From NCBI GenBank assembly GCA_947632005.1, contig CANRNU010000005.1:20084-84083 (forward strand): DNA of 64,000 nucleotides. Direction: 5' to 3'. Position numbers and translations under genes: made by a program. Below the pieces are notes generated by a model. The model saw nothing but the letters and a program-made list of their open reading frames with translations. It was not told the origin of the DNA and made no database searches. Below, piece by piece: positions 1 through 64,000 of this stretch; position 1 is the stretch's first letter; each line of letters starts with the position of its first letter. Origin of the DNA: an uncultured Oscillospiraceae bacterium. Its GTDB lineage: Bacteria; Bacillota; Clostridia; Oscillospirales; Oscillospiraceae.

Positions 1-1
1 G

Positions 2-2365
2 GCTGACTACTTAAAAGACATCGACCCGGACAAGGCGGTAAAGCTGGCCCGGGAGCTGTGCGATCAGCTGGAGGGCGACCCGGACAGCTTCCACGGCGGC
101 ATATGGCCGGGCAATGTAACGCTGGATGCAGACGGCAAGGCCGTCCTGGGTCCGGCCGATCACTCTGTCCCCAACCAGCGTCCTGCGGACCAGGTGGAAT
201 ATCTGTCGCCGGAGCACTTCTGGGACAACGAGGGTTCTGCCGCCGCGGACGTATACTCCATCGGCCTGCTGCTCTATGCCGGGTGCAACGGGGGGTATCT
301 GCCCTTCCAGCCCAAGGGCGGCGCGCTGACAGACCGGGACCGCTCCTCTGCGCTTCGCCGGAGAATGAAGGGCGAGACCGTCAAGGCCCCGAAAGGGGTG
401 AGCGCGGAGCTGAAAAAGGTCATAGAGAAGTCGCTCTCCTACAGCCCCGAGGGCAGATATATCACCGCCCGGGAATTCCTCACATCCCTGAGCCGGACCG
501 ATGAGGCCCTGCCCTCTGCGGCAGATGTGGCAGCCGCGGCTGCGGTGGCCGCCGCGCCGGCAGCGTCCGGGAAGGATGCGCCGGAGTCTGTTGCAGAAGA
601 GGCCCCCGCCGAGGAACCGGTCCCGGAGGAGAAGGGCTACACAGAGGCAGAGGAGGCCGCGGTGGCAGCGGCGGTAGCAGCCGTCGTCGCGGCGGACAAG
701 AAGGAAAAAAAGCGCGCCGCCGCCAAGGCAAAGGCCGCCAAAGAGAAAGCCGCGGGGACCAAGAGCAAACGACCGGCGGCCAGCAAGACCGCGCCGGCCA
801 GCAAGCCTGCAGGCGAAGATAACACAGCCGCCGAAGACGGGTCCGCGCCCCAGGACAAGGCCCCGGAGGCGGACAAAGCTCCCGCCCAGGATGAGACTGT
901 CCCGGCGGGTGAAGCCGCCGCACCGGCTGAAGCCGCTCCGGCGAGTGAGACTGTCGCACCGGGCAACACCGCCCCGGCGGATGAGACCGCCGCGCCGGCA
1001 GATGAGACCGTGACATCGGAGGAGGCCGCTCCCAAAGCCGCGGCAGCGGCAGCAGGCGCGGGCGCAGCAGCGGGCGCAGCCTATATGGCCAGCACGAAGG
1101 CCGGCAGCGGAGCACCGGCCGGCAAACCCCAGTATAAGGTGCAGAAGGACTTTGAAAAGGCACCCCGGGTACAGCAGATCAACAGCACGGTCCCCGCGGC
1201 ACAGAAAAAGAAAAAGCGCTCCAAGGCCATTCCCATTTTGTGCGGCATCGCGTCGGCGATCCTGCTGGGAAGCATCGGATACATGGGCTTCGGCCTCTTC
1301 CAGAAAGCACCGGAGGTCTCCGAGACCTTCACAACGCCGGAGGCTGTGCCTCCCTCCCCCATCGTGGTATCTCCCGCGCCCACCGAGACGCCGGCTCCCA
1401 CCCGGACGCCCCGGCCCTCGGCTACGCCCAGGCCCTCTCCCACGCCTGACGCCAACGGCAACATCCCCGTTGTCGGCGGGGCCGGCACGGAGACCGGCAG
1501 CATCACCATCGGCGGTACCGGCACTGGCACTGGTACCGGCACTGGCGGCGGAAGCACCGGCACTGGCACAGGCAGCACCGGCGGGACCGGCGGCGGTACG
1601 GGTACCGGCACCGTCTCCGGCGGCGGCACCGGCACTGGCGGCGGTTACGGTACTGCCGGCGGCACCGGCGGCGGGACATCCGGCGGGACATCCGGGGGCA
1701 CTGGCGGCGGGACCAGCAATCCCGGCTTCACCGTGGAGAGCGCCAGCGGCACCGTCTATCTCACCGGCAACCAGGTCCGGGTCCGTACCGGCCCCGGCAC
1801 CGGATACAGCATCCTGGGGGCGCTGAACAAGGGCGACTCCGTCACCCGCACCGGCACCGTGAAAAACGGCTGGACCCAGGTGAAGTACAAGGGCTATACC
1901 GGCTACATCTACACCCAGTACCTGACCGACACGGCCCCCACGGCAGCCCCCGCCGCCACGCCTTCCCCCTCGCCCTCCGCCAGCCCGGAGCCCATCGGTG
2001 CCAGCTATACGGTCACAAAATCCAACAGCACCTATTCCTCGGCCAAGCAGGCCGCCGGCAACAAGCTGGCCTGTGTGGCGGATGACGCCGACTTCAAGGC
2101 CATCACCGACAAGCTGGATGCGGACAGCACGGTCACCTGTGCCTGGCTGGGCGCGGAGAAGCAGTCTGACGGCACCTGGAAGTGGCTTGACAGCACCACG
2201 CTGGAGAGCAGCGATCCCCATTGGGATCCCAGCGACAGCCAGTCCGGCAGCTATCTTCTGCTGGTCAAGAAGGACGGGACATGGATGTACACCTCCTCGG
2301 ACGGCAGCGTCCCCGCAGGCTGCGACGGTTCGATCGCCTATGTGGTCGAGAGCACAGCCTCCTGA
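2..2365 (+). CDS. Kinase-like (C-lobe remnant) membrane protein with Ala/Pro/Gly-rich linkers and C-terminal SH3b domain; 5' partial
   Basis: Frame +2 is open from the window edge (ADYLKDIDPDKAVKLARELCDQ...FHGGIWPGNVTLD...VEYLSPEHF...ADVYSIGLLLY); TM segment AIPILCGIASAILLGSIGYMGFGLF; SH3b VYLTGNQVRVRTGPGTGYSILGALNKGDSV. Confidence 0.75.
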   Translation, partial: ADYLKDIDPDKAVKLARELCDQLEGDPDSFHGGIWPGNVTLDADGKAVLGPADHSVPNQRPADQVEYLSPEHFWDNEGSAAADVYSIGLLLYAGCNGGYLPFQPKGGALTDRDRSSALRRRMKGETVKAPKGVSAELKKVIEKSLSYSPEGRYITAREFLTSLSRTDEALPSAADVAAAAAVAAAPAASGKDAPESVAEEAPAEEPVPEEKGYTEAEEAAVAAAVAAVVAADKKEKKRAAAKAKAAKEKAAGTKSKRPAASKTAPASKPAGEDNTAAEDGSAPQDKAPEADKAPAQDETVPAGEAAAPAEAAPASETVAPGNTAPADETAAPADETVTSEEAAPKAAAAAAGAGAAAGAAYMASTKAGSGAPAGKPQYKVQKDFEKAPRVQQINSTVPAAQKKKKRSKAIPILCGIASAILLGSIGYMGFGLFQKAPEVSETFTTPEAVPPSPIVVSPAPTETPAPTRTPRPSATPRPSPTPDANGNIPVVGGAGTETGSITIGGTGTGTGTGTGGGSTGTGTGSTGGTGGGTGTGTVSGGGTGTGGGYGTAGGTGGGTSGGTSGGTGGGTSNPGFTVESASGTVYLTGNQVRVRTGPGTGYSILGALNKGDSVTRTGTVKNGWTQVKYKGYTGYIYTQYLTDTAPTAAPAATPSPSPSASPEPIGASYTVTKSNSTYSSAKQAAGNKLACVADDADFKAITDKLDADSTVTCAWLGAEKQSDGTWKWLDSTTLESSDPHWDPSDSQSGSYLLLVKKDGTWMYTSSDGSVPAGCDGSIAYVVESTAS

Positions 2366-2388
2366 GGCACGATATAACGACAAAAAAG

Positions 2389-2415
2389 CGTCCCGCGGCG
2401 GTGAGCCGCGGGACG
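2389..2415. terminator. Stem-loop, likely bidirectional terminator between convergent genes
   Basis: Perfect 11-bp arms CGTCCCGCGGC/GCCGCGGGACG, A-run on the left. Confidence 0.7.
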
Positions 2416-2438
2416 TTCCTTTGTCTCTGTTGTCTACA

Positions 2439-4082
2439 TCATTCCACCGAAAAATCCCCGGTATCCCGGACCAGCTCGCAGAACAGCGATTCCGACCGGC
2501 ACTTCCGGACGAACCGGACGATGCCGCCCGCCGCCCACTCGAAATAGATGCTCCCGGTCCGGAGGGCCGGGTGGGCATTTTTCAGCGCCGCCAGCTCCCG
2601 GTAGAGGGCCTGCATCTCCGTATCCTCCCGGCCCCAGGGAAACGGCAGCCGGTTCATGGGGTCCCGTCCGCCGGTGAGCCCAGCCTCGTCCCCGTAATAG
2701 ATCACCGGGGACCCGGGCAGGGCAAACTGGAGAAAGGCTGCCGCCCGCCGGGCGTTCCGGTCCGGCAGGAGCGTGCCCACCCGCTCCGTGTCATGGGTGC
2801 CCAGCACCGCCATGGTGCAGTCCAGGGCCGGGGCGGGATAGTGCTCCGCGATCCCCATCACCGTCTCCGCCAGGGCGCGGCCGTCGTCCCGACCGGAGGC
2901 AAAATCCAGGATGGCCGTGCGGAAGGGATAGTTGATGACCCCGTCCAGCTCCGCGCCGGTAAAGTACCGCCGGCGGACGCTGTAGCTGATCTTGTTGGAG
3001 GCGTCCTCCCAGACCTCGCCGATGACCACCGCCTCCGGCTTCACCGCCTTCACCCGGCGGCGCAGCGCCGCGATGAAGGCGTCCGGCAGCTCGTCGGCCA
3101 CATCCAGCCGGAACCCGTCCGCGCCCCGGCGCAGCCATGTGGCCACCACGCCTTCCTCGCCCAGGATGTACTCCATGTAGTCCGGGTCCAGCTCATTGAC
3201 ACAGGGCATCACATCCACGCCCCACCAGGCCGTATATTTCTTGGGAAATTCCTGAAAATCGTACCACTTATAGTACTTAGAGGCGGGTCCCGCCGACACC
3301 GCTCCCCCACCGAAGTGATGGTCCACATCAAAATAGACGCTGTGGCTCCCGGTGTGGGAGAACACCCCGTCCAGCACGACCCGCATGCCCTTTTCATGGG
3401 CCGCGTCGCACAGGGCGGTGAAATCCGCCTCCGTTCCCAGCATGGGGTCCAGGCGCATATAGTCCGCCGCGTCATAGCGGTGGTTGGACCAGGCCATGAC
3501 GATGGGATTGAGATAGATGACGTTCACGCCCAGGCCGCGGATATAGTCCAGCTTTGACAGGATGCCCCGCAGGTTGCCCCCGGCAAAGTCGGTGGCGTTC
3601 CGGGTCCGGGGCACGAAGGTGTCGAAGTCCCGGACCGTATAGGGCTCCAGCTTGCCCGTCAGGTCACAGTCGCCGCACTTGGCGAACCGGTCTGGGAATA
3701 TCTGGTAGTAGACCATCCCCCGGTAACTCTCCGGCGGGCGGTAATCCGCCGGCAGCACGCTCATCTGCCAGTCGTCCCCCAGGCCGATGTTGGTGCCGCT
3801 CCCGGCCCGGAACAGGTCGTAGTCGCCGTTTTTGTCCCAGATGTGGAAGCGGTAGAAATACAGCCCGGGCTCCCCCACGGAAAACTCTGCGGTGAAGACG
3901 TCGTAAGGGTCCTCCGTCCCGGTCTTTTCCAACGGCTGTTCCAGTCCCTCCGCCGTCAGCAGTACGCGCCATGCCCCGCACTCGGCGGGGATGCGTATGC
4001 GTATGCGGCAGGTCTGGCCCGCCCATAGTGGGCCGAAGGGGGTCTTATCGGCCCGGTCAAAGCAGTTGTACAGGATGTTCAT
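2439..4082 (-). CDS. Glycoside hydrolase family 13 (alpha-amylase/neopullulanase-like)
   Basis: GH13 motifs VVLDGVFSHTG, GFRLDVADELP, GEVWE, LGTHDTERV. Confidence 0.9.
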   Translation of the reverse strand: MNILYNCFDRADKTPFGPLWAGQTCRIRIRIPAECGAWRVLLTAEGLEQPLEKTGTEDPYDVFTAEFSVGEPGLYFYRFHIWDKNGDYDLFRAGSGTNIGLGDDWQMSVLPADYRPPESYRGMVYYQIFPDRFAKCGDCDLTGKLEPYTVRDFDTFVPRTRNATDFAGGNLRGILSKLDYIRGLGVNVIYLNPIVMAWSNHRYDAADYMRLDPMLGTEADFTALCDAAHEKGMRVVLDGVFSHTGSHSVYFDVDHHFGGGAVSAGPASKYYKWYDFQEFPKKYTAWWGVDVMPCVNELDPDYMEYILGEEGVVATWLRRGADGFRLDVADELPDAFIAALRRRVKAVKPEAVVIGEVWEDASNKISYSVRRRYFTGAELDGVINYPFRTAILDFASGRDDGRALAETVMGIAEHYPAPALDCTMAVLGTHDTERVGTLLPDRNARRAAAFLQFALPGSPVIYYGDEAGLTGGRDPMNRLPFPWGREDTEMQALYRELAALKNAHPALRTGSIYFEWAAGGIVRFVRKCRSESLFCELVRDTGDFSVE

Positions 4083-4495
4083 ACGGTCGGTTCCTCTCAG
4101 GAGAAACGCCCCCGCCGGGGGCGTTCATAGTCCACGCGTCGGGGACGCAGCGCTGCTTCATTATATCCAAAGACCGCCCCCCTGTCAATCTTCCCCGGCA
4201 GCGGCGGCACAATGACAAAGCCGGCCGCCCGAAGGCGACCGGCTCTGCAACAAAGAAGAGAGGAGTGAAAAATGAAAAGTGTCAAACGGTTGGATGCTCT
4301 TGCCCGCGGGGCCTCGGCGTAAGCCCCTTGGTTCCCTGTGACTGTATCATACTACATCCCCTCCCGCCAATGGTGAATAAATTCCCAACGATTTGTAAAT
4401 AAATGATGAATGGTTTATTAACGCGGCAGCGCTTGTCTTCCCCGCCCGGAATGTAGTATAATATTTATAACCATTACCAGGCGAGGTAAAAGACT

Positions 4496-5164
4496 ATGCC
4501 GAAGAACATCCCGCCTTTTGAGGGATTCCCCCCGGATCTGCCCGATTTTCTCTGGGGCCTGAGCTTCCACAACGAGCGGCCATGGTTCCAGGAGCACCGG
4601 GCGGACTTTGAGCGCTGCCTGAACATCCCCATCCACGCCCTGGCGGAGGACATCTGCCAGATCATGCAGGAGCGGCACCCGGGCCTGGCCCCGGCGCTGC
4701 ATGTGTCCCGCATCTGGCGGGACGCCCGGCGGCTGTTCGGCCGGGGCCCCTTCAAGGAGCACATGTGGTTCTCCCTGGGGCTGTCCGGGGAGATATACAC
4801 GCCCCTGCCCCAGTTCTGGTTCGGCATCGACGCCAAGAGCTGGGAGGCGGGCATGGGCTGCTGGAACATGCAGGGGGAACTTCTGGACCGCTGGCGCAGG
4901 AGCATCGACGCCCGCCCGGCCAGGCTCTCCCGGATCGTCCGCGCCCTGAACAAGCACCCGGAGCTGGAGCCATATTGGGAGACCTATAAAAAACCCAAGG
5001 GCGACCCCGGGCCGCTGCTATACGACTGGTACAACGCCCGGTCCGTGGAGGTGGGCAGAAAGGTCTGGTTCGACCCGGACCCTCCCGGCAAAGAGCTGCT
5101 GGACCAGGTGCTGGATATCTACGAGACCCTGACGCCGCTGTATCAGTACCTGACCAAAATATGA
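4496..5164 (+). CDS. DUF2461 (TIGR02453-like) family protein
   Basis: FPPDLPDFLWGLSFHNERPWFQEHRADFERCLNIPIHALAEDI typical of the family. Confidence 0.75.
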   Translation: MPKNIPPFEGFPPDLPDFLWGLSFHNERPWFQEHRADFERCLNIPIHALAEDICQIMQERHPGLAPALHVSRIWRDARRLFGRGPFKEHMWFSLGLSGEIYTPLPQFWFGIDAKSWEAGMGCWNMQGELLDRWRRSIDARPARLSRIVRALNKHPELEPYWETYKKPKGDPGPLLYDWYNARSVEVGRKVWFDPDPPGKELLDQVLDIYETLTPLYQYLTKI

Positions 5165-5218
5165 CCCAGGCGTCCCCGGAAGGTATCGCTGACGGGAGGC
5201 AGACCCGCGCCAAGAAAA

Positions 5219-5240
5219 CCGCCCTTTGGGGCGGTTTTTT
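5219..5240 (+). terminator. Rho-independent terminator
   Basis: CCGCCC-tttg-GGGCGG followed by TTTTTT. Confidence 0.8.
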
Positions 5241-5246
5241 CTTCGG

Positions 5247-5295
5247 TTGACCGCCAGCCGCGGATGTGGTACAATAAATTAAGAATCAATCCTAA
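5247..5295 (+). promoter_or_regulatory. SigmaA-type promoter with overlapping Fur/PerR-like operator
   Basis: TTGACC-17 bp-TACAAT, then imperfect palindrome TTAAGAAT-C-AATCCTAA at 5279-5295 just before the Fur-family gene. Confidence 0.55.
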
Positions 5296-5303
5296 AAGGA
5301 GCG

Positions 5304-5705
5304 ATGCCTGTGACCCGCCAGAGACAGCTTATCTACAACATCATCAACGCCGCACCCGAGCACCGGACAGCGGAGGAGATCTATGACCTGGCCCGGGCGG
5401 AGATGCCCTCTCTTGCCCGGGGGACGGTGTACCGGAACCTGGGCCTGCTGGTCCAGAGCGGCCAGATACGCAAGCTGGAGATGCCCGACGCGCCCGCCCG
5501 TTATGACCGGGAGCGGCGGCCCCATCCCCATCTGATCTGCCAGGTCTGCGGCCAGGTAGAGGACCTGGTCGCGCCGGAGGAGCTCCTGGGCCCGTTCTCC
5601 ATCATGACGCCGGGGGTAACGCTCACGGGCTATGACCTCAAGCTCTATCACGTCTGCCCTGCCTGCCAGGCCGGGAAAGCGGGCCCTGTCGCCCGGAAAG
5701 CGTGA
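5304..5705 (+). CDS. Fur/PerR-family transcriptional repressor
   Basis: RQRQLIYNIINAAPEHRTAEEIYDLARAEMPSLARGTVYRNLGLLVQSGQI...HPHLICQVCGQVEDL; metal-site CxxC. Confidence 0.9.
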   Translation: MPVTRQRQLIYNIINAAPEHRTAEEIYDLARAEMPSLARGTVYRNLGLLVQSGQIRKLEMPDAPARYDRERRPHPHLICQVCGQVEDLVAPEELLGPFSIMTPGVTLTGYDLKLYHVCPACQAGKAGPVARKA

Positions 5706-5781
5706 TATTTCACGCCCGGCAAAGCATACTAAAAACCATGGGCCGTCCCGGCGGACGGCCTTTTCGGGAAGGAGGGACAGC

Positions 5782-6576
5782 ATGGACATACCGGCGCTGC
5801 GGCAGAAGCTCGCCTGGGCCGCGGCGGAATACAGCAAAGCCAATCTGTGGCTGTACGCCACCAGCGGCGCCTATTACATGTTCTTTTCCCTCGGTCCGCT
5901 GGTGGTGCTCCTGCTGGGGCTCCTGCCCTATCTCCCCTTCACCCAGCAGCAGCTGTCGGACGCCATCCTGAGCTACGCCCCCGCGCCCCTGCAGGAGCTG
6001 GTCCGAGACCTGGTGGCCGGCGTCTATGCCGGCTCCGCCGCCGCCCTCGGGGTGGGCCTTGTGGTAGAGCTGTGGTCCGCCGGACGGTTTTTCAGCCTGA
6101 TCCTGCGGGGCATCAGCCAGATCTATGACGGCAGGCACAACGGCGGGTACCTCCGCAACCGGCTCATGGGCGCGCTGTACACCGCGGCGCTGATCGCCCT
6201 GGTGCTGGGCAACGTGACGCTGATCTTTGCCGGCGAGAAGCTCCTTCCCATCGCCCGGCTGTGGGCGGTATTGGTGCGGTTCCGGGGCCTCATTTTCTTT
6301 GCGGTGGTGACGGCGGTCAACGCCCTGCTCTTTCGCACGGTCCCCAAAAAGAAGCTGGCCTTCCGCCGCCAGCTGCCCGGAGCGGCCATCTCGGCGGCGC
6401 TGTGGCTGGCCTTCTCCCAGGCATACTCCTGGGCGGTGGAGCGCTTCAGTTTCTACAGCATCTACGGCGGCCTGGCCATCGTGATCATCTCCCTGTTCTG
6501 GATGTACTGCTCCCTGTACCTGCTCTTCCTGGGGGCCTGGCTGAACACCTTGAAAGAAAAAGCGCATGAGGCATGA
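5782..6576 (+). CDS. YihY/BrkB-family inner-membrane protein
   Basis: Multi-TM; SGAYYMFFSLGPLVVLLLGLLPYLPF, FYSIYGGLAIVIISLFWMYCSLYLLFLGAWLN; RBS GGAGGG before ATG 5782. Confidence 0.85.
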   Translation: MDIPALRQKLAWAAAEYSKANLWLYATSGAYYMFFSLGPLVVLLLGLLPYLPFTQQQLSDAILSYAPAPLQELVRDLVAGVYAGSAAALGVGLVVELWSAGRFFSLILRGISQIYDGRHNGGYLRNRLMGALYTAALIALVLGNVTLIFAGEKLLPIARLWAVLVRFRGLIFFAVVTAVNALLFRTVPKKKLAFRRQLPGAAISAALWLAFSQAYSWAVERFSFYSIYGGLAIVIISLFWMYCSLYLLFLGAWLNTLKEKAHEA

Positions 6577-6582
6577 GAATAA

Positions 6583-6628
6583 AACGGTCTTGGGGCGCCT
6601 TCCTTACGGAGGGCGCCCCAAGACCGTT
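6583..6628. terminator. 17-bp perfect inverted repeat (convergent-gene terminator)
   Basis: AACGGTCTTGGGGCGCC / GGCGCCCCAAGACCGTT. Confidence 0.6.
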
Positions 6629-6638
6629 CCGGCGTCCG

Positions 6639-7073
6639 CTAAAATGGTTTTAGCTTATTGATAGAATCTTCCCAGATGGTAATGCCCATCAGGCGATCTA
6701 CCACATGATGTCTGTCCCAAGCTGCCACTACTTCCAGGCCCTTGCATTCTTCATATGTGCACTCAGTGATCTTGCCTTTGTAATACAGCGAGCCTTTGCC
6801 GTCTCCGGAGACAACACACATCGGCGGCGGCCAGGCGTCGTCCTCATTGTCAAAACTTCTTTTGCCAACGACCTTCCATTCTCCGTCGGTCAACAGATCC
6901 TTATATACGCCGACGAAGAACTGATAATCCTCCGTGTCAGGAAGCTCATCGTAGCTGTTGGCACGGGTATTATATATCGCCAATGTATATTCCTTATACA
7001 ATCGCCCATAAGCATTTGTTCCGTCCGGAAGCGGGATCTCATAAATATTCCCTATCTTGATCCTATATCTCAT
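6639..7073 (-). CDS. Hypothetical protein (immunity/Imm-like size; family not recognised)
   Basis: Intact 144-aa ORF in an otherwise unoccupied interval. Confidence 0.5.
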   Translation of the reverse strand: MRYRIKIGNIYEIPLPDGTNAYGRLYKEYTLAIYNTRANSYDELPDTEDYQFFVGVYKDLLTDGEWKVVGKRSFDNEDDAWPPPMCVVSGDGKGSLYYKGKITECTYEECKGLEVVAAWDRHHVVDRLMGITIWEDSINKLKPF

Positions 7074-7104
7074 TATTATGTCAACCTTCTCGCATTCATC
7101 TTCT

Positions 7105-7297
7105 AGCGGAGCGGTCCGGGTGGGGAGAGGAGAAGCCGCGGACTACTCGAGCTTTGCCGCTTGCGGCAAAAGGGAGACCTAGTCCGCGTACACCATCGGG
7201 GCCCCCGCACGGACCCAGCGGAGCGGTCCGGGTGGGGAGAGGAGAAGCCGCGGGCTACTCGAGCTTTGCCGCTTGCGGCAAAGGGAGACCTAGTCCG
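7105..7297. repeat. Two direct ~81-82 bp repeats (7105-7186, 7217-7297) separated by 30 bp
   Basis: AGCGGAGCGGTCCGGGTGGGGAGAGGAGAAGCCGCGG[A/G]CTACTCGAGCTTTGCCGCTTGCGGCAAA(A)GGGAGACCTAGTCCG; each holds hairpin TTTGCCGC-tt-GCGGCAAA. Confidence 0.9.
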
Positions 7298-9140
7298 TGT
7301 GCTTCGACGACAGCATGCGTCCCGCGTTCAATATAGCGATGACGGCCACGCCCACGTCGGCGAACACCGCCTCCCACATGGAGGCCAGGCCAAAGGCGCC
7401 CAGGATGAGGAACAGCCCCTTCACCGCCAGGGCGAAGACGATGTTCTCCACCACGATCCTGCTGCACTTCCGGGCCACGTCCATGGCCCCGGCCAGCTTC
7501 GTCAGGTCGTCGTCCATGAGCACCACGTCCGCCGCCTCCAGGGCCGCGTCGGAGCCCATGGCTCCCATGGCAACGCCCACGTCCGACCGGCTCAGCACCG
7601 GCGCGTCGTTGACCCCGTCTCCCACATAGGCCAGAGCAGCCTTGGGGGACCTCTTCGCCAGCAGGGCCTCCACCTGTTCCACCTTGTCCCCGGGCAGAAG
7701 CTCCGCGTGGACCTCGTCCAGACCCAGACGCTCCCCCACCGCCTTTCCTACGGCGGCAGCGTCGCCGGTGAGCATGACGGTGTGGATGCCCCGGGCCTTC
7801 AGCTCCCGGATGGCGTCGGGGGCCGAATCCTTCACCTGATCGGCGATGACCACCCGGCCCAGGTATTTCCCGTCCCGGGCCACATGGACCACCGTGCCCA
7901 CCTCTCCACCGGACACGGGGCTCACGCCCGCGTCCGCCATGAGCTTTTCGTTGCCGGCGGCCACGGACACCCCATCCACCAGCGCAGTGACGCCCCGGCC
8001 GGCGGTCTCCTTCACATCCGTCACGCGGGCCTCATCCATGTCCTTTCCATAGGCCCGGCGCAGGGACTGGGCAATAGGATGGTTGGAATATGCCTCCGCA
8101 AGGGCGGCGCATTCCAGAAGCTCCGCCTCGGTCACGTCCCGGGCGGGATAGATGCCGGACACCTCGAACACGCCCCTTGTGAGGGTGCCGGTCTTGTCGA
8201 ACACCACGGTCTCCACCTTGGCCAGCTGCTCCAGATAGTTGCCGCCCTTCACCAGGATGCCCCGGCGGGACGCCCCGCCGATGCCCCCGAAGAAGGCCAG
8301 GGGGATGGAGATGACCAGCGCGCAGGGACAGCTGATGACCAGGAAGATCAGGGCCCGGTGGACCCAGGAGCCCCAATCGCCTACGAACAGCGGCGGGATG
8401 ACGGCCAGGCACACCGCCCCGATGACCACGGAGGGGGTATACCAGCGGGCAAAGCGGGTGATGAAATTCTCCGCCTTCGCCTTCTTGGAAGCGGCATTTT
8501 CCACCAGCTCCAGGATCTTCGCCACGGTGCTCTCCCCGAAGGGCTTCGTCACCTCCACGGTGAGAACACCGGTGAGGTTCACACAGCCGGAGACGATCTC
8601 GTCCCCCGCCCCGATGCTCCGGGGCACCGATTCGCCGGTAAGAGCGGCCGTGTCCAGCGTGGACGTGCCATCCAGCACCCGGCCGTCCAGAGGCACCTTC
8701 TCCCCGGGCCGGACCAGGATATGGTCCCCCACGGCGATCTCGTCCGGGTCGGTCTGGACCGGCTCCCCGTCCACCAGCAGGTTGGCGCTGTCAGGCCGGA
8801 TGTCCATGAGCTTGGCGATAGACTTCCGGGACTGGCCCACCGCGTGGGTCTGGAACAGCTCTCCCACCTGATAGAAGAGCATGACCCCCACGGCCTCGGA
8901 GTACTCCCCCAGCACCAGGGCCCCCACGGTGGCCAGGGCCATGAGGAAGTTCTCATCGAACACCTGCCCGTGGGCGATGTTCCGCACCGCCTTCCACAGC
9001 ACGTCCCATCCCACGATCCCATAGGGCACCAGGAACGCGGCCAGCTTCCAAACGCCCTCCAGAGGCGCCAGCACCGCCGCGATGAGCAGCGCACCGGCGG
9101 CCAGGATGCGGGCCAGTGCCTTCTTTTCTTTCCGTGTCAT
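7290..9140 (-). CDS. Heavy-metal (Cd/Zn/Pb) translocating P1B-type ATPase
   Basis: SCPCALVISIPLA (CPC), VFDKTGTLTRG, HPIA, MLTGDAAA, GDGVNDAPVL. Confidence 0.95.
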   Translation of the reverse strand: MTRKEKKALARILAAGALLIAAVLAPLEGVWKLAAFLVPYGIVGWDVLWKAVRNIAHGQVFDENFLMALATVGALVLGEYSEAVGVMLFYQVGELFQTHAVGQSRKSIAKLMDIRPDSANLLVDGEPVQTDPDEIAVGDHILVRPGEKVPLDGRVLDGTSTLDTAALTGESVPRSIGAGDEIVSGCVNLTGVLTVEVTKPFGESTVAKILELVENAASKKAKAENFITRFARWYTPSVVIGAVCLAVIPPLFVGDWGSWVHRALIFLVISCPCALVISIPLAFFGGIGGASRRGILVKGGNYLEQLAKVETVVFDKTGTLTRGVFEVSGIYPARDVTEAELLECAALAEAYSNHPIAQSLRRAYGKDMDEARVTDVKETAGRGVTALVDGVSVAAGNEKLMADAGVSPVSGGEVGTVVHVARDGKYLGRVVIADQVKDSAPDAIRELKARGIHTVMLTGDAAAVGKAVGERLGLDEVHAELLPGDKVEQVEALLAKRSPKAALAYVGDGVNDAPVLSRSDVGVAMGAMGSDAALEAADVVLMDDDLTKLAGAMDVARKCSRIVVENIVFALAVKGLFLILGAFGLASMWEAVFADVGVAVIAILNAGRMLSSKHTD

Positions 9141-9194
9141 GTCAAAATCACCTCATCTGCCCGCCGGGCCCCTGTCGGAGCCCGGCGAAGCGTC

Positions 9195-9416
9195 TCATTT
9201 CAGAACGATCTGGCAGTCGGGCTCCACCTTTTTGCAGCACTTGACCACCTGCTTCATGATGTCGTCGAAACGCGCATCGTCCGCCTCCACGGTCATCTTC
9301 TGCATGAGGAAGCTCACCGTGGCGTCAGAAACGCCGTCCAGCTTCTTGATGGCGTTCTCCATCTTCTGGGCGCAGTTGGCGCAGTCCAGGTCAATGAGCT
9401 TGAAGGTCTTTTTCAT
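9195..9416 (-). CDS. Heavy-metal-associated (HMA) domain protein
   Basis: MKKTFKLIDLDCANCAQKMENAIKKLDGV; CxxC metal-binding motif. Confidence 0.85.
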   Translation of the reverse strand: MKKTFKLIDLDCANCAQKMENAIKKLDGVSDATVSFLMQKMTVEADDARFDDIMKQVVKCCKKVEPDCQIVLK

Positions 9417-9458
9417 GGTATCTATCTCCTCTCAAAATATAAATTACCTCCTTATCGG

Positions 9459-9736
9459 CCCCCTTGTGCAAAGGGGGCTGGCAGCGCCACTCTTCGGGGC
9501 CCCCACGGGAAACCAGCGAAGCGTTTCCTGTGGGGAGAGGAGGAGCGTGGGAGCGGGCGGATGCTGGCGATCACGCCAGCGGAGCTTAGCATACGCCGCG
9601 GCGACGGGACTGAGAGATCGTTCTCCAAGGCCGACAACCCCTCCGCCTCGCTGTCGCTCGGCACCTCCCCTTGCACAGGGGAGGCTTCAAAATGAGTGGC
9701 TTCGCCGCCCGACCTCCCCTTGCACAGGGGAGGCTT
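9459..9736. repeat. Composite intergenic repeat cassette with two identical 25-bp terminal units
   Basis: ACCTCCCCTTGCACAGGGGAGGCTT at 9663-9687 and 9712-9736; related palindrome GCCCCCTTGTGCAAAGGGGGC at the other end. Confidence 0.75.
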
Positions 9737-10098
9737 TATTCCTCCACATGTTCCATACCCTGGGCGATGAGCGTGCGGACATGGTCGTCGGCCAGGGAGT
9801 AGAAGACCGTCTTGCCGTCCTTCCGGGGCTTCACCAGCCGGCTCGCCTTCAGCACCCGGAGCTGATGGCTCACGGCGGACTGGGTCAGGTTCAGCAGCTG
9901 GGCGATGTCGCACACACACAGCTCCGCCTCGAACAGGGCGTACAGGATCTTGATGCGGGTGGAATCCCCGAAGACCTTGAACAACTCCGCCAGGTCGTAC
10001 AGCTTCTCGTCGTCCGGCATCTGCTCCAGCACCTGCCGGACCGTGTCCTCATGTACGCACAAAAACCCGCAGCGTTCAACGTCGTTCAGCGCCGCCAT
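9736..10098 (-). CDS. ArsR/SmtB-family metalloregulator
   Basis: ELFKVFGDSTRIKILYALFEAELCVCDIAQLLNLTQSAVSHQLRVLKASRLV (ELCVCD); RBS AAAGGGGG before ATG at 10098. Confidence 0.9.
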   Translation of the reverse strand: MAALNDVERCGFLCVHEDTVRQVLEQMPDDEKLYDLAELFKVFGDSTRIKILYALFEAELCVCDIAQLLNLTQSAVSHQLRVLKASRLVKPRKDGKTVFYSLADDHVRTLIAQGMEHVEE

Positions 10099-10119
10099 GG
10101 GTCGGCCCCCTTTCAAACA

Positions 10120-10145
10120 AACATATGATTGATTGTTCATATGTT
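10120..10145. promoter_or_regulatory. ArsR/SmtB-type operator
   Basis: Inverted repeat AACATATGA-N8-TCATATGTT directly upstream of the ArsR gene. Confidence 0.75.
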
Positions 10146-10285
10146 ATCATATGCACCTTCCCTTGTCAAGGTGTTTCCGCAAAGTTTTTTTGCCGGGTCC
10201 GTCCGCCAGGCCGTTCTCTTGATTTTTACAGGGAAACGTGGCATTATAGATGTCATCCTATTATTCTGAGAGGAGGGAGCACGCC

Positions 10286-11860
10286 TTGCCAGACAAGGAG
10301 GAGGAAGTCTCCACCCGCAACACCCGGCCCCGGCGCGGCATTCTGAGCATCATCTTCGGCCGCGGCGCCGTGGCGACGCTGATGCTGCTGGCCCAGTTCG
10401 GTTTTATCTTCATGCTCTTTGGCCGGCTGCAGCAGTACAGCATCTATCTGTCCGGCATGGTGAACGTGCTGTCGGCGGTATTTTTGGCCTATCTGCTGAA
10501 TACCCGCTCCAATCCCTCCATCAAGCTGACCTGGTGTTTCATCATTGCCCTGGTGCCGGTGTTCGGGGTGCTCCTGTATCTGTTCATCACCTTCGACCTG
10601 GGCCACCGGGCGGAACAAAAGGTCCTGCTGGGGATGGTGCAGGAGTGCGCCCCCTTCATGCCCCGGCAGGAGGCGCTGCGGGAACGGCTGGCCCGGGAAG
10701 AGCCGGGGTTCCTGCCCCTGGTCCGGTACCTGGCCGACGCCAACGGCTTTCCCGTCTATGAGAACACCGACGTGACCTACTTCTCCCAGGGCGAGGCCAA
10801 GTACGCCGCTATGCTCCAGGAGCTGGAGAAGGCGGAGCAGTTCATCTTCCTGGAGTACTTCATCGTGGAAGAGGGGGAGATGTGGGACAGCGTCGTGGAC
10901 ATTCTGGCCCGGAAGGCCCGGGAGGGCGTGGATGTCCGGGTGCTGTACGACGGGACCTGCTCTCTGCTGCGCCTGCCGGCCAGCTACCCGAAAAAGCTCC
11001 GGGCCATGGGGATCCAGTGCAAGGTCTTTGCCCCCATCCGCCCCTTTGTCTCCACCAGCTACAACAACCGGGACCACCGGAAGATCCTGGTCGTCGACGG
11101 GAAGGCGGGCATCACCGGCGGGGTGAACCTGGCGGACGAGTACATCAACCGGCGGGAGAAATTCGGCCACTGGAAGGACGCATCGGTGCTGCTCCGGGGA
11201 GACGCGGTCCGCTCTCTGACCGTCATGTTCCTGCGGATGTGGAACGCCGGGGAGAAGGAGCATGTCTACGAGCCGTATCTTCTCCCTCCCGCCGGGTCAG
11301 GCGGGCCGGCGCAGGGGTATGTGATCCCCTACGGGGACAGCCCCCTGGACGAGGAGCTGACCGGGGAGATGGTGTATCTGGACATCCTGAACACCGCCCG
11401 GGACTACGTCTACATCATGACGCCCTATCTCATCCTGGACAACGAGATGGTCACCGCCATGACCTTTGCCGCCCGGCGAGGGGTGGACGTGCGGCTCATC
11501 CTGCCCGGCATCCCGGACAAAAAATACGCCAACCTCCTGGCCAAGGGCCATTACAAGGTCCTGACGGAGGCGGGCGTGCGTATCTATGAATACGCCCCCG
11601 GTTTCGTCCACTCCAAGGTGTTCCTCAGCGACGGCGTCAAGGCCGTGGTGGGCACCATCAACCTGGACTACCGGAGCCTCTATCTGCACTTCGAGTGCGC
11701 GGCCCTGCTCTACAAGTCCCCCGCCATCGAGGACATCCGCCGGGACTTTGACCAGACCTTCCCCCAGTGCCGCGAGATCACCCGAGAAGAGGCGGCCCGG
11801 CAGAAGCTGTCCGTCCGCCTGGCCGGCGCTCTCCTGAAAGTGGCGGCGCCGCTGATGTGA
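10286..11860 (+). CDS. cls: Cardiolipin synthase (two PLD domains)
   Basis: N-terminal TM segments, HRKILVVDGKAGITGGVN and HSKVFLSDGVKAVVGTINLD HKD motifs; TTG at 10286 has AGGAGG RBS (ORF can extend to 10250). Confidence 0.88.
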   Translation: MPDKEEEVSTRNTRPRRGILSIIFGRGAVATLMLLAQFGFIFMLFGRLQQYSIYLSGMVNVLSAVFLAYLLNTRSNPSIKLTWCFIIALVPVFGVLLYLFITFDLGHRAEQKVLLGMVQECAPFMPRQEALRERLAREEPGFLPLVRYLADANGFPVYENTDVTYFSQGEAKYAAMLQELEKAEQFIFLEYFIVEEGEMWDSVVDILARKAREGVDVRVLYDGTCSLLRLPASYPKKLRAMGIQCKVFAPIRPFVSTSYNNRDHRKILVVDGKAGITGGVNLADEYINRREKFGHWKDASVLLRGDAVRSLTVMFLRMWNAGEKEHVYEPYLLPPAGSGGPAQGYVIPYGDSPLDEELTGEMVYLDILNTARDYVYIMTPYLILDNEMVTAMTFAARRGVDVRLILPGIPDKKYANLLAKGHYKVLTEAGVRIYEYAPGFVHSKVFLSDGVKAVVGTINLDYRSLYLHFECAALLYKSPAIEDIRRDFDQTFPQCREITREEAARQKLSVRLAGALLKVAAPLM

Positions 11861-11875
11861 CAAAAAGAAAAGAAA

Positions 11876-11916
11876 CGTCCCTGTTCTGCCAAAACACAGA
11901 ACAGGGACGCTTTTTT
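11876..11916. terminator. Rho-independent terminator
   Basis: CGTCCCTGTTCTG / CAGAACAGGGACG then TTTTTT. Confidence 0.85.
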
Positions 11917-11926
11917 GCTGTCTTTT

Positions 11927-13240
11927 TTACTGGGCAGGCGCGTCCGGCGTCACCGCCGGGAAGCCCTCCGCGCCCTGGAGCCCGGCCTCCCGGATGCGGA
12001 ACTCATCCATCTGCTGCACGCATCCGGTCACATCCGTCATCCCGCAGAGCATATTGTTCAGCGCGTCGGTCATATTTTCGCTGTTGTAGCCGATGATCTT
12101 GCTCGTGGCGGTGGACACCCGCTCGTTGGCCTCGATGGACGCCTTGGCCTCCGTCACCATTCGGGACTGGATGTTGGTGGTCTGGCCCTTGAAGCAGCTG
12201 ACCGTGGCGATGTTCTCAAAGGCCTTGTTGTAGTTTTCCGGCGTGGCGCAGAAGGCCAGGAAATCCAGCGCCGTCTCCAGCTGCGCGCTGTTTTTGTTGA
12301 CCATCATCATATTCAGGTTGCCGCCCTCATAGGTGCCGCTGTCGGCGGTGCCCATGAACACAGGCATCAGGGCGAAGTCGTCCACGGTGTACTTCCCATC
12401 CCCGGCAAAGTCCGTGTAGAACCAGGTGTCCCAGATGAAGGTCATGACCGCCTCTCCGGAGGTCAGGGCGGGGCCGATATCGTCCCAGCCGCAGCGCAGG
12501 TAGTCGGAGCCGAACCAGCCGCTGTCGGCGGCAGTCTTCACCCACTGCACCATATCCGTCACGGCGGGGATGTCGGCAAAGCTGATCTCGTGATGGTTCA
12601 GTCTCTCCAGAAGCTCCGGGTCGTCCGCAAAAATGGGGTCCAGGGCAAACTGCGGCATCCAGGAGCAGCCGTTGGCAGGCCAGCAGATGGGCGTATATCC
12701 GACGTCCGCCAGGGCCTGGCACAGGACGTTGAACTCCGTCTGGGTGGCAGCGGGCTTCAGCCCGAGGCTGTCCAGGAGGGTCTTGTTGTAATAGCACCCG
12801 GAGACCGAGCTCTCCCAGAAGGGCAGACCCAGCAGATCTCCGTCCTTATCCGTGCAGTAGGCCCGGGCGCTGTCCGTCAGGTCGTCTGCCCACGCCTCAT
12901 CGTTCAGGCTGAGGAAGTGCTCGTCCACCCCGAACGCGTTCAGGCCCGTGCTGTGAAAGTGCATGAAGATATCCGGTACATGTCCAGCGTTGAACTCCGC
13001 CGCCGCCTTCGCTTCAAACTCCGCGTCCTCATAGGCGATGATCTCCAGCTTGTTTCCCGTCGCCTGTTCATATTGCTCAAAGATGCTTGCAAGGTAGCTC
13101 TTCTGCATATCGGTCTTTCTCCCCATGACCGTCAGGGTGGTCCCGCTGTCAGAGGATCCCTGCGTCCCGCCGCAGGAGGACAGGAGGGTCGCCGCAGCAA
13201 GCGCCGTCAGCAACACAGAGAAACGCCGTTTATCCTTCAT
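11927..13240 (-). CDS. ABC-type extracellular solute-binding lipoprotein (family 1, sugar-like)
   Basis: Lipobox LLSSCGG; LASIFEQYEQATGNKLEI..., DIFMHFHSTG, SGEAVMTFIWDTWFY. Confidence 0.85.
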   Translation of the reverse strand: MKDKRRFSVLLTALAAATLLSSCGGTQGSSDSGTTLTVMGRKTDMQKSYLASIFEQYEQATGNKLEIIAYEDAEFEAKAAAEFNAGHVPDIFMHFHSTGLNAFGVDEHFLSLNDEAWADDLTDSARAYCTDKDGDLLGLPFWESSVSGCYYNKTLLDSLGLKPAATQTEFNVLCQALADVGYTPICWPANGCSWMPQFALDPIFADDPELLERLNHHEISFADIPAVTDMVQWVKTAADSGWFGSDYLRCGWDDIGPALTSGEAVMTFIWDTWFYTDFAGDGKYTVDDFALMPVFMGTADSGTYEGGNLNMMMVNKNSAQLETALDFLAFCATPENYNKAFENIATVSCFKGQTTNIQSRMVTEAKASIEANERVSTATSKIIGYNSENMTDALNNMLCGMTDVTGCVQQMDEFRIREAGLQGAEGFPAVTPDAPAQ

Positions 13241-13295
13241 CTTTCACTTTCCTCGCAATGTATTTCAAAACCTTACGCATTTTGAGACCGGCCGC

Positions 13296-16223
13296 TCACG
13301 GCCGCCGGTTCAGAAGCTGGTCCACCAGCTTGCGCACGGCGTCCATATCGATGGGCTTGGCGAGATGCCCGTCCATCCCGGCATCGGCGGCGTCGCGCAC
13401 ATCCTCGGCAAAGGTGTTGGCCGTCATAGCCACGATGGGGATGGTCTTTGCCTCGGGATGACTGCTCGCCCGGATCGCCCTTGTCGCCTCATAGCCGTTC
13501 ATCACCGGCATCTGCACATCCATCAGAATCATGTCATAGCGGCCCGGTTCCGACTTTTCAAACCGTTCCAGAGCCTCCCGGCCATTTACCGTCACCTCGC
13601 ATTTGGCGCCCTCGATGTCCAGCAGCTCCGTCAGGATCTCCGCGTTCAGTTCGTTGTCCTCCGCCACCAGGAACATCCGTCCGGCCATCGCGCTCTCTTT
13701 CTCCTCCGTCCCGTAGACGGGCATTTCGGCCTGTTCGGCAAACAGCGGCTCGATGGCCTGCCAGAAGGTGGAGGTGAAGAAGGGCTTCGGCATGAAGGCG
13801 TTGATGCCGGCTGCCCGGGCCTCCGTCTCGATCTCGGTCCAGTCGTAACTGGTCAGCACCAGGATGGGGACGACCGTTCCCACCTGCTGACGGATCCTGC
13901 GGGCGGTCTCCACTCCGTCCATGCCCGGCATTTTCCAGTCCAGCAGGATCACATGGAAGTCCTCCCCATGCTCGTGCGCCCGCGCCGCGGCCTCCACGGC
14001 GGCGGCGCCCTCCGTCACATAGGATACATCCACGCCGGTGCCGCGCATCAGCTCCCGGATGTTCAGGCAGATATCCTCCTCGTCGTCCGCCACCAGTATC
14101 CGGGTGATCTTGTGGCGGAACCATGCGGCCGTATCCTCCTGTTCCGGACGGACGAAGGACAGCTCCACCGTAAAGGTGCTCCCCTTCCCCGGCTGGCTCT
14201 CCACCCGGATGATGCCGCCCATCAGATCCACCAGATTCTTGGTGATCGCCATGCCCAGACCCGTGCCCTGGACCTTGTTGGTGACGGAACTGATCTCCCG
14301 GCTGAAGGGCGCGAAGACCAGCTTCTGGAACTCCTCGCTCATGCCGATACCATTGTCCCGGACCACGAACCGCAGCTTCACATACTGCTGGGCTACCGGC
14401 TCCAGCTCGCTCACCACAAAATCGATCTTGCCGCCTTCCGGCGTATACTTGACCGCGTTGGACAGCAGGTTGATGAGGATCTGGTTGAGGCGGAGCTTGT
14501 CGCCCACCAGCTGCTCCGGAGGCGCGCCCTGCACATGGATGATGAAGCTCTGGTTTTTCGCATCTGCCTGAGGCCGCAGGATGATGCTCAGATCCTCCAG
14601 CAGCTCCGGCAGGCTGAACCGGTCCACGTTCAGGCTGGTCTTGCCGCTCTCGATCTTCGACATGTCCAGCACGTCGTTGATGAGGCTCAGCAGGTGATGG
14701 CTGGAGGCCGCGATCTTCCGGGTATACTCCCGCACCTTTTCGGCGTTGTTCGCGTCCTTCTCCAGCAGCATGGTAAAGCCCACGATGGCATTCATGGGCG
14801 TGCGGATATCGTGGCTCATGTTGGACAGGAAGTTGCTCTTGGCCTCATTGGCGCTTTTGGCCGCCGTCAGGGCCTCCTGCAGCTGCTGGTTCATCTGCTG
14901 CTCCATAGTCCGGTCACTGAGCACGATGATGAATTTCTCCACGTCCTGGATGCTCATATGATACACCGTCATCCTGTACCAGCGGCGCTCGCCGGTGGTC
15001 TGGTGCATGTACTCGCATTCCCAGTACTTGTTGCCGTTCAGAGGGATGGCCGCCAGCTCGCCGGCGGGGATCACCACGTCGTAGTTGACCGCGCATTTCC
15101 CCATCACCCGGATGTCCTGCCGGGCCTCCTCCGCCGGGATGCCCAGGAGCCGCTCGATGTTGGGGCTGATATAGTCCACCGTATGGTCCCTGGCGTCCAG
15201 CATCAGGAAGATGTCGTCCACGCTGTTGGACAGCACGTCGAACATGCGCTCCCGGTATTGCAGCTCCATCCAGTTCTTCTTGGACTGCCGGCGGGTCCGC
15301 ACCACCACCGGGGTGATGGCCGCACCGCCCACCAGCAGGAAGACAGCCACCAGCACAGCGATGGTGGTCTTCTGCACCGAGAGGAACCCGGCGCTGATGG
15401 CTTCCCGGGGCACCACGCTCACCATCATATAATCCTGATAGCCCACGGGCTGGTACAAAATGCAGTGGCTGACGCCGCCGATCTTACACTGGACGACGCC
15501 GGACGCACCGCCGCACCAGTCGCTCTGGAGCGCCTCCAGGTCCTCCGTCTCCAGATCAGAGGCGGCCTTCAGGTAGGTCAGGTAATTTTCAAATATGTTC
15601 CCGCCGGTCTGGGTGGACAGCAAAACGCTGCCGTCGTTGTGGACGACGAAGCACTTGGCGGTCCCGGCGAAAGCGTCCACATTCAGCGAGGCGGCAAGAT
15701 CCGCGTTCGTATAGCTCACGGCCACGGCCTCATAGGCAAAGTCCCTGTAGACCCCGGGCTGCACCGGCGCGGCGAACACCGTGACCTCCTTGCCGCTGGC
15801 CAGCTTCTCTCCCACCATGACCGGCTCCTTCTGCTCCGAAAGCGCCTCCCAGACGGCGGCAAGGTCCGTGGCGCTCTCCGCGCCGTCAGGCGTCATGCAT
15901 GTCCCGTCGCCGGACAAAAAGTACAGCTGTGAAAAGCCCCAGTAATTCTGTTTCCCGGCGATGAATCCGGATATGACGTCGGTGTCCTCTCTTCCCGCCA
16001 GCGCGAAATAATCGTCGCAGCTCTCCAGAAGGCCCCAGTTCCGCTCCACGAACGCGCCAAAGGTCCGGTTCACCTGGCCGTAGATCTCCTCCAGGTGACC
16101 GGTGCTGTCCTCATAGATGCGGTGCGAGATAAACGCAAAATAGGCCGCCCCGATCAAAATGGCGGTAATGCCTACGACACACATCAAAAATGACGGTAAG
16201 AATTTCCGGAACCGTTTTTTCAT
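13296..16223 (-). CDS. Hybrid sensor histidine kinase: extracytoplasmic sensor-TM-PAS-HisKA-HATPase-REC-REC
   Basis: FLSNMSHDIRTPMNAIVGFT; RDNGIGMS, GTGLGMAIT; REC motifs VILLDWKMPGMDG and MILMDVQMPVMNG. Confidence 0.93.
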   Translation of the reverse strand: MKKRFRKFLPSFLMCVVGITAILIGAAYFAFISHRIYEDSTGHLEEIYGQVNRTFGAFVERNWGLLESCDDYFALAGREDTDVISGFIAGKQNYWGFSQLYFLSGDGTCMTPDGAESATDLAAVWEALSEQKEPVMVGEKLASGKEVTVFAAPVQPGVYRDFAYEAVAVSYTNADLAASLNVDAFAGTAKCFVVHNDGSVLLSTQTGGNIFENYLTYLKAASDLETEDLEALQSDWCGGASGVVQCKIGGVSHCILYQPVGYQDYMMVSVVPREAISAGFLSVQKTTIAVLVAVFLLVGGAAITPVVVRTRRQSKKNWMELQYRERMFDVLSNSVDDIFLMLDARDHTVDYISPNIERLLGIPAEEARQDIRVMGKCAVNYDVVIPAGELAAIPLNGNKYWECEYMHQTTGERRWYRMTVYHMSIQDVEKFIIVLSDRTMEQQMNQQLQEALTAAKSANEAKSNFLSNMSHDIRTPMNAIVGFTMLLEKDANNAEKVREYTRKIAASSHHLLSLINDVLDMSKIESGKTSLNVDRFSLPELLEDLSIILRPQADAKNQSFIIHVQGAPPEQLVGDKLRLNQILINLLSNAVKYTPEGGKIDFVVSELEPVAQQYVKLRFVVRDNGIGMSEEFQKLVFAPFSREISSVTNKVQGTGLGMAITKNLVDLMGGIIRVESQPGKGSTFTVELSFVRPEQEDTAAWFRHKITRILVADDEEDICLNIRELMRGTGVDVSYVTEGAAAVEAAARAHEHGEDFHVILLDWKMPGMDGVETARRIRQQVGTVVPILVLTSYDWTEIETEARAAGINAFMPKPFFTSTFWQAIEPLFAEQAEMPVYGTEEKESAMAGRMFLVAEDNELNAEILTELLDIEGAKCEVTVNGREALERFEKSEPGRYDMILMDVQMPVMNGYEATRAIRASSHPEAKTIPIVAMTANTFAEDVRDAADAGMDGHLAKPIDMDAVRKLVDQLLNRRP

Positions 16224-16342
16224 GAAGTGCCCTTGCTCCTAACACTGACAAAGTTTTCAGTCCATGCCTTCCCAGTATCATTCTATCATGTTCCATTAGA
16301 AAAATCAATCGCTGCCACGTTTCCTTGTCGCCTTTATAATCA

Positions 16343-17116
16343 TTATCCCAGCAGTTTTTGGTAGATATCGAAATTCTCCCGGCCATGGACCACGAAGACC
16401 ACCTCCGGCCCCGGGGCATTTTCCGCCCGCCAGGTCCGGACCGTATCCACGGCGATCTCCGCCGCCCGTTTTTTGGGGAAGCGGAACACCCCCGTGGAGA
16501 TGCAGCAAAACGCCACGCTCCCCAGGCCCCTCTCCGCCGCCAGGGCCAGGCAGGACCGGTAGCAGGAGGCCAGAAGGGCCTCGTCCCGGGCCGTCACGCC
16601 GTCCTCAACGATGGGCCCCACCGTGTGCAGCACGTATTTGCAGGGCAGGTTGAAGGCGGGGGTAATCTTCGCCCCGCCCGTGTGCTCCGGGCAGCCCTGC
16701 TGGTCCATGAGCTGGGCACAGGCCAGCCGCAGCTGGACGCCGGCAAAGGTGTGGATGCAGTTGTCGATGCAGTTGTGCCCGGGCACATAGCACCCGGTCA
16801 TGCCGCTGTTGGCCGCGTTCACGATGGCGTCCACAGCCAGCGCCGTGATATCCCCCTGCCAAAGGTACAGTCCCGGCTCGGCGGGGCGCAGCCCGGACAG
16901 GGCTGTCACGCCCTTCTCCGCAGCCGCCTCCCGGAGGTATTCGTCCTGTACTGCGAGGAAATCCCCGCCGATCTCCCCCGGGGCCCGCACGTTCATGAGG
17001 GCCCGGAGGAGTTTTTTCTGCTCTCCCGCCTCCCGGGGCACGGCCACGTCCCGGTACCGGGGCTGTTCCCGCAAAAGCCTCTCGATGAGAAAGCTCCGTC
17101 TCTGCTCCTGGGTCAT
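16343..17116 (-). CDS. Protein-ADP-ribose hydrolase, Zn-type macrodomain
   Basis: DAIVNAANSGMTGCYVPGHNCIDNCIHTFAGVQLRLAC and VLHTVGPIV, CCISTGVFRFP. Confidence 0.88.
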   Translation of the reverse strand: MTQEQRRSFLIERLLREQPRYRDVAVPREAGEQKKLLRALMNVRAPGEIGGDFLAVQDEYLREAAAEKGVTALSGLRPAEPGLYLWQGDITALAVDAIVNAANSGMTGCYVPGHNCIDNCIHTFAGVQLRLACAQLMDQQGCPEHTGGAKITPAFNLPCKYVLHTVGPIVEDGVTARDEALLASCYRSCLALAAERGLGSVAFCCISTGVFRFPKKRAAEIAVDTVRTWRAENAPGPEVVFVVHGRENFDIYQKLLG

Positions 17117-17254
17117 ATCCCCGCCCCTTTCGCTGTTTCATCCTTTTATTATAACACATCTTTGCCCCGACGCACAAACACGTCCCCTCTTGTATAAAAT
17201 GGGACGAGGCCGAACGACCTCTCCATCTATCATTTCGTGAGAGGTGCAAATAAA

Positions 17255-18763
17255 ATGTGTATACGATGGAAGAACGCCGACCGGATGGCCGGCTTTTTGT
17301 TATGTATCATCCTGCTGGTGAGCCTGTGCCGGTCCCATGTGGGGGCCTCTGCCGGGGCCATGACGGCCATCGGCAGCGCCGAAGAGCTGGAGACCTTTGC
17401 CCAGAGCGTGAACGGCGGCGAGAGCTATGCCGGTCGGACCGTGACCCTGACCGCCGACATCGACATGTCCGGGCGCGCCTTCGCTCCCATCGGGAGGCCG
17501 GAAGAGGGGCTGTCCCATATCTTTCAGGGGACCTTTGACGGCGGCCACGTCATCTCCGGCCTGCGCATATCCCCCGGCGAGAGCGGCAGCGCAGGCTTTT
17601 TTGCCGAGCTTTATGACGCCGCGGTGCGGGATCTGACCCTGGACGTGAGCATGACCGCCAACGGCCCCACCGCCGTGGGCGGCCTGGCGGGCTGGATGGT
17701 GAACGGCACGGTGCAGAACGTGCTGGTGACCGGCCAGATCACCGCCGCCCGCTGGTCCTCCCCGGAGGACGGCGCCCTGGCGGCGGGCGTCATCGCCGGC
17801 AAGGCCACGGGCCGGACCGTCATGGATCGGGTCGCCGCCCGGGGCAGCGTAGGCGGGGCCGGAGCTTTCCGCTGGGCGGTCTATGTGGGCGGCCTTCTGG
17901 GCTACGTCCAGGGCGGCGGCTCCATCTCCAACTGCTATTCCACCGCCGACGTGCATGTGAACGATGCCGGCGTCTATGCCGGGGGCTTTTTCGGCGGCGC
18001 CGTCAGTCCCCCCGCGGTGCAGAACGCCTACTGCGCCGGGTACGTCATCGGCGGCGCCGCCACCTCCGGGGCCTTCGCGGGGTACTGTACCGGCGGCAGC
18101 GCCCGCAACGGGTGGTACGACGGCGACCTGAACCCCAACTTTGACGCCGTCGCGGCCCCCGCCGGGAGCCCCATCGGCGGGCAGCTGGAGCGGGGGACCA
18201 CCGCCGCTATGCAGGCGGGCCCCTTCCCCCTCACCCTGGGGGAGGCCTTCACCCAGGCGGCCCCCGGCCAAAACCGGGGCTACCCGGTCTTTCTCTTTGA
18301 GAATCCCCATCCGGAGCCCACCGCCCCGCCCGAGCCTACGGACACACCGGAACCCACCGACACACCGGAACCTACCGACACGCCGGAACCCACCGGCACA
18401 CCGGAGCCCACCAATTCACCGGAGCCCATCGACACACCGGAACCCACCGGCACGCCGGAGCCCGCTGTCCCCACCGGGACGCCGCCGGGCCCCACGTCAA
18501 GTCCCTCTGCCCCCACGGCGGAGCCCACGGAGAGCCCCGCGCCCATCCCCAGCCCCACCGGGACGCCCGACGCCCCCACCCAGACGCCTGACGGCCGGAC
18601 CGTGTACGTCTACGGCGGCGGAGGCGGCAGCGGCGGGAACGGTCAGGGCGGCGGGAGCGCCCCCCGGACTGGGGACGAACAGGACCTTCTCCCCTGGCTG
18701 GGCCTGCTCATCCTATGCACCGGGGCGCTGGCCGGCATCCTCCGGCGGCGGGGCCCCTTCTGA
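17255..18763 (+). CDS. Secreted cell-surface protein: GLUG-like repeats, PEPTDT stalk, C-terminal sorting-signal-like tail
   Basis: Signal peptide; repeats like VGGLAGWMVNG, VGGLLGYVQGG, AGGFFGGAV; APRTGDEQDLLPWLGLLILCTGALAGILRRR. Confidence 0.75.
   Translation: MCIRWKNADRMAGFLLCIILLVSLCRSHVGASAGAMTAIGSAEELETFAQSVNGGESYAGRTVTLTADIDMSGRAFAPIGRPEEGLSHIFQGTFDGGHVISGLRISPGESGSAGFFAELYDAAVRDLTLDVSMTANGPTAVGGLAGWMVNGTVQNVLVTGQITAARWSSPEDGALAAGVIAGKATGRTVMDRVAARGSVGGAGAFRWAVYVGGLLGYVQGGGSISNCYSTADVHVNDAGVYAGGFFGGAVSPPAVQNAYCAGYVIGGAATSGAFAGYCTGGSARNGWYDGDLNPNFDAVAAPAGSPIGGQLERGTTAAMQAGPFPLTLGEAFTQAAPGQNRGYPVFLFENPHPEPTAPPEPTDTPEPTDTPEPTDTPEPTGTPEPTNSPEPIDTPEPTGTPEPAVPTGTPPGPTSSPSAPTAEPTESPAPIPSPTGTPDAPTQTPDGRTVYVYGGGGGSGGNGQGGGSAPRTGDEQDLLPWLGLLILCTGALAGILRRRGPF
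18326..18465 (+). repeat. Coding 18-bp tandem repeats (PEPTDT/PEPTGT units)
   Basis: CCGGAACCCACCGACACA-type units, 7 copies by eye. Confidence 0.8.
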
Positions 18764-18822
18764 AAAATGCCTGCGGGCTTGTATTTTGCGCCGGATTCAG
18801 GTAAAATGGTAGTAACTTAACT

Positions 18823-19326
18823 ATGAAGGCGGCACACAAAGCAATGGAACGCAAAGAGATACTGGATCAGATATGGGACGCGCAGGACGAGGCATACGAC
18901 CTGATGAGCGAGTATGACGCCCTGCCCCACCATTACGGAGACAACATCCTATATCAGGCGGAGGCATATATCGTGGGCTGGATCGGCCGCAAGCCGGACA
19001 TCACCACCACGGAGCTGGCGGACGTGCTGAAAAAGACCCCCAGCGCCTGCTCCCAGATCATCCGCAAGCTCATCAGCAAGGGGCTGGTGGAGCAGACCCG
19101 CAACGAGCAGAACAAGCGGCAGTATAACCTCCGCCTGACGGACAGCGGAAGGCAGCTCTACAAAGACCACGTGGCCTTCAACGAATACTGCCAGAAGGCG
19201 ACCTTCGAGATGCTCTCGGACCTCTCCGACCAGGACCTGGCGGCCCATCTGCGGGTCCAGCGGCGGCTCAACGAGGCGTACACTCGGGATGTGGAACGCA
19301 GCCGCGCCCACTACGGCAGGAAGTAA
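18823..19326 (+). CDS. MarR-family transcriptional regulator
   Basis: ITTTELADVLKKTPSACSQIIRKLISKGLVEQTRNEQNKRQYNLRLTDSGRQLY. Confidence 0.85.
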   Translation: MKAAHKAMERKEILDQIWDAQDEAYDLMSEYDALPHHYGDNILYQAEAYIVGWIGRKPDITTTELADVLKKTPSACSQIIRKLISKGLVEQTRNEQNKRQYNLRLTDSGRQLYKDHVAFNEYCQKATFEMLSDLSDQDLAAHLRVQRRLNEAYTRDVERSRAHYGRK

Positions 19327-19446
19327 GCAGCCCAAAGCCCCGGGGTCGGACAGACGCCTGTCCGGCCCCGGTTTTGTATATGTTGTCGAAATTCGGGAGG
19401 TGGATTTGTAGAAAACGATAAAGTATCTAAAATATACAAAATTCTC

Positions 19447-19475
19447 TTGACAAATTTCCTCCGATTGCATATTAT
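19447..19475 (+). promoter_or_regulatory. Strong sigmaA-type promoter for the permease operon
   Basis: TTGACA-17 bp-TATTAT. Confidence 0.75.
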
Positions 19476-19536
19476 TAAGATGCTTCAATGTTAAGGCCAT
19501 AATATGAAAAAGAAGAGATTTGAAAGGAGAATAATC

Positions 19537-20892
19537 ATGAGCGAAAAGTCCTCCTCCGTGGCAACGACAAAAGACTTAAAGCGTGTCCTCGGCCTTAAAG
19601 AACTGTTTTTTACAGCGATAGGCCAGATCATCGGCGGCGGCATCATGTCCCTGACCGGTGTTGCCATCGCAAGAAGCGGACACTCCGTGCCCATCGCGTT
19701 CATATTGTCTGCCATCATCGTCGTGCTCATTACGATCCCCAGGATCATTCTCTGCGGAACGATCCGCATGCGGGGCGGCGAATATACGATGATCGGGCTG
19801 CTGGCCGGAGAGAAATTCGCCGGTGTGTTTGTGTGGCTGCACATTGCCCAGAACATCGCGATCGCCATGTATGCCCTGTCCTTTGCGGACTATTTCCTGG
19901 CATTGTTTACCGGCCTTGACCGAAAACTGATCGCGATCGTCATTCTTACCCTGTTCTACTTGCTCAATCTTCTCGGAATTGATAAAATGGCCAAGGCGCA
20001 GAACTGGATCGTGGGGATCATGTGCGCGAGCCTCGCGGCATTTTGTGCCTTTGGTATTACAAAGGTCGATTTTTCGGCGTTCGCCCCCTCTGTCATCTTT
20101 GAACACGGCGGCGTATCCGGGATGCTGAGCGCGGCGGTCCTCCTGATCTACGCCACAAGCGGCGCTTCCGCGATGATGAACCTGAGCGCGGAGGCAAAGG
20201 ACCCGGTGCGCGACCTGCCAAAAGCGATGCTGACATCCACATTCGTGGTCGCGGTCCTCTACGCGTTTATGGGCATCGTGGCGTCCGGCGTACTTCCGAT
20301 CGACCAGGTGGCGAATCAGTCTCTGGCGCTCGTCGCCAATGAAGTGCTCCCCCGTCCCCTGTACGTATTCTTTGTGGTCGGCGGATGCATGTTCGCTTTG
20401 ATCTCTACCCTGAACTCCCAGTTCGCGTGGGCGACCAAGCCCATCATGCAGGCGTGCGTGGACGGATGGCTCCCGGAAAAGCTGGGCGTCGTCAACAATA
20501 AGTATAAGACGCCCCATATCCTTCTGACGATCCTGTACGTGATCGCGCTGGCGTGCATTCTCTTCAACCTTGACCTGGACATCATCGCCACGGTAACGGT
20601 GATCATCAACCAGTTGATGTACCTGATGGTGAATATCAACATCGTTCGCCTGCCGAAGCTTCTGCCGGCACAGTGGGAAAAGTCCAAATTCAAGGTCTCC
20701 AACGGCGTATTGAGAACTCTGTCCGTGGCAGCGGTCGTTATGAATCTCGTCAACATCTGGCTGGTCGCGCACGATTACAGCTGGTGGGTCTACGCAGCGA
20801 ACATCGGATGCTTCGCTTTGGCATACATCTATGCCGTCGTCTGCATGAAGGCCGGAAAGGTCCATATGGAGATCAGCTACGAGGATCAATGA
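19537..20892 (+). CDS. APC-family amino-acid permease
   Basis: KRVLGLKELFFTAIGQIIGGGIMSLTGVAI, ~12 TM segments. Confidence 0.9.
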   Translation: MSEKSSSVATTKDLKRVLGLKELFFTAIGQIIGGGIMSLTGVAIARSGHSVPIAFILSAIIVVLITIPRIILCGTIRMRGGEYTMIGLLAGEKFAGVFVWLHIAQNIAIAMYALSFADYFLALFTGLDRKLIAIVILTLFYLLNLLGIDKMAKAQNWIVGIMCASLAAFCAFGITKVDFSAFAPSVIFEHGGVSGMLSAAVLLIYATSGASAMMNLSAEAKDPVRDLPKAMLTSTFVVAVLYAFMGIVASGVLPIDQVANQSLALVANEVLPRPLYVFFVVGGCMFALISTLNSQFAWATKPIMQACVDGWLPEKLGVVNNKYKTPHILLTILYVIALACILFNLDLDIIATVTVIINQLMYLMVNINIVRLPKLLPAQWEKSKFKVSNGVLRTLSVAAVVMNLVNIWLVAHDYSWWVYAANIGCFALAYIYAVVCMKAGKVHMEISYEDQ

Positions 20893-21020
20893 CCGGTTTC
20901 CTGCTGCTCTCATCTAAATCAAAACGCAAAGTGTTGACTTAAGCTTCGTCATGAAAGTAAAATATAAAGACTTCCCGCACCACACAAGACAGCGGCGGGA
21001 ATGCCGGAAGGAGGGCTCTT

Positions 21021-22238
21021 ATGAAATACGATTTTGAAACGATCTGGGACAGAAAAGGAAAAGACGCTTCAGCAGTGGATATCATCGGAAAAGACGTGAC
21101 CTGGACCAAAGCGCCGAAAGCGCCGCAGGATGGCTTTTCCGCCATCCCCATGTGGGTGGCAGACATGAACTTCGCCACCGCCCCGACCATTCCCCAGGCG
21201 ATCATCCAGCGCGCAGAGCATCCGCTGTACGGCTACTTCGCGACCCGCAAGGAATATTATGACGCGATCATCGACTGGCACGAATCAAGGAACGGGGTCA
21301 CAGGCTTGACAGCAGACGCCATCGGCTACGAAAACGGTGTGCTGGGCTGTGTGGCATGTGCCGTCCAGGCATTTACCGCACCGGGAGAGAAAGTGCTGAT
21401 CCACAGCCCGACATATATCGGTTTTACCCACGTGTTTGAAGATACCGGCCGTGTGGCGGAACTCAGCCCGCTGAAGCGCGATGAAAAAGGCGTCTGGCGG
21501 ATGGACTATGAGGATATGGACCGCCGGTTAAAGGCGAACGGGATACACCTCGCGATCCTTTGCAGCCCGCACAACCCTTGCGGGCGCGTCTGGGAACGGG
21601 AAGAGCTGGAGAAGGCGATGGAGGTATTCAGGGAGAATGACTGCATCGTGGTATCCGATGAGATCTGGTCGGATATCGTTCTCAACGGGCACAGGCATAT
21701 CCCCACGCAGAGCATCAGCGAAGACGCGAGAAACCGCACGATCGGCATTTATGCTCCCAGCAAAACATTTAACCTGGCCGGTCTGATCGGGAGCTATCAC
21801 ATCATTTACAACCGGCATCTGCGTGACCGGATGGCTCACATGACCTCGACCTTCCACTACAACGACTTGAACCTCCTGTCCATGTATGCCCTGATGGGCG
21901 CGTATAGCGAGACAGGGAAAGAGTGGACCGACGAGCTCTGCGAGGTGCTCTCCAAGAACATCAATTACGCATATGACTATATCGAGAAGCATTTTCAGGG
22001 CGTATCGGTCGCAAAGCCCGATGGGACCTATATGATGTTCCTGCATTGTGAGGAATTCTGCAAAAAGGCAGGGCTCACTCTGGACGAGCTCCTGGAGGCC
22101 GGATGGAAAGTCGGCGTAGCCTGGCAGGACGGCGCGGCATTCCATGACGAATGGGCGGTAAGAATGAACTTTGCCGTCCCGTACAGTTTGGTCGTAGAGG
22201 CCATGGACCGGCTGGACAAATACGTCTTCAATAAGTAA
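21021..22238 (+). CDS. MalY/PatB-family PLP C-S lyase/aminotransferase
   Basis: WVADMNFATAPTIPQAI, LAILCSPHNPCGRVW, VSDEIWSDIVL, PSKTFNLAGL. Confidence 0.9.
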   Translation: MKYDFETIWDRKGKDASAVDIIGKDVTWTKAPKAPQDGFSAIPMWVADMNFATAPTIPQAIIQRAEHPLYGYFATRKEYYDAIIDWHESRNGVTGLTADAIGYENGVLGCVACAVQAFTAPGEKVLIHSPTYIGFTHVFEDTGRVAELSPLKRDEKGVWRMDYEDMDRRLKANGIHLAILCSPHNPCGRVWEREELEKAMEVFRENDCIVVSDEIWSDIVLNGHRHIPTQSISEDARNRTIGIYAPSKTFNLAGLIGSYHIIYNRHLRDRMAHMTSTFHYNDLNLLSMYALMGAYSETGKEWTDELCEVLSKNINYAYDYIEKHFQGVSVAKPDGTYMMFLHCEEFCKKAGLTLDELLEAGWKVGVAWQDGAAFHDEWAVRMNFAVPYSLVVEAMDRLDKYVFNK

Positions 22239-22301
22239 AATACATATGCAGATCTCGAGCGCCCGCCGAGGACGGCGGGCGCTCACCACACAAGGAGGAA
22301 T

Positions 22302-22676
22302 ATGACTATGACCATCATCCATACCGACGCCGCCCCCGCCGCCATCGGCCCCTATTCCCAGGGCTATGAGGTGAACGGCCTGGTGTGCACCTCGGGCCAG
22401 ATACCCGTGGACCCCGCCACCGGCGCCGTGCCGGAGGGCATCGCCGCCCAGGCGGAACAGAGCTGCAAAAACGTGGGCGCCATCCTGGCCGCCGCCGGCG
22501 TTGGCTTTGAAAATGTCTTCAAGACCACCTGCTTTTTGGCCGATATGGGCGACTTCGCCGCCTTCAACCAGGTCTATGAGAAGTTCTTCGTCTCCAAGCC
22601 CGCCCGCAGCTGCGTGGCGGTGAAGGACCTGCCCAAGGGCGTGCTGTGCGAGATCGAGGCCCTCGCCGCCAAGTAA
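22302..22676 (+). CDS. RidA-family enamine/imine deaminase
   Basis: AAPAAIGPYSQGYEVNGLVCTSGQIPVDPATG...FKTTCFLADMGDFAAFNQVYEKFF. Confidence 0.93.
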   Translation: MTMTIIHTDAAPAAIGPYSQGYEVNGLVCTSGQIPVDPATGAVPEGIAAQAEQSCKNVGAILAAAGVGFENVFKTTCFLADMGDFAAFNQVYEKFFVSKPARSCVAVKDLPKGVLCEIEALAAK

Positions 22677-22687
22677 ACACCCAGCCG

Positions 22688-22729
22688 CAAAAAATAAGGG
22701 ACCGGAAATTCCCGGTCCCTTATTTTTGC
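22688..22729. terminator. Bidirectional terminator between ridA-like and asnS
   Basis: GCAAAAAATAAGGGACCGG / CCGGTCCCTTATTTTTGC. Confidence 0.8.
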
Positions 22730-22731
22730 TC

Positions 22732-24126
<1,395 letters not shown>

Positions 24127-24199
24127 GGTTGCTGCCTCCCTTGCTGCCAATAAGTATGCCGTCATTATATACGCAATATTTCTTTTTTTCAATATTGTT

Positions 24200-24994
24200 T
24201 CAATATTGGATATAGGGGCATTGCAGCCAGTGGGTCCAGGGCCGGTCCGCCACACGGGTTTTCACCACCCCGCCGGCGTGGGAGATGGCCTCGATGGCCC
24301 AGCCGCCGCCGATGTACACGCCGATGTGGCCCTTGTCGGAGTAGACCAGCAGCCCCGGCTCGTCTGGCATGGTGTCGATGGGGCCCTTGTCCGGGGCGGT
24401 CTCGTAAAAGCCGTCGGTGCCTATATCCGGCATATCGCCGTAGTCATAGGAAATGCTGTGCTGGGCCGGGTCATACCAGCCGTATCCCTTGATGAGCCCG
24501 GTGCAGTCCGCCACCCGCCGGCCCATCCACTTTTCCCGGATGATCAGCTCGTATTCCTCCACCGCATCGCCGTACTGGTCCAGCTTGTATTGCAATAGGT
24601 CCTCGTCCAGTACATTGCCGAAAGTGCCCCACACGTAGCCCCACTGATTGTCCCAGGCCATCTCCGCCCAGGCCGCCAGGTCCGCGGCGTTCTTGCCGGA
24701 CAAGTCGGAAAAACGGCTCTCATCGATCTCGGTGGAAGTCCCCGTGCCCCGCTGGACCAATACATATTCGCCTTCCTTCCACTCGAACATCTCGCCGCCT
24801 ACGGGCTCCGCCGGGACCTCCGCCGTCGTCGTTTCTTCCACCGGGGCCGACGGCGCAGGCGTGGCCTCCCCCGCCATCGGGGGCCTTTTGCCGCACCCTC
24901 TCATCATCAGCAGCAGCGCCGCCGTCACCGCCAGCAACCCTATGAGCGCCAGTTCGTATTTTATCCGCCGCTGCACAGCTGTCATCCCGCCCAT
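24200..24994 (-). CDS. NlpC/P60-type peptidase, membrane-anchored
   Basis: N-terminal [39 protein letters not shown]. Confidence 0.75.
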
Positions 24995-25072
24995 GCCGCC
25001 ACCTCTCTACGCTTTTTTGTCCAGCGTAGAGCAAAGTTGTGGCCGGTCTGTTACCGCAGGCTTAAGGACCCT

Positions 25073-27016
25073 TTAAGACTTTCTTAAGATATTCTTAATT
25101 TGGCACGCCAGGTCCTGTTCCTGCCAAATTTCGGCGGATTGCATAGGTTTGGGACTTTTGCGGATAATAAATCCTGTCCGACAAAAAGATGACAGGAGGA
25201 TAAAGATGAAAGCAACAGGGATCGTGCGGCGCATCGACGACCTTGGCCGGGTGGTCATCCCCAAGGAGATCCGCCGCACCATGCGCATCCGCGAGGGCGA
25301 CCCGACACTGATAATATTGACATCGTAGACCTTGTCCGGGTGCAATATTGACTCCTGGACTATCCGGGTCTGTAAGCTATCCACGATGCCGGAATTAAAA
25401 TTTGCCGCGTCCTCCCCCGGGAGCATCCCTGTGCGCAGAATGCTGTCCACGTCTGCCTTCAGCTGCACGTCGATGTGGTCCTCGTAAACGGTGATACGCT
25501 CCACGATGAGGGCCAGGTCGTTCTTGTCCAGCTTGGGCTTGTGGAGGATGTCATCGAAGATGTCCATGGCCGTCTTGGCCGCCCGATTCACCCGGATGAT
25601 GGTGTTGCGCCGGTCCGCGCTCAACTCGATCTGTGTCGTGATGGCCTCGATACGGCGGAGCAGGTCCGTCTCCATCTCGTCGTAGGTCTCCTCCAGCAGC
25701 GCCTCGTTCTCCGGGTGCTTCATAATGTCCCGTATCCGCTGGCGCTTGGTGGCCTTCAGCTCCTCCTGGAGCTGTTCCCGGACCTTATCCAGATTCTCCA
25801 TGGCCGTCTCCACCCGGGATACGTCATGCTCCTCGTTCTTCAGGTCCGCGTTCAGCCGGGCCAGCATGGCGTCGCAGCTGTCCATCACCTTCTGGATGTA
25901 GATCTTCAGCACTTCGTCCAGCTTATCTCCCCGGATGTGGTGGCTGGTGCAGCCCTTCAGGCCCCGGCGGTGATAGAGCCCGCAGCGGTAGGCCTCCTTG
26001 AGCTTGGGATTGCTCATGGCGAACATGGGGCTGCCACAGTCCCCGCAGAAGAGGAAACCGGAGTACATATTGTCGTACTTTTTATTGCCCCGGTAGCAGT
26101 TGGTGGAGCGGCGCTGTCGGGCTTCCCGGGCCGCGGCGAATGTGCGGTAGTCGATGATCGCCTGGTGGTGGTTTTCAAAGACCAACTGCGCCGTCTCGTC
26201 CTGGCGCATGTCCCGGCCGTTGATGAAGCGGCGTGTGAACTTGCCCTGCCGCAGGGTCCCAATGTAGAAGTCGTTGTCCAGGATGGTCTGTACGGTGATG
26301 ATGCTCCACTCAGGCTTCACTTCCCGGCGGTACTCGGCGCCCTCCGCCTCCTTGCGCTCCCGCTCCGCCATCCTGGGCGTGGGTATATGCTGGTCGGTGA
26401 GATAGTTTGCGATCTTCTTGTAGCCCCAGCCGTCCAGGTAGAGCTGGAAGATCTGCCGGACCACATCCGCCTCCACGGGCACCACCTCGAAGCCCTTGCC
26501 CTTGACGATGTACCCATAGGGTGCGGCGCAGATCCATTCCCCCTCCTGCTGCCGGCGGGTGATGACCGACCGGACCTTCCGGGAGGAGTCCGTCACCGGC
26601 ATCTCATTGAGGAAGAACCGCAGGATGATGTTCTCCCACTGGTCCGACTGGGGGAAGTCGATGTTGTCGTCGATGGCGATGATCCGCGCCCCCGCGTCCC
26701 GCAGGTCCTCCAGCTCCACCAGCCCCCGGCTGGTCCGCCGGGAAAACCGGGAGAAGTCCTTGACCACCAGGATGTCGTATTGGTGGCTGAGCAGCTTGGG
26801 CCGCATGGCCTGGTAGCCCTCCCGTTGGGTGAAGGTGTACCCGGACCGGTCCCGGTCCTCATACATGGTGAGGGTGCTTCCCGGGAACCGACGCCTGACA
26901 AAGTCCTCGATGATGGACTTCTGGTTTTCGATGGACACGTTCTCCCGTCCCATGTCCTCATCCACCGATATTCGGCAGTACCCGGCGATGTCATAGTGTT
27001 CTATCAATGTTATCAC
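25073..27016 (-). CDS. Large serine recombinase (integrase); last ~75 codons lie in host DNA
   Basis: IAGYCRISVDEDMGRENVSIENQKSIIEDF, LVVKDFSRFSRR, Zn ribbon CGDCGSPMF...C, coiled coil. TTG 27007 with AGGTGA is an alternative start. Confidence 0.93.
   Translation of the reverse strand: MITLIEHYDIAGYCRISVDEDMGRENVSIENQKSIIEDFVRRRFPGSTLTMYEDRDRSGYTFTQREGYQAMRPKLLSHQYDILVVKDFSRFSRRTSRGLVELEDLRDAGARIIAIDDNIDFPQSDQWENIILRFFLNEMPVTDSSRKVRSVITRRQQEGEWICAAPYGYIVKGKGFEVVPVEADVVRQIFQLYLDGWGYKKIANYLTDQHIPTPRMAERERKEAEGAEYRREVKPEWSIITVQTILDNDFYIGTLRQGKFTRRFINGRDMRQDETAQLVFENHHQAIIDYRTFAAAREARQRRSTNCYRGNKKYDNMYSGFLFCGDCGSPMFAMSNPKLKEAYRCGLYHRRGLKGCTSHHIRGDKLDEVLKIYIQKVMDSCDAMLARLNADLKNEEHDVSRVETAMENLDKVREQLQEELKATKRQRIRDIMKHPENEALLEETYDEMETDLLRRIEAITTQIELSADRRNTIIRVNRAAKTAMDIFDDILHKPKLDKNDLALIVERITVYEDHIDVQLKADVDSILRTGMLPGEDAANFNSGIVDSLQTRIVQESILHPDKVYDVNIISVGSPSRMRMVRRISLGMTTRPRSSMRRTIPVAFIFILLSSFCRTGFIIRKSPKPMQSAEIWQEQDLACQIKNILRKS
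25206..25328 (+). pseudogene. spoVT: spoVT-like (AbrB-family) N-terminal fragment truncated by element insertion
   Basis: GGAGG RBS then MKATGIVRRIDDLGRVVIPKEIRRTMRIREGDP, after which SpoVT-like sequence stops and TLIILTS* follows from element DNA. Confidence 0.88.
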
Positions 27017-27161
27017 CTATTTATATCCTTTAATTTTTCTGTAATTGTATCACACCCTCTGTTCTTATGCAAGTGTATGGAAGGGGCGAAACGGAGAAAA
27101 AACGGGAGGTTCCTCCTTTTTATCATTTGCGGTCAAGTAATTATCTGGCTCTCAAAGATAT

Positions 27162-27206
27162 CGCCGATAATTTATCGGCGTTATTTATCGGCGCTTTTTA
27201 TCGGCA
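27162..27206. repeat. Iteron-like 13-bp direct repeats plus one inverted copy
   Basis: TTATCGGC[G/A] at 27172, 27185, 27198 (exact 13-bp period); CGCCGATAA at 27162. Confidence 0.8.
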
Positions 27207-27222
27207 CCATGGAGAATATGTA

Positions 27223-27249
27223 AGACCGGGCAGGGGTATCCTGCCCGGT
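27223..27249. terminator. Stem-loop (possible terminator)
   Basis: GACCGGGCAGG-ggtat-CCTGCCCGGTC. Confidence 0.5.
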
Positions 27250-27256
27250 CATCGGT

Positions 27257-27463
27257 TCAGCCCCGGTTGTGCCGCAGAAGGGCAAGGGTGCTGTCGTACA
27301 GCGGCTCCTGCCCGGAACGGAACACCACCGGGGTCAGCTTTTGCCTGGCCAGCGACTGGATGATGCCAGGAAGCTCAGCCATGCACTGATCGTTTGATTG
27401 ATCCTCTTTCGTCAGCCAGATCACCGCGATGTCATTTGCGGGACCGGTCTGAACGATCTCCAT
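27257..27463 (-). CDS. Small mobile-element-associated hypothetical protein
   Basis: 68-aa ORF MEIVQTGPANDIAVIWLTKEDQ... in operon orientation. Confidence 0.5.
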   Translation of the reverse strand: MEIVQTGPANDIAVIWLTKEDQSNDQCMAELPGIIQSLARQKLTPVVFRSGQEPLYDSTLALLRHNRG

Positions 27464-27559
27464 GGACAGCCCCCCTTCCTCGCATACGGTCCGTCACCGG
27501 GATTATGGCCCGGCAGGGCGGGCGATATACCGGATATGCCATGTTCGCGCCTCCGGGAT

Positions 27560-28441
27560 TCAGCGGGCGTCCTTGTCCCGCTGGCGGCGGAGATATTTGG
27601 CGTAATACTCGCAGGCCTTGACGATGAATTCCTCCCGGTGTTTGGCGTCGTAGTCCTCCGGCACCGCGCCCCGGAGCCGCTCCCAGGGCACGCGCACCGC
27701 CTCCCGCTGGTTGGGCTTTTCCCGGGCCATCATCTCCGCGGCCATCTCCCGCGTCAGCCGGCCCGCCTGGCTTTCCTCTTTCAGGTGGTACGCCTGCCCC
27801 ACGGAGGGGGTGCAGGCGTTGGCCTCCACCTCTTCCAGCACCCAGCGCTGCTCCTCCGGCTTCAGATAGGACAGACTCACGGCGGGCGTGAACGCGACTC
27901 GCCCCTGGTCCATCAGGTCCAGCAACTCCGGGAGGAGATAGGTCAGGCGAATATAGCGCTGGACAGTCTTATAGCTCTCCCCTGCGTCGCTCCCAATTTC
28001 CGCCGCAACCCGATTCGCGTCTAACTTCGGGACAAGTTGTCCCGAAGTTAAGTCAGTTCGTTTCCCTTGGCGGTTTAGTGCTTCTGCTTTCATCTTGTAG
28101 GCAAACGCTTTCTCGCTGGGGAGGATGTGTTCTCTCTGCAAATTCGCGTCCACCACCGCGATGGCGGCCTCATCGTCGGTCATGGGCTGAACGATGACCG
28201 GCACGGACTCCATATCCAGCCGCTGGCAGGCCGCCAAACGGCGATGGCCGGATATGACCTCATAGCCCAGGGCGGCGTCCGCCATGGGCCTTACGATCAG
28301 AGGCGCGAGAACGCCCCGCTCCTGAATGCTCTCGGTGAGCGCGTCCATCTCCTCGCCCTCCCGCACCATATAGGGATTGCCCTCGAAGGGGTGCAGGTCC
28401 TTGACGGGGATGACCGCCGCCTTTCTTTCCGTTTTCTTCAT
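27560..28441 (-). CDS. ParB/RepB/Spo0J-family partition protein
   Basis: IPVKDLHPFEGNPYMVREGEEMDALTESIQERGVLAPLIVRP, GYEVISGHRRLAA, NLQREHILPSEKAFAYKM. Confidence 0.93.
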   Translation of the reverse strand: MKKTERKAAVIPVKDLHPFEGNPYMVREGEEMDALTESIQERGVLAPLIVRPMADAALGYEVISGHRRLAACQRLDMESVPVIVQPMTDDEAAIAVVDANLQREHILPSEKAFAYKMKAEALNRQGKRTDLTSGQLVPKLDANRVAAEIGSDAGESYKTVQRYIRLTYLLPELLDLMDQGRVAFTPAVSLSYLKPEEQRWVLEEVEANACTPSVGQAYHLKEESQAGRLTREMAAEMMAREKPNQREAVRVPWERLRGAVPEDYDAKHREEFIVKACEYYAKYLRRQRDKDAR

Positions 28442-28442
28442 A

Positions 28443-29771
28443 TCATCTTGTCCTTTCTTTTGTTCGTTGTTTCTTCCGGGCGTCCGCCTCCAGACGGCGC
28501 TCAGTCATGAGAAGGTCGTACAGCCGCGGAGACTTATTCAAAATGCGCTCCGCCGTACGAAGCTTTTGGCGCAGGGGCGTGATCCGTCGGGTCACTTCCC
28601 TGCGCCGTGCTTTGTTTTCCGCCTGGTCCTCCGTGGACTTCGGGCAGCGTATCCGGTTGCTGATCTTGTCCCGCTCCCTTTCCAGAGCGGCGATCTCTCC
28701 CTTCGTTTGGTTTACATAAGATTGCAAATCTGCGACGGTGTGCAGCCCGTTCTCTCGCAAAAAGTGGTGGTCCGCCACATACCGCTCCAGGTTCCGGGCC
28801 TCGTTCCGCAGCTCCGCCGAGCGTATCGCGCTCTCCCGGGCCATCTTCAGAAGCAGGATCATCACATAGAACATGGCCTCTATGAACACCTCCACGCCGT
28901 CCCGGCTGTGGCCGATGTCAAAGTCCAGCTTCTTCAAAAGGTCGTCCAGCGGATATTTGTGCTTTACGGTTGGCGGCTGCCGCCAGATCGGTTCCTCCCG
29001 GTTTTGGATGAACACGGCGGTGACGCGCTCCACGGTGAAGCCGATACTGTCCAGCCGCACAGGCCGCTTCCATCCCGGCGCTATGACTGTCACGTGCTTA
29101 TACCCATCGGTCCTGTTCAGGGTATAGCCTTTTGCCCGGAGGCTGGTGTACAGGTCCTCCATCTTCCGGCAGTACGGCAGGACCTCCCGCACATCGTTGG
29201 CCACCGCCTCCCGGTGGGACTTTCCGTAGTGGCTGTAGAAGTCCGCGTTTTCCAGCACGTCCTTGCCCCGCTCCCGGCAGATGGCGTCGGAGATGCACCG
29301 CAGCTCCAGGTGGCTGCCGATCTTATTGCGGAATTTCAGCCCATCCTTGAATGACACGCTGTTCACCACGAAATGGTTGTGGAGGTTGCCGGTGTTCAGG
29401 TGGGTCGTGACCACCACCTGGAACCGGCCGCCCCACATCCGCCGGGCCGTCTCCACGCCGATGGCATGTGCCTCCTCCGGTGTGACCTCGCCGGTCACGA
29501 AGCTCTGATAGCCGTGATAGGCCGCCACGGCACCCCGGTCTCCAAACCGCCGCTTAACCGCCATCATCTGGGCATAGGCGTTCCGTTTGGAGCAGTTTAC
29601 GCCGGACACATAGAGCCGCCGGTCCGTCTTGCCGTCGTTCTCGGCGTAACGGAGGGCGACGTACAGGTCCGCGTCCAGAAACTTGGCGTCCGTGGTCTTG
29701 TCCGGATTGGCGGCGTAGTCGATGACCTCCTTCAGCCGGCCCTTTACCGGCCAGAAGCCTGTGGTGGCCAT
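28443..29771 (-). CDS. Relaxase/mobilization nuclease (MobP-like)
   Basis: VVTTHLNTGNLHNHFVVNSVSF histidine motif; YGKSHREAV. Confidence 0.9.
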   Translation of the reverse strand: MATTGFWPVKGRLKEVIDYAANPDKTTDAKFLDADLYVALRYAENDGKTDRRLYVSGVNCSKRNAYAQMMAVKRRFGDRGAVAAYHGYQSFVTGEVTPEEAHAIGVETARRMWGGRFQVVVTTHLNTGNLHNHFVVNSVSFKDGLKFRNKIGSHLELRCISDAICRERGKDVLENADFYSHYGKSHREAVANDVREVLPYCRKMEDLYTSLRAKGYTLNRTDGYKHVTVIAPGWKRPVRLDSIGFTVERVTAVFIQNREEPIWRQPPTVKHKYPLDDLLKKLDFDIGHSRDGVEVFIEAMFYVMILLLKMARESAIRSAELRNEARNLERYVADHHFLRENGLHTVADLQSYVNQTKGEIAALERERDKISNRIRCPKSTEDQAENKARRREVTRRITPLRQKLRTAERILNKSPRLYDLLMTERRLEADARKKQRTKERTR

Positions 29772-30055
29772 TGTGTCTCCTCTCCCGGCGCGATCAGCTT
29801 TTCCATATCAGACATGAGCGCAAGGGCGGCGGCGTTGACCTCCGGGGAGAAGGGCTTTTCCGTGAGGGCGTCCAGCTTCTCAAAAAGCGCGAAGAAGGCA
29901 TCGGGCAATACCATTCCCGGCTTATAGTCCAGCGCCCGCCGGCGGATATATTCCGCGGCGGAAAGGCCGCAGTCCTTCGCAAGAGCCGTGATCCTTCCCT
30001 TGTCCCGGTCCGATACCCGCAGATACAGCCGGTTCGGTTTTTCCCTTATATTCAT
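29744..30055 (-). CDS. MobC-like mobilization accessory protein
   Basis: NRLYLRVSDRDKGRITALAKDCGLSAAEYIRRRALDYKPG; overlaps relaxase start. Confidence 0.75.
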   Translation of the reverse strand: MNIREKPNRLYLRVSDRDKGRITALAKDCGLSAAEYIRRRALDYKPGMVLPDAFFALFEKLDALTEKPFSPEVNAAALALMSDMEKLIAPGEETQWPPQASGR

Positions 30056-30136
30056 ACACATTCCCCCATTCTCAAAATTAGGCGTAAAAGCTGTCAACAG
30101 CAGCAGGCGCGGAAGCTATCCTGTCGGCGGGGTATT

Positions 30137-30209
30137 AGGGGCGAGCCCCTAAAGGGGACCGCGGGCGACAGCGCCCGCGGTCCATCGGAACTTGTGCCGT
30201 ACAAGTTCC
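30137..30209. other. Candidate oriT: three consecutive perfect inverted repeats upstream of mobC/relaxase
   Basis: AGGGGC-ga-GCCCCT (30137-30150); GGACCGCGGGCG-acag-CGCCCGCGGTCC (30156-30183); GGAACTTGT-gccgt-ACAAGTTCC (30187-30209). Confidence 0.5.
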
Positions 30210-30359
30210 CTGCTCGTTACGGTGTGGGACGCGCCCCGCGAGGGAATACGGCCGTTCCGGCGCGGCTCACACCGACGTTCGTGGTCTTATCCGAAGGTGC
30301 CAGAGCCGGCACCGGGCAATGCCGCCGGCGGTGCCAAAATCTTTCGTTTTCGGCACACA

Positions 30360-30680
30360 TCAGAAGGAATCCAGAAATTCCAGCAAAGTATCCTCGCTTT
30401 CGGCCTGTTCCATCGTCTCACCGACAGGAACCGACGCCGTTTGCGGGGATGGCTGTGCTACCATGATCTGAACGCCCTTCAGTTCCGCCCGGACGGTCTG
30501 CGCCAGCCTTTCCAGAAAGGCGTCCTCCCGCTCCCGCTGTGTCAGCGCGTCCTCATAGGCGTTGACCGCCTGAATGATGACGCTGTTCTTGGAACGGGTG
30601 ACGCCCTGCAGGTACTCCCAGGCCCGGCGCTCCTCCTCCCTGTCCATGTTGAAGCGCAGATTGAGCCGCCGGACGCTCAT
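30360..30680 (-). CDS. Small ParR/StbB-like partner of ParM
   Basis: MSVRRLNLRFNMDREEERRAWEYLQGVTRSKNSVIIQAVNAYE; 4-nt overlap with parM-like gene. Confidence 0.55.
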   Translation of the reverse strand: MSVRRLNLRFNMDREEERRAWEYLQGVTRSKNSVIIQAVNAYEDALTQREREDAFLERLAQTVRAELKGVQIMVAQPSPQTASVPVGETMEQAESEDTLLEFLDSF

Positions 30681-31597
30681 GCGCCGCTCCGCCGCATGAC
30701 TACCTCCGCCATATACTCGTACCCCTGGGCGGCGGCGCACACGTCCTCGTCAATGAACACCCGGCGCGGGTCATAGTCGGCAAAATTCTTCACCAGGCAC
30801 CCGCCGCCTCCGACCACATAGAGGTTCATCAGCTTCGGGTCGTACTCATGCTCCCGGAGCTTGCGGAAAATGCCCTCGGCATACGCCTTCGCGGTGGCTG
30901 TGATGGTTTCCAGATACGCCCCGTCGATGTCCGCTGTCCCGGTGCGCAGTACCCGGTCAATCACGGAATCGTCAATGGCGGCGTGGTGCTCACGCATGAC
31001 GTTCTCCCGGACCTGCAGCACGCATTGATGGGTGCCGTATTTCTCGGTGAACATCCGCCGCATGTCCGGCTTATGGTCCGTGATATACATGACGTTCATA
31101 GTGCCGTTTCCAATGTCGCAGAGCATGTTCACGCCCCCGAAGTCCCGCAGCCTGTCCGCCACGGCGGCAAAGCCCTGGGGGAATATTTCGGCTCCGGCGA
31201 AGCGGACGCGGTAGTTTACGCCCCGATAATAGAACTCCGCTCCCTCCCGCTGGAGCAGATACTCCTTAAAGGCCGCTTTCTGGCCGGACACCCAAGTGAG
31301 GGGCAGGCCCACCGCCAGATACACGGTGGCCTCCGTGCGCTGGACCAGGCGAAACTCACTGGCGATAGCGGCCAGGGTGAGCACGTAAAAGTCCTCGTCC
31401 TTCATCTTCTCCGGCGTGAACTCCTTGTGTCCCACACCGATGGTGTAATACTTGCCCTCCCACACCAGCAGGTCGTGGGTAAAGGCGGGCACCGTGTCGC
31501 TCTTCAAAAGGCCCGTGGGGAACACGCAGTTGGCCGTCTTGATGTTCCCGTAGCCGTGGTCGATGCCGATGATGAGCATGCTGCTTGATTCAATCAT
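30677..31597 (-). CDS. ParM/StbA actin-like plasmid segregation protein
   Basis: MLIIGIDHGYGNIKTANCVFPTG; VNMLCDIGNGTMNVMYI; LYVVGGGGCL. Confidence 0.88.
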   Translation of the reverse strand: MIESSSMLIIGIDHGYGNIKTANCVFPTGLLKSDTVPAFTHDLLVWEGKYYTIGVGHKEFTPEKMKDEDFYVLTLAAIASEFRLVQRTEATVYLAVGLPLTWVSGQKAAFKEYLLQREGAEFYYRGVNYRVRFAGAEIFPQGFAAVADRLRDFGGVNMLCDIGNGTMNVMYITDHKPDMRRMFTEKYGTHQCVLQVRENVMREHHAAIDDSVIDRVLRTGTADIDGAYLETITATAKAYAEGIFRKLREHEYDPKLMNLYVVGGGGCLVKNFADYDPRRVFIDEDVCAAAQGYEYMAEVVMRRSGA

Positions 31598-31610
31598 GAT
31601 GTTTCTCCTT

Positions 31611-31853
31611 TCATACTTTTAAATGGTTGTGCTGTAGGATCTCCGTGTAAAGCTCTCTGTCGCCCGGCAGGACCGCATGGAGAAAGTAGGTGCAGTAAAC
31701 GCCGTAACGGCTGATGAGCTGCACGCACCGGTTCTCCCCGCCATCGTCCAGCAGGAGGCAATTGCCGTGCACGCAGTTACAGCACTTCCCGCGCGCCAGC
31801 TTTCGCACTCTGCCGGCCTGCCCTGCCGTGACCTTCAGGATCATAGGCTTCAT
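31611..31853 (-). CDS. Cysteine-rich VLP-domain protein
   Basis: VRKLARGKCCNCVHGNCLLLDDGGENRCVQLISRYGVYCTYFLHAVLPGDREL. Confidence 0.75.
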   Translation of the reverse strand: MKPMILKVTAGQAGRVRKLARGKCCNCVHGNCLLLDDGGENRCVQLISRYGVYCTYFLHAVLPGDRELYTEILQHNHLKV

Positions 31854-32078
31854 CCTCCCTTCCGTTTTTCGGGCAGCAAAAAAGACCGCCCCATTCGGAG
31901 CGGCCTGTTCCCTGCCCTCTGCCTATGAAATAGCGGAAAGGGCGGTTTTTCCATGAAATCAAGTAACAACTTAAAGATAATATGCGTAACAAGTCAAAAT
32001 CGTTGATTTTACAGCATGTTCAACTTATAATACTATAAAGAAATATACGAAAGAACGCCGGACGGAGGTGAAAAAAGA

Positions 32079-33230
32079 ATGGACCAGAGTATTTTTACCT
32101 TTTCCGCCGATCACCGGGACGGGCGTGTATATCTGGGCAGAAAAAGCTACCCGGCCGGCACCTTTGCCGTGCATCTGCTCAACCAGTATTATCTGGACGA
32201 CACCGCCGCTCGGCTCAGCGTCTTTCAGGACGACGCGCATTATCACATCCGGGAGCAGCTGCGGCACGGGTATCTGAATACCGACGAGTTTCGGAAGACC
32301 GGTGCCAACGCCATGGAGGCGCTGAAGACGCTTCCCAGGCTGCACCCTTTTGATACGCTGGACCGCAATGCCATCATCCAAAGCGTAACAGACCTGTTCA
32401 CCGAGGAAAACGGCGAGCGCATCTGTCGGTATTTCTCCGACCGGGGCCGCGTCAGCGCGCTTGACCAAGCGGAACTCCATATCGGCACGGCATACCGCCG
32501 CAGCAGGGATATAGGCGCGCCGGAGGCGGAGGCGCTCATTGGGCGCGTGGATTCCGTTCTGGCCTTCCTTGACCACATCAGCAGCGATCTTTACGACACC
32601 AACCGGAAGCTACGGAAGTTCGTGGCCCGGCTGGACGAGGCGGCGCGCTTCGACGAGGCCCACCTGCTGCCCCTCGCCATGGAGATATTCGGGCCTATGC
32701 CCTTCCCCGTCACGGAGGAATATACCTCCCTGAAAAAGAACAAGGCCAGCGGGGGCATGACCGTTGCCCGCCATCTGACCTTTGACCGCTATCGGGCCTT
32801 TGTGCTGACCGACTTCTTCGAGGGGCTGCACTGGGGGCACTATCCCAGGCGGTGTAGCGTCTGCGGGAGGTTCTTTCTCATGCAGTCCGCCCGCCGCCAG
32901 CAGTACTGCACGGGCATGTCCCCCTACACGGTCCGGGGGAAGCGGCTCACCTGCCAGAAATACGCCGCTTATACCAGGCGCAAGGAACTGGCGGCAAACG
33001 ATCCTGTCTCCGCCCTCTACACCAACCGCTGCTCAGCCATCCGGGTGGAGATGCAACGCGGCACCATTGCGCCCGAGATGGGCGCGGCGGCAAAGGCGCT
33101 GGCACTGGAGCACAAGCAGACCGCGCTGCGGGATGACGCCTATGCCCGGAACCAGTACGCGAAGGACATGGAGCGGGTGAAGCTGTACCGCGACGCGGAG
33201 CTGCTCCTTCTGGGGGAGGCGCGGCCATGA
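32079..33230 (+). CDS. Mobile-element protein, DUF6076-like
   Basis: 383-aa ORF with Zn-ribbon-like CSVCGRFFLMQSARRQQYC; 4-nt overlap with next gene. Confidence 0.5.
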   Translation: MDQSIFTFSADHRDGRVYLGRKSYPAGTFAVHLLNQYYLDDTAARLSVFQDDAHYHIREQLRHGYLNTDEFRKTGANAMEALKTLPRLHPFDTLDRNAIIQSVTDLFTEENGERICRYFSDRGRVSALDQAELHIGTAYRRSRDIGAPEAEALIGRVDSVLAFLDHISSDLYDTNRKLRKFVARLDEAARFDEAHLLPLAMEIFGPMPFPVTEEYTSLKKNKASGGMTVARHLTFDRYRAFVLTDFFEGLHWGHYPRRCSVCGRFFLMQSARRQQYCTGMSPYTVRGKRLTCQKYAAYTRRKELAANDPVSALYTNRCSAIRVEMQRGTIAPEMGAAAKALALEHKQTALRDDAYARNQYAKDMERVKLYRDAELLLLGEARP

Positions 33231-34120
33231 AAAACAACGATTGGGAGCAGGAACTGCACCTCTACCGCCTGGACCCGGCGCCGCCAAGAAGGGCCACCTT
33301 TCAGGACTATATCGTGCCCTATTTCGCCGACGGGGATATAACGCACTTTTTCGAGTTCCTGCACTATTACGAGCCCGTCCTGAACAAGCGTGTCATGGGC
33401 TGGGTCGCCAACTATGAAATGCGCGGCCATTTCCCTGATCTGAAGCAGGCCGCTGTTGTCGGTATGCTGAAGGCTCTGGCGCGGTACGATATATCCCGCG
33501 GCACGGACTTTCTTGTGTATGCCAAGCTTTACATTAAAAATGAGGTGGATGATTACGTCCGCACCATGCGGACCGGCTTCACCGTCCAGAGCAGCGACGC
33601 CTACAAGGCCCTCAAAAAGGCCATGGCGATATACGGCCAGCGGCCCGACTCCGGGGATGAGACGATAACCCTCATCGCCGCTGAGATCGGCAAGTCTGTG
33701 GAGGAAACGACGGATATCCTCACCGCCGGCCTGCGGAATATGAATTTCGCGGACTTCTACAGCAGGTACGCCGACGACGATGACGACGAGACCGCCGAGG
33801 ATGTGACGCGGAGCGATTCCTCCGAGCCGTACCGCCTGTATACGCGGCTACTCCGCGAGGAAGCACTGCTGTCCGCCTATGCCAATCTGGACTATCGGGA
33901 GCGCGCCATTGTCGCCGCCCGCCTGGGGTTTTGCATGGACTGCCTGGGAACGGAGTATATCACCACAGCGGAAGACGGCTCCACCGTCCAGCGCAAAATC
34001 AAAAAGCAGGCCTATGCCGACATCGCCATCGACCACACCCTCTCCTCCCCCTCCACCGCCGAGCGCATATACCACCAGGCGATAGAGAAGCTGCGGAAAG
34101 CGATGGAGGAGGAAGGCTAG
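33227..34120 (+). CDS. Sigma-70-family RNA polymerase sigma factor-like protein
   Basis: GHFPDLKQAAVVGMLKALARYDISRGTDFLVYAKLYIKNEVDDYVRTMRTG (region 2). Confidence 0.75.
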   Translation: MKNNDWEQELHLYRLDPAPPRRATFQDYIVPYFADGDITHFFEFLHYYEPVLNKRVMGWVANYEMRGHFPDLKQAAVVGMLKALARYDISRGTDFLVYAKLYIKNEVDDYVRTMRTGFTVQSSDAYKALKKAMAIYGQRPDSGDETITLIAAEIGKSVEETTDILTAGLRNMNFADFYSRYADDDDDETAEDVTRSDSSEPYRLYTRLLREEALLSAYANLDYRERAIVAARLGFCMDCLGTEYITTAEDGSTVQRKIKKQAYADIAIDHTLSSPSTAERIYHQAIEKLRKAMEEEG

Positions 34121-34130
34121 GGATAAAGGA

Positions 34131-34162
34131 ACCCACACGGATGTTCATCCGGGCGGGTTTTC
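34131..34162 (+). terminator. Terminator after sigma-like gene
   Basis: ACCCACACGGAT-gttc-ATCCGGGCGGGT-TTTC. Confidence 0.6.
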
Positions 34163-34221
34163 TATGCCTTTGTTTCCAAACTATAATTAACACTTCATAA
34201 GCAACCACTCATATTATTTGT

Positions 34222-34770
34222 TTAACTCCGTTTTCGCCATTCTATGTCTCCAACCGTACAGCTTGATGTCCAGTATTTCCCTTTAAGATTATCCATATCC
34301 CCATTTAGAACCATCCGACATGTACCTCGTTGAGTTGGATTTTCACGCTCATGTAATGCGGACGGATCAGTAACATAAGTATAGTATAATACGTCAGCTC
34401 TATGTTCCTGCACGATCACTCCAGAAATTGTATAACTTGTATTAATATCTGTTCTTGTAGTTATCTCCACTGAAAGCCATGTTTGCTTCACATATATTGT
34501 AAGTTCTTTTTCGCCCTTTTGTCCGTTGAACTCATATGAGATACTACCATCATATTGTTCATTAAAAACAGGTGGTCTGTTCCACGGAATAAAACGCCAA
34601 AGCCATTTCTCATATACTACAAAAAGAATACTAACGCCAGAGATTGCATATCCGATGTAAGAAGAATAATCACCGAATGATCCCGGCTTTTTTATAAACC
34701 AGCAAATAGCAAAAATAGCTGCAGCTATCAAAACCAAGGGCTTTATGAGCTTCTTGATGCGTTCATTCAT
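34222..34770 (-). CDS. CBASS effector, Cap15-like (2TM + beta-rich domain)
   Basis: Two N-terminal TM segments (LIKPLVLIAAAIFAICWF; YIGYAISGVSILFVVYEKWLW) then beta-rich C-terminus; immediately downstream of CD-NTase; GAGG RBS. Confidence 0.75.
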   Translation of the reverse strand: MNERIKKLIKPLVLIAAAIFAICWFIKKPGSFGDYSSYIGYAISGVSILFVVYEKWLWRFIPWNRPPVFNEQYDGSISYEFNGQKGEKELTIYVKQTWLSVEITTRTDINTSYTISGVIVQEHRADVLYYTYVTDPSALHERENPTQRGTCRMVLNGDMDNLKGKYWTSSCTVGDIEWRKRS

Positions 34771-34780
34771 GCAATTAACC

Positions 34781-35767
34781 TCATTCATACTCATAAAAGC
34801 GAGACAGAGCATCAATAAAATCACATAATTTCCTTAATGCAGTTGCGTTCTCACACAATGGTTTTATGCCGTTCGCTTCTTTATAATCTGTGAAGGAGCC
34901 TTTTGAGCGTAAAAGTAGCGCAATCATCTGATCAAATGCAAAGGCCCTACGATAATAGTTGCAATTATCTAAATACCACTCGTTATCAATGTTCCACAAA
35001 AGTGATTCCAGCATAAATGAACTAACCCCTTCTGCTACGGTCATATATGATGGATCATCTTTCATAAGGTATCGCATCTTTTTTATAATGCGAACCATTT
35101 TCTTATAATAATGATTTGTCCTCTCATTCTTTATGCGCCCATTAGTAATATGCTGTTCAGGATAGTTGATGATTAATGACCCTTCATCAGGGAAAATCAC
35201 AACACCTCCCACATAATTTGTTTCATCTCGATTATAATCTTTCCGATAGTCTCTGTACCTTAAACATGGAACTGTATCCACGTCTTTACGGTATGTGTTT
35301 CCGTGCACTTTGATTGATTTATTCTTACGTTCAACATCCGAACCGAACGTGTATTCTAAGCATTCTTGAACTTCATCTTTAAAAGTTTTTGCCTGGAGAG
35401 GAGCTGTACAAAAACCATAGTCATCGTCAGATTGTGGATAAGCACTACCTGCCGGTCGATATTCTGTTCTAAACACTTCTTCTTGAATTACAGCAATATC
35501 CACATCACTTTGCGTTCTCACATTAGTGTTATTGGCGTAAGATCCCTGAACAAATATCTTAATCTTTCGATCACTTCCAATAGCCTTCAGTTGCAAGGAG
35601 TAAGAATAAGTGTCTGGATACAGCAAATGTATTCCTTCACTGTCATCGGTGAAACCAATACGTTTAAGGGCATCACCTACCAATCGTATCGAATTCTTGC
35701 AAAGCTGGTCCTCAGAGGTACTGAGCGGCTGAGAGTAGTTATCAAGCATATTTTCCGTGAATTTCAT
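34781..35767 (-). CDS. CD-NTase (cyclic oligonucleotide synthase) of CBASS
   Basis: IFVQGSYANNTNVRTQSDVDIAVIQ (GS...DxD) and RKDVDTVPCLRYRDY; GGAGGG RBS. Confidence 0.9.
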   Translation of the reverse strand: MKFTENMLDNYSQPLSTSEDQLCKNSIRLVGDALKRIGFTDDSEGIHLLYPDTYSYSLQLKAIGSDRKIKIFVQGSYANNTNVRTQSDVDIAVIQEEVFRTEYRPAGSAYPQSDDDYGFCTAPLQAKTFKDEVQECLEYTFGSDVERKNKSIKVHGNTYRKDVDTVPCLRYRDYRKDYNRDETNYVGGVVIFPDEGSLIINYPEQHITNGRIKNERTNHYYKKMVRIIKKMRYLMKDDPSYMTVAEGVSSFMLESLLWNIDNEWYLDNCNYYRRAFAFDQMIALLLRSKGSFTDYKEANGIKPLCENATALRKLCDFIDALSRFYEYE

Positions 35768-35863
35768 ACAACCCTCCATTACATTTCTCTTAAACTTATC
35801 CTAACTATATCACAACTCCCCGTAAATTCCAAATAATACTTTTGACTGCTTGATACTAAAACA

Positions 35864-35886
35864 CTCCCGGCTGATCCAGCCGGGAG
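35864..35886. terminator. Stem-loop terminator
   Basis: CTCCCGGCT / AGCCGGGAG followed on minus strand by GTGTTTTAG. Confidence 0.6.
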
Positions 35887-35891
35887 CGTCA

Positions 35892-36041
35892 TCATTTTTC
35901 TTCTCCATCTTCACTTTCAGTCGGAGGGTCCGTCTCCTTCAAGTACTCCTCCTCGCACTCACGCTGAGCTTCTACCAAAATGTTGATGGCCTTTTCCATG
36001 GCCCGGTTCATCTTGTAATACATCTCCTGGTAGTCAACCAC
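35892..36041 (-). CDS. Small acidic mobile-element protein (~49 aa)
   Basis: GTG start; VVDYQEMYYKMNRAMEKAINILVEAQRECEEEYLKETDPPTESEDGEEK*. Confidence 0.5.
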   Translation of the reverse strand: MVDYQEMYYKMNRAMEKAINILVEAQRECEEEYLKETDPPTESEDGEEK

Positions 36042-36146
36042 TGTTCCCCGCCTCCTCTTTAGGCTATATATAGCCCAATAGTAGCATGGGTAGCCTACTT
36101 TGTCAAGGAATCTCCCCTACAATGGAGGCGAGGAGCGTGATGCCTT

Positions 36147-36386
36147 ATGACAGCACAGGAAGCTGTACGCAACCGCATTTTACAGCTTTGTGGGGAGAGA
36201 AATATCACCATCAACAAGCTGGCAACCTTAGCTGCCCTTCCGCCATCCAGCGTGAAGAACATTCTGTATGGGAAAAGCCAGAACCCAAAACTGCTAACCA
36301 TCAAGCTAATCTGCGATGGCCTTGGTATCACATTGAGCGAGTTCTTTGATACTGACGACTTCAACCAATTGGATACCGATACATGA
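36147..36386 (+). CDS. XRE-family HTH regulator
   Basis: NRILQLCGERNITINKLATLAALPPSSVKNILYGKSQNPKLLTIKLICDGLGITLSEFF. Confidence 0.85.
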   Translation: MTAQEAVRNRILQLCGERNITINKLATLAALPPSSVKNILYGKSQNPKLLTIKLICDGLGITLSEFFDTDDFNQLDTDT

Positions 36387-36442
36387 ACATGAGGCGCATC
36401 GGGTTTGTCCCCGGTGCGCCTCTCATTCTAGTCTTCGCGCTA

Positions 36443-39400
36443 TTACCCCACCATCAGCTTGTTGGTCTTCTTCAAATACTTCGCCGGGATGGGGGCATCC
36501 AGCTTCCACGTGATGTTCATGGGCCGGGAGCCCTCATGCTTGACATAGCTCGCCGTGCCAAGATACGTGTACGCCGCCGCAGTGTTCAGTATCCGGTCCG
36601 ACTTAAACTCCCTGACAAACAGAAGCACACGGCTCCCCTGCTCTCGGTGATGGATGTACCGCTGTCCGGTGGCTGAGTTCTCCGCCGTCGTGCTCTGGCT
36701 CTGCCAGTGGAACAGCTCGCTGTTAATGGAGTAGTCGTTGTACATCGTGGTCGGCGAATAGTCCTTGTCGGCCTTATTGAGCGTCACGAAGAACACATCC
36801 AGCTTCTTCTCCGACAGCCACTTCACACCCTCGCGCACGGTCGCCGGCTTCATAAAGTCCAGCGCCAGCAAAATCTGGTCGCGGGTATATGTACAGTGCA
36901 GGTCCAGGGGACAGTTAAAGCCCACATCCACCGGCGCGTCAATGAAGTCGATATGGTCATACTGATACTTCAACAGTTCCATGAGCTCGCCCAGCATGAC
37001 CGGCGAGTCCGCAAGGGAGCGGAGATCGGCCCGCACCTCCTCGCTGTTCCAATCCTCCGCCGCCTTCAGCCAGATGCTCACATAGAGCATCTGCATCATG
37101 CGCTGCTCGACGGGCGCCATTGCCGCCACATCCACGTCGCCTATCCGCGGCAGCACCTCCAGCAGAAATGCTATCCACCGGCGGGAATCAATGGTCGCCA
37201 GCCGCGGGAAGGCCTTTTTCATGGTCTCCTCCGCAGGCTCTGCGAAACCCTCTATCACATCCGCCCGCGCGCACAGCCGGGAGAAGGTCTCAAATTTATA
37301 GATGGAGCGCGGGACGATATGGTAATAGTCCAGGAAGTTGGCCAGTGTCAGAGGCCGTCCTGTATCCTCCTCAAAGCTGGCGATTCGCGCGATGAGGCCC
37401 GCACTGTTCCCATAGGACGCCCGGATGTTGTCCAGGATGTACTTCGCCGCCTTCTTCTCCAGCTGGACGTAGCATCCCTTGGGAAGTGATACGAACCCGT
37501 CCTTGATCTCCCGGCTAACGCTTCGCGTCGTATTGGAAAGCAGCGCCGAGAACTTGTCCTCAAAATTATACTTCCTGTTTGCCTGGCCAATGAAATCCAG
37601 CACGGTCAGGCATTCCTTATTCTCCGCCAGGCGGAGGCCGCGGCCAAGCTGCTGCAGGAAGATGGTCAGCGACTCGGTGGGCCGCAGGAACAGCACCGTA
37701 TTGACCTCCGGGATGTCCACGCCCTCGTTGTAGATATCCACCACGAAGATAAACCGGATCTCCCCGTCGATGAGCTTTTTCTTGGCCGTCTGCCTCTCCT
37801 CATCCGGGGATTTACCGGTCAGGAATATGGACGGGATGCCGTGTTCATTGAAATAGTCCGACATGAACTGGGCATGCTCCACCGTCACGCAGAAGCCCAG
37901 CCCCTTCACATCGTCGATGTCCGTGACGTATTTGAGCAGTGACGACACCACATGGTCCGCCCGGCGCTTGGCCACCATCCCGCTCAGGGTGTAGAGATTA
38001 GACAGCTCACTCCTGTCATACCCGCCGGCAGACCACCTCAGCTGGTCCAGGTCCACCGTGTCCGTCACGCCAAAATACTGGAACGGGCACAGAAGCTTTC
38101 GGTCAATGGCCTCCGGCAGCCGTATCTCCGCGGCGATACGATTGTTGAAATACGGCAAGATGCTCTTGCCGTCCATTCGCTCCGGCGTCGCGGTCAGGCC
38201 CAGAAGGATTTTGGGCTGGTAGTAGTCGAGCAGCATCTGGTACGTCGGGGCTGCCGCATGGTGGAACTCATCCACGACGATGTAATCGTAGAAGTCCGGC
38301 GAAGTCTTCTCCGTAAACTCTTGGGAGTTGAACGTCTGGATGGAGATGAACAGATTATCGATGCTTTCAGGCCGGAAGCTGCCCACAAACATCTCGCCGA
38401 AATTGGCGTCCTTCAGCACCGCCCGAAACGTATACATGCTCTGCCGGAGGATCTCCTCCCGGTGGGCAACAAACAACAGCCGGCAGGGCTTTTCTGGGTT
38501 CTGCCTGCGAAACCGTTTATAGTCCAGCGCCGAGATGACCGTCTTTCCCGTGCCGGTGGCCGCCACCACAAGGTTTCTGGTGTAGCCCCGCACGGAGCGC
38601 TCTGCATTCAGCTTGTCCAGGATCTCCTGCTGGTAGGAGTAGGGCAGAATGTCCAGGGTATAGGCCTCGGCATTGTTGCTGTCAAAGTACTTTTCCGCCT
38701 TCAGCGCCCGGGCCAGCCGCTCCTTCTGCCCCTCATCGTAGTACTCAAACTCGTTGGAGTTCCAGTAGCTCTCAAATGTCGCGGCGATCTTGTCGATGGT
38801 CTCCGGCAGGTCGCTTTTCGTGACCTTCACGTTCCACTCCAGCCCGCTGGACATGGCGGCGTTGGACAAGTTTGATGAGCCCACGTAGGCCGTGGTGAAG
38901 CCGGTATCTCGATAGAACACATATGTCTTGGCATGCAGGCGTGTCCGCTTCGTGTCATAGCTGACCTTGATCTGGGTGTTGGGCAGTTGGCGGAGCTCCT
39001 CGATGGCCTTCACGTCGGTGGCACCCATATAGGACGTGGTGATGATCCGCAGCGTACCGCCGCGCTGGGTAAACGCGGTAAGCTCATCCATGATGAGGCG
39101 CAGGCCGCTCCACTTGATGAAGGAGACCAGCATATCGATCCGGTCGCTGGTGACGATCTCCTTTTTCAGCTCGGTATACATCTGCGGCTCATGCACCGCG
39201 CCGGTGAAAAGGGAGCTCTGCGCGATGGATGTCACGGGCCGGATGATTTCCGCTTTCTCGTCCAAGGCAAACATGCTGTTTTGCCTATCCAGGAGCGCGA
39301 GAAGCTGCTCCGCGCGCTCCGCCACAGTGAGCTCATCGAAGCCGGCCTCGGATGTTTCCGCGATGATCGTGGAAACGATGCGGTTGACCAGCTCCACCTG

Positions 39401-39598
39401 AGAGTTTACATCGCCGCCATTGTCCTGGACATTTTCAAGGCCTTTCTCCACCACGGCGGCCACATACTTTGCCAGGACCTTTGCCGCCTCCGCAGCGTCA
39501 ATGGGCGCGGTCTGGCTGAGCTTGTCTGTCGCGGCAAGCTCTCTATCCAGCGACTTGTTGATGACCTGTTCGTATATCCCGTTGTGAAGCATGTTCAT
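36443..39598 (-). CDS. PLD-nuclease + DEAD/DEAH helicase + DUF3427 protein
   Basis: HAKTYVFYRDTGFTTAYVGSSNLS (HKD); VVAATGTGKTVISALDYKRF; VVDEFHHAAA; TATPERMDG; QQLGRGLRLAENKECLTVLDFIG. Confidence 0.88.
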   Translation of the reverse strand: MNMLHNGIYEQVINKSLDRELAATDKLSQTAPIDAAEAAKVLAKYVAAVVEKGLENVQDNGGDVNSQVELVNRIVSTIIAETSEAGFDELTVAERAEQLLALLDRQNSMFALDEKAEIIRPVTSIAQSSLFTGAVHEPQMYTELKKEIVTSDRIDMLVSFIKWSGLRLIMDELTAFTQRGGTLRIITTSYMGATDVKAIEELRQLPNTQIKVSYDTKRTRLHAKTYVFYRDTGFTTAYVGSSNLSNAAMSSGLEWNVKVTKSDLPETIDKIAATFESYWNSNEFEYYDEGQKERLARALKAEKYFDSNNAEAYTLDILPYSYQQEILDKLNAERSVRGYTRNLVVAATGTGKTVISALDYKRFRRQNPEKPCRLLFVAHREEILRQSMYTFRAVLKDANFGEMFVGSFRPESIDNLFISIQTFNSQEFTEKTSPDFYDYIVVDEFHHAAAPTYQMLLDYYQPKILLGLTATPERMDGKSILPYFNNRIAAEIRLPEAIDRKLLCPFQYFGVTDTVDLDQLRWSAGGYDRSELSNLYTLSGMVAKRRADHVVSSLLKYVTDIDDVKGLGFCVTVEHAQFMSDYFNEHGIPSIFLTGKSPDEERQTAKKKLIDGEIRFIFVVDIYNEGVDIPEVNTVLFLRPTESLTIFLQQLGRGLRLAENKECLTVLDFIGQANRKYNFEDKFSALLSNTTRSVSREIKDGFVSLPKGCYVQLEKKAAKYILDNIRASYGNSAGLIARIASFEEDTGRPLTLANFLDYYHIVPRSIYKFETFSRLCARADVIEGFAEPAEETMKKAFPRLATIDSRRWIAFLLEVLPRIGDVDVAAMAPVEQRMMQMLYVSIWLKAAEDWNSEEVRADLRSLADSPVMLGELMELLKYQYDHIDFIDAPVDVGFNCPLDLHCTYTRDQILLALDFMKPATVREGVKWLSEKKLDVFFVTLNKADKDYSPTTMYNDYSINSELFHWQSQSTTAENSATGQRYIHHREQGSRVLLFVREFKSDRILNTAAAYTYLGTASYVKHEGSRPMNITWKLDAPIPAKYLKKTNKLMVG

Positions 39599-40185
39599 TC
39601 CTCCGCCTGTTCCACGTCCCCGCTCTCCACCAGCTCCCGATACCGGAAGCACTCCTTCACGTGGTCGTTGATGATCCCGCAGGCCTGCAGGTGGGCATAG
39701 ACGGTCACGCTGCCGATGAACTTCATGCCCCGCTTCTTCAGGTCTCCGGCGATGCGGTCGGAGAGTTCGTTGGACGCCGGGATATGGCCTAACTCATGCC
39801 CTTTATAGAGCATCGTCTTCCCGTCGGTCCAGCCCCAGAGATAGTCCGAAAACGTGCCAAACTCCGCCCGGATGCGCTGGACGCACCGGGCGTTTTTGAT
39901 GACCGCCTCGATCTTCCGCCGGGAGCGGATCATGCCGGGCGCGGCCATGATGCGCTCCACATCCTCATCGGTGTAGGCCGCCACCTTGTCATAATCGAAC
40001 CCGTCAAAGCAGCCCCGGAATATCTCCCGCTTGCGCAGCACCGTGTCCCAGCTCAGGCCGCACTGCATGGCCTCCAGCATGAGAAACTCAAACTGCTTGC
40101 GGTCGTCATGGACCGGCACGCCCCACTCCTCGTCGTGGTAGCGTGTCTGCCGCTCATTCATCAGGCACCAGGGACATCTCTGCAT
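39595..40185 (-). CDS. tag: DNA-3-methyladenine glycosylase I
   Basis: RCPWCLMNERQTRYHDEEWGVPVHDDRKQFEFLMLEAMQCGLSWDTVLRKRE; KRGMKFIGSVTVYAHLQACGIINDH. Confidence 0.92.
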   Translation of the reverse strand: MQRCPWCLMNERQTRYHDEEWGVPVHDDRKQFEFLMLEAMQCGLSWDTVLRKREIFRGCFDGFDYDKVAAYTDEDVERIMAAPGMIRSRRKIEAVIKNARCVQRIRAEFGTFSDYLWGWTDGKTMLYKGHELGHIPASNELSDRIAGDLKKRGMKFIGSVTVYAHLQACGIINDHVKECFRYRELVESGDVEQAEE

Positions 40186-40257
40186 AGCAAAACCTCATCC
40201 ACTGCATTATCTTTTTTTCGGCAGATTTTAAGAAAACTCCAAAATCTGCCGAAGTTT

Positions 40258-40536
40258 TTACCTAGCCCTCACGCCAGGGTACTCCACGTCCACGGCTACA
40301 CCGAACATATCCTCCACCTCGCCGGCCAGGACAATCTCCGCCGCCAAGCCAGGGTTTGTCTCCAGCTGCTCTGTCATATACCGGGCCGCCTCCTCATGCC
40401 GGGTGCCCGTGATGACATATATGCCATCCTTCGCGCCTATCCGGCGCAGGGGCAGGCGCGTCACCTGGTCCGGCCTGGCCTCCGCCCGCAGCGCGTCCCG
40501 CCACACCTCGCGATAGCTTCTCAATATGATGCTCAT
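40258..40536 (-). CDS. Hypothetical protein
   Basis: 92-aa ORF in operon orientation. Confidence 0.45.
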   Translation of the reverse strand: MSIILRSYREVWRDALRAEARPDQVTRLPLRRIGAKDGIYVITGTRHEEAARYMTEQLETNPGLAAEIVLAGEVEDMFGVAVDVEYPGVRAR

Positions 40537-40599
40537 ATATAGTTCTCCTTTTCATTTTACCGCAAAGCCGCTTATCCGGCAATGCCAAGTTGGCTGTCG

Positions 40600-40791
40600 T
40601 CAGTCCTCATCGTCCCACAAAAAGTCATAGAACATCATCTCACCGATGCTGAAGGGGCGGTCCTGCTCGGCCTTTTTCATCTTTCTGTACGTCTCGCCGT
40701 CCACCGTGATGGTACGTTCCTCAAAGACCTTTTTCTTCCCGAACAGGCCGTATTTCTCCACCTGGACCGGCGCTCTGACTTTGTGATTCAT
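40600..40791 (-). CDS. Hypothetical small protein
   Basis: MNHKVRAPVQVEKYGLFGKKKVFEERTITVDGETYRKMKKAEQDRPFSIGEMMFYDFLWDDED. Confidence 0.45.
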   Translation of the reverse strand: MNHKVRAPVQVEKYGLFGKKKVFEERTITVDGETYRKMKKAEQDRPFSIGEMMFYDFLWDDED

Positions 40792-40870
40792 AAAAACACC
40801 TCCCGGTATCCCCATCCTACGCGCATCGCTGTCCCATAAACTGGTCAGCAGTGAAATTGGGATGTGCGCG

Positions 40871-40899
40871 TTGACAACTCTTCGCTTTTGTGGCAGAAT
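40871..40899 (+). promoter_or_regulatory. SigmaA-type promoter ahead of S-box-like leader
   Basis: TTGACA-17 bp-CAGAAT. Confidence 0.65.
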
Positions 40900-40904
40900 A
40901 ACAG

Positions 40905-40991
40905 CGACCTATAAAGAGTGCGCGAGGGACAAGCCCTGTGACCGCACAGCAACCTGCCGCCGGCAAGGTGCTAAAGCTTGATCGATAGGGC
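40905..40991 (+). ncRNA. S-box/SAM-I-clan riboswitch aptamer (P4 apparently reduced or absent)
   Basis: CCTAT-AAAGAG-[GTGCG]-CGAGGGACAAGCCCTGTGAC-[CGCAC]-AGCAACCT-GCCGCCGGC-AAGGTGCTAAAGC...ATAGG: P1, kink-turn P2 and P3 all form; near S-box consensus. Confidence 0.75.
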
Positions 40992-41006
40992 AGGATAACG
41001 GCAACA

Positions 41007-41035
41007 GCCCCATCGAGACGATGGGGCTGCTTTTT
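41007..41035 (+). terminator. Riboswitch expression-platform terminator
   Basis: GCCCCATCG-aga-CGATGGGGC then TTTTT; 5' arm is 8/9 complementary to CGATAGGGC (40983-40991), which includes the P1 3' strand. Confidence 0.8.
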
Positions 41036-41073
41036 CGCTCTTTATGGGATCTTATCTGTAAGGAGCCTGTATC

Positions 41074-41445
41074 ATGGAAAACACGACTGATCAAACCACC
41101 ACCCCGAAGAAGCAGTACATAAGCGAAGGGCGGGTGCACGCCTTTCTCATCTGCGACCACTCTCTCACCGACAACAGCGCAGAGTTCTATGACTGGCTGG
41201 ATGACGAAGGCTTCACCTTCGGCGGCCGCAAGGGCAATTATGGGGTCTGTCCCTGGTGCTATGCGGACATCACGCGAAAACTCTATGCTTTTGGGATGCC
41301 GGGCGTTCAGGTCGTCCCGGCCATCGGCGGCCACGCCATCACCGTCGATGAATTTAAGACGATCTACGCCATCTACAAGAAGTATGAGGGTAAGGAGATC
41401 TTCACCTTCCACACCAGTCGGTTTGATTATGACGCATCGGATTGA
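41074..41445 (+). CDS. Unknown 123-aa protein with CPWC motif, riboswitch-controlled
   Basis: AAGGAG RBS; MENTTDQTTTPKKQYISEGRVHAFLICDHSLTDNSAEFYDWLDDEGFTFGGRKGNYGVCPWCYADI. Confidence 0.75.
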   Translation: MENTTDQTTTPKKQYISEGRVHAFLICDHSLTDNSAEFYDWLDDEGFTFGGRKGNYGVCPWCYADITRKLYAFGMPGVQVVPAIGGHAITVDEFKTIYAIYKKYEGKEIFTFHTSRFDYDASD

Positions 41446-41523
41446 CAAACCGACGCCTCTGTGACACGATGATATGAAAAGATCCGCGCGGGATAACGCG
41501 GAAAGCACATAAGGAGGAGCAAA

Positions 41524-42480
41524 ATGATACGCTGTAATTTTAGTAAAGTACGCGAACGGGACATGGATCTGCTTTTTATTCAGGCGTTCATGTCAGACCC
41601 TGGTTTTGCAGAACTCGTGGTCAGTGAAACGAAGTTTTCATACCGCCCATTCTCCATTGTAAAGGCCGAACTTTCTCAATCCATCGGTGACCTTGGCGAG
41701 ACTGACATCATCTTTGTCATAGAAGCATGCGGCGTGCGTCATGGGCTTCTCATCGAGGACAAGGTCGATGCGCCGGCTATGCCGGATCAGTATGAGAGAT
41801 ACATAAAGCGCGGGGCGTGGGGTATAAACCATGGCGAGTTTGCAGATTTCTCCGTGTTCATCTTCAGCCCGGAAAAGTACCACGAATTGAATGAAGAGGC
41901 CCAGAAATACGATCATTTCATTTCATACGAGCGGTTCCTGAAGTATTTTGGCGGGAAGGACGACACAATCAGCATCATGAGAAGCCAGCAGCTTGCCCAA
42001 GCCATTAAAAAGGCGAAAAGGCCCCCGACTGCCGACCTGGATCAAGCAGCAAACGCCTTTTTTGTGAGATACAAAGAATACCAGAAGAGATATTTCCCCT
42101 CCCTGAACTGCACCACAAAGGAAACGTCGAACGGCTGGTGGCCGCACTATCCGACCCGGTTGGGAAACGTGTATCTGTACCACAAGATGCAGGAGGGATA
42201 TGTCGATCTGACATTCTCCAATGCGGCACGGGAACTGCCTGCCGTTGAGAAGTTGGCCGAGTGGCTGGAGGACCACGGCATATCCGGCGCCAAGGCAGTA
42301 AAAACCGGCATGGCAGGCGCAGTACGGATCGTCGTCCCAAAGCTGCATGTGCAGGAGCCGTTTGAGAATGCGAGCGAAGAGGATCTGCGGGCTTGCTTTT
42401 CCGCCATTCAATCTCTGGTGGAATTTGCGAACATCGCGGAGCTTGCAAGCTCAATCAGCGCACTGAAAAGGAACAAGTAA
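41524..42480 (+). CDS. PD-(D/E)XK-superfamily nuclease
   Basis: GDLGETDIIFVIEACGVRHGLLIEDKVDAPAMPDQYERYIKRG (D...ExK). Confidence 0.75.
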   Translation: MIRCNFSKVRERDMDLLFIQAFMSDPGFAELVVSETKFSYRPFSIVKAELSQSIGDLGETDIIFVIEACGVRHGLLIEDKVDAPAMPDQYERYIKRGAWGINHGEFADFSVFIFSPEKYHELNEEAQKYDHFISYERFLKYFGGKDDTISIMRSQQLAQAIKKAKRPPTADLDQAANAFFVRYKEYQKRYFPSLNCTTKETSNGWWPHYPTRLGNVYLYHKMQEGYVDLTFSNAARELPAVEKLAEWLEDHGISGAKAVKTGMAGAVRIVVPKLHVQEPFENASEEDLRACFSAIQSLVEFANIAELASSISALKRNK

Positions 42481-42750
42481 CCAAAGGACAAAACCAGCCA
42501 CGCAGGTGCAGTATATTGTGACTCGGACATACTTGGTCTTAAAGGCGAAATAGGTTTGATTTCTTTCTGGGGGCTTATCGCCAACAGCCTCATTCAGTGA
42601 CCAATACCGAACTTGTTTTACCATTAGTGGCGAAGGAACGCACTCTTTCATCTCAGTTAAATTTTGTGCCTTGTGTTCATATTGTTCCCTTGTAACAATA
42701 TAAACCATCTGTAAAAAGATAGATAGATTGGCTCAAATCTGCTTTGAACG

Positions 42751-42794
42751 ATAAAGAGGGCACGCAGGGCTTATGACCTGCGTGCCCTCTTTAT
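42751..42794. terminator. 18-bp perfect inverted repeat, bidirectional terminator
   Basis: ATAAAGAGGGCACGCAGG / CCTGCGTGCCCTCTTTAT. Confidence 0.8.
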
Positions 42795-42845
42795 GCCCTG
42801 ATTTCTAACAAAGCCATTATAGGATGATTGTGGCGGTGTTCCTCC

Positions 42846-43175
42846 CTATGCTTCTTCGTTCCACACGTCCTTGGCCAGGCGGAACACCGCCCACGCCTTG
42901 GGCCAGCCCACATAAAATCCCACATGGGTCACGATGGCGGCTATCTCCCCGCGGGTAACGCCGTGGGCCTTGGCGTTCTCCAGGTGGTAGATGAGAGACG
43001 AATCCGTGATGCCCGAGCTCATCAGGGCCACCACAGTAATGACGCACCGGGTCTTCAGGTCGATGTCCTGGTTGTTCCAGTTCTCCCCGAAGAGAACGTC
43101 GTCGTTGAAGTGGGCAAAATCCGGCGCGAAATCGCCAAGCTGGTCCCTGCCCGCGGTCTGTGTGATCTTCTCCAT
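42846..43175 (-). CDS. Carboxymuconolactone decarboxylase-family protein
   Basis: DIDLKTRCVITVVALMSSGITDSSLIYHLENAKAHGVTRGEIAAIVTHVGFYVGWPKA. Confidence 0.85.
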   Translation of the reverse strand: MEKITQTAGRDQLGDFAPDFAHFNDDVLFGENWNNQDIDLKTRCVITVVALMSSGITDSSLIYHLENAKAHGVTRGEIAAIVTHVGFYVGWPKAWAVFRLAKDVWNEEA

Positions 43176-43189
43176 GATGATCCCTCCTG

Positions 43190-44281
43190 TCATGCAAAAT
43201 ACTTTTCGATCTCGCGCATCCGGGCCGACTGCTCCACATGGAAGGGGCAGCGGCTGTCGCAGTGGCCGCAGCCCACGCAGTCCGCGGCGGTCCTGGTGAG
43301 CGTGTGATAGTGCTCCGTCGCCAGTGGGTCCCCCGCTTTGGCCAAGTCGTAATACTTGTTGATGAGGCCCACATTCAGGCCCGCCGGGCAGGGCGCGCAG
43401 TGGTTGCAGTACACGCACCGGCCTTTGGACTCCTTCGGGGTGAGGTTGGCAATGACGGAATAATCTCGCTCTTCGTCGGATGCGTCAAAATACGCGAGAT
43501 TCCGCTTCAGCTCCTCCACATTGGCCGCCCCGGGCAGCACCGTGAGTACGCCGGGCTTATCCAGGGCGTACTGAATGCACTGGGCTGGCGTCAGGGCCCG
43601 CTTGAAGGGGGACTGCTTCCCGTCCAGGAGTTGCCCCGCGTTAAAGGGCTTCATCACCGCGATGCCCACGTCCTCCGCCTCGCACCGCCGGTACAGCGCC
43701 TGCCGCTCCCCGTCAGAGCCGATGGCGTATTCGCCCTGGCCGTAGTCGTACATGGGGTTGATGGAGAACATGAGCATGTCCACGATGCCCTTGTCCAGCA
43801 CATGGTGGACCGTGTCCGGGTTGTGGGAGGACAGGCCGATGTGCCGCACCACGCCCTGGGCCTTCATATCAAGCACATATTGCAGCGCCCCACTCTTTTC
43901 GTATGCCTCCACATCGGTCCGCTCGTCCAGACAGTGGATGAAGCCGAAGTCGATGGTGTCTGTTTTCAGATTGTCCAGCTGCCAGCCGATGGAGCGCTTG
44001 ATTGCCTCCAGGTCGGTGGTCCATCCGTACTCCCCGGTGGTGTAGTTGGCACCGAAGTGGATCTGTAAGTACACGTTTTTGCGGCAGTCGGCCAAGGCCT
44101 TCCCGTAGGCCGGGAAGCAGGAGGCGTGGCCCGCCGCCAGGTCGAAGTAGTTGACGCCCAGCTGGACCGCCGTGCGCACCGTCTCAATGATGTCCTTCTC
44201 CTTCTGCTGGCCCACCACCGCCGAACCCATGCCGATGATGCCGATCTGTTCCCCGCCGTGGGGCAGTGTGCGATATTGCAT
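43190..44281 (-). CDS. Aldo/keto reductase with C-terminal Fe-S cluster domain
   Basis: GVNYFDLAAGHAS...; CVYCNHCAPCP and CVGCGHCDSRCPF. Confidence 0.9.
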   Translation of the reverse strand: MQYRTLPHGGEQIGIIGMGSAVVGQQKEKDIIETVRTAVQLGVNYFDLAAGHASCFPAYGKALADCRKNVYLQIHFGANYTTGEYGWTTDLEAIKRSIGWQLDNLKTDTIDFGFIHCLDERTDVEAYEKSGALQYVLDMKAQGVVRHIGLSSHNPDTVHHVLDKGIVDMLMFSINPMYDYGQGEYAIGSDGERQALYRRCEAEDVGIAVMKPFNAGQLLDGKQSPFKRALTPAQCIQYALDKPGVLTVLPGAANVEELKRNLAYFDASDEERDYSVIANLTPKESKGRCVYCNHCAPCPAGLNVGLINKYYDLAKAGDPLATEHYHTLTRTAADCVGCGHCDSRCPFHVEQSARMREIEKYFA

Positions 44282-44310
44282 AAGCGCCTCCTTCTATTAT
44301 TCTCTCCGTA

Positions 44311-45126
44311 TCAATTCCCCCAGAATATGGGATACTTCCGCATCTGTTCAAAGAGACACTGCCGGACCCGCTCCAGCATAGCCCCGTCATATATTTCGGA
44401 CAGGTCCGCCAGCGCGTCCTCCACATTCTGCCGAGTAAAGCTGCACTTTAGCTGTGGCCCATAGAGTGCCTCTGCCGCGGCCATTTGCTCGTCGAAGCTC
44501 TCGTCAAAGGGCTTGGCCTTCACCCTGGAAATGCACTCATACACATCCGCTTCCATTGGGTAATCGTGTGTATCAGACAGCAGCGACAAGCCGTTGTCAA
44601 ATGCCGGGCACAGGCGAAAAGCACCTGTTGACTCATTCCGGATGACCGCCAGGTTATTGGTATGCCGATCCTCGTTGAGAAACAGCGCGTCCATCTCAGT
44701 CAGCATCGTGATGTACTCCCCCACGCCTGCCAAACCCGTGACCGACTGGACGAAGTCCACTGTGTAGGCGATCCGCTCCGCCGGCCCGTCCATGCCCGCC
44801 ATAGTCTGTGCCAAGCCCCGGCCCTTAAAGGCACGGTGCAGCCGCTCAAAGGGCACCAGCATTTCGTCCGCCGCCCGGAAATTTCCGCTTTCGCAGCCCG
44901 GCACAGTCCTGCTGTCACAGACGATATTCACCGGCTCATAGCGGACAAAGGCACCAATGTTGGACTCCTCCAGCAACCGGGATACAAGCACCTCACTCAG
45001 CGCCTCATACCCCATGTGATCCGCCTTGTACCACCTTCCCCGGAACTGCCACTTTGGTTGATCGCCTTTGGAGGTATGTCCGGTCAACGGCTCCCGTCGT
45101 GCTCCGCTCAGGTCAATGCTTTTCAT
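44311..45126 (-). CDS. HipA-like/CtkA-like Ser/Thr kinase (putative TA toxin)
   Basis: GHTSKGDQPKWQFRGRWYKAD; FLNEDRHTNNLAVIRN; CPAFDNGLSLL. Confidence 0.75.
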   Translation of the reverse strand: MKSIDLSGARREPLTGHTSKGDQPKWQFRGRWYKADHMGYEALSEVLVSRLLEESNIGAFVRYEPVNIVCDSRTVPGCESGNFRAADEMLVPFERLHRAFKGRGLAQTMAGMDGPAERIAYTVDFVQSVTGLAGVGEYITMLTEMDALFLNEDRHTNNLAVIRNESTGAFRLCPAFDNGLSLLSDTHDYPMEADVYECISRVKAKPFDESFDEQMAAAEALYGPQLKCSFTRQNVEDALADLSEIYDGAMLERVRQCLFEQMRKYPIFWGN

Positions 45127-45712
45127 GGTCCAACTCCCGCTCAAAATACCGAAACCTCAGCCACATATCATCGTCCGCTGTGCGTCCGTGAGTCTTTTCT
45201 GCGATCTGCAGCGGGTCATATACATCCAGCCCCAGCTGGCGCAGCAACACCTTCACGTCTCCCCTGCTCTCGGGGAAGCACCTCTCCCGGAGGAATACGT
45301 CCAGGTCTTCCCACGTGGGCGACTGGTTTACACCGAACGCCCGGTGCAGCACATCGTCCGTCTTGTTCCGCACCGTCAGCCTCTGCCGCATAAAATCCAC
45401 ATCGATCACCGAGCAGGGCCGCTGCCGCCACATATAAGTCATGCGCAGAGTGACGCCCTCTGCCGGCGCGGGCTCAGCCAGGTACCGCCCCACGATCTGC
45501 CGGGAGGTACCAAACTGTGCCGCTATCTCATCCATGGTCATTCCTCCATCCCGCAGGACTTCCATCCGTTGGACATCTTCCCCGCTGAACCTCCGTTTTC
45601 GCCCGGCGCCTCTCGGATTTTTCCTATTGACCGTCTCCGCCAGCTTCTTCAGCTGCTGCACATCATCTGTCCCAAAGATCTCCCGACAGAGCTTCCTGTA
45701 ATCTGTTTTCAT
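45113..45712 (-). CDS. HTH protein with C-terminal HipS-like region; partner of HipA-like kinase
   Basis: RRFSGEDVQRMEVLRDGGMTMDEIAAQFGTSRQIVGRYL; FLRERCFPESRGDVKVLLRQLGLDVYDPLQIAEKTHGR; overlaps kinase gene. Confidence 0.6.
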   Translation of the reverse strand: MKTDYRKLCREIFGTDDVQQLKKLAETVNRKNPRGAGRKRRFSGEDVQRMEVLRDGGMTMDEIAAQFGTSRQIVGRYLAEPAPAEGVTLRMTYMWRQRPCSVIDVDFMRQRLTVRNKTDDVLHRAFGVNQSPTWEDLDVFLRERCFPESRGDVKVLLRQLGLDVYDPLQIAEKTHGRTADDDMWLRFRYFERELDHEKH

Positions 45713-45902
45713 ACCCTCACCGTCACTATTATATGCAACTATTTTAATTTAATTGCATTATATATCTATCCTCATCACTTGTCAAGCGTTACACTTCTGT
45801 AACAGGGCAAACTGTTACTTGATTTTAGTGAGATAAGAAACGCCATCCGATCAAAAGCATCGGATGGCGCTTCCCCGGTATGGTACTTATTCGACGCCGC
45901 TG

Positions 45903-47057
45903 CTAACCATGCTCATTGAAGTAATCCTCGGCGTCCTCGTAGTCGTAGAAGTCGTCGTAGTGGTAATAGTAAAACTCTTCCGGGTCGGAATAGTCTTGCA
46001 CGTCGTAGGGGTCGGACCGGGTGGTCGTGGTCTTTTTCGACGTAGAGCTCGTGGTGCTTTTAGTGGTCGTGGCAGCCTTCTTCGTCGTAGTCGTAGTGCT
46101 TTTCGAGGAAGAGGATGAAGTATAGGATTTAGAACTCCAGGTCGAGGATGTGGACGGCTTTTTCGTGGGGGCGGGGTAAACGTCCTTGCCGTCTACCCGC
46201 AGAGTGGGTGCATTCCAAGGAGAGATATCATACTTTTTGCCGTCGCTGTGGACCGTCGGCATCGTAATACTGGTTTTGTTCACACGCCCGATCTCCAGAT
46301 CGTTGAGCGCTTTCACCAGCGCATACTGGTCCCGGAGGGTGAGCCCGGAAAGGCCGCTCACCGTGATGTCGGGATAGTAAAGCAAAAGGGATTCGTCCTC
46401 TGACACGGAAAAAGTCACCTTCACAACATCCAGACCATACGCAAGACACACGGCTTTTACTTCGTCTACATAGGCTTGTCGGACGGCATTGGTTTGCCGG
46501 TATTTACGGACCCCTAAGAATAGGATCAGCAGGAGGCATAACACCAGGGCCACGCAGATGCCAATCGCTGTGCGGGGCTCAATGCCCTGGGATCGGTAGA
46601 CCTGCTCTGGTGGGGGCGGGGCGGGCGACTTTGCCGGTTTGGCGCTGTTTTGCGGACGGACCTTCACTGGCACGGTTTTGGGCGGTGGGTAGGCACCACT
46701 TTCATAAATACTGTGCGGCGGGATACAGTCCTCTACGCTAAACTCGTCCTCGCCGCGGGCTTTGAGATCAGCGAGGGCCGCGTTGTATTCTTCCTCGGTC
46801 TCGTAGTCCTCCGGGCTCAGTTTGAAGCTGAACTCTGCGGTGGCCCGCCACTCATGCTTTGCCTCATCCAGCGCCTTTTCGTAGTTCTCCCGGAACTCAT
46901 AGTCACGGGGGTCCAGGCCATATTCGGCTCCATCTTCGACTTCTTTGCGCCAGCTGTGGGCCAGGTCGTCATACATCCAGTCAGAGAAGAACTTGTCCGA
47001 TTCACTTATCTTCCCGTCGCCGTCAAAGTCGTCGTACCAGAAATCATCAAAGGACAT
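45903..47057 (-). CDS. EF-hand / single-TM protein with Ser/Thr/Lys-rich and Tyr/Asp-rich tail
   Basis: N-terminal DFDGDGKISESD; TM AIGICVALVLCLLLILFLGV; tail TTTTTKKAATTTKSTTSSTSKK...EEFYYYHYDDFYDYEDAEDYF. Confidence 0.6.
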   Translation of the reverse strand: MSFDDFWYDDFDGDGKISESDKFFSDWMYDDLAHSWRKEVEDGAEYGLDPRDYEFRENYEKALDEAKHEWRATAEFSFKLSPEDYETEEEYNAALADLKARGEDEFSVEDCIPPHSIYESGAYPPPKTVPVKVRPQNSAKPAKSPAPPPPEQVYRSQGIEPRTAIGICVALVLCLLLILFLGVRKYRQTNAVRQAYVDEVKAVCLAYGLDVVKVTFSVSEDESLLLYYPDITVSGLSGLTLRDQYALVKALNDLEIGRVNKTSITMPTVHSDGKKYDISPWNAPTLRVDGKDVYPAPTKKPSTSSTWSSKSYTSSSSSKSTTTTTKKAATTTKSTTSSTSKKTTTTRSDPYDVQDYSDPEEFYYYHYDDFYDYEDAEDYFNEHG

Positions 47058-47396
47058 AAGGATGCCTCCAGAAGGAGATCTTGGTTAATTTAAGCATGTC
47101 ACCAATTCATTATATTCTAAAATCCTCGTTATGTATAGCCCAAATAGAGGTACGTGCTGTAACCTATGTATTGTTTTCAAAATTGATTCGCTTACGGCAA
47201 CAGCGAACCTGGATTGCTATGTCAAAATGCCGGCAGCGGCGATAGCGGGTGTGATTCCAATACTCCCTTGTGAGTAATAGCTGTGCGTGGTATAATGTCA
47301 AATATTGATAGAATTGTGGTTTTTAAGTAAATGATCTAAACACCCATGAAGTATCTGTCAGATGATGATCAAACCGGCCATATAGGGGGGGAGCAC

Positions 47397-48980
47397 GTGG
47401 CGTCGCTAACGCATGTCTGCATGTGGTCAGACAACAGTTGGAAGCCAATTACAGCCGAACAAGCTGCAAGACTGCATCCAGGCGGGACAGTATCTGCACA
47501 TAGTGGTCTGTTTATGTGTGACCTCTGTGGTCAATATGTCACTCTTACTGACGGTGATATCAGAATACGGTATTTCAAGCACAGTGCCTCCGAAAAAAGT
47601 AAGGATTGTCCTGAACGTACATTTGGTGCTGGGTATTCAATCTCTTATAACCCCAGGGAACATGCTTTGCCGATCCGTATTACGGATGTATCCTCAACTT
47701 CGTTCAGATTTGAAGTTGGCCTAATTCGTGCTCCAGTAGCTTTCCTCAGCAAAGGTTTTCGCATAGAAATCAAGCCAAAGGGAGTTCCTGGCATATCATA
47801 TGTGTTTAATAGAGAGCGACTGAATTGCGACCACATTACATATCTTCCTATCGGAGAAAGGCCATTTGAAAAATACACTCTCAGTTTTCAGGGTGGAGAC
47901 GGCATATTAAGCGAGTTTTGGCCAGCAGAAATCAATGGTATTGATCCAGATGGGACGTTATTTGAAACGGCTTCGGGCAAGAAGCTTACATACGATGCCG
48001 ATGTCGAGATCGGGAAGGAATACTATCTGTTAAAGCGAGGCCGTATCTGTAAGAGTTCATGTGGCAGTGTGCAAATACGACAAATCACTCAAAAACTCTT
48101 TGGTTGGAATATGTGGTCCCTTTATGTTGTTTCCGTATCTGCATTTGATGAGGATGCCGCACGTTTCTATCTCGACCTTCATTGCCGCTTAACAGATCAT
48201 CCCGTTTCACTACAACCAGTGTGGCCGCTATATGTGGAAGGCAATTATATAATAAAGCATAATCACAACAAGATGTTTATTCTTGTTGATGGCAATATAG
48301 CCGCAGTCAAGACTTTTCCCACTGCGACAGTACATGTACTAAATGACAGAACAGCCAGAGAAAAATTATATGAAGTGTTCTGCTCCGGCAGACAGCAGTT
48401 AATATCCGCAGGCCGCACTCACACCCTGCAATATACTTACTTTTGGAAAGAACCCCTTAATCAAGAGGGGTCACTTCCAACCATTTCAGTAACCGATACT
48501 GCCGGTATCGAGATGGCTCCTGGCGAAGCCACTTCTCTACCGCCCAAAAGAATTCTGTGCTTTAAATCAACCTATGATAGCACGATTATTATTTCCAATA
48601 ATGATCATGTTATAGACAAGCGAACAGTTCCTGCAGACAAATATATTGAGTTGGGCGACCTATCTTTCGGTTTTAGTGTGCAAGTTATTATTGGTCTTGA
48701 TGCTATATGGCAAATTAGATTTAAGAAACACCAGTTAGATGTTGCGGATGACGAAGATGAGCTATTAAAGCAATTAACAAATGTGTCAGGAATATACATT
48801 CCCGTCCCACATTCCATACGAAACATATTGGCAAGGATGAAACGCTATCCTAAAATATGCCAATGGATCAGAAAATGTATAAATAATGGCACTATCAATG
48901 AGCAATCATATCGCAGGTTGCAAAATGCCTACCGTCGCATGAACACAAAAGATAAGGAGATACATTATGAATTACATTGA
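47397..48980 (+). CDS. Unknown protein, first gene of four-gene helicase operon; N-terminal CxxC (CoiA-like) patch
   Basis: GTG 47397 behind GGGGGGAG (ORF opens at 47346); LFMCDLCGQYVTLTDGDIRIRYFKHSASEKSKDCPERTF. Confidence 0.65.
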   Translation: MASLTHVCMWSDNSWKPITAEQAARLHPGGTVSAHSGLFMCDLCGQYVTLTDGDIRIRYFKHSASEKSKDCPERTFGAGYSISYNPREHALPIRITDVSSTSFRFEVGLIRAPVAFLSKGFRIEIKPKGVPGISYVFNRERLNCDHITYLPIGERPFEKYTLSFQGGDGILSEFWPAEINGIDPDGTLFETASGKKLTYDADVEIGKEYYLLKRGRICKSSCGSVQIRQITQKLFGWNMWSLYVVSVSAFDEDAARFYLDLHCRLTDHPVSLQPVWPLYVEGNYIIKHNHNKMFILVDGNIAAVKTFPTATVHVLNDRTAREKLYEVFCSGRQQLISAGRTHTLQYTYFWKEPLNQEGSLPTISVTDTAGIEMAPGEATSLPPKRILCFKSTYDSTIIISNNDHVIDKRTVPADKYIELGDLSFGFSVQVIIGLDAIWQIRFKKHQLDVADDEDELLKQLTNVSGIYIPVPHSIRNILARMKRYPKICQWIRKCINNGTINEQSYRRLQNAYRRMNTKDKEIHYELH

Positions 48981-51732
48981 TCTTCTTACCCCGGAAGAAA
49001 AAGACACCCTCTGCAAGATCATCACTGGCCGAGAGTTCAAAGAACTTTTTAAGAATAACGAGCGAGAGTTCCAAAAATTACGAAAGGGCTTTCGGGCTAA
49101 ATCCTTGACAGAGCAGTTTGCGTTGTCTACTGCTATGTCCAACGTCGACAAGCCTTTTATCGCGACGTATATCAATGGGCTAGTAGATATGTGGCTTAAA
49201 GAAATTCAGAAAAATGTAGAGAAGCTTGAAGCGGAAGGATCAACCCATAACGTTGCGTTAGCAACAACAATGCTTGACTCATTTTTTGTCAACAATGTAG
49301 ATTTATACCTCAAGCTCACGGGCAAAGCGTCTGATATGGATACTTGCTCCGCAATTCTTGATAGAATGACAAGTATCAAATCTGAGCGCAAGAGAAATGA
49401 AGAAACAGCTAATCAAATCAGAGCTATAGAAGAAGAAAAACGCCAGTTGTATGATCAGCTTAAAGAGGTGCAGCAGAATGCTAATACTATAAGAACTGAG
49501 TACGAGCGAAGAATCCAAGAAGTTGAACAAGAGAATAGCACATTGACCTCTCAACTGACTGAGGCGCAAGAGAAAATCACAGAATTACAAACTGCTCCTG
49601 CCAAAATTACTAGCGAAGATGTAGATTATCTCGCACAGTATGATGATACCGACGCTACTATTCTACACGCCGTAAGTAATGATGAAATCGTTTCATTGTG
49701 TGGTGTTATCTCAGATTATAATGGCCAAAAATGGCTTATGCGGTATGCTGACCTAAGTAATAACGGGCATTATCATGTTTTTCACAAACGGGAAGACACC
49801 CCATCATACTTCACCAATCGGGATAAGATATTTTATAAAGATGGTCCCTCTAACGATGGTTTCTATGGCATTTGGACTTGGTCCGCGATACCAAGCGAGA
49901 AGGACCCATCAAAAGATTATATTATATCCCGATATAAACCTGATCTTAATGCTATTGAAGTCGCTGTTATAACTAATACGTCAGACCTTGATAGTCTGGT
50001 AAACCAACTGAAGTCCGGAATTGAATACATACCTCACAGTCGTAGGATCATGTTCTCTTTTTGCTCATCGAAAGGGATGTATACAGGCATTCTATGTAAC
50101 TGTGATGAACTCAATAGTATTAATGGAAAGATCTCCTTTTCTGAAGGTTGTGCTGTTGTTCCTATATATGTGTTCCCCAGTGATAATATAATGCGTTTGG
50201 ATAATGGGCTTTCCTTCTACAAAAACGCATTTGCGGGAACGCCAGACAAACTCTACCATTTAAAAACCCCTCTTGAAATTGTAAAAAGCATCGTTACCTC
50301 ATCAATCTCCTGGCCCACATATAAAACAAGGGGAATCATACGTGCTGATTACAGAACTTTTAAGGATTTCCTCTGTGCGATCCCGGTCGATGATATAACC
50401 CGCCAAATTGAGACTGCATGCCATTGTTCCAGTCCTGCTGCAAAAGCATTGCTGGAAGAATTCCTGAGCACAGCCAAGAAATATGTTGATGGAAATAGCT
50501 TAGAAGACGATATAATCCTCTCTGCCATTTCTGCAAGTGCCGAGCTTCAGGAGAGAGCAAAAACACTGATCCGCGCAGATTGGGAAACTGAGAACAAGGG
50601 CTTACTGGCTGACGCCCAAGAAAAGCTCAAAGCACTTGACGGAAAAATAAATGACGCTACCACCCAGTTAGCTGAGGCTCAAGAGGAACTTAATAAGACT
50701 AAATTGGAAGAAGATCGCCTTACTGGCGTCATAGCAGAAAAGGAAAAACTTGCTGAAGATGTTGAAAAGGCAGTATCTGAAAGAATCCAGCAAGCACGTA
50801 AGCATGCGGCCGATTTCATTGCAAACATGGCATTTGTTACTGGTCAACAGATACAACTTTCAGTTGATGTGGATTCTGCCGCAAACAAAGTTGCCTCTGA
50901 TCCTGTTGTTGCCCAATATCAGGTGTTTTCTCCTTATGAAGAACTTAGCGACCTTGAGGCACATCATTCTTGGGCAGACGTGATTGATACAGCTACATTT
51001 GAGTTTGGGGAAGCAGGAGTTACAGAGCAATATAGAAGAGGCTTAGCTGCTTTCCTTTGTGCTGCTTTTATTGAGAAGCAACCAATTTTCCTTGTTGGCC
51101 CTAATTCACTTGATATTGTTCAAGCGTTTTGTGCATCCGTAAGCGCTCACAAATATGGACTGCTATGTTGTGAGGGCAACTATGACAATAAAGTAACTTC
51201 GAGAATTGGTGCCACTGGCGAAGACATTGTGATAATCAATAACCTTCTCTCAAGCAGATGGATGAACCGGCTTCCTGAGATTGTCTTCAATAAGGACATA
51301 TTTTATGTCGCTACTCATCCATATGCAGAGGACATTCAAGTTGAGCCTCAGAGCCTGTATGGATTTGTGCTTCCGCTGTTCACAGAGTTCTTTGTGGACA
51401 AAACAGCAACCGGCAAATACTATGGAGGTTATTTTGCAGATGACTTCAAGCCCTATTCAGCGCCAAAGGGCATACATAAAGAACCGAAAGTCCTCTCAAG
51501 CTTATCCATAAGCTCTTTCGTCAAGAACAGAATCAACAATCTTGTTACTACGATGCATGGCATTTATCCAAGCACAACAGCAGATGACGAATTCTTGTTT
51601 TCCGTCTTTCCCATTGCTTATGCGTCACTGGAAGTTGAAAAACTTGTAGATGCAGTTGCCGATCCACAGAAAGGTTTTACAATTTCTGCAAACCTAAAAC
51701 GTGATCTGCGCCATGTAATGGGAGACGTTTAA
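48967..51732 (+). CDS. Coiled-coil protein with degenerate AAA-like C-terminal region
   Basis: Long coiled coils; FLVGPNSLDIVQAFCASVSAHKYGLLCCEGNYD lacks a canonical GKT Walker A. Confidence 0.65.
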   Translation: MNYIDLLTPEEKDTLCKIITGREFKELFKNNEREFQKLRKGFRAKSLTEQFALSTAMSNVDKPFIATYINGLVDMWLKEIQKNVEKLEAEGSTHNVALATTMLDSFFVNNVDLYLKLTGKASDMDTCSAILDRMTSIKSERKRNEETANQIRAIEEEKRQLYDQLKEVQQNANTIRTEYERRIQEVEQENSTLTSQLTEAQEKITELQTAPAKITSEDVDYLAQYDDTDATILHAVSNDEIVSLCGVISDYNGQKWLMRYADLSNNGHYHVFHKREDTPSYFTNRDKIFYKDGPSNDGFYGIWTWSAIPSEKDPSKDYIISRYKPDLNAIEVAVITNTSDLDSLVNQLKSGIEYIPHSRRIMFSFCSSKGMYTGILCNCDELNSINGKISFSEGCAVVPIYVFPSDNIMRLDNGLSFYKNAFAGTPDKLYHLKTPLEIVKSIVTSSISWPTYKTRGIIRADYRTFKDFLCAIPVDDITRQIETACHCSSPAAKALLEEFLSTAKKYVDGNSLEDDIILSAISASAELQERAKTLIRADWETENKGLLADAQEKLKALDGKINDATTQLAEAQEELNKTKLEEDRLTGVIAEKEKLAEDVEKAVSERIQQARKHAADFIANMAFVTGQQIQLSVDVDSAANKVASDPVVAQYQVFSPYEELSDLEAHHSWADVIDTATFEFGEAGVTEQYRRGLAAFLCAAFIEKQPIFLVGPNSLDIVQAFCASVSAHKYGLLCCEGNYDNKVTSRIGATGEDIVIINNLLSSRWMNRLPEIVFNKDIFYVATHPYAEDIQVEPQSLYGFVLPLFTEFFVDKTATGKYYGGYFADDFKPYSAPKGIHKEPKVLSSLSISSFVKNRINNLVTTMHGIYPSTTADDEFLFSVFPIAYASLEVEKLVDAVADPQKGFTISANLKRDLRHVMGDV

Positions 51733-52739
51733 TGGACAAGTATACCGGGCTTCTTTCAGTCATATCAAACCAGTATCACATCAAAAGAGGACTACAAGAA
51801 ACTGAAGAAAGTTGGAAAACACGTCTGATTTATAGCATCTGTGGAATGATGGCTTATGCGGCACTTTGGGATGATCTTGAAGAGCCAATTTCCATTGTGC
51901 ATTTGAAGAAAAGAATCCGCAGCATACTTTCTGCTTACAAATCAATCTACCCTGAGCTTTCCATAAGTTTACCGTATGCCTCCGCAGATCTTGAGGACGA
52001 GATCGCTAACCTATTTCTAAGCACAGGGGTAGTTTATCACCGCCCTAACAGAATCGCTCCATCAATGAAACACGAAGAGTTGTTCAGCGGTATTCTGTTC
52101 CAACGGGGTATTCCACTTGATAACATTTCCCATGTCTCTGGTATTGGGTATTACTCAAAACAAGATGGAGGCACAAATCCAGATAAGATAAAAACAATGT
52201 TCGGCCTTGAGCAAAAGAATCTGCAGCTTTTGTGGCACGAAACATTAACCACTGCTATCTGGAAATCCACTCAGTTTTTTGAACATAACATAGAATATCT
52301 CCGCCTAATGCCTCCATTCACTCGAGGATATTGGATAACCACGCCAGATACTACTGGTGTAGTTTCAATCCTTCGAATCGGAGTAAACGGTTCCCAACTG
52401 TATTATCTTTACCGTTATGCTGGCGCAACACTAGAAGTTAGTCCTCTTCCTCAGTGGCAAGTGGAGTCCTCTCATTACAGAACACTTGCATGCGCCTGTT
52501 TATCAACCTACGGTACATTGGCGCCAATAGAGTTTGCTGAGGATGGTGAATTGACCCATATACGTTTTGGCTATTTGCTTCCTCCCCGCGAACTTGATTT
52601 TTTGAAGCTCTACAGTTGGCCTGAGGAATGCACATCACTCCCAAGCGATTTTAAGCGAAAGCTATCAACAGAAGTCTTTAGGGCTATTAGGGATATTCTA
52701 TCTGATGAAGGATATAAATTTAAAGGAGCGACGATCTGA
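51732..52739 (+). CDS. Unknown 335-aa protein, third operon gene
   Basis: TAATG overlap with upstream gene, TGATG overlap with downstream gene. Confidence 0.65.
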   Translation: MDKYTGLLSVISNQYHIKRGLQETEESWKTRLIYSICGMMAYAALWDDLEEPISIVHLKKRIRSILSAYKSIYPELSISLPYASADLEDEIANLFLSTGVVYHRPNRIAPSMKHEELFSGILFQRGIPLDNISHVSGIGYYSKQDGGTNPDKIKTMFGLEQKNLQLLWHETLTTAIWKSTQFFEHNIEYLRLMPPFTRGYWITTPDTTGVVSILRIGVNGSQLYYLYRYAGATLEVSPLPQWQVESSHYRTLACACLSTYGTLAPIEFAEDGELTHIRFGYLLPPRELDFLKLYSWPEECTSLPSDFKRKLSTEVFRAIRDILSDEGYKFKGATI

Positions 52740-55700
52740 TGACAACTGGAGCTAATTCTGTTCATAAGCAACTGCGGACGGAGTTGGAAGACTATATTAA
52801 ATCGCAGTATTTTGGAAAGTCACCGCTCCTTCTTTCAGCATTAAATAATCATATTGATGACGAAGGCTTGCTCTATCAGAAGCCATTTATTGAGTCATCT
52901 CCTGCATATCTTACAGTACAAAACGGTATTGAAGGAGCATCTATTGAGCCCTGGATGAAAGAGTATTTTTTGCAACTATCTGAGGCGGGAATTGGTGTTT
53001 TCCCATCTCCATTTGCTCATCAGATTACCGCACTTGAAGCTGCGGTCAAAGGAGAAGACCTATTCGTTTCAACCGGCACAGGTTCTGGTAAAACAGAGTG
53101 CTTTATGTGGCCGCTTCTTGCAAAGATGGCAGCTGAGGCAAAAACATCCAAGAAAACGTGGGAAAAACGGGGTATTCGCACAATTATTATGTACCCAATG
53201 AACGCCCTAGTTTCTGACCAAGTTAGCCGACTTAGGAGGATGATTGGAGATCCTGATAAGAAGTTTATCCGGATTTTCAGAAATACCTGCGGTAGTGAAG
53301 TCCGCCGCCCTCAGTTTGGCATGTATACCGGCAGGACTCCGTACCCCGGGGAGCAGTCTTCTCCAGGACAAGACAGAAAACTAGAAAAGACCTTGGCAAG
53401 AATGTCTTTTCCACAGAATGATTCTGAAAAAGAGTTCTTCAGTCATCTTCTCAAGGAGGGAAAGATCCCTGCAAAGGATGATATGAATCTGTTCCTGCGC
53501 GGGCTTCATGAAGGTAGGCATATTCCAAACGATGAGGATGCGGAGTTAATAACCCGCTTTGAAATGCAGCAATTCTGCCCGGACATTCTTATTACGAACT
53601 ATTCCATGCTGGAATACATGCTGCTACGCCCAAGAGAACAGAAAATCTGGGATGATACACGCGAATGGATTAATTCAAATCCTAACAACAAGCTGCTTTT
53701 TGTCATTGATGAAGCTCACATGTATCGCGGCTCATCGGGCGGCGAGGTTGCGTTGCTGATTCGCAGACTTTTCCATAAACTCGGGATTGGCCGGGATCGT
53801 GTACAATTCATACTTACTACCGCAAGCATGCCCAACAAGGATCAACAAGACATTGATTCTGTAATGAAGTTCGCAAATGAACTTACCGCCTCCGACACGG
53901 GTAGTCATTTTCGTTATCTCACCGGTGAAAAAGAGGTCATTGATGGGCAGTTGAAGTATGATATACCAGTTGGGCTTCTCTTAAACTCCGATCCTAATGA
54001 ATTTGAGAACAAGGATGAGGTAAAGCTTTCTGCGCTTTTGTCGTTCTGGCGTCAGCTAGAGGGCTTTGACCAAAGCATCAGCACTCTGGAATCAGTTTGC
54101 AACTGGATGTACGAAAATCTTGTGTATTATCGTCCATTTCATGAACTCATAAGGTATTGTCGTGGAAACGCAGTATCTTTAAGCGAACTGTCTTCTGGCA
54201 TCTTCCCTGATCTCGGTCAAGAAAACGCATTAAAAGCTGTCAGCGTCCTTTTGGCTATGGCACCTCTTGCAAAAAACGATAAGGGCTCTGTTCTTTTCCC
54301 GGCACGCATGCATATGCTTTTTAAAGGTATTTCAGGCGTCTATGCATGTGCAAATGTGGATTGCAGTTGTTCTCATTCTGAAGGAGGCCTTACTTTAGGG
54401 GAGCTCTATTTGTCTGATGGTAATTTGATTTGCCCGCATTGTGGCAGTGTTGTATATGAGCTTTATAACGACAGGCGCTGTGGCGCACTATTCTTCAAGG
54501 GCTATGTCCTTGAAGATGACTCAAATCTTCATGGGAATGTATACCTGTGGCATTACCCCGGTCAGTTAATGGACCACCGGATGAAAGAAGTACATTTATT
54601 TATCCCCACAGATGATTTTGAGTTGCCCGCAAAGCAGGGTAAGAATGTCATAAAGCCATGTTATCTTGATGTCAAGAGTGGGTTTATCAACTTTACAGAT
54701 GATTCTTCCGCCAATAAGCCCTGGATGAGAAAACTATACTACTGCAACTACTCCGCAAAAGGTAGGCCACAAATTATCACCTTCCCTACCTGTCCACATT
54801 GCAGGCATCAGCTTTCCACATTGCAGCTTACATCATTCAGCACTCGAGGGAATCAATCTTTCTTCAACTTAATCCAATCGCAGTTTCAACTGCAACCTGC
54901 CGTACAGGGAAAAGATAGCGATCCTGATCGCTTCCCTAATGAGGGACGCAAAGTTTTACTGTTCTCGGATAGTCGTCAGCGTGCAGCAAAGTTAGCCAGA
55001 GATATGTCTGATGCGTCAGATATCTCCGCCGCAAGGCAGTTGTTCGCGATAGCAATAAAAACAATGGAAGATCAAACTGTCGAGCAATCAATGAATTCGC
55101 TGTACGATTACTTTTGTCTTGCAGCTGGTCAACATCACGTGCAGATGTTCCATGCCCATGAACGTGCGAAGTTCGCAGAAGATTGTGCTTTTGCAATGAA
55201 CAACTATAGACGATGCGCAAGGCGAGGAATATCCTATACTCCGAGATTTACTATCGCAAACGCTCCAGTGCAGATGCAAGAGCATCTTCTTCGATTGTTC
55301 GCTGGTGGCTATAACACCTTGTACGACTCCGCTACAAGTTGGCTTGAACCTACTGATCAAGCGCTCTTTGATGCTATTGATGCTCTTGAAGAAAACAATA
55401 TAATTGTCACTGATGAAGAGTTCATTGAGCTTTTCAATGCCTGGATGCTATCAATCTGTGACATGTATACAGCTATTGGCCATACTATCAATGATTCAGT
55501 TCGTTTAAAAGTTCGCCCAAACTATGGTGGCTATGGCCTTGACAAAGATTGGGAATTTTCAAAAGTCATCCATGAAATCATGGGATGGGGTGACGAAAAT
55601 GAAACCGAGTTGGTTTGGAAACGAGTACTAAAAGAGGCATTTCTTGACTCTGCACAGCCTGATAATGGAAAACTATATGTCGATCTTTCTAGAATAAAAC

Positions 55701-57988
55701 CACGTTTTGATGATGCTCATGTATGGTATAAGTGTGAAAAGTGCTCGGAACTGACCCCCTTTCCCCTAAAAGGAAAATGCCCAAGCTGCGGCTCCGCTCA
55801 TATTCATAAGATGAGCTCAAATGAATACGAAGCACTGGTTTTCTGGAGAAAACCTGTCTCTGACGCTCTCCAGGGTGAGCCAATTCATGTGATTGACACA
55901 GAGGAGCACACTGCTCAGCTCTCGCATAAAGACCAACGTGATGATTACTGGAGCAAAACTGAACAATATGAATTGCGTTTCCAGGACTTGATCCAAGATG
56001 GAGAAACGCCTGTTGATATTCTCAGTAGCACAACCACGATGGAAGTTGGTATTGATATTGGCTCCTTAGTGGCAGTTGGCTTGCGGAATATTCCTCCAAT
56101 GCGTGAAAACTATCAACAACGAGCAGGACGAGCGGGCCGGCGTGGATCCAGTTTATCGACAATAGTTACCTTTTGTGAAGATGGCCCTCACGACACATTA
56201 TATTTTAATAATCCAATTCCTATGTTCCGCGGTGATCCTCGCAGGCCTTGGGTTGATACACAAAGCGAGAAACTTCTCCAGCGCCATTTAACCATGGTTA
56301 TCTTACAGGAGTTTCTCGCGGAAAATCATACGAGCCTTGATACGATTCCTGCCGCACTCTTTCTTGAAGACTACCTTGACAATTTTAAGCGCTATCTTTC
56401 CTCTTACAATATTGACCAGGACAAGTGTCTTCTTCCTGTTGGCACAACACTAAACTATTCATTATTTGAGAGTGATCTTGATCGAGCATTTGATACACTT
56501 AAAGAAAAATGCCGGTCTCATCCTGAGCTTTTTGGTATAGAAGAAGGGGCCAATGAAAGTGACGCAAAGGTTCTCCTGGATGCCCTCTATGAAGAAGGTA
56601 TCATCCCAACATATTCTTTTCCGAAGAATGTCGTAAGTACATACATACCAGATATGAACGGGAAAATCCTTTATGAGGTTGACCGGGGACTCGATGTAGC
56701 TATCGGCGAATATGCCCCAGGTAGAGCAATAGTTGTTGACAAACAAACCTATCAGATTGGCGGATTCTATTACCCTGGAAGTGAACGTCGTCATGGTCAG
56801 GCACTAACTCCGGCACGTTCCTATACAGATGACCCGAATTTTGTAAAGCCAGTTATTTCTTGCGATGAGTGTGGCTGGTTCGGCTTGGCAGAAGAGAAGA
56901 CAACGTGTTGCCCGTTCTGTGGAAACAGCAACCTGAAGACCTCTCGTAAAATGATGCGTCCCTGGGGCTTTGCACCAAGAAACGCTGAATCAATACCAGA
57001 TGCCCAGCTATTGGAAGAATACACCGCTGTACAGCAACCCTTGTATTCAACTCTACCAGATGCAGAAGAAATGAAACTCATCCCAGGGTGTAGAAACATA
57101 AGGATCGCCTCTCGAACAAACCAACGAATCATCATGCTGAACAAAGGTTCTGGTGACAAAGGCTTCATGGTGTGCAAGGATTGTGGTGCTTCCATGCCGG
57201 GTGATGACATTTCCGTTTTGAAGAATATTGAAAGACCATTCAAGTCAAAGTATGCCAGGAGCAAATGTCATCATATCAATTCCTTTAATGTGAATCTTGG
57301 ATATGATTTCATAACCGATATGCTAGTTCTTGAATTCACAATTGATGACAGGGTTATCGACGCAAGTCGAAATAATAATCCCTGGCTCATTCGGGCAGCT
57401 CAATCCTTAGCTGAAGCACTCCGACTAGCCGCTAGCAAAAAACTCGATGTTGAATTTACTGAACTTGTAACTGGTTATCGTCTCAGAACCGGACCTGAAG
57501 CCTCATATGTTGATATCTATCTATATGACAGCCTATCAAGTGGGGCTGGGTATGCGGTCAGCGTAGCTGATACTATTGTCGAGCTACTCTCTGATATAGA
57601 TGGGCTCCTAGGTTCCTGCGATTGCGGATCGGCATGTTCTAAATGCTTAAAACATTATAGGAATCAACATGTACACGGTATACTTGACCGTTTTGCTGCG
57701 CTTCAACTCCTTAGATGGGGTGTTGATGGAATGAAAGCACCTTCTATCAGACCCGATGCACAGATTAACATGATCATGCCTTTAGCAAACATTCTCAAGC
57801 AATCTGGTTGCGAAGTTATTGCTGACGGAGAAGTGATCACTGTATCTAGGCGAAGACGCACAAAGAACGTTGTAATATATCCAGCAATGTGGGTTGAACC
57901 ACATGCCTCCAACACAATTTTTGTGAGTGATGCTTATATTAAGTATGCCAAGCCATATGCTGTTCAAAAGATTCTCGACAACATTTAA
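52739..57988 (+). CDS. Very large DEAD/DEAH helicase with C-terminal DUF1998 (DruE-like)
   Basis: STGTGSGKTECFMWPLL; IDEAHMYRG; TTMEVGIDIGSLVAVGLRNIPPMRENYQQRAGRAGRRG; GSCDCGSACSKCLKHYRNQHVHGILDRFAAL; several Cys4 clusters. Confidence 0.85.
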   Translation: MTTGANSVHKQLRTELEDYIKSQYFGKSPLLLSALNNHIDDEGLLYQKPFIESSPAYLTVQNGIEGASIEPWMKEYFLQLSEAGIGVFPSPFAHQITALEAAVKGEDLFVSTGTGSGKTECFMWPLLAKMAAEAKTSKKTWEKRGIRTIIMYPMNALVSDQVSRLRRMIGDPDKKFIRIFRNTCGSEVRRPQFGMYTGRTPYPGEQSSPGQDRKLEKTLARMSFPQNDSEKEFFSHLLKEGKIPAKDDMNLFLRGLHEGRHIPNDEDAELITRFEMQQFCPDILITNYSMLEYMLLRPREQKIWDDTREWINSNPNNKLLFVIDEAHMYRGSSGGEVALLIRRLFHKLGIGRDRVQFILTTASMPNKDQQDIDSVMKFANELTASDTGSHFRYLTGEKEVIDGQLKYDIPVGLLLNSDPNEFENKDEVKLSALLSFWRQLEGFDQSISTLESVCNWMYENLVYYRPFHELIRYCRGNAVSLSELSSGIFPDLGQENALKAVSVLLAMAPLAKNDKGSVLFPARMHMLFKGISGVYACANVDCSCSHSEGGLTLGELYLSDGNLICPHCGSVVYELYNDRRCGALFFKGYVLEDDSNLHGNVYLWHYPGQLMDHRMKEVHLFIPTDDFELPAKQGKNVIKPCYLDVKSGFINFTDDSSANKPWMRKLYYCNYSAKGRPQIITFPTCPHCRHQLSTLQLTSFSTRGNQSFFNLIQSQFQLQPAVQGKDSDPDRFPNEGRKVLLFSDSRQRAAKLARDMSDASDISAARQLFAIAIKTMEDQTVEQSMNSLYDYFCLAAGQHHVQMFHAHERAKFAEDCAFAMNNYRRCARRGISYTPRFTIANAPVQMQEHLLRLFAGGYNTLYDSATSWLEPTDQALFDAIDALEENNIIVTDEEFIELFNAWMLSICDMYTAIGHTINDSVRLKVRPNYGGYGLDKDWEFSKVIHEIMGWGDENETELVWKRVLKEAFLDSAQPDNGKLYVDLSRIKPRFDDAHVWYKCEKCSELTPFPLKGKCPSCGSAHIHKMSSNEYEALVFWRKPVSDALQGEPIHVIDTEEHTAQLSHKDQRDDYWSKTEQYELRFQDLIQDGETPVDILSSTTTMEVGIDIGSLVAVGLRNIPPMRENYQQRAGRAGRRGSSLSTIVTFCEDGPHDTLYFNNPIPMFRGDPRRPWVDTQSEKLLQRHLTMVILQEFLAENHTSLDTIPAALFLEDYLDNFKRYLSSYNIDQDKCLLPVGTTLNYSLFESDLDRAFDTLKEKCRSHPELFGIEEGANESDAKVLLDALYEEGIIPTYSFPKNVVSTYIPDMNGKILYEVDRGLDVAIGEYAPGRAIVVDKQTYQIGGFYYPGSERRHGQALTPARSYTDDPNFVKPVISCDECGWFGLAEEKTTCCPFCGNSNLKTSRKMMRPWGFAPRNAESIPDAQLLEEYTAVQQPLYSTLPDAEEMKLIPGCRNIRIASRTNQRIIMLNKGSGDKGFMVCKDCGASMPGDDISVLKNIERPFKSKYARSKCHHINSFNVNLGYDFITDMLVLEFTIDDRVIDASRNNNPWLIRAAQSLAEALRLAASKKLDVEFTELVTGYRLRTGPEASYVDIYLYDSLSSGAGYAVSVADTIVELLSDIDGLLGSCDCGSACSKCLKHYRNQHVHGILDRFAALQLLRWGVDGMKAPSIRPDAQINMIMPLANILKQSGCEVIADGEVITVSRRRRTKNVVIYPAMWVEPHASNTIFVSDAYIKYAKPYAVQKILDNI

Positions 57989-58146
57989 ACCTGTCCTCCA
58001 TCCATATTCAGATTGAGAACAGGCGAAATTACAAAGCCCACTGACCATTTTGGCCGGTGGGCTGTGTGGCATTTATAAAACACTATATCCTCAACCTAAG
58101 AGAATTGGGCAACGGTCTGTTGGCGTCTTTTCGCGTAGCATATCCA

Positions 58147-59001
58147 CTATTTTTCCCTCTCAACTGTTATTTCTTTGCCATTCGACCTAACGAAAATATC
58201 CCCATCTTGGTCGGTACGGTACATTTTGGGTTTCCATGTTTTGCTGTCCAACAAATCAAGTGTTCGCTGATCTGGATGGCCGTATGTATTCCTTTCTCCA
58301 ACGGATATTACCGCATAATCCGGCATAAAAGTTCCCAAGAACCGATACAAGGCATACGAGTATGCCCCATGATGAGGAATCTTCATTAAATCAACTTTAA
58401 ACTGTGCATCGGTACCTTTCTGGAATTTGTCAGATATTCTCGTCTGCGCTCCCTCCTCTATATCCCCAGTAAACAGGAACGTAGTTTTTCCATATGTCAC
58501 CAGCAGCACAAGCGAATCATTGGGTTCCTCCCCTCCTGCGTCAACAACTTCTACTGTTGCACTCCCTAAATCAAATTTATCTCCTACAGAAGGCTTTGTA
58601 ATTACTTGAGAACTATATTCCCTGATTCGTCCTCGAAGTTCCGAAAAATCTCCTATGTTGCTATTTTCTTCCATATAGATCGATCTATCTATAGAGGAAG
58701 CATAAGTTAGAATTTTCATCAGCCCACCGATATGATCCTTATGAAAATGAGATATAACCAAGATATCGAGATGCTGAATTCCCTTTCCTCCTTTTTCTTC
58801 CTTTAAGACATTATATACTATATCGCCACCTTTCACATTTCCGCCATCGATCAACATATAGTGACCGTCGCACTCCACCAATGCCGCATCTCCTTGTCCC
58901 ACATCAATAAAGCGGATGCTGAAAGTTGAGTCTTTAGAACAAGCGCAAAAGGATAACAGCGCGGCAAGTAGCAGTAGAAATGCTAACAGTCTTACTTTCA
59001 T
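58147..59001 (-). CDS. MBL-fold (ComEC-C-terminal-like) lipoprotein hydrolase
   Basis: Lipobox LLSFCAC; RFIDVGQGDAALVECDGHYMLIDGG; VISHFHKDHIGG. Confidence 0.85.
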   Translation of the reverse strand: MKVRLLAFLLLLAALLSFCACSKDSTFSIRFIDVGQGDAALVECDGHYMLIDGGNVKGGDIVYNVLKEEKGGKGIQHLDILVISHFHKDHIGGLMKILTYASSIDRSIYMEENSNIGDFSELRGRIREYSSQVITKPSVGDKFDLGSATVEVVDAGGEEPNDSLVLLVTYGKTTFLFTGDIEEGAQTRISDKFQKGTDAQFKVDLMKIPHHGAYSYALYRFLGTFMPDYAVISVGERNTYGHPDQRTLDLLDSKTWKPKMYRTDQDGDIFVRSNGKEITVEREK

Positions 59002-60965
59002 TCTTGTTTAAATACCACCTTGTCAGTAAAAATCCAACGGTCCTGATGTTCGTCAACTATGAAATTGAAGACATGTGCGTTGTCTTCATCTGCATTGGTG
59101 ATACTAACCGTTACTCTTGAATCATCCGTCCATTCATAGCCCTTCATCTGCTTGCTGGACACGTGAGCATAGAAGGAATCTACAGTCGTTCCTTCCCTGT
59201 CAACCTTAGTAATGGTGCAATCATCAAATGTTTCACTTTTCCCATCACCAGTGACTGCGACAGAAATATCTGCCCCAGAGGACAAAAGGTTGACAGGAAC
59301 TAAAATTTCGTCTCTGGAAAGGTCAATACTGTAACTATTCTCAGGCGCAGAAAAGGAATAGCGGTCATTGATCGGGTCTACCAGGAATATGCCATTTTCA
59401 TCCGTCTGTAGGATCGCCTCGATCTCCGACTTTTCCGTTTCACTGATGTGCAGTTCTTCGGCAAGCGCAATCAACAGATCACAGTTCAAAACAAGAGGTT
59501 CATACAACGAAGGAAGTTCAGTTTTCCTGACTTCTTTTAATTCCTTATTATATGCCTTTAGGCGATCCTTTTCATCCTTGTATTGTTTTTCTGCCTCTTT
59601 CTTCTCTTTTGATGTCATGAATCTATAATCCGGCTCTGCAATTTCCAACTCCTTCACATCATCCAGATATGTAGCGTTCAACGCTCTTTGTTCATCCAGA
59701 AGGATTGTGACATTATCGTATGCTATGTCATACGCAGCTTGCAAGTATTTCTGATCATTCGTCTTAGCATAAAGATCCAAATACACCTGCGCGGCAAAAT
59801 AGCGAATCGACCACTCTTCTGTAGTAGTATTCTCTATGATGGCGTCAGCATACCCCTTACTTCTGGAGATATACTCATCTCCGTCGTAGGTTTCTTGTAC
59901 GGCAACTATAGCCTTTGGAAGGATCTGGACGTAATTATAATCTTTACGATAGATCCCTGTTGCCAAATCGTTGTACCTATCAACGCATTCCAGACATTTC
60001 GCGTACTGTGATGTCTCAAAATAGCAGTCAGCTAATTCGAGCCAATAATTGCCCAACAGTTTATATGTCTCTTCTTCTGCCTCTAACCTGTGGATCTTCT
60101 CATGTACAGAATCTATCTCACTGATTTCAGCAAAGTTTTCTATCGCCTTCTCATTCAGTGTGAGTTTTCCATCCAAGCCGTACTCTTGGACAATATCAAC
60201 CATGTAGTCAAAAGCTCTTTCCCTGTTCTTCTGAATCGCGGCAGTTTCTTCATCGTCAAGTTCCCAACCGCTCAACAAGAAGGCCCGGTCCGCTGCTTCA
60301 TTAGCGCTCTTGTATTTGTTGTACGAGTCAACGACTGTATATACAACACTTGTAGCCAACCGCTTCCAATCAAATGAGTTCGCCACAGACAAAACAGCAA
60401 GAGGATTCGGCACCGCGCTTCGAATGGTAGTAGCCTTATCCTGATTATAAATGTACTGCAGCCGGTCCCTTTTAACAGAAATGTTGATATAGGACTTTAT
60501 GATATCTCTCAAGTTTTGGAGGTGCTCCTGAGTGGTTTCGTCAATCGCCCCAGGATTGATGTCATTTAGTAAAGATGTGTAGATATCATCCAGGATAAGA
60601 CGGTTATCCTTAGAAATGCGGATCTCTTCCGCTGTAATAGCCAAGTAATACAGCATCGAGAACGAATTCCTCTGCCGTTCAGTCAGTTCTGGAATATCCA
60701 CCGTTTCCTCCGGCGTAGTAAAAGCGGATGACGGCAGTACGGCCTCTGACGACACGATATCTTGGGCAGAATATGCCTCATTTGGTCCTTCAGAGGAGAC
60801 TGGCACCATTGTTTCTTCTGGGGGAACATCAGTCCCCATGTTGGCAGGGGAAGGTTCTATGTCAGAATTTGTAGTCTGGGCATTTGAACTGCATCCAAAT
60901 AGCGGCATGGCCATTGCTAGAGCAATTAACACAGCAAGAACCCGCCCAATCAATAATTTCTTCAT
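58998..60965 (-). CDS. Large lipoprotein with helical/TPR-like repeats
   Basis: Signal peptide with lipobox MPLFGCSS; 4-nt overlap with MBL gene. Confidence 0.7.
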   Translation of the reverse strand: MKKLLIGRVLAVLIALAMAMPLFGCSSNAQTTNSDIEPSPANMGTDVPPEETMVPVSSEGPNEAYSAQDIVSSEAVLPSSAFTTPEETVDIPELTERQRNSFSMLYYLAITAEEIRISKDNRLILDDIYTSLLNDINPGAIDETTQEHLQNLRDIIKSYINISVKRDRLQYIYNQDKATTIRSAVPNPLAVLSVANSFDWKRLATSVVYTVVDSYNKYKSANEAADRAFLLSGWELDDEETAAIQKNRERAFDYMVDIVQEYGLDGKLTLNEKAIENFAEISEIDSVHEKIHRLEAEEETYKLLGNYWLELADCYFETSQYAKCLECVDRYNDLATGIYRKDYNYVQILPKAIVAVQETYDGDEYISRSKGYADAIIENTTTEEWSIRYFAAQVYLDLYAKTNDQKYLQAAYDIAYDNVTILLDEQRALNATYLDDVKELEIAEPDYRFMTSKEKKEAEKQYKDEKDRLKAYNKELKEVRKTELPSLYEPLVLNCDLLIALAEELHISETEKSEIEAILQTDENGIFLVDPINDRYSFSAPENSYSIDLSRDEILVPVNLLSSGADISVAVTGDGKSETFDDCTITKVDREGTTVDSFYAHVSSKQMKGYEWTDDSRVTVSITNADEDNAHVFNFIVDEHQDRWIFTDKVVFKQE

Positions 60966-61174
60966 ATGTATCTCTCCATTTATACCCTGTCAAACTTCTT
61001 TGAAAACAGCCTATCTTAAGGGTAATATGAACGGTGTCCAATAAAACACCCTTCCAACCTCAGGTCCTCCCATTTTATTTCAAGAAGAGAGAGTTCTTCA
61101 CGTCAGCACTAGCCAAAAGTGGCCATGCCTTTGTTTAGCGACCCCAACCCATCAGCAAAACCCGGGCAATCTAG

Positions 61175-61261
61175 TTGAACTATAAATTCACCTTTCTTGA
61201 ACTATAATTCTTCTCATTTGAACTATAATCCGTCTTTCTTGAACTATAATTTAAACTATAG
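61175..61261. repeat. Tandem TTGAACTATAA repeats (4 copies + 1 degenerate), 21-22 bp spacing
   Basis: Copies start 61175, 61197, 61218, 61239; degenerate TTAAACTATAG at 61251. Confidence 0.9.
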
Positions 61262-61323
61262 CGTCCCTTTCGTCAAGCCCGGCTGCCTAGGGTAAGGCCC
61301 CTGCCCTTGCCCCCCTTATATAC

Positions 61324-61360
61324 CTTTACTTTTTTCGCATTTGTGATATAATAAGTAAAG
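61324..61360 (+). promoter_or_regulatory. Promoter bracketed by inverted repeat (candidate HTH-Fic autoregulatory operator)
   Basis: CTTTACTT...AAGTAAAG flanking a TATAAT -10 at 61347. Confidence 0.5.
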
Positions 61361-61367
61361 GAATGAG

Positions 61368-62285
61368 GTGAATGATGTGCTCTCCTATGCGGGGCTGCTT
61401 CAAAAGCTGCAGGAGCACGGGCTGACGAAGACCGCCCTCGCCGCTCAGCTTGGTATATCCTCCCGCACCGTTGCCAAGATCGGCCGCGGGGAGAGGATCG
61501 CGGACCATGTGCTCAAAAAAATAGCCGCATATCTGGACTGCTTTCCCGAGGAGCTCTGCAGAACCATCTCTGACAACGCCCTGCTTCAGACGCTCCGGGA
61601 CGAGAAGAGCGCTCATATCTCCGGCGGCATTTACCATGAGCTGCAGGTGCGCATGACGTACAACTCCAATCATATGGAGGGCAGTAAGCTCAATGAGGAG
61701 CAAACGCGGCTCATCTTTGAGACCAGTACCATCGCCGTGGACGAGGCCATCCCTGTGGATGACGTCATTGAGACGGTCAACCACTTCCGGGCCATTGACT
61801 ATGTGATAGACCTGGCGGAGGCGTCGCTCTCCGAAGCCATTATCAAAGAACTGCACCGCATCCTGAAACAGGGAACCACGGACTCTACCCTGCCGTGGTT
61901 CGCTGTGGGCGAATACAAGAAGCGCCCCAACATGGCCGGCGGCCTTGAGACCGCCAAGCCAAAGGATGTTCCCGCCCGCATGGAAAACCTGCTCGCCGGG
62001 TACGAGGCCATCGATGCCGTCACCATCAACGATACTATTCGGTTTCACTGGGAGTTTGAGCGCATTCATCCGTTCCAGGACGGCAACGGCAGAGTCGGCC
62101 GGCTCATCGCCCTCAAGGAGTGTCTTCGCCACGGCATCGTCCCCTTCCTCATCGAGGATGACAAGAAGCTGTACTACTACCGGGGCCTGGCCGAATGGGA
62201 GCGTGAAAGAGGCTGGCTGACCGATACCTGCCTGGACGGCCAGGACACTTTCCGCCGCCTGATGGATATGTTTGAAATACAGTGA
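61368..62285 (+). CDS. Fic-family protein with N-terminal XRE-type HTH and internal inhibitory motif
   Basis: HTH LTKTALAAQLGISSRTVAKIGRGER; HPFQDGNGRVGRL Fic motif; SNHMEG ((S/T)xxxE(G/N)). Confidence 0.9.
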   Translation: MNDVLSYAGLLQKLQEHGLTKTALAAQLGISSRTVAKIGRGERIADHVLKKIAAYLDCFPEELCRTISDNALLQTLRDEKSAHISGGIYHELQVRMTYNSNHMEGSKLNEEQTRLIFETSTIAVDEAIPVDDVIETVNHFRAIDYVIDLAEASLSEAIIKELHRILKQGTTDSTLPWFAVGEYKKRPNMAGGLETAKPKDVPARMENLLAGYEAIDAVTINDTIRFHWEFERIHPFQDGNGRVGRLIALKECLRHGIVPFLIEDDKKLYYYRGLAEWERERGWLTDTCLDGQDTFRRLMDMFEIQ

Positions 62286-62333
62286 CATCCCCACCATGGG
62301 GGATGCCATACTTTAGTCTTCATATTGTGAATA

Positions 62334-62356
62334 GGGAGGCACATCTGTGCCTCCCT
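62334..62356. terminator. Terminator-like hairpin
   Basis: GGGAGGCAC-atct-GTGCCTCCC. Confidence 0.65.
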
Positions 62357-62360
62357 CTCT

Positions 62361-62732
62361 TCATACGTATATCACTTCTTCGTAGACAATCTCCCGGGCG
62401 CGAGCGGCGATGTTGTTCATCCGACCCACCCATGCCATCTGGTCCCTTGCCTTCAGCTCCTCCGTGATGCCTTCGCTGGCCGCCATCTGCTCCACCAGGC
62501 GGGAGTACATTTCCCTGGCTCGCTCGTCCGTGTCGGCCAAGTGGGCGTTCAGCCCTCCGCTGGTCAGCAGATGGGAAAACGTGCCCCTGCGGTGCCGCTT
62601 TAGGTACTCCATCCGCCGCTTTCCCCACACACCCACAGGGCTCTCCGCCTCCTGGTGCGGCAACAGGTTCGGCAAATAGTAGTCCCCCACCAGCGTGTAG
62701 CCGATGCCGTTGATCTCTTTGTACTGTTCCAT
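62361..62732 (-). CDS. TnpV-like transposon-encoded protein
   Basis: INGIGYTLVGDYYLPNLLPHQEAESPVGVWGKRRMEYLKRHRRGTFSHLLTSGGLNAHL. Confidence 0.8.
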   Translation of the reverse strand: MEQYKEINGIGYTLVGDYYLPNLLPHQEAESPVGVWGKRRMEYLKRHRRGTFSHLLTSGGLNAHLADTDERAREMYSRLVEQMAASEGITEELKARDQMAWVGRMNNIAARAREIVYEEVIYV

Positions 62733-62810
62733 CGCGCAGACCTCCTTGTTTTTTCTTCCATCATACTAGGAAGTCCGCGGTCTGTCGAATGTGTGAAATG
62801 CTGTGGCAGG

Positions 62811-63227
62811 CTAATTTCCTAATACCACGCGCCCGTTCTTTTTCTGCCATTCCTTATATTCATCAACATCATCCTTGACAAGCTTTAGAGCCGCTGCTAC
62901 AACAGCGGCATCATCGGCAAGGCCAAGAACAGGAATGGAATCCGGAATCAGGTCAAAGTGGTTGAAAAGGTATATCAGTGCACCTACGATAGCAATAATG
63001 CTTCCAATTGGAATGTCAGTGTATTCCTTTTTTATGTAAGAGCGGACCAAGGAGATCAGTATCGGAACAGATGATAATCCAGAACCAATAGCCGGTATCT
63101 TTTGCAGCTTTCGCTCCAATCGTTCCAAAAACCTCTCAAGTTTATCCTGGTCTTTAAGAAGTTCCTCCGCTTCTGATGAATTCTTGTTGAGTTCATTCTC
63201 TATGACCTCTTCGGAAATTTTAGACAT
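62811..63227 (-). CDS. YkvA/DUF1232 family membrane protein
   Basis: GSIIAIVGALIYLFNHFDLIPDSIPVLGLADDAAVVAAALKLVKDDV. Confidence 0.85.
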   Translation of the reverse strand: MSKISEEVIENELNKNSSEAEELLKDQDKLERFLERLERKLQKIPAIGSGLSSVPILISLVRSYIKKEYTDIPIGSIIAIVGALIYLFNHFDLIPDSIPVLGLADDAAVVAAALKLVKDDVDEYKEWQKKNGRVVLGN

Positions 63228-63292
63228 TTGTTTACCCTCCGTTCATTAAATCTAAAGTCTCTTTGCTTATTTCGATTGTTTTTTATTCTTTT

Positions 63293-64000
63293 TCACTCGC
63301 CTTTTCTATACGCCCAGTGGCTCGCCACGCGGCACTTGACCAGCGATCCCTCCGCCGTCAGGGCGGCCAGGATACGGTTGGCCGTGGCGGGGGACACGCC
63401 GCACAGCGCGCGCACATCCGCGTTGCTGATATGGTCGTGGGTCCGCAGATACCCCTCGATCTTCCGCCGGCGGGCAGCGGCCCTGTCTGCCGCTCCATCG
63501 CTCATTTCATCGCTCGCATCCAGCGCCTCCATGAGCGATGACTTGATGACCGACAGCATGAACTCGATGAAAGCCGTGGACTCGCCCGCGTCGTTGGAGG
63601 CGTTGATGGCGTCATAGTAGCCCTGCTGATTAGCATGGATGATGGACTCCACCGGCAGCCAGGCGAAGATCGGGGCCCACCTGGACAGCAGCAGCGTGTG
63701 CCACAGCCGCCCGATGCGGCCATTGCCGTCGGCGAAGGGGTGGATGAGCTCCAGCTCGTAGTGGAACACGCAGCTTTTGATCAGCATATGCACGTCGCTG
63801 TCCCGGGTCCAGTCCAGCAGCTTTTGCACTGACTCCGGCACATACTGGGGCAGCGTGCCCAGATGCACCACCCGTCCGGTCTGGTCCACCACGCCCACCG
63901 GCCGGGAGCGGAACACGCCGGACTCCTCCACCAGCCCCCGGGTCATCACCCCATGGGCCGTCAGCAGGTCGTCTATGGAATAGGGGTCCAGCCCGTCCAG
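63293..64000 (-). CDS. Fic-family protein (5' end beyond window)
   Basis: HPFADGNGRIGRLWHTLLL; frame stays open to window end (LDGLDPYSIDDLLTAHGVMTRG...). Confidence 0.88.
   Translation of the reverse strand: MDGLDPYSIDDLLTAHGVMTRGLVEESGVFRSRPVGVVDQTGRVVHLGTLPQYVPESVQKLLDWTRDSDVHMLIKSCVFHYELELIHPFADGNGRIGRLWHTLLLSRWAPIFAWLPVESIIHANQQGYYDAINASNDAGESTAFIEFMLSVIKSSLMEALDASDEMSDGAADRAAARRRKIEGYLRTHDHISNADVRALCGVSPATANRILAALTAEGSLVKCRVASHWAYRKGE

Follow-up and report, generated by a model that had tools for sequence, protein, structure and literature searches.

A short form of SAM riboswitch precedes the gene for a 123-aa protein in the 64-kb stretch of DNA analysed here (the window), and this gene belongs to a rare, mostly mobile family that appears to be switched on at cellular SAM shortage. 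We think it probable that the locus carries a mobile-element transcription switch of the SAM-OFF type, through which a rare accessory protein of mobile DNA is made when SAM runs short, most likely aiding the element or its host at low SAM. Model alignment and covariation confirm at the sequence level that the riboswitch is genuine and of the SAM-I class; SAM binding and the direction of regulation are what we infer from it. The elements of the locus are as follows.

40871..40899, + strand: sigma-70 type promoter, TTGACA-17-CAGAAT, its -10 preceded by an extended TG (10/12 consensus matches, consensus only)
40906..40991, + strand: SAM-I riboswitch aptamer without P4 (RF00162; 61.7 bits and covariation in 19 P4-less relatives)
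40908-40912/40985-40989, + strand: aptamer P1
40918-40922/40943-40947, + strand: aptamer P2
40926-40928/40934-40936, + strand: aptamer P2a
40930-40933/40977-40980, + strand: aptamer pseudoknot
40948-40958/40962-40972, + strand: aptamer P3
40983..41015, + strand: antiterminator, CGATAGGGC (40983-40991) with GCCCCATCG (41007-41015), which excludes P1 and the terminator
41005..41029, + strand: intrinsic terminator, CAGCCCCATCG-AGA-CGATGGGGCTG followed by CTTTTT (-20.1 kcal/mol)
41074..41445, + strand: 123-aa protein of a new small family, FLxxD..WL..GF..CxW..I...Y.....HAIT..EFKTIY.IYKKYEG (family alignment)
41524..42480, + strand: 318-aa probable PD-(D/E)XK nuclease (motif and distant homology)

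The original prediction, which had also placed the two ORFs correctly, described the leader as an S-box-type riboswitch and proposed a covariance-model scan against Rfam. In a cmscan of the window, SAM (RF00162) was the sole RNA family above its curated score, and the match on the + strand was the best in its clan (61.7 bits, where the gathering score is 44.4; E 6.6e-12), so the description stands with the refinement that P4 is absent. Helix P4 is usual in SAM-I riboswitches, and the model threshold does not demand it. In the model alignment of the window aptamer P4 is deleted, as are the P4 columns of related mobile riboswitches, and we therefore regard the RNA as a SAM-I variant. Covariation was examined in 19 P4-less examples, in which 96.5% of the cells were paired, compared with 27-36% in slid controls; 13 of the 26 pairs had changes on both sides, and the covariation score was reached by none of 500 shuffles. 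Three of the four pairs of the pseudoknot between the P2 loop and J3-4 covary in this set, and the covariation looked for in an RF00162 member was found in P1, P2 with its internal loop, P3 and the pseudoknot. The window RNA thus has in common with SAM-I (S-box) RF00162 the core aptamer, the P2 internal loop, P1/P2/P3, the pseudoknot and a terminator-type OFF platform, but differs from it in lacking P4, in a target outside methionine and cysteine metabolism, and in having its kin on mobile elements and viral contigs. The SAM-I/IV variant RF01725, known mainly from metagenome sequences, has a P2 without an internal loop (PMC2864571). It shares the clan and the core with the window RNA, which, unlike RF01725, keeps the P2 internal loop and matches RF00162 best.

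The expression platform had been predicted to follow a SAM-off layout, and the pairing on which this depends is present in eight of nine positions, with one A.C mismatch. Its upstream strand contains the 3' strand of P1, and its downstream strand is part of the 5' arm of the terminator; because the P1 3' strand region can pair with this arm, P1 and the terminator on the one hand and the antiterminator on the other are mutually exclusive, as in a SAM-OFF platform. The calculated duplex energies are -12.2 kcal/mol for the antiterminator and -20.1 kcal/mol for the terminator. A promoter and a terminator had already been proposed at 40871-40899 and 41005-41029 plus CTTTTT, and both were recovered there, although promoter consensus matches of this quality are frequent by chance. 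With SAM bound, P1 would form and the terminator would halt transcription at about 41035; as SAM falls, the P1 3' strand would pair with the terminator 5' arm instead and the 123-aa gene would be transcribed, probably along with the nuclease gene at this locus. The order aptamer, antiterminator, terminator is common to four independent lineages, the window locus and three other riboswitch-bearing ones.

The 123-aa protein had no match in Pfam, NCBIfam or PADLOC, and only weak matches in PHROGs. No curated family of methionine or SAM metabolism in NCBIfam or Pfam was matched as the riboswitch target, which agrees with the earlier claim that the target lies outside the known Met/Cys genes; a role in methionine salvage was rejected for want of a family match. 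Protein and profile searches found relatives in a genome of the same genus (G026), three rumen Alphaproteobacteria, a Methanobrevibacter, a 37.8-kb IMG/VR contig and the genomes G532, G1201 and G1235, amounting to seven lineages when each is counted once. In G026 the 123-aa protein is 98% identical, and the riboswitch and both genes have 94.8% DNA identity. One further candidate relative (L012) was rejected as a chance match to a pilin-type protein, and no protein relative was found among the INPHARED phages and PLSDB plasmids. The protein family occurred in 2 of 35 genomes from the genus, in 1 of 201 from the taxonomic family, in 2 of 399 from the phylum and in 3 of 392 from the class, and the lineage counts given below are small because of this rarity. 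Its predicted structure has moderate confidence (pLDDT 68), and Foldseek returned nothing below E 0.001 for it, the best weak matches being small uncharacterised phage proteins. In the Methanobrevibacter locus (L011 5917-6633), the gene of the relative matches the window at 90% DNA identity over 42 bases, which suggests gene transfer between bacterium and archaeon.

The original prediction had pointed to homologues of this gene as the place to look for further SAM riboswitches, and these were found in three further independent lineages. Since the family genes were located through protein search, the riboswitch in front of them is an independent observation. In total, a P4-less SAM-I riboswitch lies upstream in four of the seven lineages: the window locus (with an RF00162 match before the family gene in G026, of the same lineage), the distant Bacillota genome G532 (L023, 49.0 bits), G1235 (L057, 55.7 bits) and a viral contig (L014, 46.6 bits). 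In G1235 the riboswitch is inside an ICE, where the family gene sits between genes for a VirB4-like ATPase and a VirD4/TraG-like protein, both named from their translations only. On the viral contig a Zn-ribbon gene intervenes between the riboswitch and the 123-aa relative, and a C5 methyltransferase is encoded less than 1 kb beyond the relative; near the window locus, motif recognition gave no DNA methyltransferase. The chance of a riboswitch in at least three of the six other lineages is about 5e-9 at the background rate of 1.5 riboswitches per genome and with 2,300 genes assumed, a value to be read as an order of magnitude because the 20 genomes that supplied the rate were no random draw.

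In a fifth lineage, that of the rumen Alphaproteobacteria (L008-L010), the family gene comes directly after metK (S-AdoMet_synt_N, E 5.2e-22), its start lying no more than a few bases from the metK end, and, unlike at the window locus, no SAM riboswitch passes the gathering score in these three loci. The metK linkage counts as one lineage; one of the three genomes has a second metK, and near relatives of these bacteria have metK without the 123-aa companion. Neither a riboswitch nor metK was found near the family gene in the two remaining lineages, Methanobrevibacter and G1201. Taken together, comparison of the loci shows that the 123-aa family is repeatedly associated with SAM riboswitches or metK, and the aptamer RNA, the switch pairing, their recurrence and the metK linkage are all visible in the sequences.

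SAM riboswitches are textbook controls of cellular methionine and SAM genes, and the window genome has one of this kind: its only further SAM riboswitch scores 84.6 bits, retains P4 and is upstream of metK. Across 20 Bacillota genomes we counted 30 SAM riboswitches (~1.5 per genome), most of them 97-127 nt long and scoring 72-98 bits, and among those whose downstream gene was read, the majority lie upstream of metK or another Met gene. Six of the 30 are short (85-92 nt, 49-62 bits). Four of these (window genome, G026, G532, G1235) are upstream of the 123-aa family, and the remaining two (G596, G015) are upstream of a second small family, characterised by the motif 'EGFTFGD...DDIMAL', which follows P4-less SAM-I riboswitches in phages and ICEs as well as in genomes and is present in Ruminococcus phage PV036439. 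Its loci include the following.

L083 1659-2000: second small family
L085 1638-1955: second small family
L058 4174-4467: second small family
L037 737-1054: second small family
L092-L096, about 3001-3300: second small family

A protein search of viral contigs gave seven loci of this second family, two of them with an identical gene. A SAM-I riboswitch lies just upstream in all six scanned viral loci, a result that carries much weight for the family without being blind, because the profile was seeded with riboswitch-linked members. Several of its loci adjoin C5 and N6/N4 DNA methyltransferase genes, often in convergent orientation. In the structural model of the second family, which is a good one (pLDDT 93.6), strands and helices follow one another as they do in that of the 123-aa protein; comparison of the two profiles was not significant (P 0.07), and neither model had a significant match among solved structures. 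One small fold may be common to both families. When viral contigs were scanned by pattern, in a way biased to the P4-less subtype and hence excluded from the statistics, 18 riboswitches were found, the majority before viral metK genes; L044, L045, L046, L048, L051 and L053 are contigs of this kind. On L050 (357-1605, - strand) the SAM-I riboswitch is followed by a transposase gene, which we take to be ISXO2-like.

That the short SAM-I form recurs on phages and conjugative elements, upstream of small proteins and of viral metK and frequently next to DNA methyltransferases, suggests that SAM is monitored by mobile DNA. A broader proposal, which we offer tentatively and hold at somewhat under even confidence, is that the P4-less SAM-I lineage has come to serve the phages and integrative elements of gut and rumen bacteria as a dedicated control element, which would make at least two small families (the 123-aa and 'EGFTFGD' families, possibly of one fold) and viral metK responsive to SAM, with mobile DNA taking SAM as a cue to methylation capacity or to a competing infection. 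For two protein families an inducing signal is predicted ahead of function, which makes these families directly testable.

The 318-aa protein encoded next at the window locus has a GETD..EDK motif and had no match in Pfam, PADLOC or the PDB. Its distant kin is a protein of the Vibrio plasmid NZ_CP046807 annotated as PD-(D/E)XK nuclease family (27.8% identity over 92% of the 318-aa protein, tblastn E 4e-24). The gene lies 78 bases beyond the 123-aa gene on the same strand. Neither a promoter nor a terminator was detected on the + strand in the gap, and the two genes are probably co-transcribed here. Outside the window this neighbourhood is conserved in G026 only, and in none of the other family lineages is the nuclease the next gene; because it follows the 123-aa gene only in this genus, we place it outside the conserved core.

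The module is located between a type IV-like mREase (mREase_IV, PLD-helicase type; 36443-39652, - strand; PADLOC E 3.4e-234) and a Druantia type I-like cluster (47346-57985, + strand, about 47.3-58.0 kb), in which PADLOC recognised the following.

52739-57985, + strand: DruE1, 1749 aa
51732-52736, + strand: DruD1-like protein, 335 aa
within the cluster, + strand: CoiA-like protein, 544 aa
within the cluster, + strand: 921-aa protein, weak DruC match

In the sister genome G026 the same module lies beside the same glycosylase gene and is followed by a PD-Lambda-2_B relative (L007 7487-8539), with no Druantia there. The mREase and Druantia here and the PD-Lambda-2_B relative in G026 place the module in a variable defence island.

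This setting lends partial support to the metabolite-sensing defence switch of the original prediction, which would be the main rival to the accessory-protein reading. Depletion of SAM, caused for instance by heavy methylation or by the SAM lyase of a phage, would release the switch and lead the 123-aa protein and the nuclease to act against the invader, and the defence genes on both sides, the PD-Lambda-2_B relative in G026, the putative nuclease gene next on the same strand and the C5 methyltransferase gene near the viral-contig relative are in keeping with this. The proposed two-gene defence unit was not supported: the nuclease follows the 123-aa gene in this genus only, and PADLOC matches neither protein. 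Other relatives belong to elements that are invaders in their own right, an ICE and a viral contig. The position of the Alphaproteobacterial relatives behind metK points to SAM economy and not to attack. We therefore consider defence unlikely.

The same metK adjacency would fit an unrecognised protein of host SAM or methionine metabolism, for instance a partner of MetK or a factor for salvage or uptake, that is mobile by happenstance, and the other viral targets of this switch class are mostly metK as well. Even so, the 123-aa gene is missing from almost every relative that has a normal metK, the protein matches no enzyme family or fold, and an ICE and a viral contig are among the carriers of the gene, leaving this explanation improbable. 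Capture of the riboswitch by chance before an unrelated gene, with no regulatory meaning for that gene, would have been permitted by a single genus and by a target that is no known Met gene, but four independent lineages with the riboswitch and intact switch pairing, together with the metK linkage, strongly disfavour it, and we give it very little credence. Under the preferred reading of an accessory protein made at SAM shortage, the 123-aa protein would help at low SAM through SAM supply or the DNA methylation state; whether its task is as a metK partner in the former or in SAM-dependent methylation in the latter is a matter of speculation.

In the open-licence literature searched, none of the papers described a SAM-I riboswitch ahead of these genes. 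A glutamine riboswitch accompanies a tmRNA gene in the methylophage Melnitz, where riboswitches are termed rare in phages (PMC9004378). It is likewise a metabolite riboswitch on a virus, but its ligand and target differ from those described here, namely SAM-I with metK and small proteins as targets. Elsewhere in the window, at 28446-31597 on the - strand, Pfam identified a relaxase of the MobA/VirD2 type and a ParM-like actin; judged by these genes, the segment is what is left of a conjugative or mobilisable element.
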